A DNA stretch of 64,000 nucleotides, from assembly GCF_007197735.1 (NCBI RefSeq), contig NZ_CP041637.1, positions 2,947,001 through 3,011,000 on the forward strand, written 5' to 3'. Within the stretch, counting starts at the first letter, position 1. Every line of letters starts with the position of its first letter. A program made the position numbers and the translations under genes. Origin of the DNA: Formosa sediminum. Its GTDB lineage: Bacteria > Bacteroidota > Bacteroidia > Flavobacteriales > Flavobacteriaceae. The notes below the pieces were generated by a model. It did no database searches. It was not told the DNA's origin and saw nothing but the letters and a program-made list of their open reading frames with translations. Shown in pieces: positions 1 to 64,000 of the stretch.

Positions 1-1
1 T

Positions 2-994
2 TCAACCATGAAGTCTGAGTTTTTATATCAATATCAAAAAGAAAACGGATTTAGTTTACGCGCTAAAGTATTTGCTTATAATAATAAAGCTAATGAGTTA
101 ACAACTCATGTTTCAGGCTTGAGTAATTTCTTTTTTAAAACAAAATTTACTTCAAGTATTATTAAAAATGCCTTTGGTATAGCTGCAGAACGAAGCATGC
201 CATTAGTCTCCTGTAAGAGTTTAAATAAACACATTAAAACAATTGAAAATAAAGTTATTAGAAATAAAATAAAAACACTTTATTTCTTTGTAGATGAATT
301 TACAAATTTGTTAGACACAAAAATTGGTTTAGATGCAATTGCTTTATTACAAGGCTTAAACTACGAACTTAAATTTGTAAAACATGAAGAATCTGGACGT
401 GCATTTATATCTAAAGGGTTTCTTGATCAGGCTAAAGATTGTGCGACTAAAAACGTAAACATATTTAAAAATTTAATCACAGAAAATACGCCTTTAATTG
501 GTGTAGAGCCTTCTGCTATATTTACTTTTAAAGATGAATATATAATGCTTGCGGAAGATAAAGAGGCAGCAAAACAAATTGCAAAACACACTTATTTAAT
601 TGAAGATTTCTTGCATTCAGAACTTAAAAAAGGACATATAAGTTCAAATCAATTTCATACACTTCATCAAACTATAAAAATTCACTCACATTGTCACCAA
701 AAGGCTATGAGTAATCAATTATCAACCTTTAAATTATTAAACCTTCCTAAAGGATATACAGCTACAATAATACCTAGTGGTTGTTGCGGTATGGCCGGAA
801 GTTTTGGTTATGAAAAAGAACATTATAAAGTAAGTATGGCTGTTGGAGAACAAACCTTATTTCCAGCGGTAAGAAAAGCAAAGCCAGATGTAATTATTGC
901 TGCAAATGGCACCAGCTGTAGACACCAAATTAAAGATGGTACACATAAGGAAGCTTTGCATCCAGTAACTATATTAAGACAAGCGTTACTCTAG
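2..994 (+). CDS. FAD-linked oxidase / Fe-S binding protein, C-terminal part (5' truncated)
   Basis: This is the C-terminal part of a large FAD-binding and (Fe-S)-binding oxidoreductase of the D-lactate/glycolate dehydrogenase type. The frame is open to the left edge of the window, so the ATG at 8 is probably internal and the gene starts outside. The visible part carries the cysteine-rich (CCG) domain: HCHQKA near residue 230, then PSGCCGMAGSFG near residue 257, motifs that bind an Fe-S cluster or haem-linked electron-transfer partner in GlpC/LutA-like proteins. The final stretch (ANGTSCRHQI) is also typical. The FAD-binding half cannot be seen, so the substrate is open. The stop overlaps by a few bases the 3' end of the convergent phosphoesterase gene. 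Confidence 0.8.
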   Translation, partial: STMKSEFLYQYQKENGFSLRAKVFAYNNKANELTTHVSGLSNFFFKTKFTSSIIKNAFGIAAERSMPLVSCKSLNKHIKTIENKVIRNKIKTLYFFVDEFTNLLDTKIGLDAIALLQGLNYELKFVKHEESGRAFISKGFLDQAKDCATKNVNIFKNLITENTPLIGVEPSAIFTFKDEYIMLAEDKEAAKQIAKHTYLIEDFLHSELKKGHISSNQFHTLHQTIKIHSHCHQKAMSNQLSTFKLLNLPKGYTATIIPSGCCGMAGSFGYEKEHYKVSMAVGEQTLFPAVRKAKPDVIIAANGTSCRHQIKDGTHKEALHPVTILRQALL

Positions 995-1867
995 AGAATT
1001 CTTTTTATTTTTCTTATCTTTTTTGTCTTTCTTTTTATTTTTATCTACAATTGTTATTGCAGCAATTAAATCTTTCATCTCCATATCTTTTATGTCTTCA
1101 TCAACAAAAAAGGGGGATAGTTTATCATGATTGTAATTGTAAATTTTCCAACGTTTAAATTGATATTCAAGCGCTGTAAAATTCTCAACCCAATCCCCTG
1201 AATTTAAATACATTGTCTTGCCGTATTTATTTTCTTTAATTAACATTTTTGGCTGATGTATATGTCCGCAAATCACATAGTCGTATCCTTGTTCTATAGC
1301 CAAATCTGTAGCAACGGTTTCAAAATCATTTATATATTTAACAGCGCCTTTTACACCATTTTTTATGCGTTTTGATATGGAGTATTTTTCTCGTCCCATC
1401 TTATCTAATCCCCAATTTACAACTTGATTAATAAGAATTAAAAAATCGTAACCATAACCGCCAAGTTTAGCTAACCATTTTGCATTCTGAATAGACACAT
1501 CAAAAATATCACCATGAAAAAACCAAGCACTTTTTCCATTTAATTCAGTAATATATTTATCTACTATCGAGAAATTACCTATACTAGAATCGCTAAATCG
1601 TCTAAGCATCTCATCATGATTACCCGTTATGTAAATCACTTCAACACCATCAGAGGCCATATCCATTATCTTTTTTATAACTTGCATATGTGATTTAGGA
1701 AAATAACGTTTGCTAAATTGCCAAACATCAATAATATCACCATTAAGAATAAGTTTTTTAGGATCTATACTATTCAAATAAGCATAAAGTTCTTTGGCAT
1801 GACAACCAAAAGTTCCTAAATGAACATCAGAAACAACTGCGACTTCAATTTTTCTTTTAATTTTCAA
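986..1867 (-). CDS. UDP-2,3-diacylglucosamine diphosphatase family metallophosphoesterase (LpxH-like)
   Basis: A calcineurin-like metallophosphoesterase of 293 residues. All metal-site motifs are present in order: DVHLG near residue 14, NGDIIDVW near 42, GNHDE near 82, HGDIFD near 118 and CGHIHQP near 200. The spacing and the Trp after GDIID resemble the LpxH family, which removes UMP from UDP-diacylglucosamine in lipid A synthesis at the inner membrane. The last 20 residues are almost all Lys, Asp and Asn, an odd basic tail that may bind membrane or nucleic acid (inference). The gene is monocistronic and converges with the oxidoreductase upstream. A broader phosphoesterase role cannot be excluded because this clade has many unstudied members. 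Confidence 0.8.
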   Translation of the reverse strand: MKIKRKIEVAVVSDVHLGTFGCHAKELYAYLNSIDPKKLILNGDIIDVWQFSKRYFPKSHMQVIKKIMDMASDGVEVIYITGNHDEMLRRFSDSSIGNFSIVDKYITELNGKSAWFFHGDIFDVSIQNAKWLAKLGGYGYDFLILINQVVNWGLDKMGREKYSISKRIKNGVKGAVKYINDFETVATDLAIEQGYDYVICGHIHQPKMLIKENKYGKTMYLNSGDWVENFTALEYQFKRWKIYNYNHDKLSPFFVDEDIKDMEMKDLIAAITIVDKNKKKDKKDKKNKKNSLE

Positions 1868-2065
1868 TAAAATAGGGGATTTATAGATTATTTATACAAA
1901 AATCCTAAACACATGTTACTTAATCTTAAACTCCTAATTAATTAATAAATAGTTTTTTGTAAAGTTATTGTTACTACACTAATTTCATTTTATTTAACTA
2001 TTCATCACTTTCTATTTTATTTTTCGTAATAATACATTTAAATTAGCAAAAAAATAGTATTAGTT

Positions 2066-3127
2066 ATGGCAGGAAATTCCTTTGGAAAATTATTTAAACT
2101 AACCACTTTTGGAGAGTCTCATGGTATGGCTCTAGGAGGTGTTATAGATGGATGCCCTTCGGGGATTACTTTAGATTTAGATGCCATACAAACCGAAATG
2201 AACCGCAGAAAACCTGGGCAATCGGCTATTGTTACACAACGTAAAGAACCCGATGAAGTTAAATTTTTATCAGGTATTTTTGAAGGTAAAACTACAGGAA
2301 CTTCTATTGGGTTTATTATAGAAAATTCAAATCAGAAATCTCACGATTACTCGCATATAAAAGATTCATTTCGTCCGTCGCATGCAGATTACGTTTACGA
2401 AAAAAAATATGGTATTCGCGATTATAGAGGCGGAGGCCGTAGTTCTGCAAGAGAAACAGCCTGTCGCGTTGTGGCTGGAGCTATTGCAAAACAGGTTTTA
2501 AAAGGTATAGAATTTCATGCTTTTACTTCGTCTGTTGGCGATATATTTATGGAAAAACCTTATCAAGATATAGACTTTAGTGCTATTGAAAGTAATATTG
2601 TGCGTTGTCCGGATACAGAAACTGCAGATAAAATGATTTCTAAAATAAAAGAAATTAGAAAAGCAGGAGACACCATTGGTGGTACCGTAACGTGCGTCAT
2701 TAAAAATGTTCCTTTAGGTTTAGGAGAGCCTGTATTTGATAAGTTACATGCAGAATTAGGTAAGGCCATGTTATCTATTAATGCTGTAAAGGGGTTTGAA
2801 TACGGTAGCGGATTTTGTGGTGCAAAAATGAAAGGAAGTGAACATAATGATTTATATAACACTGATGGCACAACAAAAACAAATCTTTCTGGCGGTATAC
2901 AAGGCGGTATAAGTAATGGGATGGATATCTATTTTAGAGTAGCCTTTAAACCCGTTGCAACTATAATGCAAACACAAGACACAATAGACAAAGCTGGTAA
3001 TAGTGTTAAAATGGATGGGAAAGGCAGACACGATCCTTGTGTTGTACCACGAGCCGTACCTATTGTAGAAGCAATGGCTGCATTAGTAATAGCCGATTAT
3101 TTATTATTAGATAAAGTCTATCAATAA
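2066..3127 (+). CDS. aroC: chorismate synthase
   Basis: A full-length (353 residue) chorismate synthase, the last step of the shikimate pathway, converting 5-enolpyruvylshikimate-3-phosphate to chorismate with reduced FMN. The N-terminal signature FGESHG followed by [10 protein letters not shown] is intact, as are RRKPGQS, the Arg/Ser-rich [11 protein letters not shown] segment and the C-terminal [14 protein letters not shown] motif. It stands alone on the plus strand, with a Bacteroidota-like TACATTTA element at 2033-2040 about 25 bases upstream of the ATG. No other aro gene is nearby. Confidence 0.97.
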
Positions 3128-3145
3128 ATTAAAAACATAAATTTT

Positions 3146-3212
3146 AAAAGGTTTTTTATTCGAATTCATAAATCGATAGTATCATCGGTTAAATTCTAAT
3201 ACAAAACCTTTT
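3146..3212 (+). terminator. possible long-loop terminator after aroC
   Basis: AAAAGGTTTT at 3146-3155 is matched by its reverse complement AAAACCTTTT at 3203-3212, followed by a T-rich stretch. The 47-base loop makes this a weak terminator candidate. Confidence 0.35.
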
Positions 3213-3274
3213 ATTATTTTTAGCAAACATCTAACTTAACCAATTATTTTAAAAAAACGTACGAAAATTACACT

Positions 3275-4579
3275 ATGAAGAAACTTGCATTGCATTGGCA
3301 AATATTATTAGGAATGGTTTTAGGGGTGGTATTTGCCTTATTAATGAATCAATTTGAATGGGGAGCAACTTTTATCGCAAAATGGATTAAGCCCTTTGGA
3401 AATATATTTATAAATGCATTAAAATTAATAGCTGTCCCATTAATACTGGCTTCATTAATAAAAGGAGTTTCCGATTTAAAAGATATTTCTAAGCTCTCTA
3501 AAATGGGAGGAAAAACAATAGGTACCTATTTAATAACTACGGTAATTGCTGTATGTATTGGTCTTGCTTTGGTAAATATTATTAAACCTGGACATTCAAT
3601 ATCAGAAGAGACAAGAGCCCAACTTGTTGAAAATTATAAAAGCGATGCAGACTCAAGAATTGCACAAGCAGAAAAACAGAAACAAGCCGGTCCTTTACAA
3701 GCTCTAGAAGATATTGTACCTAGTAATATTTTTCAAGCTGCTTCAGACAACGGAAACATGCTTCAAGTTATTTTCTTTGCAATATTCTTTGGTATTGGAT
3801 TAATCTTAATACCAGAAGAACAAGCAAAACCGGTAAAAGATTTTTTTGATGGTTTTAATGAAGTGATTTTAAAACTTATTGATATTATAATGCTTGCTGC
3901 ACCTTATGGTGTATTTGCATTACTCGCAGCATTAGTGGTAGAAGCTCCAAGTGCAGATCTTTTTAAAGCCTTAGGTTGGTATGCATTTAGTGTGGTTTTA
4001 GGATTAGCAATTATGATGATTGTGTACTCTTTAATTGTTTATCTATTTACTAAAAAAACGCCTAAATTCTTTTTTAACGGAATTTCTCCAGCTCAATTAT
4101 TAGCATTTTCAACAAGCAGTAGTGCTGCTACGTTACCCTTAACTATGGAACGTGTTGAAGAACACTTGGGTGTAGACGAAGAAGTTGCTAGTTTTGTTTT
4201 ACCCATAGGAGCAACAATTAACATGGACGGTACAAGTTTATATCAGGCTATAGCTGCAGTTTTTATAGCACAGGCATTTGGTATTGAATTAAGTTTAGGA
4301 GCGCAATTAGGGATTATAGCAACAGCTACGTTGTCATCTATTGGTAGTGCTGCTGTACCAGGAGCTGGTATGGTTATGCTCGTAATTGTTTTAGCACAAG
4401 CAGGAATACCTGAAGCCGGTTTAGCTTTAATATTTGCTGTAGATAGACCTCTTGATATGTGTAGAACCACAGTAAATATTACTGGCGATGCAGCAGTTTC
4501 AATGCTCGTTGCTAATTCAGAAGGGCGACTACATGATCCTAAAGTTAAAGATTGGGACGACAATTATAAAACAAATTAA
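3275..4579 (+). CDS. dicarboxylate/amino acid:cation symporter (DAACS family)
   Basis: An inner-membrane secondary transporter of 434 residues related to GltP/DctA, which moves glutamate, aspartate or C4-dicarboxylates with Na+ or H+. Several hydrophobic segments span the protein. The serine-rich reentrant loop (STSSSAATLPL, near residue 278) and the substrate-site motif NMDGTSLYQ (near 313) are present, as is the C-terminal DRPLDMCRTTVNITGD segment in which the Asp and Arg bind substrate carboxylates. A strong terminator follows the gene. The exact substrate cannot be told from sequence alone. Confidence 0.92.
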   Translation: MKKLALHWQILLGMVLGVVFALLMNQFEWGATFIAKWIKPFGNIFINALKLIAVPLILASLIKGVSDLKDISKLSKMGGKTIGTYLITTVIAVCIGLALVNIIKPGHSISEETRAQLVENYKSDADSRIAQAEKQKQAGPLQALEDIVPSNIFQAASDNGNMLQVIFFAIFFGIGLILIPEEQAKPVKDFFDGFNEVILKLIDIIMLAAPYGVFALLAALVVEAPSADLFKALGWYAFSVVLGLAIMMIVYSLIVYLFTKKTPKFFFNGISPAQLLAFSTSSSAATLPLTMERVEEHLGVDEEVASFVLPIGATINMDGTSLYQAIAAVFIAQAFGIELSLGAQLGIIATATLSSIGSAAVPGAGMVMLVIVLAQAGIPEAGLALIFAVDRPLDMCRTTVNITGDAAVSMLVANSEGRLHDPKVKDWDDNYKTN

Positions 4580-4622
4580 ACATTAGCTTTAACTTATATT
4601 TAATTTTTATCATTACATTCAT

Positions 4623-4659
4623 AAAAGCCTCTATTTAAATATTTTAAATAGAGGCTTTT
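4623..4659 (+). terminator. rho-independent terminator (bidirectional) after the symporter
   Basis: A perfect 17-bp stem (4623-4639 with 4643-4659) around a 3-base loop, containing GCCTCTATTTAAA and its complement, with A and T runs at the two ends. It lies 44 bases after the symporter stop. Confidence 0.85.
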
Positions 4660-4660
4660 A

Positions 4661-4926
4661 ATATTATACTTTATGTAATTTCAAAAAAATGCACATACAA
4701 TTTCACCTAATAAAACGTTAAATACTTCACTATAACTAAACGAATGTTTAGATTTGTATTATAAATACAGTTGTTTGTAATTTAAAATCATATCCTCAAA
4801 AAATAGAAGTATGTATCAATTTAGAATATACTAATTTACATATTTTTAATAGGATTAAAATTTTCAATATTATTTTAAAATATTGGTAAATGAGAATTAC
4901 AAAAATGGTAACAAAAAGCATTAATT
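4661..4926. other. AT-rich promoter region and long 5' leader of the FrnE-like gene
   Basis: No gene is visible. The stretch holds a palindrome (4736-4751) overlapping a -7 element (4749-4756), then about 160 bases of very AT-rich leader before the ATG, with no clear riboswitch fold recognised. Confidence 0.5.
4736..4756 (+). promoter_or_regulatory. TetR-like palindrome overlapping a -7 promoter element
   Basis: CTAAACGAATGTTTAG at 4736-4751 is a perfect 6-bp inverted repeat with a 4-base centre, and its right arm runs into TAGATTTG (4749-4756), which fits the TAnnTTTG element of Bacteroidota promoters. Palindromes of this form are typical of TetR-family operators. Binding here is inference. 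Confidence 0.5.
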
Positions 4927-5577
4927 ATGATGAAAGAAAAATTAAAGATAGATATTGTTTCAGACGTGGTTTGCCCGTGGTGTACCATTGGCTTTAAACG
5001 TTTAGAAAAAGCCATTTCTGAATTAGGTATAGAAGATCAGGTAACTATAGAATGGCAACCTTTCGAATTAAATCCTAACATGCCCAAAGAAGGTCAGCTT
5101 ATTCAAGATCATATAGAAGAAAAATATGGTTCGAGTTTAGAGCAGCAAAAAGAATCACAACAACGTATGGCTGATGCTGGAGAAGAACTAGATTTTACTT
5201 TTGATTATTTTGAAGATATGCGTATAGTTAACACATTTGAAGCCCATATTCTATTAGAATACGCTAAATCTTTTAATAAACAAACAGCATTAAAGATGAG
5301 ACTTACTGCGTCTTATTTTAGTGAAAGAAAAGATGTATCGGACAGAGATATTTTAAAACAAGCTTTATTAGATGTCGGATTAAATGCTGAAGAAGGCATG
5401 CTTTTATTAGATAACGAAAGCATGAGAAAAGAAGTGAAGAGTAAAGAAGTTTACTGGCAAAGTATGGGAGTAAATTCTGTTCCTACTATAGTATTTAACA
5501 GAACAAGTGCTGTAACAGGAGCACAACCCATTGCTGTATTTAAAAATGTTTTAAACGATTTGCTTAAAGCCAATTAA
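4927..5577 (+). CDS. DsbA family oxidoreductase, FrnE-like
   Basis: A 216-residue thioredoxin-fold protein of the FrnE/2-hydroxychromene-2-carboxylate isomerase-like DsbA group. The redox motif CPWC sits at residues 16-19 in the context SDVVCPWC, followed by the helical insertion domain and the cis-proline segment NSVPTIVF near residue 180. No signal peptide is seen, so it acts in the cytoplasm; FrnE proteins are linked to disulfide handling under oxidative stress. Two adjacent ATG codons (4927, 4930) are possible starts. Its promoter carries a TetR-type palindrome, pointing to stress-inducible expression. A terminator follows directly. Confidence 0.88.
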   Translation: MMKEKLKIDIVSDVVCPWCTIGFKRLEKAISELGIEDQVTIEWQPFELNPNMPKEGQLIQDHIEEKYGSSLEQQKESQQRMADAGEELDFTFDYFEDMRIVNTFEAHILLEYAKSFNKQTALKMRLTASYFSERKDVSDRDILKQALLDVGLNAEEGMLLLDNESMRKEVKSKEVYWQSMGVNSVPTIVFNRTSAVTGAQPIAVFKNVLNDLLKAN

Positions 5578-5590
5578 ATAAACCCCATAA

Positions 5591-5622
5591 AAAAAACCTC
5601 ATAAATATTATGAGGCTTTTTT
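5591..5622. terminator. bidirectional terminator between convergent genes
   Basis: The stem AACCTCATAA / TTATGAGGCTT with a 3-base loop has one bulged base and is flanked by A6 and T6 runs. It serves the FrnE-like gene on plus and the lipoprotein gene on minus. Confidence 0.8.
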
Positions 5623-5639
5623 ATAATAGAGTAAAACTT

Positions 5640-6308
5640 TTAGTTTTTTAAAGCTTTCTTGATTTTTTTAGCATACTCTTCTGCATTATCAGTAAGATTA
5701 GAAGGGTTTTCTAAACTAGAAGTTACAACACTAACAAGTTGTTTACCATCTTCTTCATCTAAATTATAAGCTACAGTTTCTATTACAAATGTTTTAACCG
5801 TAGTTGTTGTTGTTGTCATTGGCATATAACTTCCTGTACTTACATAAGTCATTGGGTGACTATAGTACCCATAAAAACCACCGTAGTAACCTGGGTAAAA
5901 TGCACCATAAGACGCCCCTGCATAATATCCACCATCTGTAGACGTTCTAGTAGCTTCAGAATAATCTTTAACTACACTCAACACTACACCATGGTATCCT
6001 TCTCTTTTAATTGTTTCTACTAAGGTTTTAGTTTGTGCTTCATCTAACTTTTTATCAGGATCGATATTTGGTAACTCTTTAAAGCTCTCTGTTGCTTTAA
6101 AATCACTGTCACGTAATTGGTTAGCAATAGCTTGTTCAAAAGCTATACGAGCTTGTTTATTATCTGTTCTAGCAATTACTAAAATGTTCTTCTCTTTTAA
6201 AGAAGGAGCGTTGTCTGCTTTCCAAGAATCTAGTACTTTAACACTAGAACAACTACTTAAAACAAAAGTAACGACTAGCAATAAAAGTGAATAATTTGAT
6301 TTTTTCAT
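5640..6308 (-). CDS. hypothetical lipoprotein, Gly/Tyr-rich
   Basis: A 222-residue exported protein I cannot assign to a named function. It starts with a lipoprotein signal peptide (hydrophobic run, then LSSCSS with the acylated Cys at about residue 20). The mature part begins with a domain that has the look of small ABC-type-lipoprotein or DUF4136-like folds (SWKADNAPS, then ILVIARTDN). The middle (about residues 124-160) is a low-complexity Gly/Tyr/Phe stretch followed by a Thr run, then VIETVAYNL and a helical C-terminus. It probably sits in the periplasm or on the outer membrane. Monocistronic. Confidence 0.65.
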   Translation of the reverse strand: MKKSNYSLLLLVVTFVLSSCSSVKVLDSWKADNAPSLKEKNILVIARTDNKQARIAFEQAIANQLRDSDFKATESFKELPNIDPDKKLDEAQTKTLVETIKREGYHGVVLSVVKDYSEATRTSTDGGYYAGASYGAFYPGYYGGFYGYYSHPMTYVSTGSYMPMTTTTTTVKTFVIETVAYNLDEEDGKQLVSVVTSSLENPSNLTDNAEEYAKKIKKALKN

Positions 6309-6397
6309 AAGAATATTGAGTAAATTAATTGATTAATAGAATCCAAATGTATAAGGTATAATGTTTATTTAAAAGAAAAACTTGTAATAGTTGGTAT

Positions 6398-6814
6398 TTA
6401 TTCAAGGAATTTAACTTTTAATGCTTTTGTAGGAATCATACACGCTTCTTTTTTACCATACCATTTGTATCTGTTTTTTGCTATAAAATCATAAACATAA
6501 TCTCTAATAAATTTAGGTATAATTAAGAATATACTTAACAAATTAATGGGGAAATTTAATTGTGAAGCAATCTTTAATGCTGCTGTAGATTTAGAATATA
6601 AACGATGTTTTGGTGTGTATAATAATATTGAATCTGTTTTTGAAGTATCTATTTTAAAAGCCGTTATTAAAGTTTTGGCAGATTCGCCTTGTAACGTAGT
6701 AAACTTAAAAATGTTTTTTTTATCGTGTTTAATGATAAATTGAACAGATGAGTCGCATAAATTACATACACCATCAAAAAGCACTAATTTCTCTTGTTTA
6801 TTAAGACCTTTCAT
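6398..6814 (-). CDS. thiol-disulfide oxidoreductase, DCC family (DUF393)
   Basis: A 138-residue protein of the DCC (DUF393) family. The defining motif DGVCNLC is at residues 15-21, preceded by LVLFD, and the conserved R-D-x-VYDFIAKNRYKWYG block lies near the C-terminus. The family has a thioredoxin-like fold and a presumed redox-active Cys pair, but the substrate is not established. It follows the outer-membrane protein gene on the same strand by 11 bases, so the two are probably cotranscribed. Confidence 0.88.
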   Translation of the reverse strand: MKGLNKQEKLVLFDGVCNLCDSSVQFIIKHDKKNIFKFTTLQGESAKTLITAFKIDTSKTDSILLYTPKHRLYSKSTAALKIASQLNFPINLLSIFLIIPKFIRDYVYDFIAKNRYKWYGKKEACMIPTKALKVKFLE

Positions 6815-6825
6815 AAATTTTAATA

Positions 6826-7569
6826 TTAAAACATATATCCAATAGCAATTCCGTACCTAAAAGAAAAGGCCGAAAATTTAGAACTTCTATTGACTTTTGA
6901 AAATTTAAAATCTGAATTAATTAAATCTAATATCGTGTAATCTTCTAATGCTTCATTTAAATCATCATAAAACTCATCAGGTAAATCTTTTGAATTTTTA
7001 AATTTAAAATTATAATGTCCGGCACCTGGACCTGCAATCATAAAATCAATATTAAAATGTTTAGATATTGGTAATTTATAACCAAACATTAATCCCACAG
7101 AAGATACACTTGTGCTCATATCAAATTCAAAGCTAAGATGTTCTTCGTATTGATTTATATAATCGCCATCAAAATCACTATTGTAGTTAGAATACTTAAA
7201 ATAGGCTCCAAAGTAAAACCCTATTAAAGGTTTTCGTGCTGTACTTTTTAAATAGTAACGTATTTCAGGAATAATTTGATATCCTGTATAAAATATTTCA
7301 TCGGTTTTAATATGTTCTCCATCTAAGCCAGATAATTTTACTAACCCTTCTTTTCCTTTATATCCTATACCTAAATTTGCAGTGAAATTTTTCCAAATAT
7401 AGCGTTCGTAAGACAGTTGATAAACTGCGTTTAATATTTGTGGAACTTCAAAAGAGATTTCATTTGTATAATTATTATAAACTTCATCTGTATCGTAATT
7501 AATGTCTTGCGCGTATACATTAACAGAAATACAAGTTATTATTAGTAGGTTATAATAGAGATATTTCAT
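6826..7569 (-). CDS. predicted outer-membrane beta-barrel protein
   Basis: An exported protein of 247 residues with a signal peptide (MKYLYYNLLIITCISVNVYAQ, cleavage after Ala-Gln). The mature sequence shows alternating hydrophobic/polar strands with aromatic girdles (YQLSYERYIW, NLGIGYKG, FYFGAYFKYSNY, VGLMFGYKLP) and ends in a strand finishing with Phe (YGIAIGYMF), the usual barrel-assembly signature. This is the look of the DUF3575-like small barrels of Bacteroidota. The specific role is unknown. It is upstream of the DCC gene in the same unit. Confidence 0.65.
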   Translation of the reverse strand: MKYLYYNLLIITCISVNVYAQDINYDTDEVYNNYTNEISFEVPQILNAVYQLSYERYIWKNFTANLGIGYKGKEGLVKLSGLDGEHIKTDEIFYTGYQIIPEIRYYLKSTARKPLIGFYFGAYFKYSNYNSDFDGDYINQYEEHLSFEFDMSTSVSSVGLMFGYKLPISKHFNIDFMIAGPGAGHYNFKFKNSKDLPDEFYDDLNEALEDYTILDLINSDFKFSKVNRSSKFSAFSFRYGIAIGYMF

Positions 7570-7628
7570 AATGCATTATATTTCATTTAAGTTATAATAT
7601 TTATAGCAAAAATTAAAATAACTTAAGT

Positions 7629-9794
7629 TTATTTTTTAGCTTCTACGAGTTCTAATTGATTCAAATCCACATTAGTAGTAAAGATACCATAATTTACGAT
7701 GGCTTTGTTTTTTTCTATAGTATCAATTGTACCAATGGCTTTACCATCAATCATACGCACGCGATCTCCTAATTTTAAAGTAACTTTAGGTTTAGGAGCT
7801 TCTATAGCTTTTTGTTTTGCTATTTTCTTTTTTTGGCGTATAACTTCTACTTTTTTTTCAGCCTCTTTAACTACTTTTTGTTCTTTAGCTTTTTGAATTT
7901 TTTTCTGTTTAGCAGAGATGCGTTTACGTTTAGAGTTTTCAATTTGTACGACCTTAAACACCTCTTCAAACAGGTCTTTTTTACGCTTGTTTTCAAAGTA
8001 TTTTTCAGAAATATCATTAAGTTTTTGTCCCAGATAAATTAAACGTTGGTTACTATCGTATAACTCTTGATAGCTTTCTAGTTTTTTCTGTATTTTGGTA
8101 TTTATTTCTTCTAATTTTTCTGCTTCAGACAATTTTTTTTGTTCGTTTACTTTTAACGAACGTTCTGTTTTCTCTAATTTGGTTCGCTCTTTTTGAAGTT
8201 TTGCAATAGTTGCATCAAATCTCACTTTACTGCGTTCTATCTTCTTTTTCGCTTTATTAATTAAACTATAGGGAATGCCATTTTTTTGAGCAACTTCAAA
8301 CGTAAAAGAGCTACCTGCTTGTCCTAAAACCAATTTAAAAATAGGTTCTAAGGTTTTATTGTTGAATTGCATGTTTGCGTTTTGCATATGCGGCAATTCG
8401 TTTGCTAAAATTTTTAGGTTAGAGTAGTGGGTGGTTATAATTCCGTAAGCTTCACGTTCATAAAATTCTTCTAAAAATGTCTCTGCAAGTGCACCTCCTA
8501 GTTCAGGGTCTGATCCTGTACCAAATTCATCTATTAAAAACAGTGTTTTACTATTACACTTTTTTAAAAAATAGTTCATTTGTTTTAACCTGTAACTGTA
8601 TGTACTTAAGTGATTTTCTATAGATTGATTATCTCCAATATCACTTAACACACGATCAAAAATATACGTTTTACTACGTTCATGAACCGGAATAAGCATA
8701 CCACTTTGCAACATAACTTGTAAAAGTCCAACTGTTTTTAAAGTAATACTTTTTCCTCCTGCATTAGGACCTGAAATTACAATAATTCTGTTGTCTTCGT
8801 TTAATGTTATGGTTTGCGGATAGGTGGTTTTTCCTTGTTTAGAATTTGTTAAATATAATAATGGGTGATAAGCATCGCGAAGAAACATGCTACGTTCTTC
8901 TGTAATTTCAGGTAAAATTGCATTAATAGATTTTGCATAATGTGATTTTGCAGCAATAAGATCTATCTTAATTAAAAAGGCTTGATAATCATGAAGTAAT
9001 CCTAAAAACGGACGTATAAAATTGGTTAAATCTTTAAGAATTTTTACAATCTCTTCTTTCTCTTCGTACTGTAAATTATGTAATTCTCGTGTATATTTTA
9101 AAGTCGCTTCGGGCTCAATAAACACTATACTTCCAGTTTTACTACTTCCCATTATGGAGCCCTTAACCTTACGTCTGTACATGGCTTTTACTGCCAAAAC
9201 ACGTTTGTTTTCTATTACGGATTCTCGAATATCATCTAAATATTCAAAACTTTGATACATGTTTAAAGCCGAAGTAAAACTAGCATTTATCTGTCCCTTT
9301 AATTTACTCATAGACTGCCTTAACTCGTAAAGTAAAGGTGATGCATTATTTTTTATTTCACCAAAACGATCTACTATAGCATTTATCTTTTCAATAATCA
9401 CTTTAGTAATTTCTATATGTGACGCACTCGCATATAAGTTAGGGTAGTAGTCTTCAAATTTCTTTAGGAATACTATAATTTCGTTAGTCGTTTGAGAAAT
9501 TGTTACAATTTTTTTTAGGCTATGAACTTCTAAAAACGTGTTTTCAATTTTAAGAAGTTTTAATTCTTTAGAAATATCATCGAAACCATGATTAGGAATT
9601 CGGTTATCATTATAAAAAGACGATACGTACTCATGTGTTAACTGAAGTTCATGCAACACGTCCTCTTTATGCTTTAATGGTAATATTTCTAATGCTGATT
9701 GATGTCCCAAAGCAGTGATACAGTACTCACTAACTTGTTCTAAAACAGTTTGAAACTCTAAATCTTGTAAGGTCTTCTGGTGAATGTTTATCAT
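7629..9794 (-). CDS. mutS2: MutS2-type DNA mismatch/recombination ATPase (no Smr domain)
   Basis: A 721-residue MutS2 homologue. The core clamp region fills residues 1-300. The ATPase has Walker A GPNAGGKS at about 342-349, Walker B with FLIDEFGTGSDP near 419, and the TTHYSNLK switch near 455. A long Lys/Glu-rich coiled coil (about 520-660) follows. The protein ends with a small KOW-like segment (GDRVRMIDGKAIG) and lacks the C-terminal Smr nuclease domain of Bacillus or Thermus MutS2, so any nuclease action would have to come from elsewhere. MutS2 is known to suppress homologous recombination and to act on stalled ribosomes in Bacillus; which applies here is not known. A TAAATTTG promoter element lies 29 bases upstream. 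Confidence 0.92.
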   Translation of the reverse strand: MINIHQKTLQDLEFQTVLEQVSEYCITALGHQSALEILPLKHKEDVLHELQLTHEYVSSFYNDNRIPNHGFDDISKELKLLKIENTFLEVHSLKKIVTISQTTNEIIVFLKKFEDYYPNLYASASHIEITKVIIEKINAIVDRFGEIKNNASPLLYELRQSMSKLKGQINASFTSALNMYQSFEYLDDIRESVIENKRVLAVKAMYRRKVKGSIMGSSKTGSIVFIEPEATLKYTRELHNLQYEEKEEIVKILKDLTNFIRPFLGLLHDYQAFLIKIDLIAAKSHYAKSINAILPEITEERSMFLRDAYHPLLYLTNSKQGKTTYPQTITLNEDNRIIVISGPNAGGKSITLKTVGLLQVMLQSGMLIPVHERSKTYIFDRVLSDIGDNQSIENHLSTYSYRLKQMNYFLKKCNSKTLFLIDEFGTGSDPELGGALAETFLEEFYEREAYGIITTHYSNLKILANELPHMQNANMQFNNKTLEPIFKLVLGQAGSSFTFEVAQKNGIPYSLINKAKKKIERSKVRFDATIAKLQKERTKLEKTERSLKVNEQKKLSEAEKLEEINTKIQKKLESYQELYDSNQRLIYLGQKLNDISEKYFENKRKKDLFEEVFKVVQIENSKRKRISAKQKKIQKAKEQKVVKEAEKKVEVIRQKKKIAKQKAIEAPKPKVTLKLGDRVRMIDGKAIGTIDTIEKNKAIVNYGIFTTNVDLNQLELVEAKK

Positions 9795-9822
9795 CCTAAA
9801 TTTTAAAACTTTTAAAAAGAAG

Positions 9823-9830
9823 CAAATTTA
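9823..9830 (-). promoter_or_regulatory. -7 promoter element of mutS2
   Basis: On the minus strand the sequence reads TAAATTTG, a match to the Bacteroidota -7 consensus TAnnTTTG, 29 bases before the mutS2 ATG. Confidence 0.5.
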
Positions 9831-9853
9831 CGGAAATAAATAAGTTAATGTCG

Positions 9854-11359
9854 TTAAATATAAACTGAAATTGTTAATACAATCATGATGAAAAGTAACA
9901 GTATCGCAAATAAAGGCATTACAAAACGTAACCATTTATTAAAACCAATTTTTACAATAGCTAGAGATGCCAAAATTAAGCCTGTTGGATTTATAAATGC
10001 AAAAAGCCCCATTCCAAATTGATATGCATTTACAACCAAATCCCGACCAATACCAACGCCATCTGCTAAAGGCGCCATAATTGGCATGGTAAGAACTGCC
10101 ATGCCTGAAGATGAGGGTATAAAAAACGAAAGTGCACTATAAATATAAAGCATTGCATTAATAAATAACCCTTTGTTCATACCTTCGGTAAGTGAACTCG
10201 CGTAAAATAATAACGAATCACTAATTAGTCCGTCTTCCATTAAAACGGTTACTCCACGTGCAATCCCTATAATAAAAGCAACACCTAATAAATCGTTAGC
10301 GCCTTTTATAAAAGTATCTACAAAAACAGATTCTTTAATTTGTGCTATAATTCCTATTACAATTGCTCCAACTAAAAACACCGTAGTCATTTCTAAAAAC
10401 CACCAATCTAATTGAGATACACCATAAATCATAACGATAAAACACATTAAAAATAAAATTAATATAACCTTAAATTTTAGAGTTAATGGTTGTTCTGGAT
10501 TTAAATGTTTCATCGGAAACATACGCTCAATCTCTGTTTTCTGATCGAAAATTATAGATTTAGAAGGGTCTTTTTTAACCTTTTGTGCATATCTAATAAT
10601 GTATGCTAAACAAATTACCAATCCTAAAGCTAATACTATTAAACGTGTTGTTAAACCTGTTGTCCAATTTATACCTGCAGCATCCGAAGCAATGATTGTA
10701 CAAAACGGATTTACAGTAGAAGCTAACGTACCAATACAAGAACCAATATAAATGGATGCTAAAGCTACCATAGCATCGTATTTAGCAGCTAAAAATACAG
10801 GAATTAAAATAGGGTAGAAGGCTATCGTCTCTTCAGCTAAACCAAAAGTTGTCCCTCCAATTGCTATTAATATTGTAATTACTATAATTAATATGTACTC
10901 TCTACCTTTTAAAGTTTGGGCTAAGGAAGATATTCCTGCTTCAAATGCACCACTAAAATTCATAATTCCAATAAAACCACCAATAATTAACACAAAAAGT
11001 ATAACATCTATAGCTTCCATAATCCCTTTTATAGGCGACTGAATAAAGGCCAATACACCTTGGGGTTGCGCATCTAATGTATGATAAGTGTTTGGTATAC
11101 TTATTGGTTTCCAAATGTCTCCATTTGTAAACTTTTCTATTGGTATTTTGATGTCAAAATGATTAAGTGTTTCCTGATTTGCAGGTAATTCTATTGTTTC
11201 AGACTTTTTAACTTCAGTAAACGTATTAGCCTCTTTATTATAAGTTAATCTGTCGTATTTTCCAGCAGGAATAATATAAGTTAGCAAAGCAACAACTGCC
11301 GCTATAAGTAATAAAACAGTTAAAGCTGTAGGGAATTTAATGGCTTTCATAAAAGACAT
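9854..11359 (-). CDS. YfcC family (C4-dicarboxylate/basic amino acid type) membrane transporter
   Basis: A 501-residue polytopic inner-membrane protein of the YfcC/ArcD-related carrier family. The N-terminus KAIKFPTALTVLLLI...YIIPAGKYDRL is the family signature. A soluble loop of about 80 residues follows the first helix, then some eleven more hydrophobic segments. Conserved blocks GTTFGLAEETIAFYPILIP and PSSSGMAVLTMPIMAPL are present. Substrates of YfcC proteins have rarely been shown; peptides, arginine/ornithine or dicarboxylates are proposed. It is divergent from ung. Confidence 0.85.
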   Translation of the reverse strand: MSFMKAIKFPTALTVLLLIAAVVALLTYIIPAGKYDRLTYNKEANTFTEVKKSETIELPANQETLNHFDIKIPIEKFTNGDIWKPISIPNTYHTLDAQPQGVLAFIQSPIKGIMEAIDVILFVLIIGGFIGIMNFSGAFEAGISSLAQTLKGREYILIIVITILIAIGGTTFGLAEETIAFYPILIPVFLAAKYDAMVALASIYIGSCIGTLASTVNPFCTIIASDAAGINWTTGLTTRLIVLALGLVICLAYIIRYAQKVKKDPSKSIIFDQKTEIERMFPMKHLNPEQPLTLKFKVILILFLMCFIVMIYGVSQLDWWFLEMTTVFLVGAIVIGIIAQIKESVFVDTFIKGANDLLGVAFIIGIARGVTVLMEDGLISDSLLFYASSLTEGMNKGLFINAMLYIYSALSFFIPSSSGMAVLTMPIMAPLADGVGIGRDLVVNAYQFGMGLFAFINPTGLILASLAIVKIGFNKWLRFVMPLFAILLLFIMIVLTISVYI

Positions 11360-11396
11360 TTTTTATTTTTTATATACGGAAAGGTAATACTATTTT

Positions 11397-11404
11397 TACT
11401 TTTG
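11397..11404 (+). promoter_or_regulatory. -7 promoter element of ung
   Basis: TACTTTTG fits TAnnTTTG and lies 19 bases before the ung ATG, in the divergent gap shared with the YfcC gene. A near-match on the minus strand (TACCTTTC, 11379-11386) may serve the YfcC gene. Confidence 0.55.
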
Positions 11405-11423
11405 AAGTTTAAGAATATAAATA

Positions 11424-12089
11424 ATGGAAAAAAATATAAATTCAGATTGGGTTGATTTATTAGAAACTGAATTTGAAAAACCCTATTTTAAAACCTTGTG
11501 GAATTTTGTTGAAGATGAATATGCTTTACATACGTGCTACCCACCAAAATCTGAAATTTTTAACGCATTCAATACGTGTGCCTTTAAAGATGTAAAAGTA
11601 GTTATATTAGGGCAGGACCCGTATCACGGACCGGGACAAGCCAATGGGTTATGTTTTTCTGTAGCAGATGGCATACCACATCCGCCTTCTTTAAAAAATA
11701 TTTTCAAAGAAATTGAAACAGATTTAGGCACACCTTATCCTGCTAGCGGAAATCTTGATCGCTGGGCAACACAAGGTATATTACTTTTAAATGCAACGCT
11801 TACTGTACGTGAACATGAAGCTGGTAGCCACCAAAACAAAGGTTGGGAAATATTTACAGATCAGATAATTTCATTAATAAGTTCTAAAAAACAGAACGTT
11901 ATTTTTTTATTATGGGGCGGGTATGCTAAAAAGAAAATAAAATTAATTGATACAACTAAGCACAACGCCCTTACATCAGGACATCCATCACCTCTGAGTG
12001 CAAACAGAGGGTATTGGTTTGGAAATAATCACTTTAGTAAGACTAACTCCCTGTTGCTGCATAATACACAGGCTGAGATTCAGTGGTAG
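11424..12089 (+). CDS. ung: uracil-DNA glycosylase
   Basis: A complete family-1 uracil-DNA glycosylase (221 residues), which removes uracil from DNA to start base-excision repair. The water-activating loop GQDPYHGPGQANGLCFSV is at about residues 62-79, the Ser/Pro loop (HPPSLKNIFKEI) follows, and the DNA-intercalating motif GHPSPLSANRG is near residue 186. Monocistronic. Its 3' end overlaps a small minus-strand reading frame. Confidence 0.97.
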   Translation: MEKNINSDWVDLLETEFEKPYFKTLWNFVEDEYALHTCYPPKSEIFNAFNTCAFKDVKVVILGQDPYHGPGQANGLCFSVADGIPHPPSLKNIFKEIETDLGTPYPASGNLDRWATQGILLLNATLTVREHEAGSHQNKGWEIFTDQIISLISSKKQNVIFLLWGGYAKKKIKLIDTTKHNALTSGHPSPLSANRGYWFGNNHFSKTNSLLLHNTQAEIQW

Positions 12090-12228
12090 TTTGTCCTTGA
12101 GAATTTAACTTTGTAATAGATTCTGATTTTTGAACCTTTTCTTGACTTGATTTATTACAACTAAAAATTAATAGTAAAATATTAATTATAATGAGTAATG
12201 TTAAAATCATCGTTATAGTTAAGAGCAT
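12043..12228 (-). CDS. possible small membrane or lipoprotein (61 residues)
   Basis: A short frame that starts with a long Leu/Ile stretch ending in FSCNKSSQ, which looks like a signal-anchor or a loose lipobox, followed by a polar Ser/Gln/Thr-rich tail. It overlaps the last 47 bases of ung in antisense. The non-overlapping part has the hydrophobic pattern of a real export signal, but there is no homologue I recognise and no clear promoter. It could equally be chance. Confidence 0.3.
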   Translation of the reverse strand: MLLTITMILTLLIIINILLLIFSCNKSSQEKVQKSESITKLNSQGQTTTESQPVYYAATGS

Positions 12229-12335
12229 AATATAAATAGGTTAATTTAAGATAAAATTAAGAATTACTTTTAACGTGGCAAATTAATTACGTTAGTTTTT
12301 ATGTAATCGATTTAATCTTATCAATTAAATTTAGA

Positions 12336-13214
12336 TTAATTACCTAAATCTAAAATTCTATCTAAAGTATAACTTATTAAACGTTCTATTAATGCACCTG
12401 GGTTTTTACTAAATTGTCCTGTTGCGCGATTTGCGATAATTGCATTTAAAGATAGGGCATTATGGCCAAGTAGGGCAGATAAACCATAGATTGCTGCCGT
12501 TTCCATTTCGAAATTTGAAATTTTAAGTCCTTCAAAACTAAAATCATGTAAACGATCATTAAGTATCGGATCCTCTGTTTTTAATCTTAAAACACGACCT
12601 TGAGGTCCATAAAAACCGCTAGCAGTAGCTGTAACTCCAGATTTGGTTTTTTCAGATGAAAATAAAGTTTCTAAAGTTTTGCTATTGGACACCAAAATAG
12701 GCTGAGATTTATTAATGTTCCATTTTGTAAACTTAACAAAAGCCTCTTCAAAAGACGTATGTCTAATTTTTTCAATATCGTAAAAATGAAGCATCCCAGA
12801 AAAATCTAAACCATACGCACTAATCGCAAAAGAATCTACAGGAATTTCTTTTTGTAAAGAACCTGAAGTTCCTACTCTAATAATATTTAGTGTTGTTAAA
12901 TGTGTTTTAAGTGTTCTTGTTTTAAAATCAATATTAACTAAAGCATCTAATTCATTTAAAACAATATCTATATTATCACAACCAATACCTGTAGAAACAA
13001 TACTAATACGCTTACCTTTATAAAAGCCTGTTTCAGTTTTAAACTCTCGTTTTTGTATTGAAAACTCTATAGTATCAAAGTGTTTAGTAATTTTACTTAC
13101 TCGATCTTGATCTCCAACTAATATAATTGTGTTGGCTATATGTTCTGGTTTTAAATTTAAATGATAAATACTACCATCTGGATTTAAAATTAATTCAGAT
13201 TCTTTAATTGGCAT
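12336..13214 (-). CDS. nucleoside phosphorylase (uridine phosphorylase-like)
   Basis: A nucleoside phosphorylase of the PNP/UDP family with about 292 residues, splitting (deoxy)nucleosides with phosphate for salvage in the cytoplasm. Recognisable blocks are the N-terminal LNPDGSIYHLNL, the phosphate/substrate segment IILVGDQDRV, STGIGCDNIDIVLNEL, RVGTSGSLQ and the C-terminal NFEMETAAIYGLSALLGH, whose Met-Glu-Thr binds ribose. I chose the ATG at 13214, which gives MPIKESEL, over the one at 13220; both lie inside the 3' end of the DUF1835 gene, so the two are translationally coupled. Base specificity cannot be decided. Confidence 0.88.
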   Translation of the reverse strand: MPIKESELILNPDGSIYHLNLKPEHIANTIILVGDQDRVSKITKHFDTIEFSIQKREFKTETGFYKGKRISIVSTGIGCDNIDIVLNELDALVNIDFKTRTLKTHLTTLNIIRVGTSGSLQKEIPVDSFAISAYGLDFSGMLHFYDIEKIRHTSFEEAFVKFTKWNINKSQPILVSNSKTLETLFSSEKTKSGVTATASGFYGPQGRVLRLKTEDPILNDRLHDFSFEGLKISNFEMETAAIYGLSALLGHNALSLNAIIANRATGQFSKNPGALIERLISYTLDRILDLGN

Positions 13215-14145
13215 AATCATTCGATTTTATAAGTTTATTTAATTTTATATCGAAATTAAAATCTTTTTTATTTACACCGCCATACACCATCTTATCAGAT
13301 AATTGATTTTCAAAGTTTTGTGTGCTATTTAATGCGTTTATTCCAGACTCATTTAACTTTAAACTGTCTTTAGATTCAATAAAAAAGATTGACAATCTAT
13401 CTATTAAACGTTCAAATTGTAAATCACCATACCCGTAAAATCCTTGATAATTTAAGGCATAACCTAATAAGTGATTTCTAGAATGTATGTCTCTGCAATT
13501 TACTAATTTAAGCACATTAAGCTCAAGTTCACTTAATCCGTTTTCAGAATTGGGAAAACGCTGTAGGTGTGCTTTTAAACAATTACTTAAATAATCAAAA
13601 GAAGAGTGTTTTACAATAAAGGGTTTAAGTAAATTATGATCTTTACCATTGTAAAGTTGCCATAAAGTACGTGCTAAATCTTTATCTTCTTCAGTTAATT
13701 TTACACGAGCTTCATAATGGTCTGTAAGTTGGGACGAACTCAATTCAGATAAGCCCTTTAATTCTTTAACACCATGTATACGGCCACTAGACACTAAAAA
13801 CACGGGTAGTTTTATTTTTTTTTGAAGCAATAAACTAATTACAGCAATAAGATTTATATGGCAAAATAAATCGTATTCAAACCATAAAATAATTTCATTA
13901 TACCGCTCACTATGATCTAGCATATCTAGATCTTGTTTTACTTTAAGAATGTCTGCTTCTATGTCATAAAATTCTTGTAAAAATTGCTGTCTAACTTCAA
14001 TAAATTTATTAGAATTTATGTTTTCTATGGTTGGTCCTTCACATAGCATTTCATGCCATGTTAAAATATCGCCTTTAAATTCGAGCTCTAGAAGATAATT
14101 AGTAAGGGCACCTCCATTAGTAATGTGTAAGGTTTTAGATTCCAT
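13204..14145 (-). CDS. DUF1835 domain-containing protein
   Basis: A 313-residue cytoplasmic protein whose N-terminus carries the DUF1835 pattern (LHITNGGALTNYLLELEFKGDILTWHEMLCEGP, residues 5-38, named here by its first and last parts). The following WFEYDLFCHINLI block, near residue 88, is also characteristic. The C-terminal half is helical with a DLQFERLIDRL segment. No function is established for the family. It sits 3 bases after the SUI1 gene and overlaps the nucleoside phosphorylase, in a tight four-gene unit. Confidence 0.85.
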   Translation of the reverse strand: MESKTLHITNGGALTNYLLELEFKGDILTWHEMLCEGPTIENINSNKFIEVRQQFLQEFYDIEADILKVKQDLDMLDHSERYNEIILWFEYDLFCHINLIAVISLLLQKKIKLPVFLVSSGRIHGVKELKGLSELSSSQLTDHYEARVKLTEEDKDLARTLWQLYNGKDHNLLKPFIVKHSSFDYLSNCLKAHLQRFPNSENGLSELELNVLKLVNCRDIHSRNHLLGYALNYQGFYGYGDLQFERLIDRLSIFFIESKDSLKLNESGINALNSTQNFENQLSDKMVYGGVNKKDFNFDIKLNKLIKSNDYAN

Positions 14146-14148
14146 ATA

Positions 14149-14478
14149 TTATCCTCCTACACGTTTAACATTAAACCCTTTTTCTTTTAAAATAGACATT
14201 ATTTTATCTCGATAATCGCCCTGAATAATTATTTTATCGTCTTTAAAACTTCCTCCAACGCTAAGCTCTTTTTTTAAATCTTTTGCAAGCATTTTAAAAT
14301 CTTCTGTGGCACCTGTATACCCTTCTAAAATAGTAATAGGCTTTCCTTTTCGTTTTTCGTATTTACAAATAATGGGGTCGTCTTGAATCCATAAATTTGA
14401 ATCGACGTGATTAGAAGGTTCCTGTGGTGTTTCTTCGTGATCTGGAAACAGGTTTTTAAGTTGATCTTTTAAATCCAT
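14149..14478 (-). CDS. SUI1/YciH-type translation initiation factor
   Basis: A 109-residue homologue of eIF1/SUI1 (bacterial YciH). Residues 1-35 are an acidic, probably flexible lead. The SUI1 domain fills the rest, with KRKGKPITILEGY, KDLKKELSVGGSFKDDKIIIQGDYRDKI and a final LKEKGFNVKRVGG. YciH influences start-codon fidelity in E. coli under stress; the role in Bacteroidota is not known. It follows the oxygenase gene by 20 bases and precedes DUF1835 by 3. Confidence 0.92.
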   Translation of the reverse strand: MDLKDQLKNLFPDHEETPQEPSNHVDSNLWIQDDPIICKYEKRKGKPITILEGYTGATEDFKMLAKDLKKELSVGGSFKDDKIIIQGDYRDKIMSILKEKGFNVKRVGG

Positions 14479-14498
14479 AGCAAGGACAATATATATTA

Positions 14499-15449
14499 TT
14501 AATCTTTAATTAAACCTAATTCTACTAAACGTTCATGTAAAAATTCGCCTGCAGTAATGTCTTCAAATTGTTTAGGATGAGCTGCATCAATACAGTTATC
14601 TAAAACATCAAGTTTCATATCGCTTACAGGGTGCATAAAAAACGGAATAGAATATCTAGATGTTCCCCATAATTCTTTAGGTGGATTAATTACACGATGT
14701 ATAGTAGACTTTAATTTGTTATTTGTATGTCTAGATAACATATCTCCAACATTAATCATTAATTCGTCTGCTTCTGCAATAGCATCAATCCATTCTCCAT
14801 CATTATTTTGTACTTGAAGACCACGACCTTGCGCCCCCATTAACAAGGTAATTAAATTAATATCTCCATGCGCAGCTGCTCTAACCGCTTCTTTAGGTTC
14901 TGTTTTAATAGGTGGGTAGTGTATAGGACGTAAAATAGAATTACCATTCTTTATATACGCATCAAAATAAGTTTCGTCTAAATTTAAATATAATGCTAAA
15001 GCTCGTAACACATATTGTGCTGTTTTTTCTAACATTTTATAAGCTTCTTTCCCAACATCATTAAACCTCTTTAATTCTGTAACTGTAACATTATTTGGAT
15101 ATTCCGAAGCTAATTTATCATCTTCTTCAACATATTGTCCAAAATGCCAAAACTCTTTTAAATCGCCTTCTTTTTTTCCTTTAGCATGCTCTTTCCCAAA
15201 AGAAGTGTAACCACGTTGTCCGCCAATACCCGCAATCTCGTACTTTGCTTTAACTTCTGCTTGTAAATCAAAAAAGGCTTTAACTTCTGAATATAAATCA
15301 GAAACTAATTGCTCGTTTAGAAAATGACCTTTTAAAGCTACAAAACCAATTTCTTCATAAGCTTTACCAATTTGGTCTACAAATTGCTGTTTTTTTATAG
15401 GGTCGTTAGAAATAAAATCGTTTAAGTTAACGCTCGGAATACTATTCAT
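14499..15449 (-). CDS. isopenicillin N synthase-like 2OG-Fe(II) oxygenase
   Basis: A 2-oxoglutarate/Fe(II)-dependent dioxygenase of the isopenicillin N synthase family, about 316 residues. The N-terminal DIOX_N segment (IPSVNLNDF, GKAYEEIGFVALKGH) is followed by the jelly roll with the iron triad: HGD in AAAHGDINLITLL, and the later His in TIHRVINPP, then RYSIPFFMHP whose Arg binds 2-oxoglutarate. I set the start at 15449, not the longer frame at 15515, because a TACATTTG promoter element at 15478-15485 lies inside the extension. The substrate is unknown. First gene of a four-gene unit with SUI1, DUF1835 and the phosphorylase. Confidence 0.85.
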   Translation of the reverse strand: MNSIPSVNLNDFISNDPIKKQQFVDQIGKAYEEIGFVALKGHFLNEQLVSDLYSEVKAFFDLQAEVKAKYEIAGIGGQRGYTSFGKEHAKGKKEGDLKEFWHFGQYVEEDDKLASEYPNNVTVTELKRFNDVGKEAYKMLEKTAQYVLRALALYLNLDETYFDAYIKNGNSILRPIHYPPIKTEPKEAVRAAAHGDINLITLLMGAQGRGLQVQNNDGEWIDAIAEADELMINVGDMLSRHTNNKLKSTIHRVINPPKELWGTSRYSIPFFMHPVSDMKLDVLDNCIDAAHPKQFEDITAGEFLHERLVELGLIKD

Positions 15450-15477
15450 ATATATCAGTTTTACTAGGGTAATACTA

Positions 15478-15485
15478 CAAATGTA
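15478..15485 (-). promoter_or_regulatory. -7 promoter element of the oxygenase operon
   Basis: The minus strand reads TACATTTG, fitting TAnnTTTG. It lies 29 bases before the ATG at 15449 and inside the longer open frame, so it decides the start. Confidence 0.55.
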
Positions 15486-15755
15486 CAAAAAACAATAGTA
15501 GTATTTTGAAAACAATTTTATGATATTATTACAATTTCAAGTCTCTTTTTGCATTTCTTTTAAATTACCCAGAGTTTTCTTATCAAGTAAAATTATTTAA
15601 GTAGAAACTAAAGTTCTCATCCACTATATTTAATGTATCTTAATAAATTAATCAAATTTGTTATTTTAAATCTCTCTACTAATATTTAAAAACAAATCAT
15701 ATTATATTGTTTAACAAATAGTTATATTTAGCATATAACTAAAAAGTAGATCGCT

Positions 15756-17915
15756 ATGAAACCGTTTCTAAAATTAATTTTACCTATTTTACTGTTATGT
15801 ATAGGTTGCAAAAAACAGCAAAATAACACCCCAGATTTAGCTGTAAAACCACCTGTTGCAAGTATTAAGCCAGATACTTTAATTACTCATGGTGATGTGC
15901 GTATTGATAATTATTTTTGGATGCGATTGTCTGATGAACAAAAAAATGCAGAAACACCAGACCAGCAAACTCAAGATGTATTAGGTTATTTAAACGCTGA
16001 AAACGACTATCTTAAAGCAGTTATGAGCGACACAGATTCTCTACAGACTGTTTTATTTGAGGAAATTAAAAACAGAATTAAAAAAGATGATGCTTCAGTA
16101 CCGGTTACCAATAATGGTTATTCCTATTACACCCGCTATGAAGCTGGAAATGATTACGCTTATTATTGTAGAAAAAAACTCGGAGAAACTAAAGAAGACA
16201 TTATTTTAAACGGTCCAGTATTAGCAAAAAACCATGCGTATTTTGGAATTGGAAGTCAAGATGTTAGTATAAACAACGAATTGATGGCTTATGCGATAGA
16301 TACTATTTCTAGACGGCAGTACACCATTTATTTTAAAGATTTAAATACAGGTAAACTATTAAAAGATAAATTAGATAATACTACAGGAAGCGCGGTTTGG
16401 GCCAATGATAATAAAACAGTGTTTTACACCACCAAAGATCCGGAAACTCTGCGCTCTAATAAAATATTTAAACATGTTTTAGGAACGGCACAAACCGATG
16501 ATGTTTTGGTTTACGAAGAAAAAGACGACACCTTTAGATGTTTTGTTTTTAAATCAAAATCTAATGCTTACATATTTATAGGCAGTTTTCATACTTTATA
16601 TACAGAATACCAATTTTTAGATGCCAATGCACCAAATGATACGTGGAAGGTAGTGCAACCAAGAACAGAAAACTTAGAGTATTATGTCGATCATTATGCT
16701 AATCATTTTTATATCAGAACCAATAACGATGGCGCTAAAAACTTTAAATTAGTTGAAACGCCAATCCATGCCACAGAAAAATCGAATTGGGTAGATGTCA
16801 TTCCACATCGAGACGATGTGCTTATTGAAGATTTCGATTTATTTAAAAATCATTTAGTTGTTAGCGAACGAAAAGCAGGTTTGCCAACTATTAGAGTGAT
16901 GAAGTGGAGTGGAGGCGAGCACTATATTTCCTTTAACGACCCAACATATTTAGCCTATACCACATCTAATTTAGAGTTTGATACCAATATATTACGATAT
17001 GGGTATACCTCTTTAACGACTCCTAATAGTACTTTCGATTATAATATGGACACTAAGGAGCAAGTCTTATTAAAACAAGAAGACGTATTAGATCCTAATT
17101 TTTCTCCAGATCACTATATTTCAGAACGACTTTATGCTACAGCTACAGATGGTACACAAATACCTATTTCTATAGTCTATAAAAAGGGGATTGCTAAAAA
17201 TGGTTCTAATCCCTTACTTTTGTATGCGTACGGTTCTTATGGTGCTAATTCCGATCCGTATTTTAGTTCCAGTAACTTAAGTTTATTAGAACGTGGATTT
17301 GTATATGCTATTGCTCATATTCGTGGCGGACAAGAATTAGGACGCGATTGGTATGAGAATGGAAAATTACTAAAAAAGAAAAATACATTTACAGATTTTA
17401 TTGATTGTGGAGAATTTTTAATAGCAGAAGGCTTTACAAGTGCTAACCATTTATATGCTTATGGAGGAAGTGCTGGAGGTCTATTAATGGGCGCTATTGT
17501 TAATATGAAACCAGAATTATGGAACGGTGTAATTGCTGCCGTTCCTTTTGTAGATATAGTATCCACTATGCTAGATGAGAGTATTCCCTTAACAACATTT
17601 GAATTTGATGAGTGGGGAAATCCAAAAAATAAAACCTATTATGAGTATATGAAATCGTATTCGCCTTACGATAATGTTGAAGCAAAAGCTTACCCTAATA
17701 TGCTTGTCACTACAGGATATTGGGATAGTCAAGTACAATATTGGGAACCTGCTAAATGGGTTGCAAAATTAAGAGCACTGAAAACAGATGATAATCTACT
17801 AATACTGGACTGCAATATGAAGGTTGGTCATGGAGGAGCTTCAGGAAGATTTGAACGTTATAAACAAAGAGCTCTACAATATGCATTTTTACTAAAAATA
17901 GAACATAAAATATAA
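15756..17915 (+). CDS. S9 family prolyl oligopeptidase (oligopeptidase B-like), lipoprotein
   Basis: A 719-residue serine peptidase of the prolyl oligopeptidase family, closest in form to oligopeptidase B. The signal ends in LLLCIGCKKQ with a lipobox Cys at 18, so it is likely anchored in the envelope. The N-terminal half is the seven-bladed propeller. The hydrolase domain has YAYGSYGANSDP, RGGQELGRDWYENGK, the nucleophile in GGSAGG (near residue 576), and the catalytic His in VGHGGASGRFERYKQ near the end. Oligopeptidase B cuts short peptides after Arg or Lys; the lipoprotein form suggests periplasmic peptide use. A clear terminator follows. Confidence 0.92.
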   Translation: MKPFLKLILPILLLCIGCKKQQNNTPDLAVKPPVASIKPDTLITHGDVRIDNYFWMRLSDEQKNAETPDQQTQDVLGYLNAENDYLKAVMSDTDSLQTVLFEEIKNRIKKDDASVPVTNNGYSYYTRYEAGNDYAYYCRKKLGETKEDIILNGPVLAKNHAYFGIGSQDVSINNELMAYAIDTISRRQYTIYFKDLNTGKLLKDKLDNTTGSAVWANDNKTVFYTTKDPETLRSNKIFKHVLGTAQTDDVLVYEEKDDTFRCFVFKSKSNAYIFIGSFHTLYTEYQFLDANAPNDTWKVVQPRTENLEYYVDHYANHFYIRTNNDGAKNFKLVETPIHATEKSNWVDVIPHRDDVLIEDFDLFKNHLVVSERKAGLPTIRVMKWSGGEHYISFNDPTYLAYTTSNLEFDTNILRYGYTSLTTPNSTFDYNMDTKEQVLLKQEDVLDPNFSPDHYISERLYATATDGTQIPISIVYKKGIAKNGSNPLLLYAYGSYGANSDPYFSSSNLSLLERGFVYAIAHIRGGQELGRDWYENGKLLKKKNTFTDFIDCGEFLIAEGFTSANHLYAYGGSAGGLLMGAIVNMKPELWNGVIAAVPFVDIVSTMLDESIPLTTFEFDEWGNPKNKTYYEYMKSYSPYDNVEAKAYPNMLVTTGYWDSQVQYWEPAKWVAKLRALKTDDNLLILDCNMKVGHGGASGRFERYKQRALQYAFLLKIEHKI

Positions 17916-17953
17916 CAGGTCTCCTACTTGTAAAATATCTTAAAAAACACATT

Positions 17954-17981
17954 AAAAGTCTGAATTTGTATTCAGACTTTT
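17954..17981 (+). terminator. rho-independent terminator of the S9 peptidase gene
   Basis: AAAAGTCTGAAT at 17954-17965 pairs perfectly with ATTCAGACTTTT at 17970-17981 around a TTGT loop, followed by a T-rich run. Confidence 0.85.
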
Positions 17982-18093
17982 ATGTTTTTTATGTATTAGG
18001 TTTTAATTAACATTAAATATTAACACTTTTTAGGAATGATTGTTGTTAGGTTTAGAATTAAAAAATTATTTTTGAATAGATTAATTCACCCTA

Positions 18094-18795
18094 ATGAAAC
18101 ACGTTTTAATACCATTTGCTTTTTTATGCATCACAACATCTGTTTGGTCTCAAATAGATGATAAACCGCAGTTATCATTAAGTATACCGGCAATTGAAAG
18201 TGAATCGGGTGAAGCTACCGAAACTAAAAGTTTAAATATAAAACCATTAGAATCGCCAACGGCAGATGAGTTAGATGCTTCTAACAAAGTAAACGGATTA
18301 ACTGTATTTAAACGCCCAGATTTAAATGTAGAAGAGGAGTTCTCTATGTTTAATAAGAAAAAATTCGCAAATCCAGCTGAATTATATAAAGACAATTTAA
18401 ATAAACAATTAAAAATGCAAGATTCTGAAGCTGCAAATCCAAATGCAGTGGGAAGTTTAGTAGATCAATACTTTGGTGATTTTGAAACTAAATCTGGAAC
18501 AGTTAATATTATTTACAGAGATCATCAAGCTTTTGATGGCGACCGTGTAATGGTTTATTTTAATGATGATATTATAAAATCCAACGTCCTACTTACTAAT
18601 GGATTTAGTGGAATTACTGTAGAATTACAACCTGGTTTAAATAAAATTGAATTTCAGGCTATAAACACAGGTACATCGGGGCCCAACACAGCCGAATTTA
18701 GAATTTTAGACGACGATGAAAATTTCATTGCAGGAAACACCTGGAACCTAGCTAAAGGGGTTAAAGGATCTATTATTATAGTAAAAAAAGAATAA
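18094..18795 (+). CDS. secreted protein of unknown function
   Basis: A 233-residue protein with a Sec signal peptide (MKHVLIPFAFLCITTSVWSQ, cleaved near residue 20). The middle is polar and probably disordered (about 20-110). The C-terminal 100 residues look like a beta-sandwich: SGTVNIIYRDHQAFDGDRVMVYFNDD and VELQPGLNKIEFQAINTGTSGPNTAEFRILDDDE, quoted here as landmarks. Similar C-terminal regions occur in flavobacterial secreted proteins whose role is unknown. No partner gene is obvious. Confidence 0.7.
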   Translation: MKHVLIPFAFLCITTSVWSQIDDKPQLSLSIPAIESESGEATETKSLNIKPLESPTADELDASNKVNGLTVFKRPDLNVEEEFSMFNKKKFANPAELYKDNLNKQLKMQDSEAANPNAVGSLVDQYFGDFETKSGTVNIIYRDHQAFDGDRVMVYFNDDIIKSNVLLTNGFSGITVELQPGLNKIEFQAINTGTSGPNTAEFRILDDDENFIAGNTWNLAKGVKGSIIIVKKE

Positions 18796-18899
18796 TTTCT
18801 TCTTCACAAAACCAAATTACGCTTCAAAAAGTAAAATTCTCTTAACTATTTATTAAAATAGTTTTTAGTCTTGTATTAATCAAATCCAAATACTTACAT

Positions 18900-18907
18900 T
18901 ATATTTG
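18900..18907 (+). promoter_or_regulatory. -7 promoter element of the cold-shock-domain gene
   Basis: TATATTTG matches TAnnTTTG. It leaves a leader of about 85 bases before the ATG at 18998, long for this genome and in line with the structured leaders of many cold-shock genes. Confidence 0.5.
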
Positions 18908-18997
18908 TAGAAATATGATTTACTTAAATTTATTTTCTTTAAGTTAAAGTACTCATTTCAAACAAAATAATCTTCAATTTAAAACAAGTAGTAATTT

Positions 18998-19450
18998 ATG
19001 GCTAAGTCTCAACAGACGTACAATAAAATCGAAAAAGAAAAAGCACGCCAAAAAAAGCGTGAAGAAAAATTAAAGAAAAAAGAAGCTCGTAAAGCCGAAT
19101 CTAAAGACAGTCAAGGTATTCAATTTGCCTATGTAGACCAATATGGTAATTTAACAGATACGCCACCAGATCCATCTGAAAAAATAAAAGTAGAAGCTGA
19201 AGACATCGTTTTAGGTGTACCTAAGAAAGATGATAGTGATATCGAAGAAGTAGACCCAATACGTAAAGGAAAAGTATCCTTTTTTGATAGCTCTAAAGGT
19301 TTTGGATTTATTATTGATGCAGAAAACTCTGAAAAATATTTCTGTCACGTAAGTGGATTATTAGATACTATAGTTGAAAATGATAAAGTTCAATTTGAAC
19401 TTGAACGTGGCATGAAAGGTATGAACGCGGTAAGAGTTAAGAAAATTTAA
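18998..19450 (+). CDS. cold-shock domain protein with basic N-terminal extension
   Basis: A 150-residue protein with a C-terminal cold-shock domain (about 88-150): GKVSFFDSSKGFGFIID contains RNP1 (KGFGFI) and YFCHVSGL replaces the usual RNP2 VFVHFS. The first 35 residues are a Lys/Arg/Glu-rich helix and residues 40-85 are acidic linker. Cold-shock domains bind single-stranded RNA or DNA; the extension is a feature of a flavobacterial CspA-like group and may tether it to ribosomes or RNA (inference). Monocistronic, convergent with the outer-membrane protein gene. Confidence 0.88.
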   Translation: MAKSQQTYNKIEKEKARQKKREEKLKKKEARKAESKDSQGIQFAYVDQYGNLTDTPPDPSEKIKVEAEDIVLGVPKKDDSDIEEVDPIRKGKVSFFDSSKGFGFIIDAENSEKYFCHVSGLLDTIVENDKVQFELERGMKGMNAVRVKKI

Positions 19451-19477
19451 TCTCTTAACCGCATTCATTTTTTTATC

Positions 19478-20713
19478 TTATTGAATCTTTCTCTTAACAA
19501 ACCATTGACCTGCTAAACTAATATTTAGTGTTAGCATGTGATAATTTTCTTGAATAAGGCCATCATAAACTTGGCCTTTTTTACCGTAAGTATAGGCTAT
19601 ATTAAGCATTGAAAACCCATCGTAACGTAAAGGGATTCCTATACCCAAATCAAAACCATAATCATGAACTTTATGGTTATTAATCTCTAAATAACCAGAA
19701 TCGTAATTAAAACCAGCGCGGTACTCTACAGTATTCCAAAATTTTAATTGATTACCATTCGGATCAAATTCAACTCCAACACCTAAAATATTTTGATCTA
19801 CAAAAGTTCCTAATTCATCAGTCTGATCTGTATCATTCCAAAATTTCTTTGTATAATCTAAAGACACACTAACCTGATCCATAAATTCTGTTTGTATACC
19901 TACACCAACTTCTAGAGGCAATTCAAAAGCATCTAAATCTTGATCATATTCTATATCACTATCATAAAATTGAGACACTGTACGATTTTGAGTACCATCT
20001 AATAAACTAGGGAATGTAATAACAGAACCCACAGTAACATTTTCTAACGGAGAATACTGTATACCTGCTCCAAATTGAAAACCAGAATAACTATTAGTGT
20101 CATAAATAGTTAAAGTGTTAGAACCAATATAACTTCTTTCTGTTTCAATAATCTGACCAAACAAAACAGACCCTGTAGCTCCAATATTTAAATTATCTAA
20201 CAACTTATAACCATAATTAAGTTTTAAATCGTTTAACCCACCCGAACCTTCAATATTCGATAAAAAGTAACTTGTAGAACCTTCTATATCTGTTTTAATA
20301 TTAGATATACCATAACCCACACTAGTATATGGTATAAGCGTAACACTAACACCCGACTTTTTAGTTAAAGGAAACCCAAAAGCCATATTAGAAAAGTTAG
20401 CTACATTTTTAGTGTCTTTAGAGCCATCTTCTATTTGCACACCATATTCAGACTTTAACCCCACATCAAAGAAAAAAGTCTTTAACGGGATTGTAGCCAT
20501 GGAGGCCGGGTTTAGATTATTTATAAAAGTTGAAGAACTATTAGCTATACCCGTATTCCCTAGACCAACTGTTTTCCCGGTATTAGATGTATTAAAAGTA
20601 CCCATACCAAATAATGAATATGGAGAACTGGAAAGAGAATTACTTTGAGAAAACAAAGCTGTAGTAACTAAAAGGCAAAGGGGTGTTAATAATTTAGATA
20701 TATTAATAGTCAT
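19478..20713 (-). CDS. outer-membrane beta-barrel protein (FadL/PorV-like)
   Basis: An outer-membrane protein of about 411 residues with a signal peptide ending TTALFSQ. The mature N-terminus, SPYSLFGMGTFNTSNTGKT and the NNLNPASMATIP block, is that of the FadL-like/PorV-like barrels of Bacteroidota in which the NPA motif forms the plug. Regular amphipathic strands run to the C-terminus. I place the start at 20713 (MTINISK); ATGs at 20719, 20722 and 20734 are possible. All lie at or inside the 3' end of the DUF4270 gene, so the two are coupled and probably cooperate at the outer membrane. Confidence 0.75.
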   Translation of the reverse strand: MTINISKLLTPLCLLVTTALFSQSNSLSSSPYSLFGMGTFNTSNTGKTVGLGNTGIANSSSTFINNLNPASMATIPLKTFFFDVGLKSEYGVQIEDGSKDTKNVANFSNMAFGFPLTKKSGVSVTLIPYTSVGYGISNIKTDIEGSTSYFLSNIEGSGGLNDLKLNYGYKLLDNLNIGATGSVLFGQIIETERSYIGSNTLTIYDTNSYSGFQFGAGIQYSPLENVTVGSVITFPSLLDGTQNRTVSQFYDSDIEYDQDLDAFELPLEVGVGIQTEFMDQVSVSLDYTKKFWNDTDQTDELGTFVDQNILGVGVEFDPNGNQLKFWNTVEYRAGFNYDSGYLEINNHKVHDYGFDLGIGIPLRYDGFSMLNIAYTYGKKGQVYDGLIQENYHMLTLNISLAGQWFVKRKIQ

Positions 20714-22043
20714 ATTCATCATCGTATATTGCATAGTTTAACTCTAAGGTTGTTTTATAATCAGTGTTTTCTGAATCTTCTCCTTCTAAAATGTAACGAT
20801 CTACAGAATCAGTATAACCTTGGGAAGTTATTCCTAAAAATAGATTTTGAGGATTATCTTCATTTAATTTTAAATCAAGAAAATATTTTATTGAAATAAC
20901 ATATGTTACATAACCATTATTTAATCCATTTTCATCATCTGTCTGAATGCCATACACTGTACTACCTGTGTAATCTACCAAAGTCGTAGAGGTATCATTA
21001 AACTGATCGATTATATATACATTCAATGAATCTCTTACAGACAAGTCATCGTTATTTGAATTATGTTTTAATGATATTCGTAAGTAGGCATCCATAATAG
21101 AACCAGAACCATTTATAGTATTAATACGTTCTATATTTGGGATGTCAATTTTAGTCGCTAAACCCGAACCCGCTTGAATATAAGTTGTATTGTCTGTTGA
21201 TTTGCTAGACACTTCGTCTGATTGATCTTGTAAACTCTTTAAATTAGAATTAATTGAAGTCTGAGAAATATTATGAAAACTATTTGCAGAATTAAACGTG
21301 ATATCAAAATAAGATTCATCTCCATCTTCTACTATTTCATCGTCTGGTATAGTATAAAATATACGTAATTTAGAATTTGTACTAATTCCTAAAACCGTAG
21401 TATTATTATCGTCTGATACTATAGATATACCTTTAAATTCTTCTGTAAATTCATCAGTATTATTAATTATATTATCTTGAAGTTTTTCAAAGATATCTTT
21501 TCCAAAATCGTTGTTTAAAGTAAAATGAATTGAGTCTTCACGAATAGGAGTAGGTAGAAAATCTATATATCCAAGAGACGTTGTACCTATTTCAAAATCT
21601 GTAGTGTTATAGTAATAACTATCGTCATCATCCTGTGTTATTTCTTCTAAAACTTTATATACATTAAATTTCTGTCTAGACAGTGTATCATTGTAATAAT
21701 AGTCTGTATAATCTAATATCAAGGCAACAGAATCAAATACAGCATCTTCATCTATATCAAAATTATCTGTATACATTTCTAAATAAGGAGTAGATTTAAT
21801 TCCCCCTAAAACAGGATCTTTATAACTACCTATAAGGTATTGACTGGCACTAGAAATGGCTAAAGAATCAAATTTGTAAGTAGATGTTTCAACAGTAAAC
21901 GTGTCAATGTAATATACTTTAGTTTCATTATTAATCCAATCCTCACCAATATCAGATATAGAAGTAGTATCTGCTTCACACGATGCTAAAAGCACTATAA
22001 AACAGCATGCGCCTAAAAGCGCTCTAAAAAAAATAGAATTCAT
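20703..22043 (-). CDS. DUF4270 domain lipoprotein
   Basis: A 446-residue protein matching the DUF4270 family of Bacteroidota. The lipoprotein signal ends LLASCEAD with Cys at about 22, followed by ISDIGEDWINNETKVYYIDTFTV and LIGSYKDPVLGGIKSTPYLEM, both family hallmarks. The rest is Asp/Ser/Thr-rich beta sequence. The family is a large exported group without a proven role. Coupled to the downstream barrel gene. Confidence 0.88.
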   Translation of the reverse strand: MNSIFFRALLGACCFIVLLASCEADTTSISDIGEDWINNETKVYYIDTFTVETSTYKFDSLAISSASQYLIGSYKDPVLGGIKSTPYLEMYTDNFDIDEDAVFDSVALILDYTDYYYNDTLSRQKFNVYKVLEEITQDDDDSYYYNTTDFEIGTTSLGYIDFLPTPIREDSIHFTLNNDFGKDIFEKLQDNIINNTDEFTEEFKGISIVSDDNNTTVLGISTNSKLRIFYTIPDDEIVEDGDESYFDITFNSANSFHNISQTSINSNLKSLQDQSDEVSSKSTDNTTYIQAGSGLATKIDIPNIERINTINGSGSIMDAYLRISLKHNSNNDDLSVRDSLNVYIIDQFNDTSTTLVDYTGSTVYGIQTDDENGLNNGYVTYVISIKYFLDLKLNEDNPQNLFLGITSQGYTDSVDRYILEGEDSENTDYKTTLELNYAIYDDEYDY

Positions 22044-22321
22044 ATTTCAATTTTAAAATCTTGCGAACATAACATCTTATAATTTAGATGTAAAAATTGT
22101 TAGACAAAATACTATTATATCTCTTCAAACACTTATATTTATACTATTACACTTTACAACCCTATTCATCGAGCATGAGGCGGTGTTTGTATAGACAAAC
22201 ACTAAGCCTATCTACTTTATTTTTTAACCCTTTTAATAGCGTGTAAATTTGAGGTTCTAATTTAATACAAAACTGGCACTAAAATTAAGCTAGTAATAAA
22301 TTATAATAAATGATTCTAAAT
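22044..22321. other. divergent intergenic region with a small hairpin
   Basis: It separates the DUF4270 and Kelch genes. An 8-bp perfect hairpin, GTGTTTGT-ATAG-ACAAACAC, lies at 22183-22202, within a wider imperfect inverted repeat (AGGC ... GCCT). It has no T-run, so a role as operator or mRNA structure is as likely as termination. Confidence 0.4.
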
Positions 22322-23305
22322 ATGATTACAAATTCAACAAAAGTTCTAGTGTTATGTGCACTAGCATTAAGTCTGTTTAACTGTTCAAGTGATGATGACG
22401 ACGATAGAGGAAACTGGGTAGAGCGCTCTGTATTTGATGGTGTACCACGTAGTAATGTAGTTGGTTTTGTTATTGATGAATTAGGTTACATGGGAACTGG
22501 ATATGACGGAGATGATTATTTAGTTGATTTTTGGCAATATAACATTGCAGGTGACTATTGGGTACAAAAAGCAGATTTCCCTGGAACTGAAAGAAGTGCT
22601 GCTACAGGATTCGCTCTAGATGGTTTAGGTTACTTAGGTACTGGATACGATGGAGTAGATGAATTATCTGATTTTTGGCAATATAATCCAAGTACAAATA
22701 CATGGACTCAAAAAGCAGATTTTATGGGCGGTGTAAGACAAGCTGCTATTGGATTTGGTGCTAACGGAACTGGTTATGTTGGTACAGGTTACGATGGAGA
22801 TAACGACAGAAAAGATTTTTACAAATACAACCCAACTACAGATACTTGGTCTGAATTAGTAGGTTTCGGAGGAGAGAAACGTCGTTTTGGAACTACATTT
22901 GCTATTGGTGATAAAGTATATATTGGTACAGGTGTAAGTAATGGATTATATAAAACTGATTTCTGGGAATTTGATCCAGCTACAGAAGTATTTACAAGTA
23001 AATTAGATTTAGACGAAGAAGATGACTACAGCATTACAAGATCTAACGCTGTTGGATTTTCTATTGATGGTTTAGGATATATTGTTTCTGGTTATAATGG
23101 AGGTGTTTTAAACAGTACTTGGGAATATGATCCAGGTAAAGATGAGTGGGAAGATATTACTGGATTAGAAGGATATTCTCGTCAGGATGCATTAGCGTTC
23201 TCTACAGGAACTAGAGCTTTCGTTCTATTAGGTAGAAGTGGAAGTTTATATTTAGACGATAACTATGAGTTGTTTCCTCAAGAGGATTACGACGACGAAG
23301 ATTAA
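22322..23305 (+). CDS. Kelch-repeat lipoprotein
   Basis: A surface or periplasmic protein of about 327 residues made of Kelch repeats. The signal ends LSLFNCSSDDDDD; the Cys is acylated and the Asp-rich sequence just after it fits the lipoprotein surface-export pattern of Bacteroidota. Roughly six repeats follow, each with a Gly-rich strand such as GYMGTGYDGDD, GYLGTGYDGVD or GYVGTGYDGDN and a later W-x-Y/F-x-P or W-x-x-x-x-x-F segment, predicting a beta-propeller. I chose the ATG at 22322 over 22310. It heads a module with DUF4907, a LytS-type kinase and a LytTR regulator. Confidence 0.85.
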   Translation: MITNSTKVLVLCALALSLFNCSSDDDDDRGNWVERSVFDGVPRSNVVGFVIDELGYMGTGYDGDDYLVDFWQYNIAGDYWVQKADFPGTERSAATGFALDGLGYLGTGYDGVDELSDFWQYNPSTNTWTQKADFMGGVRQAAIGFGANGTGYVGTGYDGDNDRKDFYKYNPTTDTWSELVGFGGEKRRFGTTFAIGDKVYIGTGVSNGLYKTDFWEFDPATEVFTSKLDLDEEDDYSITRSNAVGFSIDGLGYIVSGYNGGVLNSTWEYDPGKDEWEDITGLEGYSRQDALAFSTGTRAFVLLGRSGSLYLDDNYELFPQEDYDDED

Positions 23306-23365
23306 TTATTACTAGCCTTTTATAAGGTTAATATTAATTGTTTGTTTTTTAATTTGTTTATTTTA

Positions 23366-23399
23366 AATCCCAAGATGTAGTGATGCACGTCTTGGGATT
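23366..23399 (+). terminator. hairpin between the Kelch and DUF4907 genes
   Basis: AATCCCAAGA at 23366-23375 pairs with TCTTGGGATT at 23390-23399 around a 14-base loop. It is only 8 bases before the DUF4907 ATG and lacks a good T-run, so it may be a partial terminator, attenuator or mRNA-stability element rather than a full stop. Confidence 0.6.
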
Positions 23400-23407
23400 A
23401 AATTAAT

Positions 23408-23746
23408 ATGTTTATGAAGAATATTTTAAAATTTGCTTTTGGTTTTGGTTTAATAGCTATAATAGTTGTTATTTTTTACCAAACAAGTACAGAGTCTTCT
23501 TCAGATTATTCTACACGAATTTACACTGTAAATTCTGGTTTTGGATATGAAATTAGTTTACACAATAAAATCTTGATTAAACAAGATAATATACCTGCTA
23601 TTCAAAACGAAATACCTTTCTGTAACGAAGACGATGCTAATAAAATTGCAGCATTAGTAATTGATAAATTAGAACGTAAAGTTGCTCCTACAATTTCAAA
23701 AATAGAACTACAAGAAAATAAGATTGTTTTAAATTGTTTAAATTAG
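23408..23746 (+). CDS. DUF4907-like small anchored protein
   Basis: A 112-residue protein with an N-terminal hydrophobic anchor (about 5-25) and a short extracytoplasmic domain. The pattern YEISLHNKILIKQDNIPAIQN, then IPFCNEDDANKIAALVIDKL and PTISKIEL matches what I remember of DUF4907. No function is known. The ATG at 23414 is an alternative start. It is followed after 12 bases by the histidine kinase gene, so it may be the kinase's sensor partner or an output of the same system (inference). Confidence 0.7.
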   Translation: MFMKNILKFAFGFGLIAIIVVIFYQTSTESSSDYSTRIYTVNSGFGYEISLHNKILIKQDNIPAIQNEIPFCNEDDANKIAALVIDKLERKVAPTISKIELQENKIVLNCLN

Positions 23747-23758
23747 CAGTAATCAATA

Positions 23759-24805
23759 ATGGGTAAATCAATAAACCACCTATTGAGAAACTTAAAGAAA
23801 GAAGGCTTAATCCATATTGTAATTTGGGCTATTTTTTTATTTTTATTCTTTCTCCAAGTCTACTTTAATACTGGCAATTTTCCTTTAACGTTTCTTAATT
23901 TTTTAATTGTTGGAATCTTTGTTTTTTACCTCAATTACTTATTTTTAGTTCCTAAGTTTCTACTTAACAAAAAAAAATCTAATTATCTAACTTCCGTAAT
24001 CGTACTTATTATTTTAGGAGTTATATTTATAGAACTTATACTACCTAAACCATCTTCATTACATCATATAGCCGGTCTTGATGGAATAAACAAACCAAAC
24101 TTTATAATTTTTCGCTTTGGTTTACCTTTATTTTTCAATCTAATATTGGTAGTAATCGGCACCGCCATTAAGATGTATTCTGAGTGGGATAAAAACATTC
24201 AGCTTCAAAAAGAAATTGAATCTCAAAAATCATCTGCAGAATTACATTTTTTAAAAAATCAACTCAGTCCTCACTTTCTATTTAACTCTTTAAACAGTAT
24301 ATACTCGTTAACAAGCAAAAAATCTAATGATGCTCCTGAAGCCGTTATTACGCTTTCAGAATTAATGCGTTATATGTTATATCAAGCAGATAATGATTTT
24401 GTAAAATTAAGTGACGAGCTAGATTATATACAAAACTACCTTAAACTACAACGTCTTAGAATAGCCCGAAATCAAGATGTAACTCTTAATATTAGAGGTA
24501 GTGTATTGCAACAAAAAATTAGACCTTTACTATTAATTTCTTTTATTGAAAATGCATTTAAATATGGCACCGATTTTAAAGGGAATACATTTGTTTGTAT
24601 AGAAATTAACATTAATGGTAACGATTTAGATTTTAAAAGTATTAACTTAATAGGCAATAGAAAACAAGATCCAGAAAATTCTGGTATAGGATTACAAAAC
24701 ACTAAAGAACGTTTACAATTGCTATATCCAAATCAACATAAATTAGAAATAAAAGAAGTTAGTAATCAATTTATAGTACATTTAAACTTAAATTTAACGG
24801 TATGA
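23759..24805 (+). CDS. LytS/YehU-type sensor histidine kinase
   Basis: A 348-residue membrane histidine kinase. Four hydrophobic segments occupy about residues 18-135. A short coiled coil leads to the His_kinase domain with the phospho-acceptor His172 in LSPHFLFNSLNSIYSL. The ATP-binding part shows NAFKYG and GIGLQNTKERLQLLY. There is no extracellular domain of size, so it senses within the membrane or through a partner. The stop overlaps the ATG of the response regulator gene (ATGA), showing tight coupling. Confidence 0.92.
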   Translation: MGKSINHLLRNLKKEGLIHIVIWAIFLFLFFLQVYFNTGNFPLTFLNFLIVGIFVFYLNYLFLVPKFLLNKKKSNYLTSVIVLIILGVIFIELILPKPSSLHHIAGLDGINKPNFIIFRFGLPLFFNLILVVIGTAIKMYSEWDKNIQLQKEIESQKSSAELHFLKNQLSPHFLFNSLNSIYSLTSKKSNDAPEAVITLSELMRYMLYQADNDFVKLSDELDYIQNYLKLQRLRIARNQDVTLNIRGSVLQQKIRPLLLISFIENAFKYGTDFKGNTFVCIEININGNDLDFKSINLIGNRKQDPENSGIGLQNTKERLQLLYPNQHKLEIKEVSNQFIVHLNLNLTV

Positions 24806-25542
24806 AATGTATAATAATAGATGATGAACCTCTAGCTATAGACATCGTAGAATCTTATTTAAATCAAATAGGAGGAGTAGATATTATTGCAAAATGTACT
24901 AATCCTTTAGAAGCGATTACACAATTAAATAAACAACATGTAGATTTGGTTTTTTTAGATATTGAAATGCCAAATTTAAGTGGAATAGACTTGGTTAAGT
25001 CTATTGAAAATTTACCTCAATTTATTTTTACAACGGCTTATCCGCAATACGCATTAGATGGCTTCAATCTTAATGCAACAGATTATTTAGTAAAACCTAT
25101 ACCGTTTCACCGATTTATTAAAGCTGTAGCGCGTGCTAAAGAAAAATTCGAGTTATTAAATTTGAAACCTTCTCAAACACAATCTAGCCCAATTATTGAA
25201 CAAAGTATTACTAAACCAGAAAACGACTTTATTTTTGTAAAATCTGAATATGAAAATATAAAAATTAAAACAGATGAAATCACTTACATTCAAGGACTAA
25301 AAGACTATATTAAAATACATTTGGAAGGCTCTAATAAGGCTGTAATTACACTAATGAGTTTTAAAGACATGTTAGAAAAACTTCCTAGAAATAATCACTT
25401 TTTACGTGTGCATAAATCGTTTATTGTTAATGTAAATGCTATTAAAGCCTTACAAAAAACAAAAATTGTGTTACAAAACGATATGCGCATACCCATTGGA
25501 GAAACCTTTAAAAAAGATGTTTTAGAGCGCTTAGGGGTCTAA
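24802..25542 (+). CDS. LytTR-family response regulator
   Basis: A 246-residue regulator. The receiver domain (1-120) has the acidic pocket DDE at 7-9, phospho-acceptor Asp53 in FLDIEMPN, and the Lys in DYLVKP. A linker leads to the LytTR DNA-binding domain (about 145-245: FVKSEYENIKI, YIQGLKDYIKI, FLRVHKSFIVN). It forms a two-component pair with the upstream kinase, and likely controls the Kelch/DUF4907 genes or other envelope genes. Its 3' end overlaps the convergent pseudouridine synthase gene by 12 bases. Confidence 0.93.
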   Translation: MKCIIIDDEPLAIDIVESYLNQIGGVDIIAKCTNPLEAITQLNKQHVDLVFLDIEMPNLSGIDLVKSIENLPQFIFTTAYPQYALDGFNLNATDYLVKPIPFHRFIKAVARAKEKFELLNLKPSQTQSSPIIEQSITKPENDFIFVKSEYENIKIKTDEITYIQGLKDYIKIHLEGSNKAVITLMSFKDMLEKLPRNNHFLRVHKSFIVNVNAIKALQKTKIVLQNDMRIPIGETFKKDVLERLGV

Positions 25543-26121
25543 GCCTAATTCTGCTTTTATATCTTCAAGTGCTATAAATTCACCTGGATTTAAAGACTCT
25601 AAACCAATAGCTCCTACACGAACACGTACTAAACGCAAGGTAGGAAAGCCCACAACTGCAGTCATTTTACGTACCTGTCTAAACTTACCTTCGTTTAATG
25701 TAATAGAAACCCAAGAAGTCGGTCCGTGTCTTTCGTCTCTTAGTTTTTTACCGCGTTCTGGGAAATCAGGCGGTGTGTCTAATTTAAAAGCAGTACAAGG
25801 TTTAGTGGTATAGGTCTTACCATTAATGCCAATTTCTACACCATTTTGTAATGCTTTAATGGCTTCTGTAGTAATGATGCCATCTACTTGTGCGTAGTAT
25901 TCTTTATCGACTTTAGAGGAGTTAATCAAAAAGCTAATTTTTCCATCTGTGGTAAGTAATAAAAGTCCTTCAGATTTCTCGTCTAATCTACCTATAGACA
26001 TGGTGTCTTCAGGAAAGACTCCCAATTCACCCAATAATTTTTTACTTCGTTTTTTAGGGCCATTATTTACAAACTGACTTAAATACCCGTAAGGTTTATA
26101 TAATTTATAGTGTTTGTGCAT
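25531..26121 (-). CDS. pseudouridine synthase, RsuA/RluB/E/F family (RluE-like)
   Basis: A 196-residue single-domain enzyme that turns a uridine in rRNA into pseudouridine. The catalytic motif GRLDEKSEGLLLLTTDG is near residue 44, with the catalytic Asp in RLD, and the family blocks LYKPYGYLSQF and EGKFRQVRKM are in place. It lacks an N-terminal S4 domain, as in E. coli RluE, and the size agrees. It follows topB by 4 bases in one transcription unit. Confidence 0.9.
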   Translation of the reverse strand: MHKHYKLYKPYGYLSQFVNNGPKKRSKKLLGELGVFPEDTMSIGRLDEKSEGLLLLTTDGKISFLINSSKVDKEYYAQVDGIITTEAIKALQNGVEIGINGKTYTTKPCTAFKLDTPPDFPERGKKLRDERHGPTSWVSITLNEGKFRQVRKMTAVVGFPTLRLVRVRVGAIGLESLNPGEFIALEDIKAELGLDP

Positions 26122-26125
26122 AACT

Positions 26126-28429
26126 TTAAATAGATGCTGTTAAGATTTTAAAAACCAAAGCTTTTGTTAGTTTTTCTCCTGCAGATTTTTCCCTAATCAC
26201 ATTAAAGTCTACTCTAAAATCACATCCCGATTTAAACGCACTACATCCATAAGCGGTTTTGCCTTTTACAACTGTACCTTGTTTACATTTCGGGCAAGTT
26301 AGCGTATCAGGCACTTCTGTTTTAACTTCTTTTTTAGCGGTAACTTTGGGTTCTAATACCAGTTTAAAATCATCATCAAAACGCAACAAACCTTCCACTT
26401 TTCCGGCATCAGTTTTAAACCCTTTTAGATTTACCGTTGATCCTTTTTGTAATAATCTGATGTATTGCTTTTCAGAAATCTTTTTATCGTTAAAACTAAA
26501 AGGCAACACAAAGGTACAACCCGATTTAAACGCACTACAACCATAAGCGGTTTTACCCTTAATTAAGGTGCCTTGTTTGCATTTTGGACAAGATTCAGCC
26601 AACAGTCCAGCTTGCTGTTTGGCTTCAACTTTTGCGGCTTTCTTTTTAGCTGTAGCTTCATAAGAAATATTGGCCCTTTTAGTCTCGCTGCGAACATCGT
26701 AAACCAACTCGTCTACCATGCGCTTCATATTATTTATAAACGTCCCCGCATTGTATTCGCCCTTCTCAATATCTTTCAATTGTTTTTCCCAAAGTCCTGT
26801 CAATTCAGCCGATTTTAATAATTCATTTTGAATAATTTCAATTAACTGAATCCCTGTGGTTGTTGGTAAAATTTGCTTTTTATTACGTACTATATATTTT
26901 CTTCTGAATAAAGTTTCAATAATATTAGCCCGTGTAGAGGGTCTTCCAATACCATTTTCCTTCATCAATTCTCGCAAATCATCGTCATCTACTTGCTTTC
27001 CTGCTGTTTCCATAGCACGTAGGAGGGAAGCTTCTGTAAACTGATTGGGTGGCTTGGTTTGTTTTTCTAAAAACGACGGTTCGTGTGGCCCTTTTTCACC
27101 TTTTACAAAGGTTGGTAAAATACCTGTTTCTTTTTTCTCCTTATCTGGCGATTCAAAAACAACACGCCAACCTTTTTTAAGTATTTCTTTTCCAGTGGTT
27201 TTAAAGTTAACATCGGCTGCTTTTCCAATAACAGTGGTGTTAGATACCGAACAATCGTCGTAAAAGACCGCAATAAAACGTTTTACAATAATGTCGTAAA
27301 CCAATTGCTGATTATACTGTAAGTTAATCTGTATCCCTGTGGGGATAATCGCGTGGTGATCGGTAACTTTTTTATCGTTAAACACTTTAGCCGATTTCTT
27401 AATTTTCTTCCCCAGTAGTGGCGCTGTTAACGTATTGTAATTCGTTAGATTTTTAAGTATTCCCGGTACTTTTGGATATACATCGCTAGGTAAAAATGTG
27501 GTATCTACTCTAGGATAAGTCACTACTTTTTGCTCGTACAAACGCTGTACAATTTTTAGAGTGTCGTCTGCAGAAAATCCAAACTTGGTATTACAATACA
27601 CCTGTAACCCGGTTAAATCGAATAATTTAGGAGCGTATTCTGTGCCTTTCTTTTTAGTAATAGATACAATTTCAAAATCGTCTTCTTTGACTTTATTAGC
27701 CAGAAGCTCTCCATCTTCCATTTTTAAAAAGCGACCTTCTTCATAACTAAATAAAGTCTCCCGATACATGGTTTGCAACTCCCAATACGGTTGTGGTTTA
27801 AAGTTTTCAATCTCTTGAAACCGATTTACCACCATCGCTAAAGTAGGGGTTTGTACGCGCCCAACAGACAAAACTTGTTTATAACCACCATGTTTAACGG
27901 TGTATAAACGCGTGGCATTCATACCTAATAACCAATCTCCAATCGCTCTAGAAAATCCGGCATAATATAAATTATCATAATCTTCAGAGGGTTTTAAATG
28001 CTCAAAACCTTCTTTAATGGCTTCTGTGGTTAAAGACGAAATCCATAAACGTTCCACTTTACCTTTATACTCCGCTTGGTCTAATACCCAACGCTGTATA
28101 AGTTCTCCTTCCTGACCAGCATCCCCACAGTTTATTACCACATCGGCTTTATCAAATAAGCTTTTAACAATTTTAAATTGTTTCTGAATACCTGAATCTG
28201 AAGTTACTTTAGTTTTAAACTTGTCCGGTAACATGGGTAAATTATTTAAATCCCAACTTTTCCAATGCGGTTTATAATCGTTAGGCTCAAACAAGGTACA
28301 CAAATGACCAAATGTATAAGTTACCGCATAGCCATTACCTTCATAATAACCATCGTGACGAGTATTTGCACCTAGAACAGATGCAATTTCGCGGGCAACA
28401 CTTGGCTTTTCGGCTATACAGACTTTCAT
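26126..28429 (-). CDS. topB: DNA topoisomerase III
   Basis: A 767-residue type IA topoisomerase. The Toprim domain begins at once (MKVCIAEKPSVAREIA) with NCGDAGQEGELIQRW as its acidic site. The active-site Tyr lies in VVTYPRVDTTFLP near residue 318, and the conserved ENGIGRPSTRA follows near 490. The C-terminus has two near-identical C4 zinc-finger-like repeats, each CPKCKQGT...GKTAYGCSAFKSGC, at about 615-640 and 713-740. The enzyme decatenates or relaxes single-stranded DNA and often works with RecQ, whose gene lies 2 kb away. Upstream of the pseudouridine synthase gene. Confidence 0.95.
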   Translation of the reverse strand: MKVCIAEKPSVAREIASVLGANTRHDGYYEGNGYAVTYTFGHLCTLFEPNDYKPHWKSWDLNNLPMLPDKFKTKVTSDSGIQKQFKIVKSLFDKADVVINCGDAGQEGELIQRWVLDQAEYKGKVERLWISSLTTEAIKEGFEHLKPSEDYDNLYYAGFSRAIGDWLLGMNATRLYTVKHGGYKQVLSVGRVQTPTLAMVVNRFQEIENFKPQPYWELQTMYRETLFSYEEGRFLKMEDGELLANKVKEDDFEIVSITKKKGTEYAPKLFDLTGLQVYCNTKFGFSADDTLKIVQRLYEQKVVTYPRVDTTFLPSDVYPKVPGILKNLTNYNTLTAPLLGKKIKKSAKVFNDKKVTDHHAIIPTGIQINLQYNQQLVYDIIVKRFIAVFYDDCSVSNTTVIGKAADVNFKTTGKEILKKGWRVVFESPDKEKKETGILPTFVKGEKGPHEPSFLEKQTKPPNQFTEASLLRAMETAGKQVDDDDLRELMKENGIGRPSTRANIIETLFRRKYIVRNKKQILPTTTGIQLIEIIQNELLKSAELTGLWEKQLKDIEKGEYNAGTFINNMKRMVDELVYDVRSETKRANISYEATAKKKAAKVEAKQQAGLLAESCPKCKQGTLIKGKTAYGCSAFKSGCTFVLPFSFNDKKISEKQYIRLLQKGSTVNLKGFKTDAGKVEGLLRFDDDFKLVLEPKVTAKKEVKTEVPDTLTCPKCKQGTVVKGKTAYGCSAFKSGCDFRVDFNVIREKSAGEKLTKALVFKILTASI

Positions 28430-28575
28430 TTTATTTCGTTAAATAAGAGCGTGCAAAATATAACTTTTGTCGCGGTTAATGAAACAGATTTATTAGGAGT
28501 TATCAACGAAAATCAAACTCTTTATAGCATTGTTGTATATATTGATATGTAAACTATAAATGACGGAAAAGGAGT

Positions 28576-28962
28576 TTAAGAGCAATCGTTATTTACTTCA
28601 ACCCAATACCGATCAGGATCCTGAAAATACACTTGTATAATACCATCACGTCTTACATATCCTTTGTCAGGAGTGTCTTTCCAATCGGAATATGGTATGT
28701 TTAACTCCTCTAGATGAGCAATAAATGCTTTTATATCTGTTGTTGATAATGCAAAATGCACCGCTTTATTTGTTGTGATTTTGGCTCCTGGACGAGGAAT
28801 TACATGGAGTTGATGATGCCCTCCTAAAGACAACCATCGCATCTTAGAAGCTGAAGCTGTATTTTTAATTTCTTTTAGTCCAAGCACCTTCTGATAAAAG
28901 GCAACTGAAGTATCGACATCTTCTACAGAAATAGCGACGTGGTTAAATGAAAAGTTTTGCAT
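28576..28962 (-). CDS. VOC (glyoxalase/bleomycin resistance) family protein
   Basis: A 128-residue vicinal-oxygen-chelate protein with two beta-alpha-beta-beta-beta units. The first unit holds FNHVAISVEDVDTSVAFYQKVLGL with a metal His at 7, the second has VHFALSTTDI with His around 70, and the strand IIQVYFQDPDRYWVEVN ends with the metal Glu. This is the layout of glyoxalase I-like metalloenzymes, but the substrate cannot be read from sequence. Monocistronic. Confidence 0.87.
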   Translation of the reverse strand: MQNFSFNHVAISVEDVDTSVAFYQKVLGLKEIKNTASASKMRWLSLGGHHQLHVIPRPGAKITTNKAVHFALSTTDIKAFIAHLEELNIPYSDWKDTPDKGYVRRDGIIQVYFQDPDRYWVEVNNDCS

Positions 28963-29008
28963 AATAATTTGTTCTAAAAAACTAAAGACATTACTTTACA
29001 TGGGAAAA

Positions 29009-30241
29009 TCACAGAGAAATATCCCACTGAATTCTAAATCTCCACTCGTCTGATAGTTGGTCTTCATACTGCTCAAAATCGAAATATGTAATCTCTGCGG
29101 TTAATTTATTTCTATGTCCTTTAAAAAACCAGTTCGCAGCCAACACATATTCATCTTCATAAGCAAAAGACATAGCATCATCAGGGACAAAATGCGCGTA
29201 TCGTGTAGCAATCTCTAAAGGTTTTGGAAATTTAGACCATATGTTATTAAAAAAATAGCCGGCCTGAAAATAAGCTCCCTTTAAAGTGGTGGTTTTTAAA
29301 TTAACATGGTCGTATATATCTTTAATATGAAATTCGTTTTGCCAAGACAATCCACGATACATAAATGCGGCTTCTAACAATCCTTGTTTTACACGGTATT
29401 GTCCATTTACACCATCTTCAAAACCATAGAGTTGCCCTCCTCCAGATTGAGAGAATCGCGTATAAGGACTTCTATTTATGGCAGCAGCTACAGCAATTAA
29501 ACCAGTAAAATCTTTATGATAATCTAAATCAGACCCCGTAAAACCCAATTCGCGACCAAATAAATTATACTGTAAACGTCCCACATATAATAAATGGTCA
29601 TCATCATTTTCTGTAGCTCCTCGACCAGCACCTGTTAAAACTGAAAGATTATACGTAAAATCGGCATATTTATGAGCAGAAACACGTCCGAAAAACTCAA
29701 CACCTTGCTGTCTATCTAAAGTAAATGGTCGTGTTAATATAGAGCGTTCTACCATTTCTTGCTTCCCAGAAGATATTACACGTTCTCTGTTATAGTAAGT
29801 TTTCCATTGTCCGATTTTAATTTTAAAGAAATCCCATTTTTCAACCATTATCCTAAAATCCAAAAGGTTGCTTTGAGATAATTCATATTCCCAATAGTAT
29901 TTTAACCAAGGCTGAAATGCATGACCACCTACTTTTAGCCGCGCTCTATTTATTTTAAATACACTGGCTTTATCTGCAAACGCTTCATCAAAAGTAATGG
30001 GATTTTGGTCGTTTGGCGTTGCAAACCGAAACTGTAAACGCGATTCGATATGTAGCAAAAACTTTTCGTCTGACGTTTTAAACTCAAAACCTTCATCAGT
30101 ATATTCTACTTCTATTTTTTTAGAAGATGCCACTTTTGTAGAATCTTGAACAAGCATATCGTTCTGTGCATAACTAATCCCAGAAACCAAAACTAAACTG
30201 CTAAGCGCTACTTTATATAATTGTGTTTTTAATGCTATCAT
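29009..30241 (-). CDS. porin, OprO/OprP-like
   Basis: A 410-residue outer-membrane protein of the phosphate-selective porin O/P family. The signal ends VSGISYAQ (residue 26). A short lead is followed by FEFKTSDEKFLLHIESRLQFRF, the usual first strand, then NRARLKVGGHAFQPWLKYYWEYELS and KIGQWKTYYNRER, and a final amphipathic strand (WRFRIQWDISL). Family members pass phosphate or polyphosphate, but in Bacteroidota many have unknown substrates. Monocistronic. Confidence 0.87.
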   Translation of the reverse strand: MIALKTQLYKVALSSLVLVSGISYAQNDMLVQDSTKVASSKKIEVEYTDEGFEFKTSDEKFLLHIESRLQFRFATPNDQNPITFDEAFADKASVFKINRARLKVGGHAFQPWLKYYWEYELSQSNLLDFRIMVEKWDFFKIKIGQWKTYYNRERVISSGKQEMVERSILTRPFTLDRQQGVEFFGRVSAHKYADFTYNLSVLTGAGRGATENDDDHLLYVGRLQYNLFGRELGFTGSDLDYHKDFTGLIAVAAAINRSPYTRFSQSGGGQLYGFEDGVNGQYRVKQGLLEAAFMYRGLSWQNEFHIKDIYDHVNLKTTTLKGAYFQAGYFFNNIWSKFPKPLEIATRYAHFVPDDAMSFAYEDEYVLAANWFFKGHRNKLTAEITYFDFEQYEDQLSDEWRFRIQWDISL

Positions 30242-30316
30242 AAAGTTATTAATCGTAACTACGAATTTAAGAAACTCACTGTAAATTGAAACATTTTTTA
30301 AGAAATACGTGTCGTT

Positions 30317-32443
30317 TTATTTATCTATAACACTTAACGCTAGTCTTATTTTAAAATAATCTAATTGTTCCTCAAAATACTCGTAATACGCTTTTAAGGA
30401 GGTGTCGTCTTTAATGTTTTGTTTAGCTTGTTTAACGTCTTCAACTTCCCGTTTAGAGACAAAATCGTAAATATTTATATCTTTTCCGTCACTGTAAAGC
30501 TTAGCTATATGCGAGTAAATAGTAGTATCGCGAAGTTTTCGTTGCATAGATATTTCTTCTACAGACAACCCTTTTTTATACAAATCGTAAGTCACTAAAT
30601 GTGTGGCGCGTTTTTTCTCTTTTTTAAGTTTGGCTCCTAGGAAATTTAAAATTTCTTCAATAAACTCATCACCATATGTTTCTGCTTTATGTTGACCCAC
30701 ACCACTAACATCCATAAGTTCCATAATGCTCATGGGGCGAACACGTTCCATTTCAATTAATGTTTTATCACTAAAAATAAGATAAGCTGGAATGTTTTCT
30801 TCCTTAGAAATCTTATAACGTAATTGGCGTAAACGTTCAAATAAACTATCGGTAGTCGCTTTGGCTTTACCGCGCTTTGTTTTAGTACGTTTCGGTTTCT
30901 CAACCGTTTTAGGCTCGGCAATGTGCACCGGTCGTGTTAAAGATACTTTGGCTCCCTTAAACAATACATTGTTAGAAAACTGGGTTAGTTGTAAGGCATT
31001 ATTTTTATGAAACGCTATCTCGCAATACCCTTGATTAATAAGCTGAATCACAAAATGCTGCCAATCTTTCCAGGCAATATCCTTACCAATACCAAAGGTT
31101 TTTAGCTTATCGTAACCTTTTTCTAAAATATTGGCATTATGCGAACCTCTTAACACATCTAAAATGGTACCTATAGCTTCTTGTTCTTTTAAACGATACA
31201 CAGCCGATAGTATTTTTTGAGCGATAATAGTACCGTCAAAAATCTGTGGCGGATTTTTACAAACATCGCAATTCCCACAATTTTCTTCTAAAAGTTCACC
31301 AAAATAACTCAAGAGAATTTTACGACGGCAAGTTGTGGCTTCACTAAATTGTTTCATACGCTCCAATTTAGCAATCTGTACATCTTCATTAGCTGCTCCA
31401 GAAGCAAACCGGCGTAATTGAATGACATCTGCATAGCTATGAAACAGTAGGGCATGGGCTTGCAAGCCATCACGACCACCACGACCAATTTCTTGATAAT
31501 AGCCTTCTATATTTTTTGGCATGTTATGATGAATCACCCAACGCACATTAGATTTATCAATACCCATCCCAAAGGCCACTGTAGCACAAACCACTTGCGT
31601 AGTATCGTACACAAAATCTTCTTGAACCTTGCTACGTTCATCAAAATTTAATCCCGCATGATAAGCTGTTGCAGGTACACCATTACTATTTAATTTCTTG
31701 GCTAGTTCTTCTGTATTTTTTCTACTTAAACAATAAATTATTCCAGATTCGTTAGGTCGTTTTTTAACGAAACTAATAATTTGTTTCACTTTTTCTGTTC
31801 CCGAGCGCACTTCTAAAGAGATGTTTTGCCTATCGAAAGACGAAATAAATTGTTGCGCATTTGGAATTTGTAATTGGTCTAAAATATCTTGCCGTGTAGC
31901 TTTATCGGCAGTAGCCGTTAAGGCAATAATAGGCGTGTTTGGTAACGATTTTTTTAAAAACCCTAATTGCTGATACGAAGGTCTAAAGTCATGTCCCCAA
32001 GACGATATACAATGGGCTTCATCTATGGCAATACAGCTAACATAACGCTCGTTTAAAATATTAGATAAACCCGCCAAACTCTCTGGAGCAACATACAATA
32101 ATTTTAAAGCACGATTTGCAACCTGATTTATAATATCTTGTTGCTCGTCTGCCGACTGACTACTGTTATAATAGTTTGCAGCTATTCCGTTAGCTTTTAA
32201 ACCATCAACTTGGTCCTTCATTAATGCGATTAGCGGAGATACCACCAAGGTTAAACCTTCAAAAAGTAATGCAGGTACCTGAAAACACATCGATTTTCCA
32301 CCACCTGTAGGCATAATAACTAAGGCATCCTGCCCAGACAACACATATTCTATAATATCTTGTTGCTGTGCACGAAAGGCGTCATAACCAAAGTATTTTT
32401 TTAAAGTTGGTAATAATAAATTTTTATAATCGGGTAGTGGCAT
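30317..32443 (-). CDS. recQ: ATP-dependent DNA helicase RecQ
   Basis: A 708-residue RecQ helicase. The N-terminal half has Walker A MPTGGGKSMCFQ near residue 45, IAIDEAHCISSWGHDFRPSY (DEAH box), and motif VI QEIGRGGRDG. The RQC zinc site uses CRRKILLSYFGE and CGNCDVC near residue 390, and a winged helix follows. An HRDC domain is at about 525-600 (KEENIPAYLIFSDKTL, VGQHKAETYG) and a basic helix-turn-helix-like tail ends the protein. It unwinds DNA in recombination and fork repair. A TAATTTTG promoter element lies 20 bases upstream of the start. Confidence 0.96.
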   Translation of the reverse strand: MPLPDYKNLLLPTLKKYFGYDAFRAQQQDIIEYVLSGQDALVIMPTGGGKSMCFQVPALLFEGLTLVVSPLIALMKDQVDGLKANGIAANYYNSSQSADEQQDIINQVANRALKLLYVAPESLAGLSNILNERYVSCIAIDEAHCISSWGHDFRPSYQQLGFLKKSLPNTPIIALTATADKATRQDILDQLQIPNAQQFISSFDRQNISLEVRSGTEKVKQIISFVKKRPNESGIIYCLSRKNTEELAKKLNSNGVPATAYHAGLNFDERSKVQEDFVYDTTQVVCATVAFGMGIDKSNVRWVIHHNMPKNIEGYYQEIGRGGRDGLQAHALLFHSYADVIQLRRFASGAANEDVQIAKLERMKQFSEATTCRRKILLSYFGELLEENCGNCDVCKNPPQIFDGTIIAQKILSAVYRLKEQEAIGTILDVLRGSHNANILEKGYDKLKTFGIGKDIAWKDWQHFVIQLINQGYCEIAFHKNNALQLTQFSNNVLFKGAKVSLTRPVHIAEPKTVEKPKRTKTKRGKAKATTDSLFERLRQLRYKISKEENIPAYLIFSDKTLIEMERVRPMSIMELMDVSGVGQHKAETYGDEFIEEILNFLGAKLKKEKKRATHLVTYDLYKKGLSVEEISMQRKLRDTTIYSHIAKLYSDGKDINIYDFVSKREVEDVKQAKQNIKDDTSLKAYYEYFEEQLDYFKIRLALSVIDK

Positions 32444-32462
32444 GCATTTATTTTTCGAATGG

Positions 32463-32470
32463 CAAAATTA
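32463..32470 (-). promoter_or_regulatory. -7 promoter element of recQ
   Basis: The minus strand reads TAATTTTG, a match to TAnnTTTG, 20 bases before the recQ ATG. Confidence 0.5.
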
Positions 32471-32524
32471 AGGGAAACAACTCATAAAACAGCCATACAT
32501 TTTTTTAAATTTCTTTTGAAATAA

Positions 32525-32557
32525 TTTGTTTATAAGCATAAAATTCAGTTAACTTTG
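32525..32557 (+). promoter_or_regulatory. promoter of the thiamine operon
   Basis: TTTG at 32525-32528 (-33) and TAACTTTG at 32550-32557 (-7) are separated by 21 bases and match the Bacteroidota promoter pattern. Transcription would begin just before the TPP riboswitch. Confidence 0.65.
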
Positions 32558-32570
32558 AAGTATTAAAATA

Positions 32571-32650
32571 AACTTTAGGAGTAACTACCATGTAGTTTGA
32601 GAAATATCCTTTGAACCTGACGCTGTTGATACAGCCGGAGGAAAAAGTTA
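32571..32650 (+). ncRNA. TPP riboswitch (THI element)
   Basis: A cis-acting aptamer that binds thiamine pyrophosphate and lowers expression of the operon. P1 is AACTTT (32571-32576) with AAAGTT (32644-32649). The conserved TTTGAGA (pyrimidine-sensing) and CCTTTGAACCTGA (pyrophosphate-sensing side) segments are intact, followed by the CTGTTGATACAG hairpin and GGAGGA. A short hairpin, AAACCG-ATTT-CGGTTT (32675-32690), follows and may be the expression platform. It lies directly upstream of thiS and thiC, which supports the call. Confidence 0.93.
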
Positions 32651-32730
32651 AGACTTTTCAAAATCATTTCACTAAAACCGATTTCGGTTTATCCTTTAAA
32701 AGTTTATGGAAATTTATCTAAATCAAGATT

Positions 32731-32934
32731 ATGATATCTATAAACGTAAACAATGCTATTCATCAGGTTGCCGAAGATACTTCGCTTGCAGCTGTCGTAA
32801 CTAAACTAAGTCCTGTTCAAAACGGTATTGCTGTGGCTATTAACAACACGGTTATTACCAAAGCTAAATGGAACAATACAAAGGTTTCTAATAACGATAA
32901 TATACTGATTATTCAGGCCACTCAAGGCGGATAA
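32731..32934 (+). CDS. thiS: sulfur carrier protein ThiS
   Basis: A 67-residue ubiquitin-fold carrier that brings sulfur, as a C-terminal thiocarboxylate, to thiazole synthesis. It ends with Gly-Gly (QATQGG), as ThiS must, and has the typical GIAVAINNTVI segment. First gene after the riboswitch; 90 bases separate it from thiC. Confidence 0.94.
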   Translation: MISINVNNAIHQVAEDTSLAAVVTKLSPVQNGIAVAINNTVITKAKWNNTKVSNNDNILIIQATQGG

Positions 32935-33015
32935 GCACGTTTCCTTTTTACATATCAGCATCTTATTTTCAGTATTAATTTGTGTTAACACTAAAGCTGT
33001 TGCACCTTAATGTAA

Positions 33016-34881
<1,866 letters not shown>

Positions 34882-34888
34882 AACACTA

Positions 34889-34983
34889 TTTTGGGGGTTA
34901 CCGCGCTAACAAGCGCGGTCGGGCTTTCCGCTATATCTTTTGCAAAAAAGCAAAAGGATGCCGCTGCAGTCCCTAACCCAGAA
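34889..34983. repeat. extragenic repeat-like element with two hairpins, between thiC and thiE-like gene
   Basis: A GC-richer island inside the operon. Hairpin 1 is ACCGCGCT-AACA-AGCGCGGT (34900-34919). Hairpin 2 is CTTTTGC-A6-GCAAAAG (34937-34956). Between them is the segment TCGGGCTTTCCGCTATATC, which I remember from many flavobacterial intergenic regions. The outer ends (GGGGGTTA and CCCTAACCC) are roughly inverted. It encodes no protein. Its effect may be to modulate or stabilise the operon mRNA (inference). Confidence 0.65.
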
Positions 34984-35048
34984 TTCCGTTTAATTGTACA
35001 GAAGTAATTTTAAACAAAAACATCTAACATTACTAAAAATAGCCTTAT

Positions 35049-35642
35049 ATGATTGTTGTAATAGCCCCTGAAACTGATATCCCACAAGAAATTGAAATTT
35101 TACATCAGTTATTTAATGCAGGTTTACAGTATTATCATTTAAGAAAACCAGAAAAGAATTTCGACGCACATGCCGAGTATCTTAATCAAATCGATACCGC
35201 ATTTCATAATAGGATTGTAGTACATGATCATCATAACTTAATAAACAGCTATAATTTAAAAGGCATTCATTTTCAAGAACAAAAGCGCAAAGACCACATT
35301 GAAAATCCCGGACAATACTTTAAAACCCTTAATATGTTTGGAAAAACGATAAGTTCTTCTTTTCACGAACCAGAAGACTTGGCTGCTTGTTATTTTGAAT
35401 TTAATTATCATTTATTAAGCCCTGTGTTTTCATCCATTTCTAAACAAGGTTATGAAGGTCGGGGGTTTGATGTTAACCATATCGATAAAACCATAATTGG
35501 TATGGGTGGTGTAACAGCAGATAATATAGACCGTTTTAAAACTTTAGGATACAAAGGCGTAGGTGTTTTAGGAGGTATTTGGAATAGTGAAAAGCCGGTG
35601 GAGGTGTTTGCTCAAATACAAAATCAGTTTAGCAACAAATGA
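35049..35642 (+). CDS. thiamine phosphate synthase-like protein (TenI/ThiE family), divergent copy
   Basis: A 197-residue TIM-barrel protein of the ThiE/TenI family. It keeps YYHLRKPEKNF in place of QLRxK, VVHDHHNLINSYNLKGIHF in place of INDxxxxAxxxxADGVHLGQ, and SPVFSSISKQGY in place of GPVFPTxTK, and ends with a GGVTADNI phosphate-binding turn. Key ThiE residues differ from those in the second copy, so it may act as a TenI-like thiazole tautomerase or as a minor ThiE. Flavobacterial thi operons often hold two such copies. It sits 167 bases after thiC. Confidence 0.82.
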   Translation: MIVVIAPETDIPQEIEILHQLFNAGLQYYHLRKPEKNFDAHAEYLNQIDTAFHNRIVVHDHHNLINSYNLKGIHFQEQKRKDHIENPGQYFKTLNMFGKTISSSFHEPEDLAACYFEFNYHLLSPVFSSISKQGYEGRGFDVNHIDKTIIGMGGVTADNIDRFKTLGYKGVGVLGGIWNSEKPVEVFAQIQNQFSNK

Positions 35643-35878
35643 AACATAAAATTAGAGTAACCAGAATTAAGATTTGTCTAAACTAAATTCAGAGGGCGAG
35701 ATTGTTAACTTTCTTAAAAGTATTGTTTACATATCGTGGAAATAAATAATGAGACCCTGAACTGAATTCATGGTGACAATACAATCAACTTTTAGAAATA
35801 GAGTGACGTTAGTTATATCATGCAGAACGCGTTTCAACATCCTATTACGAGTATATATATGATTTAATAAACATAAAA
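35643..35878. repeat. intergenic region with degenerate flavobacterial repeat traces
   Basis: A 236-base gap in the operon with no gene. It contains GAGACCCTGAACTGAATTC followed by ATGGTGACA (about 35751-35779) and CGCGTTTCAACATCCTATTAC (35829-35849, split here as CGCGTTTCAAC and ATCCTATTAC), which look like worn copies of the common GAGATCCTGAAACnAGTTCAGG type of interspersed repeat. Confidence 0.4.
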
Positions 35879-36640
35879 ATGAACACCAAAACATACATAC
35901 TTACCATTGCCGGTTTGGACCCCTCAAGTGGCGCAGGAATTACTTCAGATATTAAAACGTTTGAGGCACACGGGCTTTATGGGTTGTCGGTATGTACTGC
36001 GGTAACTGTTCAAAACGATATCGATTTTAAAGATTGTATTTGGATAGAAGAATCTGTAATCATTAATCAGATTAAAATCTTATTTGAACGCTTTACTATT
36101 GCTGTAGTAAAAATTGGAATAATAGAATCTTGGGACGTCTTGTTAAAGGTTACCAATACACTCTTAACATTAAACCCAAACATTAAAATTATTTTAGACC
36201 CCATATTAAAAGCGAGTAGTGGCTATGATTTTCATCAACAAACAAATTTAGAAACGTTTACGCAAATTTTAGAACATTGTTATTTTATCACCCCTAATTA
36301 TGATGAAATTCAGAAATTATTACCAAATAAATCTATTTCAGAAACCATTGCGTTTATATCTCAAAAAACAAATATTTATTTAAAAGGCGGTCATCGTAAC
36401 GACAAAAAAGGGTGGGATGAAATTTACCATAGTGGTATAGTGCAAGTTAATTTTCAGCCTGGCGTACAAACCATCCAAGACAAACACGGTAGCGGTTGTG
36501 TTCTCGCTGCAGCCTTAGCGTCTAACATATCCAAAGCATTGGTTTTAGAAGATGCATGCCGACTAGCAAAACAGTATACAGAGCGTTTTTTAAATTCGAA
36601 TAATTCCTTGTTAGGGACACATAATTACAAAAACTTATGA
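35879..36640 (+). CDS. thiD: hydroxymethylpyrimidine/phosphomethylpyrimidine kinase
   Basis: A 253-residue ribokinase-fold kinase that phosphorylates HMP and HMP-P to HMP-PP, the ThiE substrate. The N-terminal IAGLDPSSGAGITSDIKTFEAHGLYG and the C-terminal KHGSGCVLAAALASN (anion hole and catalytic region, with GSGC) are intact. The TGA stop overlaps the ATG of the next gene. Confidence 0.94.
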   Translation: MNTKTYILTIAGLDPSSGAGITSDIKTFEAHGLYGLSVCTAVTVQNDIDFKDCIWIEESVIINQIKILFERFTIAVVKIGIIESWDVLLKVTNTLLTLNPNIKIILDPILKASSGYDFHQQTNLETFTQILEHCYFITPNYDEIQKLLPNKSISETIAFISQKTNIYLKGGHRNDKKGWDEIYHSGIVQVNFQPGVQTIQDKHGSGCVLAAALASNISKALVLEDACRLAKQYTERFLNSNNSLLGTHNYKNL

Positions 36641-37299
36641 TAAGCAAACTACATTATATTACACAAGGCGAAACTCCAGAACAGCATTTAGAATACATTC
36701 AAAACGCATGTAGTTCTGGAGCCGATTGGATACAATTACGCATGAAACATTTTGACGAGCAAGTAGTTTTAGAAACAGCCAAAAAAGCTCGAGCGCTTAC
36801 CATGCATTTTCAAACACGATTAATAATAAACGATTATTATAAAATTGCAAAAACAGTCAATGCAGATGGTGTGCACTTAGGAAAAAACGATGCCTGTCCG
36901 TTAGAAGCGCGCGAGTATTTAGGTAAATGGTATCGCATTGGCGGAACAGCGAACACCTTAGACGATTGCCGCGAACTTATTGAAAAACAAGTAGATTACA
37001 TCGGTTTAGGTCCGTTCCGGTTCACAACCACAAAATCTAATTTAGGTCCTCTGTTAGGGATTAGTGGCTACCAGCATATCATCAAGCAGCTAGATACTAA
37101 TATTCCTATTATTGCTATTGGAGGTATTACTCTAAAAGATATACCAGAACTTTTAGAAACTGGAATCTATGGTGTGGCAATATCTGGAGAGATTACCAAA
37201 AATTTTAATACCATCTCAGCCTTTAATACCACATTGCAAGGACCAAATACTCAAGAACACGTTTATAAAATGCCTAAAAAAGAAGATAATGAAGACTGA
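36637..37299 (+). CDS. thiE: thiamine phosphate synthase
   Basis: The canonical ThiE of the operon (220 residues), joining HMP-PP and thiazole phosphate into thiamine phosphate. It has [37 protein letters not shown] (Mg and pyrophosphate site), the [19 protein letters not shown] loop and the phosphate-binding AIGGI/VAISGEI turns. It overlaps thiD by 4 bases and thiG by 11. Confidence 0.95.
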
Positions 37300-38065
37300 T
37301 AATTTAACAATAGCAGATAAAACATTTCAATCGCGATTATTTACTGGAACAGGAAAATTCAGTAATTCCAAAATCATGAGAGATGCCATTAGGGCTTCAG
37401 AAAGCGAACTTGTGACTGTAGCTTTAAAACGGGTGAATGCAACTGATTTAGGAGACGATATATTAACACATTTAAACCATCCGTCTATACATTTATTACC
37501 TAATACGTCTGGAGTAAGAACGGCCGAAGAAGCTGTTTTTGCGGCTCAATTATCACGAGAAGCACTTCATACTAATTGGGTTAAATTAGAGATTCATCCC
37601 GACCCTAAATATTTATTACCCGACCCTATAGAAACACTAAAAGCTGCAGAAATGTTAGTGAAAGCCGGTTTTGTAGTGATGCCTTATATTCATGCAGACC
37701 CTGTTTTATGTAAACGGTTAGAAGATGTTGGTGTGCAATGCGTTATGCCTTTAGGGGCGCCTATTGGAAGTAATAAAGGGTTAAAAACTTTAGATTTTTT
37801 AGAGATAATTATTGCCCAAAGTAATGTGCCTGTTATTGTAGATGCTGGCATTGGGAGTCCGTCGCATGCTGCGCAGGCTATGGAACTAGGAGCCGATGCT
37901 GTTTTAGTAAATACAGCCATTGCAGTATCTCAAAATCCTATAGCTATGGGAACCGCTTTTAAACTTGCAGTAGAAGCCGGACGACTGGCATACAACGCTA
38001 AACTTGCCCCGCCTAAAAATACCGCAGAAGCTAGTAGTCCGTTAACCAGTTTTTTAAATCTTTAA
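37289..38065 (+). CDS. thiG: thiazole synthase ThiG
   Basis: A 258-residue TIM-barrel enzyme that forms thiazole phosphate from DXP, ThiS thiocarboxylate and dehydroglycine. [14 protein letters not shown] opens the domain, the Schiff-base Lys is in WVKLEIH, and [10 protein letters not shown] and [25 protein letters not shown] bind phosphate. I place the start at 37289, inside the thiE end, since the longer frame from 37169 lies over thiE and adds a non-homologous lead. Confidence 0.96.
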
Positions 38066-38068
38066 AGT

Positions 38069-39181
38069 ATGAGTCATTTTAAAACCGTTTTAGATGCTTA
38101 TAATTGGGACGATACGCTTCAAAGCATCTATAATAAAACAGCAGAAGATGTAAAGCGCGCTTTAGGCAAAGATAAACGTGATTTAGAAGATTTTAAAGCC
38201 TTAATTTCGCCAGCTGCAAAACCGTATTTGGAAAGCATGGCGCAACAAAGCCAACAGCTCACTAAAAAACGTTTTGGAAATACCATACAAATGTACGCTC
38301 CCATGTATTTAAGTAACGAGTGCCAGAACATTTGTACCTATTGTGGTTTTAGCATGACAAATAAAATTCCGCGTAGAACATTAACCGATGCCGAAATTTT
38401 AAAAGAAACAGCCTTTTTAAAATCAAAAGGTTACGACCATATTTTATTGGTTACAGGGGAAGCTAACCGTACAGTAGGCGTGCAATATCTTAAACATGCT
38501 ATAGCACTTATACGGTCTCAATTTTCAAACATTACGATAGAAGTACAACCATTAGATCAAGATGAATATGAATTGCTTATTTCGCAGGGCTTGTATGCGG
38601 TTTTAGTGTATCAAGAAACGTATCATCGCGATGCGTATAAAAAGCATCACCCTAAAGGGAAAAAATCCAACTTCGATTACCGATTAGATACGCCAGACCG
38701 GCTTGGAAAAGCCGGTATTCATAAAATTGGTTTAGGGAGTTTATACGGTTTAGAAGATTGGCGTGCCGATAGTTTTTTTACAGCGCTACATTTTAAACAC
38801 CTTCAAAAAACCTATTGGAAAACGAAATATTCGATGTCTTTTCCGCGGTTACGACCCTTTTCTGGCGGATTAGAACCTAAAGTTGAAATGACAGATAGTG
38901 ATTTAGTACAACTTATTTGTGCGTTTAGACTATTAGATGAAGATTTAGAATTATCGATGTCTACTAGAGAAAGTGAAGTATTTAGAGACCACATTGTCAA
39001 TTTAGGAATCACCTCTATAAGTGCCGAATCTAAAACCAATCCTGGTGGTTATGTTGTTGAAAAACAATCACTAGAACAATTTGAAATCTCCGACGAACGT
39101 TCTACCGAATCCTTTACAAAAATGTTAAAATCGAAAGGACTGGAAGTTGTTTGGAAAGATTGGGAAAACAATTGGCAATAA
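38069..39181 (+). CDS. thiH: 2-iminoacetate synthase ThiH
   Basis: A 370-residue radical-SAM enzyme that cleaves tyrosine to dehydroglycine for ThiG. The cluster motif CQNICTYCGF (CxxxCxxC) is at about residues 85-94, preceded by PMYLSNE. The BATS-like C-terminus ends with TNPGGYV and LEVVWKDWE. Its presence, with no thiO in the cluster, shows the anaerobic-type glycine-imine route. 3 bases after thiG. Confidence 0.96.
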   Translation: MSHFKTVLDAYNWDDTLQSIYNKTAEDVKRALGKDKRDLEDFKALISPAAKPYLESMAQQSQQLTKKRFGNTIQMYAPMYLSNECQNICTYCGFSMTNKIPRRTLTDAEILKETAFLKSKGYDHILLVTGEANRTVGVQYLKHAIALIRSQFSNITIEVQPLDQDEYELLISQGLYAVLVYQETYHRDAYKKHHPKGKKSNFDYRLDTPDRLGKAGIHKIGLGSLYGLEDWRADSFFTALHFKHLQKTYWKTKYSMSFPRLRPFSGGLEPKVEMTDSDLVQLICAFRLLDEDLELSMSTRESEVFRDHIVNLGITSISAESKTNPGGYVVEKQSLEQFEISDERSTESFTKMLKSKGLEVVWKDWENNWQ

Positions 39182-39197
39182 TTATTAAATTTACAGC

Positions 39198-40253
39198 ATG
39201 TTATATAAAGAAGAACATTTACAATATAAACGTCATTTAGCTTTAGAAGACATTGGCGTAGAAGGTCAGAATAAATTAAAAACAGCTAAAGTTTTAGTAG
39301 TAGGCGCTGGTGGTTTAGGCTGCCCTATACTTCAATATTTAACGGCGGCAGGTGTAGGAACTATTGGTATTATAGACCATGATAGTGTAGACCAAACCAA
39401 TTTACAACGTCAAATTTTATATGGCTATAACGACATCGGAAAATTTAAAGTGTCTTGTGCTATTTCTAAATTAGAGCAGCTTAATAAATTTGTGAAATTT
39501 AAATCTTATATAGAGCGTTTAAGTAAGTCTAATGCCATAAAACTTTTTAAACAATACGATATTATTGTAGATGGTACCGATAATTTTAATACGCGTTACT
39601 TAGTTAATGATGCTGCTGTATTAGCCGAAAAACCAGTAGTGTTTGGGTCTATTTTTAAATTTGAAGGCCAAGTAACAGTGTATAACTATAAAAACGGACC
39701 TACATATAGATGTTTATTTCCTAAAGCTGCAGAACATACTTTAAATTGTGAAGAAGCTGGTGTTCTTGGTGTTTTACCTGGCATTGTAGGGTTATTACAA
39801 GCAAACGAAGTCATTAAAATGATTTGTGAAATCGGGGAGGTGCTTTCAGGAAAACTATTAGTATTTAATGCCCTAAGCATGAGTCAGAGTTTATTAACAT
39901 ACGATAAAACGGTTCATTCTCATGTGACTTATATTGCAGATGTCGAGGAAGATTTTAATATAAATTCATCTATGAAATCGCTGACTTTCGATGAATATTT
40001 AAAACATAAAGACAGTTTATTTGTGCTAGATGTAAGAACAGAGAAAGAACACAACATGTTTCATTTGTCTCAAGATTACCATATTCCGCTTAAAGAATTA
40101 GAGCAACGTTATTTCGAAATCGATACCAAAAAACCAATCTTGGTGTATTGTCAATCTGGAAAACGTAGTATACAAGCCATCGAAATATTAAAGGGTGTAA
40201 ATATTAAAAATAAACTTTATAATCTTAAAAATGGTCTGCAACAACCCATTTAA
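39198..40253 (+). CDS. thiF: ThiF/MoeB-type adenylyltransferase with C-terminal rhodanese domain
   Basis: A 351-residue E1-like enzyme that adenylates ThiS (and perhaps MoaD). The ATP site VVGAGGLGCPILQYLTAAGVG is near residue 36, with DxDxVDxTNLQRQ and DGTDNFNTRYLVND in place, and the conserved catalytic-loop Cys in NCEEAGVLG. A rhodanese-like domain occupies the last 95 residues (FVLDVRTEKEH, active Cys in VYCQSGKRS), which can hand on the persulfide sulfur. The usual CxxC...CxxC zinc site is incomplete: only the Cys in YRCLFP is left and the later pair is missing. Last gene of the operon. Confidence 0.92.
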   Translation: MLYKEEHLQYKRHLALEDIGVEGQNKLKTAKVLVVGAGGLGCPILQYLTAAGVGTIGIIDHDSVDQTNLQRQILYGYNDIGKFKVSCAISKLEQLNKFVKFKSYIERLSKSNAIKLFKQYDIIVDGTDNFNTRYLVNDAAVLAEKPVVFGSIFKFEGQVTVYNYKNGPTYRCLFPKAAEHTLNCEEAGVLGVLPGIVGLLQANEVIKMICEIGEVLSGKLLVFNALSMSQSLLTYDKTVHSHVTYIADVEEDFNINSSMKSLTFDEYLKHKDSLFVLDVRTEKEHNMFHLSQDYHIPLKELEQRYFEIDTKKPILVYCQSGKRSIQAIEILKGVNIKNKLYNLKNGLQQPI

Positions 40254-40274
40254 AAACATTATTACCTATTAATT

Positions 40275-41078
40275 TCACCACCACACAACAAAACATTTTA
40301 ATGTTAAACCATTAGGCTGTTTAACCCAACATAAAGGTGCTGTTTTATTAAGGATTAAAGGTTTTATTTTTTCTTTAAAATCAAAAAATGTTAACCACGG
40401 AACTTGCATTTCTATATTACATAACCAATTTAATTTTTTAGGCATGTAAAATTTACTGTCTTTAAAATGGCTTAAAGCATTAAAATGGATATAAACACCG
40501 GCTATACAATCGGGATTTAAATCACCAAACACATGTGTTATAGTATTATAAGGGACAAATAATTGAGCTTTAAAATAAACGTGTTGAGCTATAGTTTCAG
40601 GTGCTATTTTCAAATTATCTAAATATGGGATAGTTGCAGGGTTGTAGAGTAAAGGCAATTGTTTGTCCTTTAGTTTTGTAAGTTTATCTATTAAACTATC
40701 TTTTCTGTTAGGTCCAATCCAATGCTCATATTCAGTAGCACCAACTTCAGGATCATATAAATAAAATTTGTAAACAATTTCTAAATGAATGTACTGATTA
40801 CCTTGTTTAAGAATACAATCAATTTCACCCAAAGTACGTTTGTTTTCTTGTATTTGAATATTTTCTGCAAGGATGTCTACATCATCTTGTAAACACAAGT
40901 CGAAACTTACAAATCGCTCAACAAGTTTTCCTAATCTTAACGGAACATTTACTACGGCATTAAAAGGGGGGACATCACTTTTAGAAAGCGTAAATTGTGT
41001 TAGTCCCCAACTATTCTTTTTTTTCCATAATACAGGTGTGGCTTTATACCCTATGTACTGTTTACTTATTGTTTGCAT
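40275..41078 (-). CDS. DUF1853 family protein
   Basis: A 267-residue cytoplasmic protein of the DUF1853 family. LGKLVERFVSFDL, then RTLGEIDCIL and YIHLEIVYKFYLYDP form a pattern close to PD-(D/E)XK nuclease cores (G-E-I-D and E-x-V-x-K), followed by WIGPNRKDSLIDKL and the C-terminal LNWLCN..VPW. A nuclease-like fold is an inference; no function is proven for the family. It converges with thiF and has a TACCTTTA promoter element on the minus strand at 41099-41106. Confidence 0.85.
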   Translation of the reverse strand: MQTISKQYIGYKATPVLWKKKNSWGLTQFTLSKSDVPPFNAVVNVPLRLGKLVERFVSFDLCLQDDVDILAENIQIQENKRTLGEIDCILKQGNQYIHLEIVYKFYLYDPEVGATEYEHWIGPNRKDSLIDKLTKLKDKQLPLLYNPATIPYLDNLKIAPETIAQHVYFKAQLFVPYNTITHVFGDLNPDCIAGVYIHFNALSHFKDSKFYMPKKLNWLCNIEMQVPWLTFFDFKEKIKPLILNKTAPLCWVKQPNGLTLKCFVVWW

Positions 41079-41277
41079 TAACCATATATTTCTGAATTTA
41101 AAGGTAATAAAACAGTATCCGTTTTAATATAAAAGCAGCTGTATTTTAAAATTAAAACAGTTATTTTAAAAGTAGGCAGTATAAAATAACCCCTTGACTT
41201 TGTTTGTTTTACATCAATTTTTTAGGCGTTTTTAATAATTTCTGAAGAATCATGCATAAAAACCCTAGAAAAGGCCT

Positions 41278-41285
41278 TATTTTTG
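41278..41285 (+). promoter_or_regulatory. -7 promoter element of the SF2 helicase gene
   Basis: TATTTTTG fits TAnnTTTG and lies 23 bases before the ATG at 41309. Confidence 0.5.
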
Positions 41286-41308
41286 CGTTCCTTAAAAACC
41301 TATTATAA

Positions 41309-42862
41309 ATGTCAGTTACAGCTACAGATTTAGCAGAAAGAAACGCCGGAAAAGATTTATATAGTTATCAACGTGGAGCCATAAACAAGATATTTCAATG
41401 TTTTGAAGAAGCTCCAGAAGATTACCACTTATTATATCAATTACCAACTGGAGGTGGAAAAACTGTAATCTTCTCTGAAATTGTAAGACAATACCTTAAA
41501 CATCATAATAAAAAGGTACTTGTTATGACACACCGTATTGAATTATGTAAACAAACATCAGGAATGCTAACTGAGTTTGGGGTGTCTAATAAAGTAATAC
41601 ATAGTAAAGCAAATCTAGACGATCAAGCCGACTTTAGTTGTTTTGTTGCTATGGTTGAAACTCTTAATAACCGTTTAAATGATGATAAACTAGATATTTC
41701 AGATATTGGTTTAGTTATTATTGATGAAGCGCATTACAATTCGTTTACTAAACTCTTTAAGTTTTTCGAAAAATCTTTTATTCTTGGGGTTACAGCAACG
41801 CCTTTAAGTTCTAATATTAAATTACCAATGAATGATAATTACAACGAGTTAATCGTTGGAGAATCCATTCAGTCATTAATAGAAAATAAATTCCTTGCAC
41901 GTGCCGAAGTTTACTCTTACAATGTTGGTCTTACCTCGTTAGTAGTTGGAGCAAATGGAGATTATACCGTAAAATCTTCAGAAGACTTGTATACCAATAG
42001 CGATATGCTTAGCAAGTTAATTCAGGCCTATGAAGAGCGTTCTAAACATAAGAAAACTTTAATCTTTAATAACGGTATTAACACCTCGTTACATGTGTAC
42101 GACACTTTCAAAGCAGCGGGATACAATGTTGCTCACTTAGACAATACAAATACTAAGAAAGAACGTAAAAAAATACTTAAATGGTTTAAAGAAACTCCAG
42201 ATGCCATTCTAACATCTGTTAGTATTTTAACCACAGGTTTTGATGAACCTACTGTAGATTCTATCATATTAAATCGTGCCACAAAATCATTAACGTTATA
42301 TTACCAAATGATTGGTCGTGGATCTCGTATTTTAAAAAATAAATCGACTTTTAATGTTATCGATTTAGGAAATAACTTCCATCGTTTCGGACCTTGGGGT
42401 GCAGATTTAGATTGGCAGAAGATATTTAGATCTCCTAATTTCTATTTAGACGGCATTATGAGTGACGAGGAGCTAGAAGAGAATTTTAGATACGAAATGC
42501 CAGACGACTTACGTGCTGAATTTAAAAAGTCTAACTCGGTTTACTTTGACGTTAAAAAAACCTACATAGATTCTATTAGAAAAGGAGAGTCATCAAAAGT
42601 CGTTTTAGAACGTTCAATCCATCATCACGCTTACATTTGTACAGAAAATAGCGAAGATATGTACGATGCCCTAGACTTAGCTAAAAAACTAGGAGACGAT
42701 ATTGATTACCGCATACAACGTTATACCAAGTGTATTAGTAAAAGTACTTATAACTTTGTAGAGTGGTTAAGAGATGATTATCGTAAAAAATTACGAGCTT
42801 ATATCCGTGAACATTTTGATGATTTATTTGAAGAAATTAACGGTTATCCGCCAGAAGAATAG
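41309..42862 (+). CDS. DEAD/DEAH-box (SF2) helicase, SSL2/RadD-like
   Basis: A 517-residue superfamily-2 helicase. The Q-motif-like LYSYQRGAI is followed by Walker A LPTGGGKTVIFSEI near residue 46, the DEAH box VIIDEAHYNSF near 142, motif III GVTATP, and motif VI YQMIGRGSR near 330. The layout matches stand-alone XPB/RadD-like helicases, and the C-terminal 150 residues have no domain I recognise. RadD in E. coli helps in double-strand-break repair and the equivalent role here is inference. Monocistronic, with a terminator-like hairpin downstream. Confidence 0.9.
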   Translation: MSVTATDLAERNAGKDLYSYQRGAINKIFQCFEEAPEDYHLLYQLPTGGGKTVIFSEIVRQYLKHHNKKVLVMTHRIELCKQTSGMLTEFGVSNKVIHSKANLDDQADFSCFVAMVETLNNRLNDDKLDISDIGLVIIDEAHYNSFTKLFKFFEKSFILGVTATPLSSNIKLPMNDNYNELIVGESIQSLIENKFLARAEVYSYNVGLTSLVVGANGDYTVKSSEDLYTNSDMLSKLIQAYEERSKHKKTLIFNNGINTSLHVYDTFKAAGYNVAHLDNTNTKKERKKILKWFKETPDAILTSVSILTTGFDEPTVDSIILNRATKSLTLYYQMIGRGSRILKNKSTFNVIDLGNNFHRFGPWGADLDWQKIFRSPNFYLDGIMSDEELEENFRYEMPDDLRAEFKKSNSVYFDVKKTYIDSIRKGESSKVVLERSIHHHAYICTENSEDMYDALDLAKKLGDDIDYRIQRYTKCISKSTYNFVEWLRDDYRKKLRAYIREHFDDLFEEINGYPPEE

Positions 42863-42950
42863 ACTGTTCTTGCAACATCTAGGTGTATAAGTAGAGTAGA
42901 GTACTATTTTAAGTACTCATCTCGATGACCATTAAAAAATATAAAATACA

Positions 42951-42976
42951 AAAAAGCGTACTCAGTTTTATCTGAA
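42951..42976 (+). terminator. terminator after the SF2 helicase gene
   Basis: AAAAGCGTACTCAG pairs, with one mismatch and one G-U, with CTGAATGCGCTTTT around a TTTTAT loop, followed by a T-rich run. A second small hairpin (GAGTAC ... GTACTC) lies just upstream at about 42899-42918. Confidence 0.6.
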
Positions 42977-43039
42977 TGCGCTTTTCTTTTTCAACATCAT
43001 CGTGCTCGAATGGATAAGAAAGCTGCAGCCTTCTAGACC

Positions 43040-43915
43040 TTAGGCCTCAGATTCCGATTTAAACGTCCAAGCTAAAATTCTGCTTTTCTTATTCCCCTGA
43101 GTCATAGCAATGGTTTTATGAGTAGCCTTTAATTTATCTAATTGTTTTTTTAACTTACTTAAATGTTCTTGTTTTGAAACCAAAGTTGTAAACCAAACCA
43201 CTTGATTTTTAAATGCTTGACTTTGTTTTATCATACGCTTAATAAATAAAGCTTCTCCGCCATTACACCACAATTCATGTGCCTGTCCGCCAAAATTTAA
43301 TTCTGCAGGTCCAGACTTTTTTAAGTTTTTTAATTTCTGTTTAGTTGTTCTTGTAGCTTCTTCTTCAGAACTAAAAAATGGAGGATTACACATTGTAAAG
43401 GAGAATTGCTCTCCAGATTTAATAATACCTTCAAAAATATTGGCATTATTAGTTTGCAAGCGAATGTCTATCTTTTTTAATAACAACGGTGTTAAACTAA
43501 TATTTTGCTTTGCACAGTCTACCGCAGTTGTACTACTATCACTTCCCACCATGTTCCAATTATAAATTTGTGCACCAAGAATAGGGTAGATGGCATTAGC
43601 GCCTACACCAACATCTAAACCTTTAACAGCATCGGCTAAATTTTCAGCTTTCAATAAGTCATGTATATGGTGTATATAATCGGCTCTACCAGGAATTGGC
43701 GGACAAAGATACCCTTTAGGAATTCGCCAATCTGTCAATCCGTAATCGGCTATAAGAATGGCTTTATTTAAATGAAAAACCGCATCGCTTTTTTCAAAAT
43801 GAATGGTTTTTTGTTTTGTAAGTGGACTAGTAAATACAAACGAATTTAATTTAGGATAAGCTTGTATTAAGGCATCAAAATCGTAAGATTTCTTATGCTT
43901 GTTATTAGAATGCAT
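43040..43915 (-). CDS. rlmF: 23S rRNA (adenine(1618)-N(6))-methyltransferase
   Basis: A 291-residue class-I methyltransferase of the RlmF (YbiN) family, which methylates N6 of A1618 in 23S rRNA. The N-terminus YDFDALIQAYPKL and WRIPKGYLCPPIPGRADYIHHI is characteristic. The SAM site is GLDVGVGANAIYP, and NPPFF, the N6-adenine methyltransferase catalytic motif, follows near residue 181. It is divergent from the DEAD-box helicase gene. Confidence 0.93.
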   Translation of the reverse strand: MHSNNKHKKSYDFDALIQAYPKLNSFVFTSPLTKQKTIHFEKSDAVFHLNKAILIADYGLTDWRIPKGYLCPPIPGRADYIHHIHDLLKAENLADAVKGLDVGVGANAIYPILGAQIYNWNMVGSDSSTTAVDCAKQNISLTPLLLKKIDIRLQTNNANIFEGIIKSGEQFSFTMCNPPFFSSEEEATRTTKQKLKNLKKSGPAELNFGGQAHELWCNGGEALFIKRMIKQSQAFKNQVVWFTTLVSKQEHLSKLKKQLDKLKATHKTIAMTQGNKKSRILAWTFKSESEA

Positions 43916-43930
43916 AGGTATAATTTATGA

Positions 43931-43938
43931 CAAAGATA
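43931..43938 (-). promoter_or_regulatory. -7 promoter element of rlmF
   Basis: The minus strand reads TATCTTTG, a good TAnnTTTG match, with a TTG about 19 bases further upstream. The start codon follows after 15 bases. Confidence 0.6.
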
Positions 43939-44000
43939 GACTAAAATTAACCAGCAATTTAGAAATCAAAAATTGTATTAAAAAGCGCTTTAATTTAATA

Positions 44001-44008
44001 TACCTTTG
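44001..44008 (+). promoter_or_regulatory. -7 promoter element of the DEAD-box helicase gene
   Basis: TACCTTTG matches TAnnTTTG. It overlaps the TTG at 44006 that would open the longest frame, so translation must begin downstream, at the ATG at 44027. Confidence 0.65.
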
Positions 44009-44026
44009 CAAACAGAAATAAATACT

Positions 44027-45145
44027 ATGGCAACATTTAAACACTTAGGTGTAAAACACGAATTTATACAAGGCTTAAAAGAATTAGGAATTAAACATCC
44101 ATCAGAAATTCAAGAAAAAGCAATCCCTGTTTTATTACAATCCAAAACCGATTTTATCGGACTTGCACAAACTGGCACGGGAAAAACTGCCGCATTTGGA
44201 TTGCCTATGCTTCAAAACATAGAGCCTAACTCCAACTATGTCCAAGCTTTAATTTTAGCACCAACTCGCGAACTGGTTCAGCAAATAAAAAAACAGCTAT
44301 TTAAATTTACAAAATACTGTGACGCTAAAATATTTGTTGAAGGTGTTTATGGTGGGGAAAAAATAGACATCCAAATACAGAATTTAAAACGAACTACTCA
44401 CATTATAGTAGCAACTCCTGGACGTTTAAACGATTTACTAGACCGAAAAGTAATTGATATTAGAAAAGTAAATACAGTTATTTTAGACGAAGCAGATGAA
44501 ATGCTTAGCATGGGATTTAAAGAAGCCCTAACTAAAATCTTAACACATACGCCTAAATCTAAAAATACTTGGTTGTTTTCTGCTACAATTCCATCCGGAA
44601 TTCAGCAAATTATAGACCAATATATGTCGCCTAAAGCCGTACGCGTAGTAATTAATAAAAACGAATTAGTAAATGCTAATATTTCACACCGTTATATAAC
44701 TACAACAATTGAACAAAAACAAGATGTTATTGTAAACCTTTTAGAAGCACGACCAGACGATCGAGGTATAATTTTTTGTAGAACAAAAGCAGGAACCAAA
44801 ACATTAACCGAATTTTTAAAAGAAGAAGGTTTTTCTGTTGAAGCTTTAGAAGGCGATATGCAACAACGTGATCGGGAAAAAGTGATGCGGGCGTTTAAAA
44901 AAGGGAATTTACAAGTTTTAGTTTCTACCGATGTTTCTGCTCGAGGTATAGACGTAAACGATTTGGCTTTTGTATTACACCACCAATTACCTGAACAATT
45001 AGAATATTATACACACCGTAGTGGCCGTACTGCACGAGCTGGAAAAACGGGACAATCTATAGCACTTATTTTAGGTAGTGAGCTAAAACGTATTCATGAG
45101 ATGAATAAAGAATTGGGAATAAAATTTAAAGAGATTTCTATTTAA
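44027..45145 (+). CDS. DEAD-box RNA helicase
   Basis: A compact ATP-dependent RNA helicase of 372 residues. All motifs are present: FKHLGV with the Q motif GIKHPSEIQEKAIP, Walker A AQTGTGKTAAFGLP, PTRELV, the DEAD box VILDEADEMLSMG, SAT, and motif VI HRSGRTARAGKTG. It ends soon after the second RecA domain without the basic tail of DeaD/RhlE, as in many flavobacterial members. Likely in ribosome assembly or mRNA turnover. The start at 44027 is set by the promoter element just upstream. Confidence 0.93.
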   Translation: MATFKHLGVKHEFIQGLKELGIKHPSEIQEKAIPVLLQSKTDFIGLAQTGTGKTAAFGLPMLQNIEPNSNYVQALILAPTRELVQQIKKQLFKFTKYCDAKIFVEGVYGGEKIDIQIQNLKRTTHIIVATPGRLNDLLDRKVIDIRKVNTVILDEADEMLSMGFKEALTKILTHTPKSKNTWLFSATIPSGIQQIIDQYMSPKAVRVVINKNELVNANISHRYITTTIEQKQDVIVNLLEARPDDRGIIFCRTKAGTKTLTEFLKEEGFSVEALEGDMQQRDREKVMRAFKKGNLQVLVSTDVSARGIDVNDLAFVLHHQLPEQLEYYTHRSGRTARAGKTGQSIALILGSELKRIHEMNKELGIKFKEISI

Positions 45146-45234
45146 TTATTAAATAGGTTTTCGAGCGGAGTCTAGAGCTTTTATATTCACTGACCCCAAT
45201 TTCATTTGATAACTTTTAAGTTTAATAAATTTAA

Positions 45235-45268
45235 AAAGCCTTTATTCTAAAATAAGAATAAAGGCTTT
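45235..45268. terminator. bidirectional terminator between convergent genes
   Basis: AAAGCCTTTATTCT at 45235-45248 pairs perfectly with AGAATAAAGGCTTT at 45255-45268 around a 6-base loop. It serves the DEAD-box gene and the PfpI-like gene. Confidence 0.85.
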
Positions 45269-45291
45269 ATTATATATTGAAAATTAAATCA

Positions 45292-45984
45292 CTAATCGTT
45301 TATTAAAGGTTTAATTACTTTTAAAAGTGTTTCTGCAACCAATTCAGACGATGCTGGGTTTTGTCCAGTAATTAAATTCCCATCGGTTACAACATGTACG
45401 CCCCAATCGTCTCCTTTAGAGTAGTGTCCTCCATTTTGTTTAAGCATGTCTTCAACTAAAAAAGGAACAACTTCAGTTAATTGCACAGCAGCTTCTTCAG
45501 AATTAGAGAACCCTGTTACATTTTTTCCTTTAACTAAAGGAAAACCCTCAACATTTTTTACATGTTTTAAAGCTGCTGGAGCGTGACACACAAATCCAAT
45601 AGGTTTTTTAGCTGCGTTAAATGTTTCTATTAATTTAATAGAAGTTTCATCGTTAGCTAAATCCCAAAGTGGTCCATGACCTCCAGGATAAAATACAGCT
45701 TCGTAATCTGCCGCATTAACAGTCGATAATTTAACTGTATTTGCTATTTCATTTTGAGCTACAGCATCTGTTTCAAAACGTTTAGTTGCAGCAGTGGCCA
45801 TATCTTCAGTAGCGCTATTTGGATCTATAGGTGCTTGTCCACCTTTTGGTGTTGCAATGGTGATTTCTGCGCCATTATCTAAAAGCGCATAATAAGGACT
45901 TGCAAATTCTTCAATCCAAAAACCAGTCTTTTTCCCTGTATCTCCTAATGTATCGTGAGATGTTAATACAAATAATATCTTCAT
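45292..45984 (-). CDS. type 1 glutamine amidotransferase domain protein (DJ-1/PfpI, Hsp31-like)
   Basis: A 230-residue DJ-1/PfpI superfamily protein. The acidic residue of the site is in GFWIEEFASPYY (near residue 22), and the nucleophile Cys is in GFVCHAPAALK (near 132), directly followed by the conserved His. These proteins act as glutathione-independent glyoxalases or protein deglycases/chaperones, detoxifying methylglyoxal. It is the last gene of a minus-strand stress cluster, 38 bases after the alcohol dehydrogenase. Confidence 0.9.
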   Translation of the reverse strand: MKILFVLTSHDTLGDTGKKTGFWIEEFASPYYALLDNGAEITIATPKGGQAPIDPNSATEDMATAATKRFETDAVAQNEIANTVKLSTVNAADYEAVFYPGGHGPLWDLANDETSIKLIETFNAAKKPIGFVCHAPAALKHVKNVEGFPLVKGKNVTGFSNSEEAAVQLTEVVPFLVEDMLKQNGGHYSKGDDWGVHVVTDGNLITGQNPASSELVAETLLKVIKPLIND

Positions 45985-46022
45985 AATGTGATGTTTTAAG
46001 TTAAAAGCATATGTCTGCTTAA

Positions 46023-47183
46023 TTAATAGACCATGTGAACAATATTTTCAACATCTTCTGGCGTTAATGATTTATGTTCCCCTAAACCTAGCCAACCACG
46101 CTCTGTAAAGCGTTTAGAAATAATTTCGGCAGTACCATCAAAATCTTCAGTGTATTTAGACAGTTTTGTTTCAATACCCATCTGATTAAAAAATGATTCT
46201 GTTTTTTCTATTGCTGCATAAGCCTTATCTTCTACAGAGCCTTCGGTTATATTCCAAACACGTTCTGCATATTGTGCTAATTTTTCCTTTTTAGCTTCAA
46301 AATTATATTGATAATGACTTGGCGCAATTATAGCTAAAGTTCTAGCATGATCAATACCATATAATGCTGTTAATTCGTGCACCATTGCATGAACAGCCCA
46401 ATCTGTAGGCACTCCTTTTTGTATGAGACCGTTTAGAGCCATAGTACAGCTCCACATAAAATTAGATGCAGCATTATAATCTGAAGGATCTTTAACAACT
46501 GTTGGTGCAACTTCTAAAAGCGTATTCATGATACTTTCGGCGAAACGGTCTTGTAATAAAGCACCAGCAGGGTAGGTTAAATACTGTTCTAATACATGAG
46601 TAAAAGCATCTGTAATACCATTAACCAATTGGCGTTTTGGAACAGATTTTATTACCTGTGGATCTAGGATAGAAAACTGCGGAAATAATCCAGCACCTCC
46701 CATGCCTAATTTTTCTTGTGTTTTATTATTAGTTATAACAGCTCCCGAATTCATTTCAGATCCTGTAGCTGGAAGTGTTAAAACAGTTCCGAAAGGTAAT
46801 CCTTTTAATGTGGGTGTTCTATTTGCTAAAATATCCCAAGGTGTATCTCCTTTGTATAACGCAGCAGCAGACAGGAACTTTGTACCATCAATAACAGATC
46901 CGCCACCAACAGCTAATAAATAGGTAATATGTTTTTCTTTTATAACCTGTAGAGCTTCCATTAAGATTGAGTATTCTGGATTAGCAGGTATCCCACCAAA
47001 CTCAAAATGCGTAATGTCTTTTAAAGCAGCTTTTACTTGATTGTAAATGCCGTTTTTCTTGATACTTCCTCCTCCATATAACACCAATACTTTAGCATCA
47101 GTAGGTAATTCTTCGGCTAACTTTACGATAGTATCTCTACCGAAAATAATTTTAGTCGGATTCTTAAATTCAAAATTATTCAT
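46023..47183 (-). CDS. iron-containing alcohol dehydrogenase (YqhD-like)
   Basis: A 386-residue group III alcohol dehydrogenase similar to YqhD, an NADPH-dependent reductase of short aldehydes. The N-terminal FEFKNPTKIIFGRDTI, the nucleotide-binding GGGSVIDGTKF, LTLPATGSEMNSGAVI, and the metal-binding Asp/His residues in GITDAFTHVLEQYLT and IDHARTLAIIAPSH are present. In this cluster it fits a role in clearing reactive aldehydes alongside the DJ-1-like protein. Confidence 0.92.
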   Translation of the reverse strand: MNNFEFKNPTKIIFGRDTIVKLAEELPTDAKVLVLYGGGSIKKNGIYNQVKAALKDITHFEFGGIPANPEYSILMEALQVIKEKHITYLLAVGGGSVIDGTKFLSAAALYKGDTPWDILANRTPTLKGLPFGTVLTLPATGSEMNSGAVITNNKTQEKLGMGGAGLFPQFSILDPQVIKSVPKRQLVNGITDAFTHVLEQYLTYPAGALLQDRFAESIMNTLLEVAPTVVKDPSDYNAASNFMWSCTMALNGLIQKGVPTDWAVHAMVHELTALYGIDHARTLAIIAPSHYQYNFEAKKEKLAQYAERVWNITEGSVEDKAYAAIEKTESFFNQMGIETKLSKYTEDFDGTAEIISKRFTERGWLGLGEHKSLTPEDVENIVHMVY

Positions 47184-47260
47184 AATCCTTCGTTTTTTAA
47201 ATTATACTCCTATTTACTGTTGTTTGCAATCTGTATCTCTAGTATAAAATTGCTAGTATA

Positions 47261-47911
47261 TTATTTTAAGTCTTTTAACGCTTCAATAATTGCACTTGGT
47301 TCAGATCGTGTTCTATAATCTACATTTACGTAATTCCATTTTACAACACCATCTGTACCTAATATAAATGTTGCAGGAATAGGTAAAATATTACCGTTAC
47401 CGTTATTTATTTGCTCTAAATCAAGATTACGGTCTACACGCATATGTTCAGCTAAAAATTCTGGAACTTCCCAAGCTACACCGTATGCTTTAGCAACTTT
47501 TGCATCCTGGTCTGACAATACAGTAAATTCCATATTACTAATCTCGTCTTTACTTAAAGAACCATCCGGAACCTGTGGACTAATGGCTACAAGTGTTGCA
47601 CCTAACTCCTGAATCTCACCTAATTTAGCTTGTAAAGCTCTTAGCTGTAAATTACAATATGGACACCAACTTCCGCGGTAAAATGTAACTACAACTGGTC
47701 CTTCTGCTAATAAGTCTTCTAAATTTGTGACTGTACCTTTGGCGTTGGGCAAATTAAAACTTGGTGCTTTCTCACCAACTTTTATAGCTAATTTACCTTG
47801 CTCTAATGCTTTAGCTTTTTCAATAATCTCATCAACACCTTTCATAAAGTCCGGATTAGCTTGTCTACCGGCTTCAATTTTAGCGTCTGTTTGTGCTCTT
47901 AAATTTTCCAT
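47261..47911 (-). CDS. peroxiredoxin-like AhpC/TSA family protein
   Basis: A 216-residue thioredoxin-fold peroxidase-like protein. The first 45 residues form a helical lead. The core follows: KVGEKAPSFNLPNAKG, then VVTFYRGSWCPYCNLQLRALQ with the presumed peroxidatic Cys in CPYC, and VLSDQDAKVAKAYGV. It reduces peroxides, with the reductant unknown. It stands between the alcohol dehydrogenase and the MDR oxidoreductase genes, in the same direction. Confidence 0.9.
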   Translation of the reverse strand: MENLRAQTDAKIEAGRQANPDFMKGVDEIIEKAKALEQGKLAIKVGEKAPSFNLPNAKGTVTNLEDLLAEGPVVVTFYRGSWCPYCNLQLRALQAKLGEIQELGATLVAISPQVPDGSLSKDEISNMEFTVLSDQDAKVAKAYGVAWEVPEFLAEHMRVDRNLDLEQINNGNGNILPIPATFILGTDGVVKWNYVNVDYRTRSEPSAIIEALKDLK

Positions 47912-48051
47912 GTTTTAATGTGTGTTTTTTATTTTTAAGTCTTCCTGAAGTATGAATACAGAAGCATTTTTTATCATCTTCTTATCATCATAATCATTAT
48001 TCAAACTTCAGTCGAACACTTATACAATTACTAACTATGTATTAATTATAA

Positions 48052-49050
48052 TTATGCTTTTACTATCATTTTACCTTTATTCTTTCCACTAAAAAGATCT
48101 ATAAAAGCTTGTGGTGTATTTTCAAAACCTTCAACAATTGTTTCAGTATATTTTAATTTTCCTTCTGATAACCAACCTGATAATTGCGTCATGGCTTCTG
48201 GAAATTTTTCAGCATAATTAGAGACAATAAAACCTTGCATTAATGCACTATTTTTAACTAAAAAAGGTTGTACACTAAGTCCTTTTGGCAATTCGGTTTT
48301 GTTATATACTGAAATTGCTCCACAGATAATAATACGAGCAAAACGATTAATGCTAAACAGAGCTGCATCGGAAATTGGTCCGCCAACATTATCAAAATAC
48401 ACATCTATACCATCAGGACATGTGTCTTTAATTGCTTGTGCCATATCTTGCGTTGTGTTATAATTAATCACATCGTCAAATCCAAAATCAGATTTTAACA
48501 TGTCTACTTTTTCGTCTGTACCGGCAATACCTACAACGCGTAATCCAAGAATTTTCCCTATTTGTCCAACAACACTTCCAACTGCTCCTGCAGCACCAGA
48601 TACCAATAAGGTTTCTCTAGATTTAGGTTTACCTATTTCTTGTAGACCTAAAAAGGCTGTTAAACCCGTCATACCTATTACCCCTAAATAAGCGCTTAAA
48701 GGCGCACGGTCTGGACTAATTTTATTTAATCCCTCTCCATTAGATATTTGTTGTGTTTTCCACGCCAACATACCCGACACATAATCACCTTCTTTAAAGT
48801 TATTGTGTTTAGAGGCTTTAACCTGTGCTACAACACCAGAGGTAATAGGCTCGTTTAAGTTAAAAGGAGGTACGTACGATTTAGCATCGCTCATACGTCC
48901 TCTTAAATAAGGATCTACAGATATGTATTTGGTTTCTAATAACAGTTCGCCATCAGAAATACTTAATGTATTATCGTCTTTTTGAAATTCAAAATCTGAT
49001 AATTTAGGCGTTCCTTCTGGTCTGCTTTTTAATATGATAGTCTGATTCAT
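48052..49050 (-). CDS. NADP-dependent MDR oxidoreductase (CurA/PTGR-like)
   Basis: A 332-residue zinc-free medium-chain reductase. The N-terminal NQTIILKSRPEGTP and DPYLRGRMSDAKSY, and the Rossmann motif VSGAAGAVGSVVGQIGK match the leukotriene B4 dehydrogenase/CurA group, which reduces the alpha,beta double bond of enals and enones. That reaction fits the electrophile-defence setting. The nitroreductase gene precedes it by 11 bases. Confidence 0.92.
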   Translation of the reverse strand: MNQTIILKSRPEGTPKLSDFEFQKDDNTLSISDGELLLETKYISVDPYLRGRMSDAKSYVPPFNLNEPITSGVVAQVKASKHNNFKEGDYVSGMLAWKTQQISNGEGLNKISPDRAPLSAYLGVIGMTGLTAFLGLQEIGKPKSRETLLVSGAAGAVGSVVGQIGKILGLRVVGIAGTDEKVDMLKSDFGFDDVINYNTTQDMAQAIKDTCPDGIDVYFDNVGGPISDAALFSINRFARIIICGAISVYNKTELPKGLSVQPFLVKNSALMQGFIVSNYAEKFPEAMTQLSGWLSEGKLKYTETIVEGFENTPQAFIDLFSGKNKGKMIVKA

Positions 49051-49061
49051 AATTTAATGTT

Positions 49062-49694
49062 TTAATCTATTATTTTAAATAATTGAGCCGTACTTTTTCT
49101 TACTTTAACTTGATTAGCTAACCAATCATTTGTCTCATCTCTATAACCAATTGGTAATAAAATGGCACTTCGCAATCCTTGTTCTTTTAAGCCTAAAATG
49201 GCATCTACTGCATCAGGATCAAAACCTTCCATTGGTGTAGCATCTACACCTTCGTAAGCAGCAGCTGCAATTGCATAACCAAATGCGATATAGGCTTGTT
49301 TTGCGGCATGTGTAAAATTCTCTTCGGCATCTTTTTGCGGGTAAGTGTTTAACAACATTTGTCTGTAATTTTCGAACCCTTCATTTTCATAGCCACGTAC
49401 TTTATTAGTTAAATCGAAAACTTCATTAATGCGGTCTGCTGTATAAGTATCCCAAGCTGCAAATACTAATAAGTGAGAACAATCTGTAACTACAGATTGG
49501 TTCCAAGCCACAGGCTTAATTTGGGCTTTTATATCTGGATTAGTTACGACTAAAACTTCAAATGGTTGTAAACCACTAGAAGTAGGAGCTAAACGTATAG
49601 CTTCTAAAATACGATCTAATTTTTCTTGTGGTACAACTTCACCATTCATTGCTTTAGTAGCATATCTCCAATTTAATTTATCTAATAATTCCAT
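49062..49694 (-). CDS. NAD(P)H-dependent oxidoreductase, nitroreductase family
   Basis: A 210-residue FMN flavoprotein similar to NfsB. LNWRYATKAMNG, then RLAPTSSGLQPFEVLVV form the FMN-binding start, and DATPMEGFDPDAVDAILGL and LPIGYRDETND lie at the C-terminus. It reduces nitro compounds and quinones by two electrons. A paralogue lies at 62187-62846. It is 30 bases after the TetR gene and likely under its control. Confidence 0.92.
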   Translation of the reverse strand: MELLDKLNWRYATKAMNGEVVPQEKLDRILEAIRLAPTSSGLQPFEVLVVTNPDIKAQIKPVAWNQSVVTDCSHLLVFAAWDTYTADRINEVFDLTNKVRGYENEGFENYRQMLLNTYPQKDAEENFTHAAKQAYIAFGYAIAAAAYEGVDATPMEGFDPDAVDAILGLKEQGLRSAILLPIGYRDETNDWLANQVKVRKSTAQLFKIID

Positions 49695-49724
49695 GTGTAA
49701 TAATTTGTATTAATTAAGTGTTTT

Positions 49725-50303
49725 TTATAGTTTAATACTCGCCCAAGCGGCTTGGTAAGCTTCGTTTAAGTGTGCTGTAGTTATTTTAAAATCGCCTCGT
49801 TTATGTGCATTTAATAAAAAAGCCAAAGGGTAAATACTAAAAGCATATAAGAGTTGGTGGGAAAGTGGCTTAATTACCTGTTCTGCAATACCACGGTCCC
49901 ATAAATCGAGTAGGGGAGTTAAGTTTTTAATTCCATCTTGTCGGCTTGCTGTATCTATCATTGGTGTGTTTTCGCATTGTGATAAGAAAAACCCTTTCTC
50001 AATATCCTGTAATTTATAATCTGCCATACGTCTCCAAACCCTTTCAAAGCCAGACTCAACAGTTAGAGTGGGCGAATAAGTTTCGAAAGCATATTGCATA
50101 TATTCCGCTTTTACTTCTTTATAAACCTGATTTACTAAATCTTGCTTGTTTTCAAAATAAATGTAAATTGTAGCAGGAGACACGTTTGCCATTTTGGCTA
50201 TTTTAGACATGGGTGCCGCGTGAAATCCTTGGTTATTTACCAAATGAATGGTAGCTTTAACCAATGCTGCTCTTTTAATTTCACTTTTCTTTAAAACTGG
50301 CAT
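49725..50303 (-). CDS. TetR/AcrR family transcriptional regulator
   Basis: A 192-residue repressor. The N-terminal helix-turn-helix is clear: KRAALVKATIHLVNNQGF, MSKIAKMANVSPATIYIYFENKQDLV. The ligand-binding part has no recognisable specificity. The start at 50303 (MPVLKKSE) is chosen because a TACCTTTG promoter element (50322-50329) lies inside the longer frame. It is the first gene of the minus-strand stress cluster and probably controls itself and the oxidoreductases. Divergent from kdgK. Confidence 0.92.
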   Translation of the reverse strand: MPVLKKSEIKRAALVKATIHLVNNQGFHAAPMSKIAKMANVSPATIYIYFENKQDLVNQVYKEVKAEYMQYAFETYSPTLTVESGFERVWRRMADYKLQDIEKGFFLSQCENTPMIDTASRQDGIKNLTPLLDLWDRGIAEQVIKPLSHQLLYAFSIYPLAFLLNAHKRGDFKITTAHLNEAYQAAWASIKL

Positions 50304-50321
50304 GTTTTTTAATTTATGAGT

Positions 50322-50381
50322 CAAAGGTATAAAAAAAGAATAAACATTCATTTTTTAAGAATGAGTTTAAGATGAGTTTAA
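50322..50381 (-). promoter_or_regulatory. promoter and candidate operators of the tetR-led cluster
   Basis: On the minus strand TACCTTTG (50322-50329) is the -7 element. Upstream are TAAACATTCATTT (50341-50353), close to the palindrome at 4736-4751, and a 10-bp direct repeat ATGAGTTTAA (50361-50370 and 50372-50381). Any of these may be the TetR site. Confidence 0.45.
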
Positions 50382-50462
50382 CGTATTTCTTAATAGAAAC
50401 ATTTTAAATCATTTTAGGAAAGCATATATTTATCTGTTAAAAACAAAAACAAACTTTTAATA

Positions 50463-51467
50463 ATGAACAGAATAGTAACATTTGGCGAAGTCTTAATGCG
50501 CCTGTCTCCATTGGGGAATAAAAAAATGAAGCAAACCAACTTATTAGAATATTATTTTGGAGGAACAGAGATAAACGTATCAATTTCATTAGCGAACTTT
50601 GGGAATAAAGTAAAACACATTTCATGCGTGTCTGACGATTTTATAGGCGAAACCGCTGTTGGATATTTAAGACAGTACAATGTAGATACTAGAGATATAT
50701 ACAGAACAAACAGACCTTTAGGTATGTATTTTTTAGAAGTTGGAGCCGTAATGCGACCAAGTACAATTGCATATAACCGTTCTAATTCTGCATTTTCGGG
50801 AGTTACTCCAGATATGGTAGATTGGGAAAAAGCCCTAGCAAAAGGAAATTGGTTTCACTGGACAGGAATTACACCCGGATTATCTAGAGGCGCTTACGAA
50901 ACTTTAAAAGAAGGTTTAAAAGTCGCTAAAGCCAAAGGATTTACCATTTCCTCAGATCCGACATATAGAAGTGGTTTATGGAAATATGGTGTAGATCCTA
51001 AAGATGCTATTCAGGATTTAATGCAATATGTTACCATATTTATTGGAGGTGTTAATGAAATTAATGAAATTCTAGGCACAACATATGGTTACGATAACGA
51101 CGATTTTATTGCTGCTAGTAAAGCCTTAATTGAAAAATATCCAAATGTTGAAAAAGTATTTGATAAAATTAGAATTGCCATTAATGCATCTTGGCAAAAA
51201 ATTAAAGCCAGAATGTGGAATGGAGTAACATTTAAAGAAACCGAAGCTATAGAAATTACTCATATAGTAGACCGTATTGGGACTGGCGATGCCTTTGCAG
51301 CAGGAATAATTTACGGCTTATTAAACTACGACGATTTTAAAGCTATGGAATTTGCCAGCGCAGCTTGCGCATTAAAACACACATTTCCGGGAGATATTAA
51401 TTATGCCACAGTAAAAGATGTAGAACATTTATTATCTGGAAATACTGGCGGACGTGTGGTACGATAA
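50463..51467 (+). CDS. kdgK: 2-dehydro-3-deoxygluconokinase (PfkB family)
   Basis: A 334-residue PfkB-family sugar kinase. The start VTFGEVLMRLSPLG and the YFGGTEINVSISLANFG block are those of KDG kinases, which phosphorylate 2-keto-3-deoxygluconate from alginate or pectin breakdown. The C-terminal DRIGTGDAFAAGIIYGLL carries the catalytic Asp and anion hole. No KDPG aldolase gene is visible next to it. It is monocistronic and divergent from the TetR gene. Confidence 0.88.
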   Translation: MNRIVTFGEVLMRLSPLGNKKMKQTNLLEYYFGGTEINVSISLANFGNKVKHISCVSDDFIGETAVGYLRQYNVDTRDIYRTNRPLGMYFLEVGAVMRPSTIAYNRSNSAFSGVTPDMVDWEKALAKGNWFHWTGITPGLSRGAYETLKEGLKVAKAKGFTISSDPTYRSGLWKYGVDPKDAIQDLMQYVTIFIGGVNEINEILGTTYGYDNDDFIAASKALIEKYPNVEKVFDKIRIAINASWQKIKARMWNGVTFKETEAIEITHIVDRIGTGDAFAAGIIYGLLNYDDFKAMEFASAACALKHTFPGDINYATVKDVEHLLSGNTGGRVVR

Positions 51468-51904
51468 AATTAAAAGAGTGCGAGAGCATTCTTAATTTTC
51501 TATTTTACATAATATAAATTATAGAACATATTATAACAATTAACGGAATAGCGCATTTTTGAGCTATTTGACATAATTACAGATATAACAACACCCAAGT
51601 GTTTTATATCGGTAGTGATTATGTACAAGTTAATTGTGGGTTGTTAGAAGTTAATTATACGATTACAACTGTGTTCGAGCGTAGTCGAGAACAAACAAAC
51701 TATGCTAAAGCATTCGTGGTATCATACTTAATTACGCATTGTTTCCAGAATTGATTTAAACGATTACAACGTGATGGTTTATACTTATGTATAAATCGTG
51801 TATTTGGAAAATTGTGTTGGGAATTTTATTTTATTGGATTCTCGTGGATTAATATTTTTTTCTTTATGATAATTTTTATAATCTTTATTGTATTAAATCT
51901 GGAA
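51468..51904. other. intergenic region, no gene; repeat fragment
   Basis: A 437-base AT-rich stretch with no supported gene. It contains a fragment of the interspersed repeat family seen at 57.9-58.7 kb (GTGTTCGAGCGTAGTCGAGA at 51671-51690) and the word ACGATTACAAC twice (51659-51669 and 51770-51780). Confidence 0.5.
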
Positions 51905-54016
51905 TTAAATTAATTTATATCTGTCCGAACGCATTTTAAATGCTTTCTCACTTCCTTCCATCACATCACAAATCTCCTTCTTTATTTCTTCTCTTTCTAC
52001 TGTACCTGAATGTAAAACAGATGTGAATTGACTTTCAGAATCCATTGAGATAATATATTCAGCATCGCCGTTAACAGGAATATTTGCGTTATGGGTAACT
52101 ACAATAATTTGTCTACTACCTTTAGCTACTTTTAATCTATCTACTATTAAATCATAGACTAATCTATTATCTAAATCATCTTCTGGTTGGTCTAATAATA
52201 AAGGAATAGTTCCAAATGAAAGTAAAAAAGTTAATATTGCTGTAGTACGTTGTCCTGCGGAAGCAGTAGACAACGATTTAAACGTAATGGCGTTTTCAGG
52301 TTTATATTCTACAACTACTTCATCCTCTGGCATAAATAATTCTAATTCATCCATACCGGAATCAGTTATACTCTTAACAGCATTTTTAAAATGTCCACCA
52401 ACTATATCAGCATTATCATCAAAATAATTTTTTCGGAATACATCTTTTACTTCTTTTATTTTCTGTTCTACATTACCTTGAAAACATAACTCTTTTAGCT
52501 TTTTAATATCTTCTTCAAAAGATGTGTCTTTACCTATAATCTTACGGACTTGTAACTCGAAACTTGTTTGATTTCTGAAAGGTTTAATTTTTACTCTAAT
52601 TTTATCATCAGTTATATTATCATCGATAAACGTCTTACGTTTATCAGTTATATCTTTAGATAATTGAACAAATTCTTCCTGATATTTGGCTCTTTCCATA
52701 CGTTCTAAACGTTCTTTTCCTTTTATAATATCGAGTGCAATTAATTCTTCTTCCTTAACTTCAATATCTTTTGATATAGCTTCATATTGGTCTATGTTTT
52801 CTACGCCTTCTCCTTCAAGTTCAGCTTTCTTTACATTATAATTAGTTATCGCTGTAGTATATGCTTGCTTCCATTGTGAAGATGTTAATTTAGTTTCTAA
52901 ATCAGTTTTTATTTGTAATATAGATGTTATTAGTGCTTCATACTCCGTTGCTTTTGTAGATAGAGCTTCTTTTACTTCAGATAAAGTTGTTTTAATTTCT
53001 TCTCTATTACTTTCAGAAAAACTTACTTCATCTGGTTGTTCAATATCAAACTCCGTTTTTAGACCATCTAATTGATTAACTAATACTTGAATTTGTTCTT
53101 TATAATCGTTTAGTAATTTCTCTTCTTCCGCAAACGCTTTCTTTTCAGCCATTAATTCCTTAATACCTGCCTTATCTAAAGTCTCTAACTTCTTTTTTAA
53201 GTCATCAATATCAGTTATTAATTTAAGTCTTGATTTTAAACTTACTTGATGTGTTCTGATAGTGCTACAAGACTTCAAGAAATTCTCTTTAGCAACCTCC
53301 CTTTTATCCTTTAGTTGACTGATTTCCTCAACATTTAAATCAATTCTATCTAATAAAGCATTCGGGTCTTTTGAAATTTCAAATATTTGCTTTTGAGAAT
53401 ACTGTTCAAACTCTAAAAAGTTTAAGAACTCTTCATCCTCAATCTCTACCCAAACCCCTTCAACTAATTTATGTATTTTAATAGTTTGATTAAATGAAGA
53501 ATTTATTTTTGATGCTTTTACACGATATAAAAAGTCTTTACGAACAAACTCTACTTCAATGGTAGATACATCATTAAACATACCTATGGACTCTGTTCCT
53601 CTTACTTCATTCGTTTTATAGAAACTATTATGTTCTTTTACTAAATCAGCAAAATTCTCAAGATTACTTGTTCGGTTAAATACACCTCTAATAAACCTTA
53701 AAATACTTGATTTACCACTACCACGACCACCAATTATAGCATTTAATTGTGGATTGAAACCAATTTTAAAAGGTTCTGTTCCTGTTAATGTAGTATTTGT
53801 TATGGTTATTGATTTTATCCAAAATTCTGGCTTATCCGTTACGGAAGTTGCATCATTAAAATCATTAACTACTCTATGTGATGGTAATAAAAACGCTTGT
53901 CTTAATCCTTCTAAAGAAGGTGTTTCGTCCATTTTTATAAACGTGAATCTTGAACCAATACCATTTAAACCGTGTTTAGAATTTTTAGGTTCGTGTGGAT
54001 TATCTGAAAAAGTCAA
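51905..54016 (-). CDS. C-terminal AAA/SMC-like ATPase half of the TrlF-type gene
   Basis: The ATPase half, up to 703 residues when read from a TTG at 54016. FTFIKMDETPSLEGLRQAF is the family linker. Walker A is IIGGRGSGKSSILRF near residue 95, a long coiled coil spans about 250-460, and the ABC-like signature ASAGQRTT is followed by Walker B PLLLDQPEDDLDNRLV near 605 and a final VVTHNANIPV switch. It is open upstream to about 54173 without an ATG, so as it stands it is a remnant unless frameshifting or a TTG start is used. The first ATG is at 53935. Confidence 0.7.
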   Translation of the reverse strand: MTFSDNPHEPKNSKHGLNGIGSRFTFIKMDETPSLEGLRQAFLLPSHRVVNDFNDATSVTDKPEFWIKSITITNTTLTGTEPFKIGFNPQLNAIIGGRGSGKSSILRFIRGVFNRTSNLENFADLVKEHNSFYKTNEVRGTESIGMFNDVSTIEVEFVRKDFLYRVKASKINSSFNQTIKIHKLVEGVWVEIEDEEFLNFLEFEQYSQKQIFEISKDPNALLDRIDLNVEEISQLKDKREVAKENFLKSCSTIRTHQVSLKSRLKLITDIDDLKKKLETLDKAGIKELMAEKKAFAEEEKLLNDYKEQIQVLVNQLDGLKTEFDIEQPDEVSFSESNREEIKTTLSEVKEALSTKATEYEALITSILQIKTDLETKLTSSQWKQAYTTAITNYNVKKAELEGEGVENIDQYEAISKDIEVKEEELIALDIIKGKERLERMERAKYQEEFVQLSKDITDKRKTFIDDNITDDKIRVKIKPFRNQTSFELQVRKIIGKDTSFEEDIKKLKELCFQGNVEQKIKEVKDVFRKNYFDDNADIVGGHFKNAVKSITDSGMDELELFMPEDEVVVEYKPENAITFKSLSTASAGQRTTAILTFLLSFGTIPLLLDQPEDDLDNRLVYDLIVDRLKVAKGSRQIIVVTHNANIPVNGDAEYIISMDSESQFTSVLHSGTVEREEIKKEICDVMEGSEKAFKMRSDRYKLI

Positions 54017-54114
54017 TATTGCTAAATCGTTTTCTTTGGATAGCCTAACTGTATTATACCATTTTTTTGCAGTAGCTTCATCAATTGGTAATGGCGAGTT
54101 CTCGTAATAATCAT

Positions 54115-54699
54115 TTAGATAAGGTAGAACTGTTTTAATATTAGCATTGGTAAATTCATTCTCATAAAATAAAATGCTTTATGTACAACTTGTACTGCAT
54201 TAATATCAACACGTTTATAAAAATCTATTAAGTTTTGATTACCTATTGATTCTAAACCATTGAACTCATCAATATGCGCTGGAATAACTATTCCTTGGTT
54301 TTTAAAAGCTATATCTGCTATTTCGTTAATACTCTTATCTGTTTTAGCCTCTTGAGCACCAAAATCATCTCTTTTAATTTCACATTGAATTAAAAAATCT
54401 CCAACATCTGTAGCACTTTTAGAAGGGTCAAATAATACTAATAAATGAATTTTAGAACTATCACAAGTAATTTCAACACCAGGAAATATGGTTAAATTAG
54501 TCTCTTTTGCAACTTCTTGAATTTCCTCAATACCATTAGGACTATTATGGTCAGTAACCGCAACACAATCTAACCCCTGTTCTATTGCTCTGTCAACCCA
54601 TTGTTGAGCTGTTACCTCTCTATCTTGAAAACATTTACTTGCTCTTGTATGTAAATGTAAATCGCACTTATACCACCTTGCTCCATTAAAATCTTGCAT
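54115..54699 (-). CDS. PHP-domain half of the TrlF-type gene (truncated)
   Basis: The metal-dependent phosphoesterase part. Starting at 54699 (MQDFNGARW) it has the PHP motifs CDLHLHTRAS, VAVTDHNSPNGIEE, FPGVEITC, HLLVLFDP and VIPAHIDEF. After HKAFYF the frame runs into 15 unrelated residues and a stop, caused by the 5-bp duplication. The longer frame to 54735 adds 12 residues without homology. The domain alone might still fold. Confidence 0.75.
   Translation of the reverse strand: MQDFNGARWYKCDLHLHTRASKCFQDREVTAQQWVDRAIEQGLDCVAVTDHNSPNGIEEIQEVAKETNLTIFPGVEITCDSSKIHLLVLFDPSKSATDVGDFLIQCEIKRDDFGAQEAKTDKSINEIADIAFKNQGIVIPAHIDEFNGLESIGNQNLIDFYKRVDINAVQVVHKAFYFMRMNLPMLILKQFYLI
54165..54175. repeat. 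5-bp tandem duplication causing the TrlF frameshift
   Basis: TAAAATAAAAT on the plus strand: two perfect TAAAA copies (equivalently AAAAT twice). One copy restores the reading frame across the PHP-ATPase junction. Confidence 0.85.
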
Positions 54700-55047
54700 A
54701 TATAATAGCCCTATTGTTGTCCTTGAATTTATCACTTTTAAAAACCATAAATTATTTATTATCGTTTTTAGTATATAATCTAATTCAAAGGTAATTTTTT
54801 TAAAAGGAAATAAATTGGGAATTCTATAATTTGACTAAGAATTTAGTAAAAAAAATTCCCACTCCCCTCCTACATTCCTTCGAGCATTCTCCATACCCCC
54901 CCCTATTTTAAGAGGGATTCCCGAACAATCCCCGAAGGGTATTCGAGGAAACACCTTGATAATCAGTTATTTTACCGCTTTGAAATCTGTTTCCTTTGAG
55001 GGTTTAGTTATTTTTTTTCTTATCTTAGAATGGTGTAACCTATTAAA
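54700..55047. other. intergenic region with C-rich and hairpin-prone core
   Basis: A 348-base stretch with no supported gene between the TrlF-type and S24 genes. The centre (54860-54955) is C-rich on the plus strand (CATACCCCCCCCTA) and has imperfect inverted words around TTCGAGCATTC and GGGTATTCGAGG, suggesting a worn interspersed repeat. Confidence 0.45.
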
Positions 55048-55650
55048 CTACATCTTAATCACTTCTGCAACAACACCCTGAATTTTAAAATCTGTAGTTA
55101 ATATTATGGGCTGATGCTTTGTATTGGTGGAATGTGGTTTCAGTACAATAGTACTACCGTTATGTCTAAACTCTTTAACCGTAGCTTCGTCATCAATTAA
55201 AGCAAGCACTAAATCACCAGTTTCAGCAGTCTGTTGGCGTTTAATAAGTAATAAATCGCCGCTATCTATACCTTTAGTATTCATAGAATCTCCTGTGGCT
55301 CGCAACAAAAAATAATCTGATGGGTTTTTAACCAATTGGGTTGCTATGGGGATTTGAGCCTCAATATGTTCTTCTGCAAAGGTAGGTAAACCACAAGCGA
55401 CAGCACCAATTAAGGGAATGTTTACGGTATCACTATCAGGGTTTTTTGGACGAAACACAGCATCGTTAACATCTAACAAATCTCGTGCTTCAACGTTTAA
55501 TATATGTGCAATTTCAAACAACAATTCAAGACTGGGTTGCCTCCTATTTTGTACATAAGCATTCACCATATTGTAACTCTTATTTAGCTTTTCGGCCAAC
55601 CACGTTTGCTTGATGCCTTTGTCTTCTAATACCTCCTTAATACGATTCAT
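55048..55650 (-). CDS. LexA-like transcriptional repressor (XRE HTH + S24 peptidase)
   Basis: A 200-residue self-cleaving repressor. Residues 1-60 are an XRE helix-turn-helix (IKQTWLAEKLNKSYNMVNAYVQNRRQPSL, quoted as landmark). The S24 domain has the cleavage site Ala85-Cys86-Gly87 in GAVACGLPTF, the nucleophile Ser122 in TGDSM and the general base Lys159 in EATVKEF. Such repressors cleave themselves with RecA after DNA damage. It is divergent from the radical-SAM gene, with a palindrome in the shared gap, so it probably controls that pair. A phage-type repressor is the alternative, but no phage genes are near. Confidence 0.92.
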   Translation of the reverse strand: MNRIKEVLEDKGIKQTWLAEKLNKSYNMVNAYVQNRRQPSLELLFEIAHILNVEARDLLDVNDAVFRPKNPDSDTVNIPLIGAVACGLPTFAEEHIEAQIPIATQLVKNPSDYFLLRATGDSMNTKGIDSGDLLLIKRQQTAETGDLVLALIDDEATVKEFRHNGSTIVLKPHSTNTKHQPIILTTDFKIQGVVAEVIKM

Positions 55651-55673
55651 ATCAACAGTTTGATTGCCAGATA

Positions 55674-55681
55674 CAAATATA
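55674..55681 (-). promoter_or_regulatory. -7 promoter element of the S24 repressor gene
   Basis: The minus strand reads TATATTTG, a TAnnTTTG match, 24 bases before the ATG. The palindrome at 55705-55723 falls where the -33 region would be. Confidence 0.55.
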
Positions 55682-55704
55682 CATAATTAGTTAATACTAT
55701 ATCA

Positions 55705-55723
55705 TAATATGAGATACATATTA
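55705..55723. promoter_or_regulatory. palindromic operator candidate in the S24/radical-SAM gap
   Basis: TAATATG-AGATA-CATATTA is a perfect 7-bp inverted repeat with a 5-base centre, in the 159-base gap between the divergent genes. It is the best candidate for the S24 repressor's own site. Confidence 0.5.
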
Positions 55724-55777
55724 ACACTATTATGAGTTTATTTTAGTTAAAGTTTATTTCCATATACATTTAGATTG

Positions 55778-55785
55778 TATCTTTA
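55778..55785 (+). promoter_or_regulatory. -7-like element of the radical-SAM gene
   Basis: TATCTTTA is one base off TAnnTTTG and lies 24 bases before the ATG at 55810. Confidence 0.4.
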
Positions 55786-55809
55786 CCCCTCAATTATAAA
55801 CACTTAAGA

Positions 55810-57072
55810 ATGTCTTTTGAACGTGTACAAGAAAAGTTAAATATCCTTGCCGATGCCGCCAAATACGATGTGTCTTGCTCGTCTAGCGGTAGTAATAGAA
55901 CCAATACTAATAAGGGTTTAGGCAATGCCTCTAATTCTGGTATTTGCCATACCTATACCGAAGATGGACGTTGTGTGTCTTTACTTAAAATACTGCTCAC
56001 CAACCATTGTATTTTTGATTGTGCCTATTGTGTTACGCGTAAAAGCAACGATATTAAACGGGCGGCATTTCAAGTGCAAGAGGTTGTAGATTTAACCATA
56101 AATTTTTACAGACGTAATTATATTGAAGGGCTGTTTTTAAGTTCAGGTATTTTTAAAAGCGCCGATTATACCATGGAACGGTTAGTGGCTGTGGCTAAGA
56201 AATTACGATTAGAGGAAAACTTTAACGGCTATATTCATTTAAAATCTATTCCCGGAGCTAGTGACGAACTTATGCGGGAAGCCGGTTTGTATGCAGACCG
56301 CTTAAGTGTTAATATTGAAATCCCTACAAAACAAGGCTTAAAGCTTCTTGCTCCAGATAAAAACAGAGCCGATTTTATTAAGCCTATGGAAAAGGTTAAG
56401 AATGAAATCATTCAATATAAAAATGAAAAGAAACTGATTAAAAGCACGCCTAAATATGCGCCTGCTGGACAAAGCACGCAAATGATTGTAGGTGCTAGTG
56501 GCGAAAATGATATGCAAATCATGTACACCTCTAATTACTTTTATAAAAACTTTAATTTAAAACGGGTGTACTATTCTGGTTATGTGCCTATTAGTTACGA
56601 TACGCGTTTACCACAAATAGGTACACCTGTACCCATGTTACGAGAAAACAGATTGTACCAAACCGATTGGTTATTACGCTTTTATGGCTTTAATATTGAA
56701 GAAATTTTAAATGAACAACATCAACATTTAGATTTAGATATCGATCCCAAATTAGGCTGGGCCTTGCGTAATTTACACGAATTTCCGGTAGACGTTAATA
56801 CTGCCGATAAACGCATGTTGGCAAGAATTCCGGGATTAGGGATGAAATCGGTTTATAAAATATTACATGCCAGACGTTACAGACAATTAAATTGGGAACA
56901 TTTAAAAGCCATAGGTGTGTCTTTAAATCGGGCAAAGTATTTCTTGATTTGTGCCTCGAACACCTTTGAAACTCGCGATTTAACGCCCGAAAAAATTAAA
57001 GGTTTAATCTTGCAAAACTCTAAAAGTAAGTATACCGATATGTTTAGTAATCAGTTAAATCTTTTTGGATAG
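55810..57072 (+). CDS. putative DNA modification/repair radical SAM protein
   Basis: A 420-residue radical-SAM protein of the group named putative DNA modification/repair radical SAM protein (TIGR03916). The cluster Cys are 67, 71 and 74 in CIFDCAYC, and YIEGLFLSSGIF and GYIHLKSIPGA follow. The C-terminus has a helix-hairpin-helix DNA-binding region: DVNTADKRMLARIPGLG, then KILHARRYRQLN. The substrate is not known. The next gene codes for its usual partner, and the neighbouring S24 repressor suggests damage control. Confidence 0.92.
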   Translation: MSFERVQEKLNILADAAKYDVSCSSSGSNRTNTNKGLGNASNSGICHTYTEDGRCVSLLKILLTNHCIFDCAYCVTRKSNDIKRAAFQVQEVVDLTINFYRRNYIEGLFLSSGIFKSADYTMERLVAVAKKLRLEENFNGYIHLKSIPGASDELMREAGLYADRLSVNIEIPTKQGLKLLAPDKNRADFIKPMEKVKNEIIQYKNEKKLIKSTPKYAPAGQSTQMIVGASGENDMQIMYTSNYFYKNFNLKRVYYSGYVPISYDTRLPQIGTPVPMLRENRLYQTDWLLRFYGFNIEEILNEQHQHLDLDIDPKLGWALRNLHEFPVDVNTADKRMLARIPGLGMKSVYKILHARRYRQLNWEHLKAIGVSLNRAKYFLICASNTFETRDLTPEKIKGLILQNSKSKYTDMFSNQLNLFG

Positions 57073-57079
57073 ACATCTT

Positions 57080-57844
57080 ATGGAAACCACCTTGATTTAC
57101 GATGGCTCTTATGATGGCTTTTTAACGGCGGTGTTTACGGCTTTCGAAATGAAATTAAAAGCTGTAACTATGGTAACCTCCGAACGGTTTCAGCAGCCCT
57201 TATTTGGCACCTACGAAACCGTAATAACAGACCAAGAAAAAGCCAATCGCATTTGGGCAGGACTGAAAAAGAAAATGACTGCTAACGAATTACGACGGTT
57301 TTATTACGCCTTTTTAAGTGAAAGGCCTACTATGGAAGACACTTTATATCAAGCCATAGTATATGTATTTGCGTCTAAAACAAACGTAGCCTCAGATTTT
57401 ACTAACACGCATATTTTGGAAGTGTCTAAACTCACCAAACATGTAGGGCGCGAAAAACACAGAATGGAAGCCTTTGTACGATTTAAACTAACAAAAGATG
57501 GTGTCTATTTTGCCAATATAGAACCCGATTTTAATGTGCTACCGCTTATAAAAAATCATTTTAAAAAACGCTATGCCGACCAAAAATGGCTGATTTACGA
57601 TTTAAAACGACAGTATGGCATCTATTATGATTTAGAACAGGTAGACGTGATTAGCTTAGAATTTGATACAGATTTCGACCCGTCTAAAACATCGACTGCA
57701 TTGTTTGCAGAGGTTGAATTAGAATTTCAGCAATTGTGGAATGATTATTTTAAGAGTACAAATATTGCATCTCGAAAAAACATGAAACTACATATTAAAC
57801 ATGTGCCTAAACGCTATTGGAAATATTTAAGTGAGAAGCAGTAG
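57080..57844 (+). CDS. TIGR03915 family putative DNA repair protein (DUF4130)
   Basis: A 254-residue protein of the DUF4130/TIGR03915 family, the regular partner of the radical-SAM protein. ETTLIYDGSYDGFLTAVFTAFE opens the domain, RFQQPLFGTYE follows, and the C-terminal KRYWKYLSEKQ ends it. Larger homologues carry a uracil-DNA glycosylase-like domain after this one; here it is absent. I use the ATG at 57080, 7 bases after the radical-SAM stop; the longer frame begins with TTG inside that gene. Function unproven. Confidence 0.9.
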   Translation: METTLIYDGSYDGFLTAVFTAFEMKLKAVTMVTSERFQQPLFGTYETVITDQEKANRIWAGLKKKMTANELRRFYYAFLSERPTMEDTLYQAIVYVFASKTNVASDFTNTHILEVSKLTKHVGREKHRMEAFVRFKLTKDGVYFANIEPDFNVLPLIKNHFKKRYADQKWLIYDLKRQYGIYYDLEQVDVISLEFDTDFDPSKTSTALFAEVELEFQQLWNDYFKSTNIASRKNMKLHIKHVPKRYWKYLSEKQ

Positions 57845-57870
57845 AACGATATTAGTATATTGTTTTCTTA

Positions 57871-58040
57871 TAATATTGTGTGTTTAAAATAAAAGCTTCT
57901 CGACTCTACTTCGACTTCGCTCAGTACAGGCTGCTCGAAGACCGATGTAATGACATATTATGTTTTTAAAGGGTGTTCGAGCATTAGTGAGAAAGCATAG
58001 TAAGATGCTTACAAAGCTTGCGAACGAAGTTTGAGGAGAA
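57871..58040. repeat. interspersed repeat, copy A (upstream of GIY-YIG)
   Basis: About 170 bases nearly identical, apart from a 3-base indel and a few substitutions, to copy C at 58501-58668. Landmarks are TTCTCGACTC (57897), CTTCGACTTCGCTCAGTAC, GGCTGCTCGAAGACCG, GTGTTCGAGCATTAGTG and AAGCATAGTAAGATGCTTAC. The two copies are direct repeats about 630 bases apart and bracket the GIY-YIG gene. Confidence 0.85.
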
Positions 58041-58089
58041 TAATGATTTTGTTACTGTTAAAATTCTTAGGGTTATTTATAATACAAAC

Positions 58090-58185
58090 TTCTCGACTCT
58101 ACTTCGACTTCGCTCAGTACAGGCTGCTCGAAGACCGATTAAATCATGTGTTGAGTTTTTCATGGTGTTCGAGCGGAGTCGAGAA
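58090..58185. repeat. interspersed repeat, copy B, bounded by 10-bp inverted ends
   Basis: A 96-base form of the repeat with perfect 10-bp terminal inverted repeats: TTCTCGACTC (58090-58099) and GAGTCGAGAA (58176-58185). The left half equals copies A and C; the middle is shorter. It ends 10 bases before the GIY-YIG stop codon. Confidence 0.8.
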
Positions 58186-58195
58186 CCATTTAACT

Positions 58196-58501
58196 TTACT
58201 TTTTATTCTTAAAATGTGAATCATTTTTACATTCTGATAATCTTGGTAATAGTTCCCAATTGTCATTTATTACAGCTTGCTTCTTATCATGAGACCATTT
58301 CTTTATTTTCTGTTCGTAATAATAAGCATCTTCAATATTTAGAAAATACTCCTGAAAAACCAAATGAACAGGTAATCTTGTTTTAGTATAATTTGCCCCT
58401 TTCCTAGATTGATGCTCAATAAGCCTTTTTACTAAATCCCTAGTACTTCCTGTATAGTAAGTACCATCTGAACATTGTAATATATATAGATATCCAGGCA
58501 T
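58196..58501 (-). CDS. small GIY-YIG nuclease family protein
   Basis: A 101-residue single-domain GIY-YIG protein (YhbQ/UPF0213-like). GYLYILQCSDGTYYTGSTRDLVKRLIEH gives the two motifs (YLYI and YYTG) and the catalytic Arg, and YYYEQKIKKWSHDKKQA carries the later Glu. The family is presumed to nick or cut DNA, but cellular roles are largely unknown. The gene is tightly enclosed: copy B of the repeat ends 10 bases after its stop and copy C begins at its start codon. That arrangement suggests that the gene and repeats moved or multiplied together. Confidence 0.9.
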   Translation of the reverse strand: MPGYLYILQCSDGTYYTGSTRDLVKRLIEHQSRKGANYTKTRLPVHLVFQEYFLNIEDAYYYEQKIKKWSHDKKQAVINDNWELLPRLSECKNDSHFKNKK

Positions 58502-58668
58502 AATGTTGTGTGTTTAGAATAAAAGCTTCTCGACTTTACTTCGACTTCGCTCAGTACAGGCTGCTCGAAGACCGGTGCAATGACATATTACGTTTAAGGG
58601 TGTTCGAGCATTAGTGAAAAAGCATAGTAAGATGCTTACGAAGCTAGTGAACGAAGTTTACCGAGAAC
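58501..58668. repeat. interspersed repeat, copy C
   Basis: The partner of copy A, in the same orientation. It begins at the GIY-YIG start codon with TAATGTTGTGTGTTTAGAAT and holds TTCTCGACTT (58527), the GGCTGCTCGAAGACCGG block, GTGTTCGAGCATTAGTG and an end reading CCGAGAAC. The 58669-58791 remainder of the gap is AT-rich with no gene. Confidence 0.85.
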
Positions 58669-58791
58669 TTAAGAATGTAATTATTATGTCAATAAATTTA
58701 ATGATTTCTACACTTAACTAATCTAAAAGAGCAAAGTCGAGAACTAAACATATGATAATTAGTATAACATAAAAACAATATAATGCTATAA

Positions 58792-59391
58792 CTAATAATA
58801 CAATCTAAAATCTAGTAATTTACAGACGGCATAATGTCTTTGGTGTAATTCTTCAACTACCTCAAACATATCATCATCTTCATTAAATAAATTAAAAAAC
58901 ACCTTATCTAGATTTGCACTAGAGATGCCATTATAAGAATTTCCATAACCAGACACCCCTTTGGCGCCTGTAATATCTAAAAAATACTGTGCTTCCTCGT
59001 CGTCTAAATCTAAGACTTTGGCATTAGAAAAATGTAGAATCTTTCCGCTTAATCGGCCTTCAAAAAGTTCGGCAATCTCTTGTAAACTATAGTAATAATC
59101 GTTTAAACAAATGCTGTTGGCTTCTCCAGGCATCACCAGGTATATAATTTCATAATCCTTAAAATTATGGTCGTCTAAAACCAAACTGTTTAAACGTTCC
59201 TCTAAGCCTTCAATGGTGTCGCAGGTATTATATATACTTGCAATGCCGAAATTTATAACCAAATGTTCCAAACTTTCTTGAGCTTCAGTAACACTTTCGG
59301 TGTCTACATCAGGAACAGCTTCTAAGCAATAAATGAAATACTCTGAATCTGTTGAGTGGTTTTGAGGATATTTTGAATGTCTATCTAACAA
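58792..59391 (-). CDS. DUF6642-like protein of unknown function
   Basis: A 199-residue acidic cytoplasmic protein. FIYCLEAVPDVD, then IIYLVMPGEANSICLNDYYYSLQEIAELF, then ILHFSNAKVLDLDDEEAQYFLDITGAKGVSGY follow the order I remember for DUF6642, in which a CHAT/caspase-like fold is plausible: a small beta strand, a His, and a conserved G-x-x-x-x-GY end. The usual catalytic Cys is not evident (SNAK replaces an S-C motif), so activity is doubtful. It is alone between repeat copies C and D. Confidence 0.6.
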   Translation of the reverse strand: MLDRHSKYPQNHSTDSEYFIYCLEAVPDVDTESVTEAQESLEHLVINFGIASIYNTCDTIEGLEERLNSLVLDDHNFKDYEIIYLVMPGEANSICLNDYYYSLQEIAELFEGRLSGKILHFSNAKVLDLDDEEAQYFLDITGAKGVSGYGNSYNGISSANLDKVFFNLFNEDDDMFEVVEELHQRHYAVCKLLDFRLYY

Positions 59392-59483
59392 GCTTATAAA
59401 TTTATATAATTGTATGTATGGCGCGAAATTAAAACAACGCTTCTAGTTTTTACATTGTTTTTAGATAAAATTAAATTAAAGGT

Positions 59484-59625
59484 TTCTCAACTCTACTTCG
59501 ACTTCGCTCAGTACAAGCAGCCCGCAGACCGTTATAATGAATACTATACGTTTAGGGTATTCGCACATATTTAAGACAGCATAATACGATATTGCAGAAG
59601 CAAGGAAACGCAGTTTACCCCTTTT
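59484..59625. repeat. interspersed repeat, degenerate copy D
   Basis: A worn copy: TTCTCAACTCTACTTCGACT (59484-59503), TCGCTCAGTACAAGCAGCC, AGACCG, then GGGTATTCGCACAT and AAACGCAGTTTACC. It fills most of the gap between the DUF6642-like gene and the phosphatase gene. Confidence 0.7.
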
Positions 59626-59646
59626 CTAGCTGAACCTCCCTCCTAA

Positions 59647-60219
59647 CTATAATTCTGCTTTTAATTTGGATTTCAATAATGCTACATCTAAAGATTCTAG
59701 CAACGGAATTAAATTAGGGTACATTTTTTTATGATAACCAAAACGTTTGTCGGTAAATTCTGCAATTGCTTTATCTTTACTCCAGTTTTCGAATACCATC
59801 CGAGATGCCGCAACAATAGCTCCTGTACGGTCTGAACCATGCCAACAATGTATTAATACAGGTTGCTCAGCCTGTTGTATGGTTTGTAATGCCGTAAAAA
59901 TATCATCTACATCTAATTCTCCAGCTTTTAGTGGTAAATTATATAACTCTAAATCGAGCCCTTTTAGTTTTTGTTCATCTGTCGGTTTTCGTCTAAAATT
60001 TATAACCGATTGAATCCCTAATGATTCTAGGTCTTTCATCCCTTTTTTAGAAGGTTGTTCAGAGCGATACAAATTATCATTCAGTTTATAAAGATTATGA
60101 AAATGGGACGATTCTATCTGTTGAAACGGTAATTCTTGCGCATGAGATGTTGGTACGAAACATACAACACTTAACATGAATAAAAAGATAACCCGATTGT
60201 TTTTAAAAGTAGTTTGCAT
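59647..60219 (-). CDS. exported tyrosine/dual-specificity phosphatase-like protein
   Basis: A 190-residue phosphatase of the protein-tyrosine phosphatase fold. The P-loop HCWHGSDRTGAI is near residue 124, with the nucleophile Cys and Arg in place. An N-terminal signal (RVIFLFMLSVVCFVPTSHAQ) indicates export; I use the ATG at 60219 because the longer frame from 60255 adds 12 polar residues in front of the signal. YRSEQPSKKGMKDLESLGIQSVINFR matches the entry of periplasmic DSP-like proteins, which may act on phospholipid or sugar phosphates. Substrate unknown. Confidence 0.88.
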   Translation of the reverse strand: MQTTFKNNRVIFLFMLSVVCFVPTSHAQELPFQQIESSHFHNLYKLNDNLYRSEQPSKKGMKDLESLGIQSVINFRRKPTDEQKLKGLDLELYNLPLKAGELDVDDIFTALQTIQQAEQPVLIHCWHGSDRTGAIVAASRMVFENWSKDKAIAEFTDKRFGYHKKMYPNLIPLLESLDVALLKSKLKAEL

Positions 60220-60380
60220 AAATGTATTTAATTCTAACTTAGTTATAACACACAAAGTGCTTAAAGAGATAACTCAGAACAGTGTTTATATTATAAATAT
60301 GGTGTGTTTTTGTGTGACTTAATCAAAAACTCTGCCATAGCATGATTGTAAAGATCATGTTGTTTTGTAAATCTATAACG

Positions 60381-60400
60381 TTCGAGCGAAATCAAAAACA
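60381..60400. repeat. fragment of the interspersed repeat
   Basis: GTTCGAGCGAAATCAAAAAC resembles the right end of copy B (GTTCGAGCGGAGTCGAGAAC) with several changes. A similar scrap lies at 45160-45177, just after the DEAD-box gene. Confidence 0.45.
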
Positions 60401-60453
60401 AAACATTATTATTAACCCATCTTTAATCATTCACAAAAAGATTAGTAAAACGT

Positions 60454-60481
60454 AAAAAGCCTACCAAACGGTAAGCTTTTT
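60454..60481 (-). terminator. terminator of the ohr-like gene
   Basis: AAAAAGC, CTACC, a AAAC loop, GGTAA and GCTTTTT form a near-perfect stem just downstream of the minus-strand OsmC/Ohr gene, with T-runs at both ends. Confidence 0.75.
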
Positions 60482-60503
60482 AAATGTTTAACTGTATTTA
60501 AAT

Positions 60504-60938
60504 CTATTCGTCTTCGTCTAACAACAAATTTAAAGTCACGGTAATATTATCGCGAGTGGCTTTACTAAACGGACACATCTCGTGAGCTTTTTCTACTAAG
60601 TCTTCACCTGTTTCAAGATCAACACCTGGGATGTAACAATCTAGAGTTGCTTCAAGAAAAAACCCTTCTTTATCTTTACAGAAACCAATAATTGCAGTTA
60701 CACTTAATGCCTCTTCATCTATCTCTACACCTTCACTCTTAGCAACAGCTTGTAAAGCACCTCCAAAACAAGCAGCAAATGCAGCTCCAAATAATTGCTC
60801 TGGGTTTGCTCCTGGTCCTCCATCGCCTCCCATAGATTCTGGTACAGATAAATTAAAATCAATAGGACTGTGTTCAGATTTTACATAACCTTTCCTACCT
60901 CCTGTTGCAACTGTAGTTGCTTCGTATAATGTTTTCAT
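60504..60938 (-). CDS. Ohr/OsmC family organic hydroperoxide resistance protein
   Basis: A 144-residue Ohr-type peroxidase that reduces organic hydroperoxides with dihydrolipoyl thiols. TLYEATTVATGGRKGYVKS is the family start. The two redox Cys are in AACFGGALQA (near residue 58) and HEMCPFSKATR (near 122). It is flanked by stress genes but has no visible OhrR next to it. Monocistronic. Confidence 0.94.
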   Translation of the reverse strand: MKTLYEATTVATGGRKGYVKSEHSPIDFNLSVPESMGGDGGPGANPEQLFGAAFAACFGGALQAVAKSEGVEIDEEALSVTAIIGFCKDKEGFFLEATLDCYIPGVDLETGEDLVEKAHEMCPFSKATRDNITVTLNLLLDEDE

Positions 60939-61241
60939 TATTTTTAGTTTTATAATTTATTACTAAATATAAGATGATATCTTATTTTAATACAAGTAAA
61001 ACTCTTAAATTTCTATTAAATTATAATTTTAACTACACATACATACACACCAAATCTGTATAAATTAAACAGATAATTAGGTCTAAATATATTCTAAACC
61101 TTCTGTTTTTTAAGACTTTATTTTAATCGAAAATCACATATTATTATATCTTACTTTTAACTTATTCATTAACCCTTTGTTCTTACTATTTTTGGTATAG
61201 TTTAATAATCTTAATTATAGAGCTTTATAATATAAAAATAG
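60939..61241. other. AT-rich intergenic region, nothing recognised
   Basis: About 300 bases between the Ohr and DUF4437 genes. No gene, RNA fold or repeat was recognised in it, apart from the terminator that closes it at 61242-61268. Confidence 0.5.
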
Positions 61242-61268
61242 AAAAGCCACATTTTACTGTGGCCTTTC
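61242..61268 (-). terminator. terminator of the DUF4437 gene
   Basis: GCCACA (61246-61251) pairs with TGTGGC (61258-61263), extended by AAAA/CTTT pairing, and on the minus strand is followed by TTTTCTATTTTTA. Confidence 0.75.
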
Positions 61269-61319
61269 CTGCTATTAATCAATAATTTGGGAGACAATTA
61301 TTAATTAAGCAATTATTTT

Positions 61320-62162
61320 TTAAATGACATTAACATTAAACGTTCCATTTGATCTGATATAAAGAATAACTGCTTCATCTGAAGTATTAGATATCTTATG
61401 AGTAGAATTTTTTACCATCCCAAAATACGAGCCTGGTTCTAATAGTAAACTCGATGTACTTCCTTCCAAACTATGATTAATGGTTCCTTGAATAACTACT
61501 GCTCTAAAAACTGAACATAAACTCTTGATATTGCCATTAAAATGAGCAGGTATTTTAAGCATACTACCATGAAGTTCACCTGCGAAGTAATTTCCCCATA
61601 AAGCAACAGACTGCACTCCACTATTGTTATCAATCCAATTAATATCTGAAGCATTTAACCACACTAAATTAGATGCATGTACATTTAACGAATGTAAGTC
61701 TGTACTAAAAGCGTCACTTTTAGGCTGTACCAAATAAGGGCCTTTTTCAATTTCTATATAAGCCAAATTAGTAGTTCCTGAAGCAGAAGTAATATGAGGT
61801 TCGCCAGCAGGTTGTTGCCAATATGAAGCTGTTGGTAACCACATATTTTTAGCGTTTTCATCAGCATTATGTACAGCACCATAAATTACCACTCCTCTAT
61901 ACGTTATATTATGAATGTGTGGAGGCGAAGAAAAGCCTGTATTAAATTTTACTAAAAAACCAGATGCAGAAGTTTCTGTTCGGTCTCCCCACAATTGTCC
62001 TGCAGCAGGACTTTTATCGCCACGTAATGGATTTAACAGGCCCCAATTTACCTGATCTAAAGTAACGACATCATTATTAGACGTTTCAGTAAACGATTTT
62101 GATGTTTGCGCATTTGCACACACAACAGAAATGAATAATACATGTAAAATATATTTTTTCAT
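61320..62162 (-). CDS. DUF4437 cupin protein, exported
   Basis: A 280-residue bicupin of the DUF4437 family. The signal peptide is KKYILHVLFISVVCANAQ; the ATG at 62162 is chosen over 62174. The mature part begins VNWGLLNPLRGDKSPAAGQLWGDRT, followed by the metal-like FSSPPHIHNITYRGVVI and WQQPAGEPHITSA. A second cupin half ends in LLLEPGSYFGMVKNSTHKI. Members are thought to bind a metal, but the reaction is unknown. It follows the nitroreductase gene by 24 bases, so may be coregulated. Confidence 0.87.
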   Translation of the reverse strand: MKKYILHVLFISVVCANAQTSKSFTETSNNDVVTLDQVNWGLLNPLRGDKSPAAGQLWGDRTETSASGFLVKFNTGFSSPPHIHNITYRGVVIYGAVHNADENAKNMWLPTASYWQQPAGEPHITSASGTTNLAYIEIEKGPYLVQPKSDAFSTDLHSLNVHASNLVWLNASDINWIDNNSGVQSVALWGNYFAGELHGSMLKIPAHFNGNIKSLCSVFRAVVIQGTINHSLEGSTSSLLLEPGSYFGMVKNSTHKISNTSDEAVILYIRSNGTFNVNVI

Positions 62163-62186
62163 GCCCATAAACATAATATTTTCTGA

Positions 62187-62846
62187 CTAAATTTCAGTAA
62201 AAATTTCGTGTGCAGTCAGTCTTGATTTTGGAGTTTTTTCTGTAGCATTAAAATCTGATTCTGCACGATAGCCTATAGACACAGCTACTAATGCTGTATA
62301 TCCTTTTTCTCGTAACCCAAACTCTTCGTCTAAAGCCTTTACATCTATGCCCTCCATTGGTGTGGCATCTATATTTAAACTCGCAACACCTAATAAAAAG
62401 TTCCCAATATTTAGATACACTTGCTTTTCCATCCAATGTTGAAGATCTTTTAAATCGTATTTATGTATTCCTGCAAATGCTTTTACAGCACCTAAAAATC
62501 CGTTTTTAATATCTGTACTAGGAAATCGACCATTTTTATCATCTGTATCTGCTATGTGTTTAAAGTACTCATCATCGGCATCTGTTTTTACACAGAATAA
62601 AACTACAGCAGATGCATTTGTAACTTTAGGTTCATTAAACTTAAAAAAGCCTTGTGTTCCTTTTGCTATACGAGCTTTCCCTGCTTCTGTTTCTGCAATT
62701 ATAAAATGCCAAGGCTGAAGATTTACGCTAGACGGAGTCATTCTTAGCAAATTTTTAATTTCTGCCATATCAGATGTCGAAATCTTTTTTGTTGGATCAA
62801 ATTCTTTAGTGGTATACCTCCAATTTAAAATATCTTGTAAATTCAT
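62187..62846 (-). CDS. NAD(P)H-dependent oxidoreductase, nitroreductase family (paralogue)
   Basis: A 219-residue NfsB-like flavoprotein. LNWRYTTKEFDP, LRMTPSSVNLQPWHFIIAE and DATPMEGIDVKALDEEFGL are the FMN and family blocks, with SIGYRAESDF near the end. It is divergent from an HxlR regulator, a common pairing in which quinones or electrophiles induce the nitroreductase. A paralogue at 49062-49694 sits under a TetR regulator. Confidence 0.93.
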   Translation of the reverse strand: MNLQDILNWRYTTKEFDPTKKISTSDMAEIKNLLRMTPSSVNLQPWHFIIAETEAGKARIAKGTQGFFKFNEPKVTNASAVVLFCVKTDADDEYFKHIADTDDKNGRFPSTDIKNGFLGAVKAFAGIHKYDLKDLQHWMEKQVYLNIGNFLLGVASLNIDATPMEGIDVKALDEEFGLREKGYTALVAVSIGYRAESDFNATEKTPKSRLTAHEIFTEI

Positions 62847-62865
62847 TTCTATAAATTTATAATTA

Positions 62866-62893
62866 TACTATCATTTTTATAGTAGCAAAAGTA
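62866..62893 (-). promoter_or_regulatory. operator candidate and -7 element of the nitroreductase gene
   Basis: TACTAT-N7-ATAGTA (62866-62884) is a perfect 6-bp palindrome immediately downstream of TACTTTTG (minus strand, 62886-62893), a TAnnTTTG match. The palindrome would cover the transcription start and block it when bound. Confidence 0.6.
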
Positions 62894-62989
62894 TGTATTG
62901 TAATTGTGCTTCACAATAACGGTCAAAAAGGATAGTATAAAAACAAAACCACAAATACATAACTTACAGGTGTTTAAAATCAAAAATTG

Positions 62990-63006
62990 ACTATAAAAAG
63001 TATAGT
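62990..63006. promoter_or_regulatory. operator candidate upstream of the HxlR gene
   Basis: ACTATA-N5-TATAGT is a perfect 6-bp inverted repeat that shares the ACTAT/ATAGT arms with the site at 62866-62884. It overlaps the expected -33 region of the HxlR promoter, whose -7 element is at 63029-63036. Confidence 0.55.
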
Positions 63007-63028
63007 TGCATACCTAATTATTGTATTA

Positions 63029-63036
63029 TACCTTTG
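63029..63036 (+). promoter_or_regulatory. -7 promoter element of the HxlR gene
   Basis: TACCTTTG matches TAnnTTTG and lies 19 bases before the ATG at 63056. Because it is inside the longer open frame from 62987, that earlier start is unlikely. Confidence 0.6.
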
Positions 63037-63055
63037 TAAATTAAAACGCAATTTT

Positions 63056-63397
63056 ATGTTTACATTTAAAGGAAAAGATTATCCCTGTTGTGCAAGTTTA
63101 ACCATGGGCATTATTGGAGGAAAATGGAAAACTGTAATATTATATCATTTAATTAAAGGGCCATTACGTTATAATGCATTACGAAAAGAAATGCCAACGG
63201 TTACCGAACGTACATTAAGTTTACAACTTAAAACATTAGAAGAAGATGGCATTATTAGTAGAAAAGTTTACACTTCTAAACCGCCTTTAAAAGTTGAATA
63301 TGCATTAACAGATTTTGGCAAAACGCTAATTCCTATAATTCAATCTATAGCAGATTGGGGTGATTATGTTGTTGCACTTCACTCAAAAAACAGTTAA
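63056..63397 (+). CDS. HxlR family transcriptional regulator
   Basis: A 113-residue winged-helix repressor. YPCCASLTMGIIGGKWKTVILYHL is the family start; the N-terminal Cys pair at residues 10-11 corresponds in position to the redox-sensing Cys of YodB-like members. The recognition helix is in ERTLSLQLKTLEEDGIISRKVY and the wing in PPLKVEYALTDFG. It most likely senses quinones, diamide or other electrophiles and represses the divergent nitroreductase gene through the palindromes in the gap (inference). Confidence 0.93.
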   Translation: MFTFKGKDYPCCASLTMGIIGGKWKTVILYHLIKGPLRYNALRKEMPTVTERTLSLQLKTLEEDGIISRKVYTSKPPLKVEYALTDFGKTLIPIIQSIADWGDYVVALHSKNS

Positions 63398-63630
63398 TAA
63401 TATATTATTTGTCTTTCTAAAACTATAAATCATAAACTCGATGTCATTGGTGTAAATTATATTAACAAATTCACTAGTATTATTAATAAGTTGAGAGGAC
63501 GTTATTTTCAATCTAACATGTATTTCTCATAAAAACCAATTAAAAATATATAATTCGTAATTTCAGACTTAAACCGTAAAATAACTAAAGCGTAACTCCA
63601 GCTTTTCAACTCCATTTTTATATTTTAGAA

Positions 63631-63647
63631 GATTAAACGTTTTAATC
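63631..63647. promoter_or_regulatory. palindrome just upstream of the DUF2891 gene
   Basis: GATTAAA-CGT-TTTAATC is a perfect 7-bp inverted repeat ending 6 bases before the ATG. It may be an operator or an mRNA hairpin over the ribosome-binding region. Confidence 0.4.
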
Positions 63648-63653
63648 TCCTTT

Positions 63654-64000
63654 ATGAAAACATTTATTCCGCTTATTATAGTTTTAATATTGGTAAGTTG
63701 CAATACGTCTTCAAACCAAAAAAAAGAAACTTCAAATCTTCTAGAAGAACCATTACAAACAACTCCAATATATACTGTTCCAAAATTAGATTTAGCACAT
63801 GCCAATAGGCTAGCCAAATTACCTTTACATTGTATAAATACAGAATATCCAAATAAATTAAATCAGACATTAGGAACACCTGAAGACTTACAAGAACCTC
63901 ATGTGTTACACCCTGCTTTTTATGGTTGTTTCGATTGGCATTCTGCAGTTCATGGACATTGGAGTTTAGTACGTTTATTAAAATCGTTTCCAGATTTAGA
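63654..64000 (+). CDS. DUF2891 lipoprotein (3' truncated by the window)
   Basis: The start of a DUF2891 gene. The signal ends in LILVSCNTSS, a lipobox with Cys at about 16, followed by a polar spacer. The domain begins DLAHANRLAKLPLHCINTEYPNKL, then HPAFYGCFDWHSAVHGHWSLVRLLKSFPDL, the family signature with its two His-x-x-x-x-His-Trp style residues. The frame runs off the right edge. The fold is an alpha/alpha-barrel like that of glycoside hydrolases, but the substrate is unknown. Confidence 0.88.
   Translation, partial: MKTFIPLIIVLILVSCNTSSNQKKETSNLLEEPLQTTPIYTVPKLDLAHANRLAKLPLHCINTEYPNKLNQTLGTPEDLQEPHVLHPAFYGCFDWHSAVHGHWSLVRLLKSFPDL

Follow-up and report, generated by a model that had tools for sequence, protein, structure and literature searches.

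A trlF pseudogene of Formosa sediminum as the probable last remnant of a mod-res-trlF restriction operon

The trlF gene takes its name from trlR-trlF-trlG, the "temperature restriction locus" of Photorhabdus laumondii (PMC7554251). There, trlF is annotated as a histidinol phosphatase. The operon is connected with an arrest of growth at 36 °C, with mutations found in the RecG-like trlG and none in trlF (PMC7554251). The same paper links trlF to trlG and to temperature, leaves its role open, and mentions one plasmid in which type I restriction genes lie inside a homologous trl operon (PMC7554251). The Photorhabdus gene is likened here to the NCBIfam family TrlF (NF045780) by name alone, and its membership is assumed. 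That the name-giving trlF was found in a temperature-restriction operon counts against the reading of trlF given below.

Ppl (NCBIfam NF042955) has the same domain order as TrlF. A review treats Ppl as a system of one gene, and describes Ppl of E. coli as an NTP-inhibited 3’-5’ exonuclease that requires 3’-OH ends (PMC12904381). By contrast, the TrlF of the six closest relatives described below is housed in a restriction operon. A literature search for TrlF with PHP and ATPase domains found no paper, and none of the papers listed in searches on Ppl or PHP-ATPase defence described trlF behind mod-res.

Type III restriction systems are usually described as having two genes. The relatives add a PHP-ATPase as a third gene to mod and res, and in the DNA studied here trlF alone remains. 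PrrC and RloC, effectors embedded in restriction loci, resemble TrlF in their general description as nuclease-ATPases carried with restriction genes. They differ from it in being anticodon nucleases and in the catalytic domains they use.

The window, which is the whole stretch of DNA that was analyzed, is 64,000 nucleotides in length. The features discussed here are collected in Table 1.

Table 1. Features of the trlF locus and its surroundings in the window.
Feature	Position	Strand	Basis
trlF pseudogene (PHP + SMC/Rad50-like ATPase) with one frame break	51905..54699	-	NF045780 matched by both halves; six relatives of 929 aa
N-terminal open frame: first part of PHP, then about 20 out-of-frame codons	54115..54699	-	Open frames; PHP Pfam PF02811
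C-terminal open frame: end of PHP (SDNPH motif) and ATPase; about 80 codons without ATG	51905..54178	-	
Frame-shifting tandem duplication of 5 bp (2.4 copies in the period-5 run)	54164..54175		
Switch of closest relative (recombination seam)	54153..54161		Maximum chi-square and AU tests; local scan ties 54190-54153
Decayed scrap of the type III res 3’ end	Core 54726..54754; weaker alignment about 54708-54848	-	Alignment to res tails of relatives
Variable segment of the cargo slot	51846..54856		Homology to congener G001 up to 51845 and again from 54857
Left flank, sugar-kinase-like gene (own naming), 85-97% identical in four congeners	50463..51467	+	
Right flank, LexA-like HTH + S24 regulator	55048..55650	-	

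The two open frames together cover nearly the whole of the TrlF profile, one after the other. The N-terminal half aligns with positions 1-193 of NF045780 and the C-terminal half with positions 203-944 (197-944 in the whole-genome search). The C-terminal half alone scores 491 bits, above the curated cut-off of 350, and the N-terminal half alone scores 152 bits. Against the Ppl profile the halves reach 281 and 83 bits, far below the cut-off of 1000, and the intact relative at locus L002 also remains below it with 345 bits. PADLOC names both halves Ppl (PDLC02208), with matches to positions 4-188 and 213-891 of an 894-position profile.

The motifs are likewise divided between the frames. In motif columns of 28 homologues, the first frame holds DLHLHT, VTDHN, FPGVEIT, and PAHIDE, and the second holds SDNPH, which is the last PHP motif, followed by GGRGSGKSS, STASAGQR, LLLDQPEDD, and VVTHN. 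These are read as the PHP metal motifs and the Walker A, signature, Walker B, and H-loop motifs. The TrlF set of metal and ATPase motifs is thus complete across the two frames. A continuous protein of about 930 amino acids is not encoded, since the frame is broken at 54164-54175. The gene has also lost its restriction neighbors. Judged from its sequence, it is a TrlF-family pseudogene and not a working member. The first-pass annotation had called it TrlF-type and probably defensive, and the family matches and the gene neighbors in relatives back that assignment.

An AlphaFold2 model of the intact L002 protein has a mean pLDDT of 80.3 and a pTM of 0.63. By our own reading of the model, the PHP fold spans approximately residues 1-260. 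The break, at approximately residue 177, would fall ahead of the last predicted strands of this fold at 225-227 and 251-255. The best PDB matches of the model are JetABC, MukBEF, Rad50, and SMC ATPases; RNase AM and PolC, matched through their PHP domains, rank lower. With the break inside the PHP domain, each half is an incomplete enzyme.

Positions 54165-54174 read TAAAATAAAA, so the tandem TAAAA repeat reported in the first-pass annotation is present; the maximal period-5 run around it is 54164-54175. The upstream frame runs on the minus strand from 54699 and terminates at 54115. In the downstream frame a stop occupies 54181-54179, a TTG occurs at 54016, and no ATG comes before 53932, which bears out the stop and the ATG-less stretch of about 80 codons noted earlier.

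A genome scan with the downstream half returned 30 loci. Two with short matches (L030 and L031) were dropped, and the remaining 28 (L002-L029) comprise 27 different proteins, those of L021 and L029 being identical. All 28 carry trlF as a single open frame, complete in 26 and cut by contig ends in L009 (5’) and L018 (3’). The six closest relatives come from Polaribacter, Winogradskyella, Aequorivita, Nonlabens, Gillisia, and Salegentibacter records. Each encodes 929 amino acids without the extra 5 bp, and all six show a 5-bp gap when aligned at the duplication site. The L002 protein is 85-96% identical to the other five, and the downstream half of the window gene is 87-94% identical to the six. 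Around the break, L004 and L025 have the same bases as the window with one copy of the 5-bp unit. The claim that this is one broken gene thus finds strong support in the TrlF profile, the fused relatives, the 5-bp alignment gap, and the split motif set. The 5-bp duplication carries weight because the frame is broken and the duplication is absent from the relatives.

TrlF was also sought in records of mobile elements. Of 50,697 phage records, 7 matched, none over more than 80% of the query. Among 72,556 plasmid records, 1108 contain matches to the L002 TrlF, all at less than 60% identity, and 814 of these are predicted to be conjugative. A single place covering at least 80% of the query was found in 101 plasmid records.

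In all six close relatives mod, res, and trlF lie in a row with trlF third, directly behind a Res of 881 amino acids. At L002 the neighbors were confirmed with Pfam ResIII and N6_N4_Mtase, and PADLOC assigns both proteins to type III. A tree of the ATPase part from the window and 28 relatives places the window in a nine-row clade (support 100/99), and all eight other members have a restriction subunit directly upstream. Overall, a restriction subunit directly precedes trlF in at least 10 of the 28 loci, eight of type III and two of type I. Too little upstream sequence is available at L009 and L020, so the base is 26 loci, and not all other neighbors were annotated.

The genome of the window has no mod or res beside its trlF. 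With the Mod of L003 as query, no match was found in this genome, and matches were found in both others searched (G031 and the query source, G098). The Res query had no match in this genome or in five congeners and was found in the control, G031. An additional Res search of this genome, run without a control, was also empty.

A short piece of res does persist upstream of trlF. The stretch 54754-54726 has 25 of 29 identities (score 38) to the res tail of five of the six relatives, and the tail of L025 gives a shorter match (score 33). The match is short, and both its orientation and its place are right. Against L002, none of 1000 simulated spacers scores as high, nor does any of 1012 segments of 150 bases from elsewhere in the window. 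With gentler gap costs the alignment extends over 54848-54708 (L004), 54847-54711 (L006), and 54763-54711 (L002), and none of 500 simulations reaches each score. With the res scrap upstream and mod and res not found, trlF appears to be the leftover of a dismantled operon. It had been considered that trlF moved as a solo cassette exactly at its gene borders, the alignment ending 7 bp before the ATG; this idea was dropped once the res scrap was found. Homology of the trlF 3’ spacer to L005, suggested by a blastn extension, was unconvincing on direct alignment.

Worth recording are some observations on the relatives' operons. The gene 3’ of trlF varies among L002-L006 and L025 (at about 8112-13600 of these loci). 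L002 has a PDC-M62A/B pair there, of which L003 and L004 carry homologues; L005 has a HEC-05-like protein, with a homologue in L025; and in L006 the protein is AbiD-like. The region 3’ of trlF in these operons resembles a separate cargo slot. The mod of the mod-res-trlF locus L022 (L022:910-2576) is present as two separate frames that both match Mod, and may be broken or divergent. In congener G005, hsdM- and hsdS-like genes, recognized by eye, are followed by a 791-amino-acid PHP-ATPase that scores below the TrlF cut-off (L066:326-6080). The next gene encodes 105 amino acids without a family match, and an HsdR match lies approximately 4 kb further on. On our reading of these genes, a type I restriction locus would here too be accompanied by a PHP-ATPase.

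The site of trlF, by comparison with congeners, is a slot whose cargo differs between them. In G001 the cargo is SIR2-HerA, with 2.4 kb of additional sequence separating the shared right spacer from the LexA-like gene. IetAS occupies the interval from the kinase-like to the LexA-like gene in G003. In G002 the same left flank is followed by genes for two proteins without a PADLOC match, one of 1081 amino acids that matches an NTPase below threshold and one of 344 amino acids. This pair is followed by a right-spacer segment of weaker similarity, and the 14 kb examined does not include the LexA-like gene. G004 shares the left flank and has a different right neighbor, and G005 has no close orthologue of the kinase-like gene (best 40%). 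Elsewhere in the window, a short intergenic repeat occurs in several copies at 57896-58684 and 59465-59537, with matches of about 43-130 bp, and is also present in G001, G002, and G004. No RNA family reached the gathering threshold in 48000-60000.

The trlF gene of the window changes its closest relative within the PHP domain. In the PHP part (54699-54187), dS from the window is 0.335 for L005, 0.814 for L002, and 0.647 for L003. In the ATPase part it is 0.203 for L002, 0.252 for L003, and 0.767 for L005. Informative sites were those at which L002 and L003 agree and differ from L005; sites where the window matches neither were left out. On the 5’ side of the seam the window is L005-like at 48 of 64 sites, and on the 3’ side 247 of 274 sites are L002/3-like. 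Close to the seam the division is sharper, with 34 of 38 sites L005-like from 54373 to 54184 and 22 of 23 L002/3-like from 54153 to 54088. Sites 5’ of 54373 are mixed (11:11), and clear L005-likeness is limited to 54373-54161. Maximum chi-square places the break at 54161|54153 with a value of 126.3, which none of 2000 permutations reached (336 sites, 54178-54164 skipped). A local scan with 25 sites on each side ties over three neighboring positions from 54190 to 54153. In the AU test, a grouping of the window with L002 and L003 is rejected for the PHP part (p = 0.003; p = 0.004 for its 3’ 223 bp), and a grouping with L005 is rejected for the ATPase part (p of about 4e-48; p = 2e-6 for its 5’ 554 bp).

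A single event in the lineage of the window would explain both switches, and the window is probably the recombinant lineage; two recombination events in other lineages may also have produced the pattern. L006 was considered as a means of deciding which lineage had recombined and was dropped. At the 34 sites of 54373-54179 where L002 and L003 agree with each other and differ from a base shared by the window and L005, it is L002/3-like at 13, like the window and L005 at 16, and different at 5. A pattern seen elsewhere in the alignment concerns L004 and L025, which are identical over trlF alignment columns 301-600 and only 75-89% identical per block past column 1050. This points again to mosaic trlF alleles in these operons.

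Between the duplication and the best seam there are 3-11 bp, in a gene of 2795 bp. The chance of one falling that near is approximately 1.5% by our own arithmetic, calculated after the fact and for one seam, and this proximity suggests that the duplication arose with the recombination. Independent slippage that came to lie beside the seam by coincidence has about an even chance of being the right account of this one step. The window contains 70 tandem duplications of 5 bp, where 20 first-order Markov simulations gave 76 on average (63-91). By number alone such a duplication is ordinary in this AT-rich DNA, which favors slippage. The duplicated unit also lies on the L005-like side, so that recombination is not needed to make it. 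The distance to the seam is what speaks for a joint origin.

The break appears to be young. Against the six relatives, dN/dS is 0.07-0.14 in both parts of trlF, and no second lesion was seen in the gene. In the ATPase part the branch of the window carries 20 amino-acid and 39 silent changes, and the branches of L002 and L003 together carry 12 and 49, a weak excess of amino-acid changes on the window branch (Fisher p = 0.10). This pattern fits little time without selection and a recent loss of function. The recent silencing put forward in the first-pass annotation is thus consistent with the low dN/dS of about 0.1 and the single lesion, and draws little from the amino-acid excess. Orphaning from the restriction operon, together with the adjacent seam, explains the break at least as well as the silencing of a costly gene; the first-pass annotation had noted neither. 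Since decay has gone further in the res scrap than in trlF, mod and res were probably lost first.

If the duplication were an assembly or sequencing error, the gene would be intact in the living strain. The intact state of the relatives examined is what would be expected in that case. The genome is a single contig rated 100% complete, and an exact 5-bp tandem duplication is unlike the usual single-base homopolymer error. The loss of the operon partners also makes real decay plausible. An error is accordingly improbable.

Still less probable is a phase-variable switch, in which TAAAA copies are gained and lost by slippage and the gene is turned on and off. In favor of such a switch, the lesion is an exact tandem duplication in a gene otherwise in good order. 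The tract has only 2.4 copies of the unit, however, and known phase-variable tracts are longer. The 64-kb window holds no period-5 run of three or more perfect copies, and its number of 5-bp duplications does not exceed expectation. The six close relatives, all of other genera, have one copy. The reversible slippage proposed earlier is poorly supported by these copy numbers. Least credible of all, in spite of the good conservation of both halves, is that the locus makes two working proteins, or one by programmed frameshifting, since the break cuts the PHP domain, the second frame lacks an ATG for about 80 codons, all 28 relatives examined are fused (for which reason, along with the cut domain, two separate conserved genes were rejected), and no classical slippery heptamer was seen by eye.

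Other broken copies of the family exist. Among 397 Flavobacteriaceae genomes, 32 have a TrlF match at E <= 1e-30 and 28 of these exceed the cut-off. By our own count of the family copies listed, 5 of 35 are broken, the window copy included. Four further broken copies, at loci L094, L098, L099, and L101, show an in-frame stop, an insertion, and two frame breaks. By genome, the lesions are an in-frame TAG in G053, a frame break on contig 20 of G260, a frame break in G419, and an insertion in G439 that, by our reading, resembles an IS3-type element. The G429 copy, a fragment, was left out of the broken ones, those of G005 and G207 score under the cut-off, and draft assemblies may add errors. The idea that TrlF is more prone to breakage than other genes was dropped. 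Among the listed matches of an HsdR control, one has an in-frame stop, and weak, split matches would fall outside those listed, so that no rates are compared.

The locus is thus very probably a trlF pseudogene that is the last remnant of a mod-res-trlF operon in the slot between the kinase-like and LexA-like genes, with the tail of res left behind and a mosaic trlF knocked out, subsequently or jointly, by the duplication. The order of events would be as follows. A type III mod-res-trlF operon would once have filled the slot. Mod and nearly all of res would have been deleted first, leaving the decayed res tail. TrlF would have outlasted its partners, and two divergent alleles would have recombined inside the PHP domain. 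The 5-bp tandem duplication, after or within the recombination event, would then have knocked out trlF. The intact protein, by analogy with Ppl of E. coli, would be a PHP exonuclease under the control of an SMC/Rad50-like ATPase, attacking free DNA ends made by the neighboring restriction enzyme. With its restriction partner absent, trlF would lose its use and could decay.

As a broken gene, the trlF of the window is ordinary; the seam and the res scrap are its informative parts. Four things can be read together here: a slot that changes its cargo between species, an operon missing its mod and res, a mosaic effector, and an inactivating lesion. Of the 26 loci with upstream sequence, at least 10 have a PHP-ATPase directly behind a restriction subunit. 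This pairing is testable, and would carry the Ppl model, in which a nuclease works on free 3’ ends, over to ends produced by the host's own restriction enzyme. More broadly, it is conceivable, though on balance rather unlikely, that TrlF is a restriction-coupled effector that degrades type I- or type III-made ends under nucleotide-pool control, that its alleles are swapped within the PHP domain, that copies without a partner decay, and that the window is an intermediate caught in this course. If so, the window would show the partner deleted, the allele seam still visible, and the inactivating duplication left at the seam.
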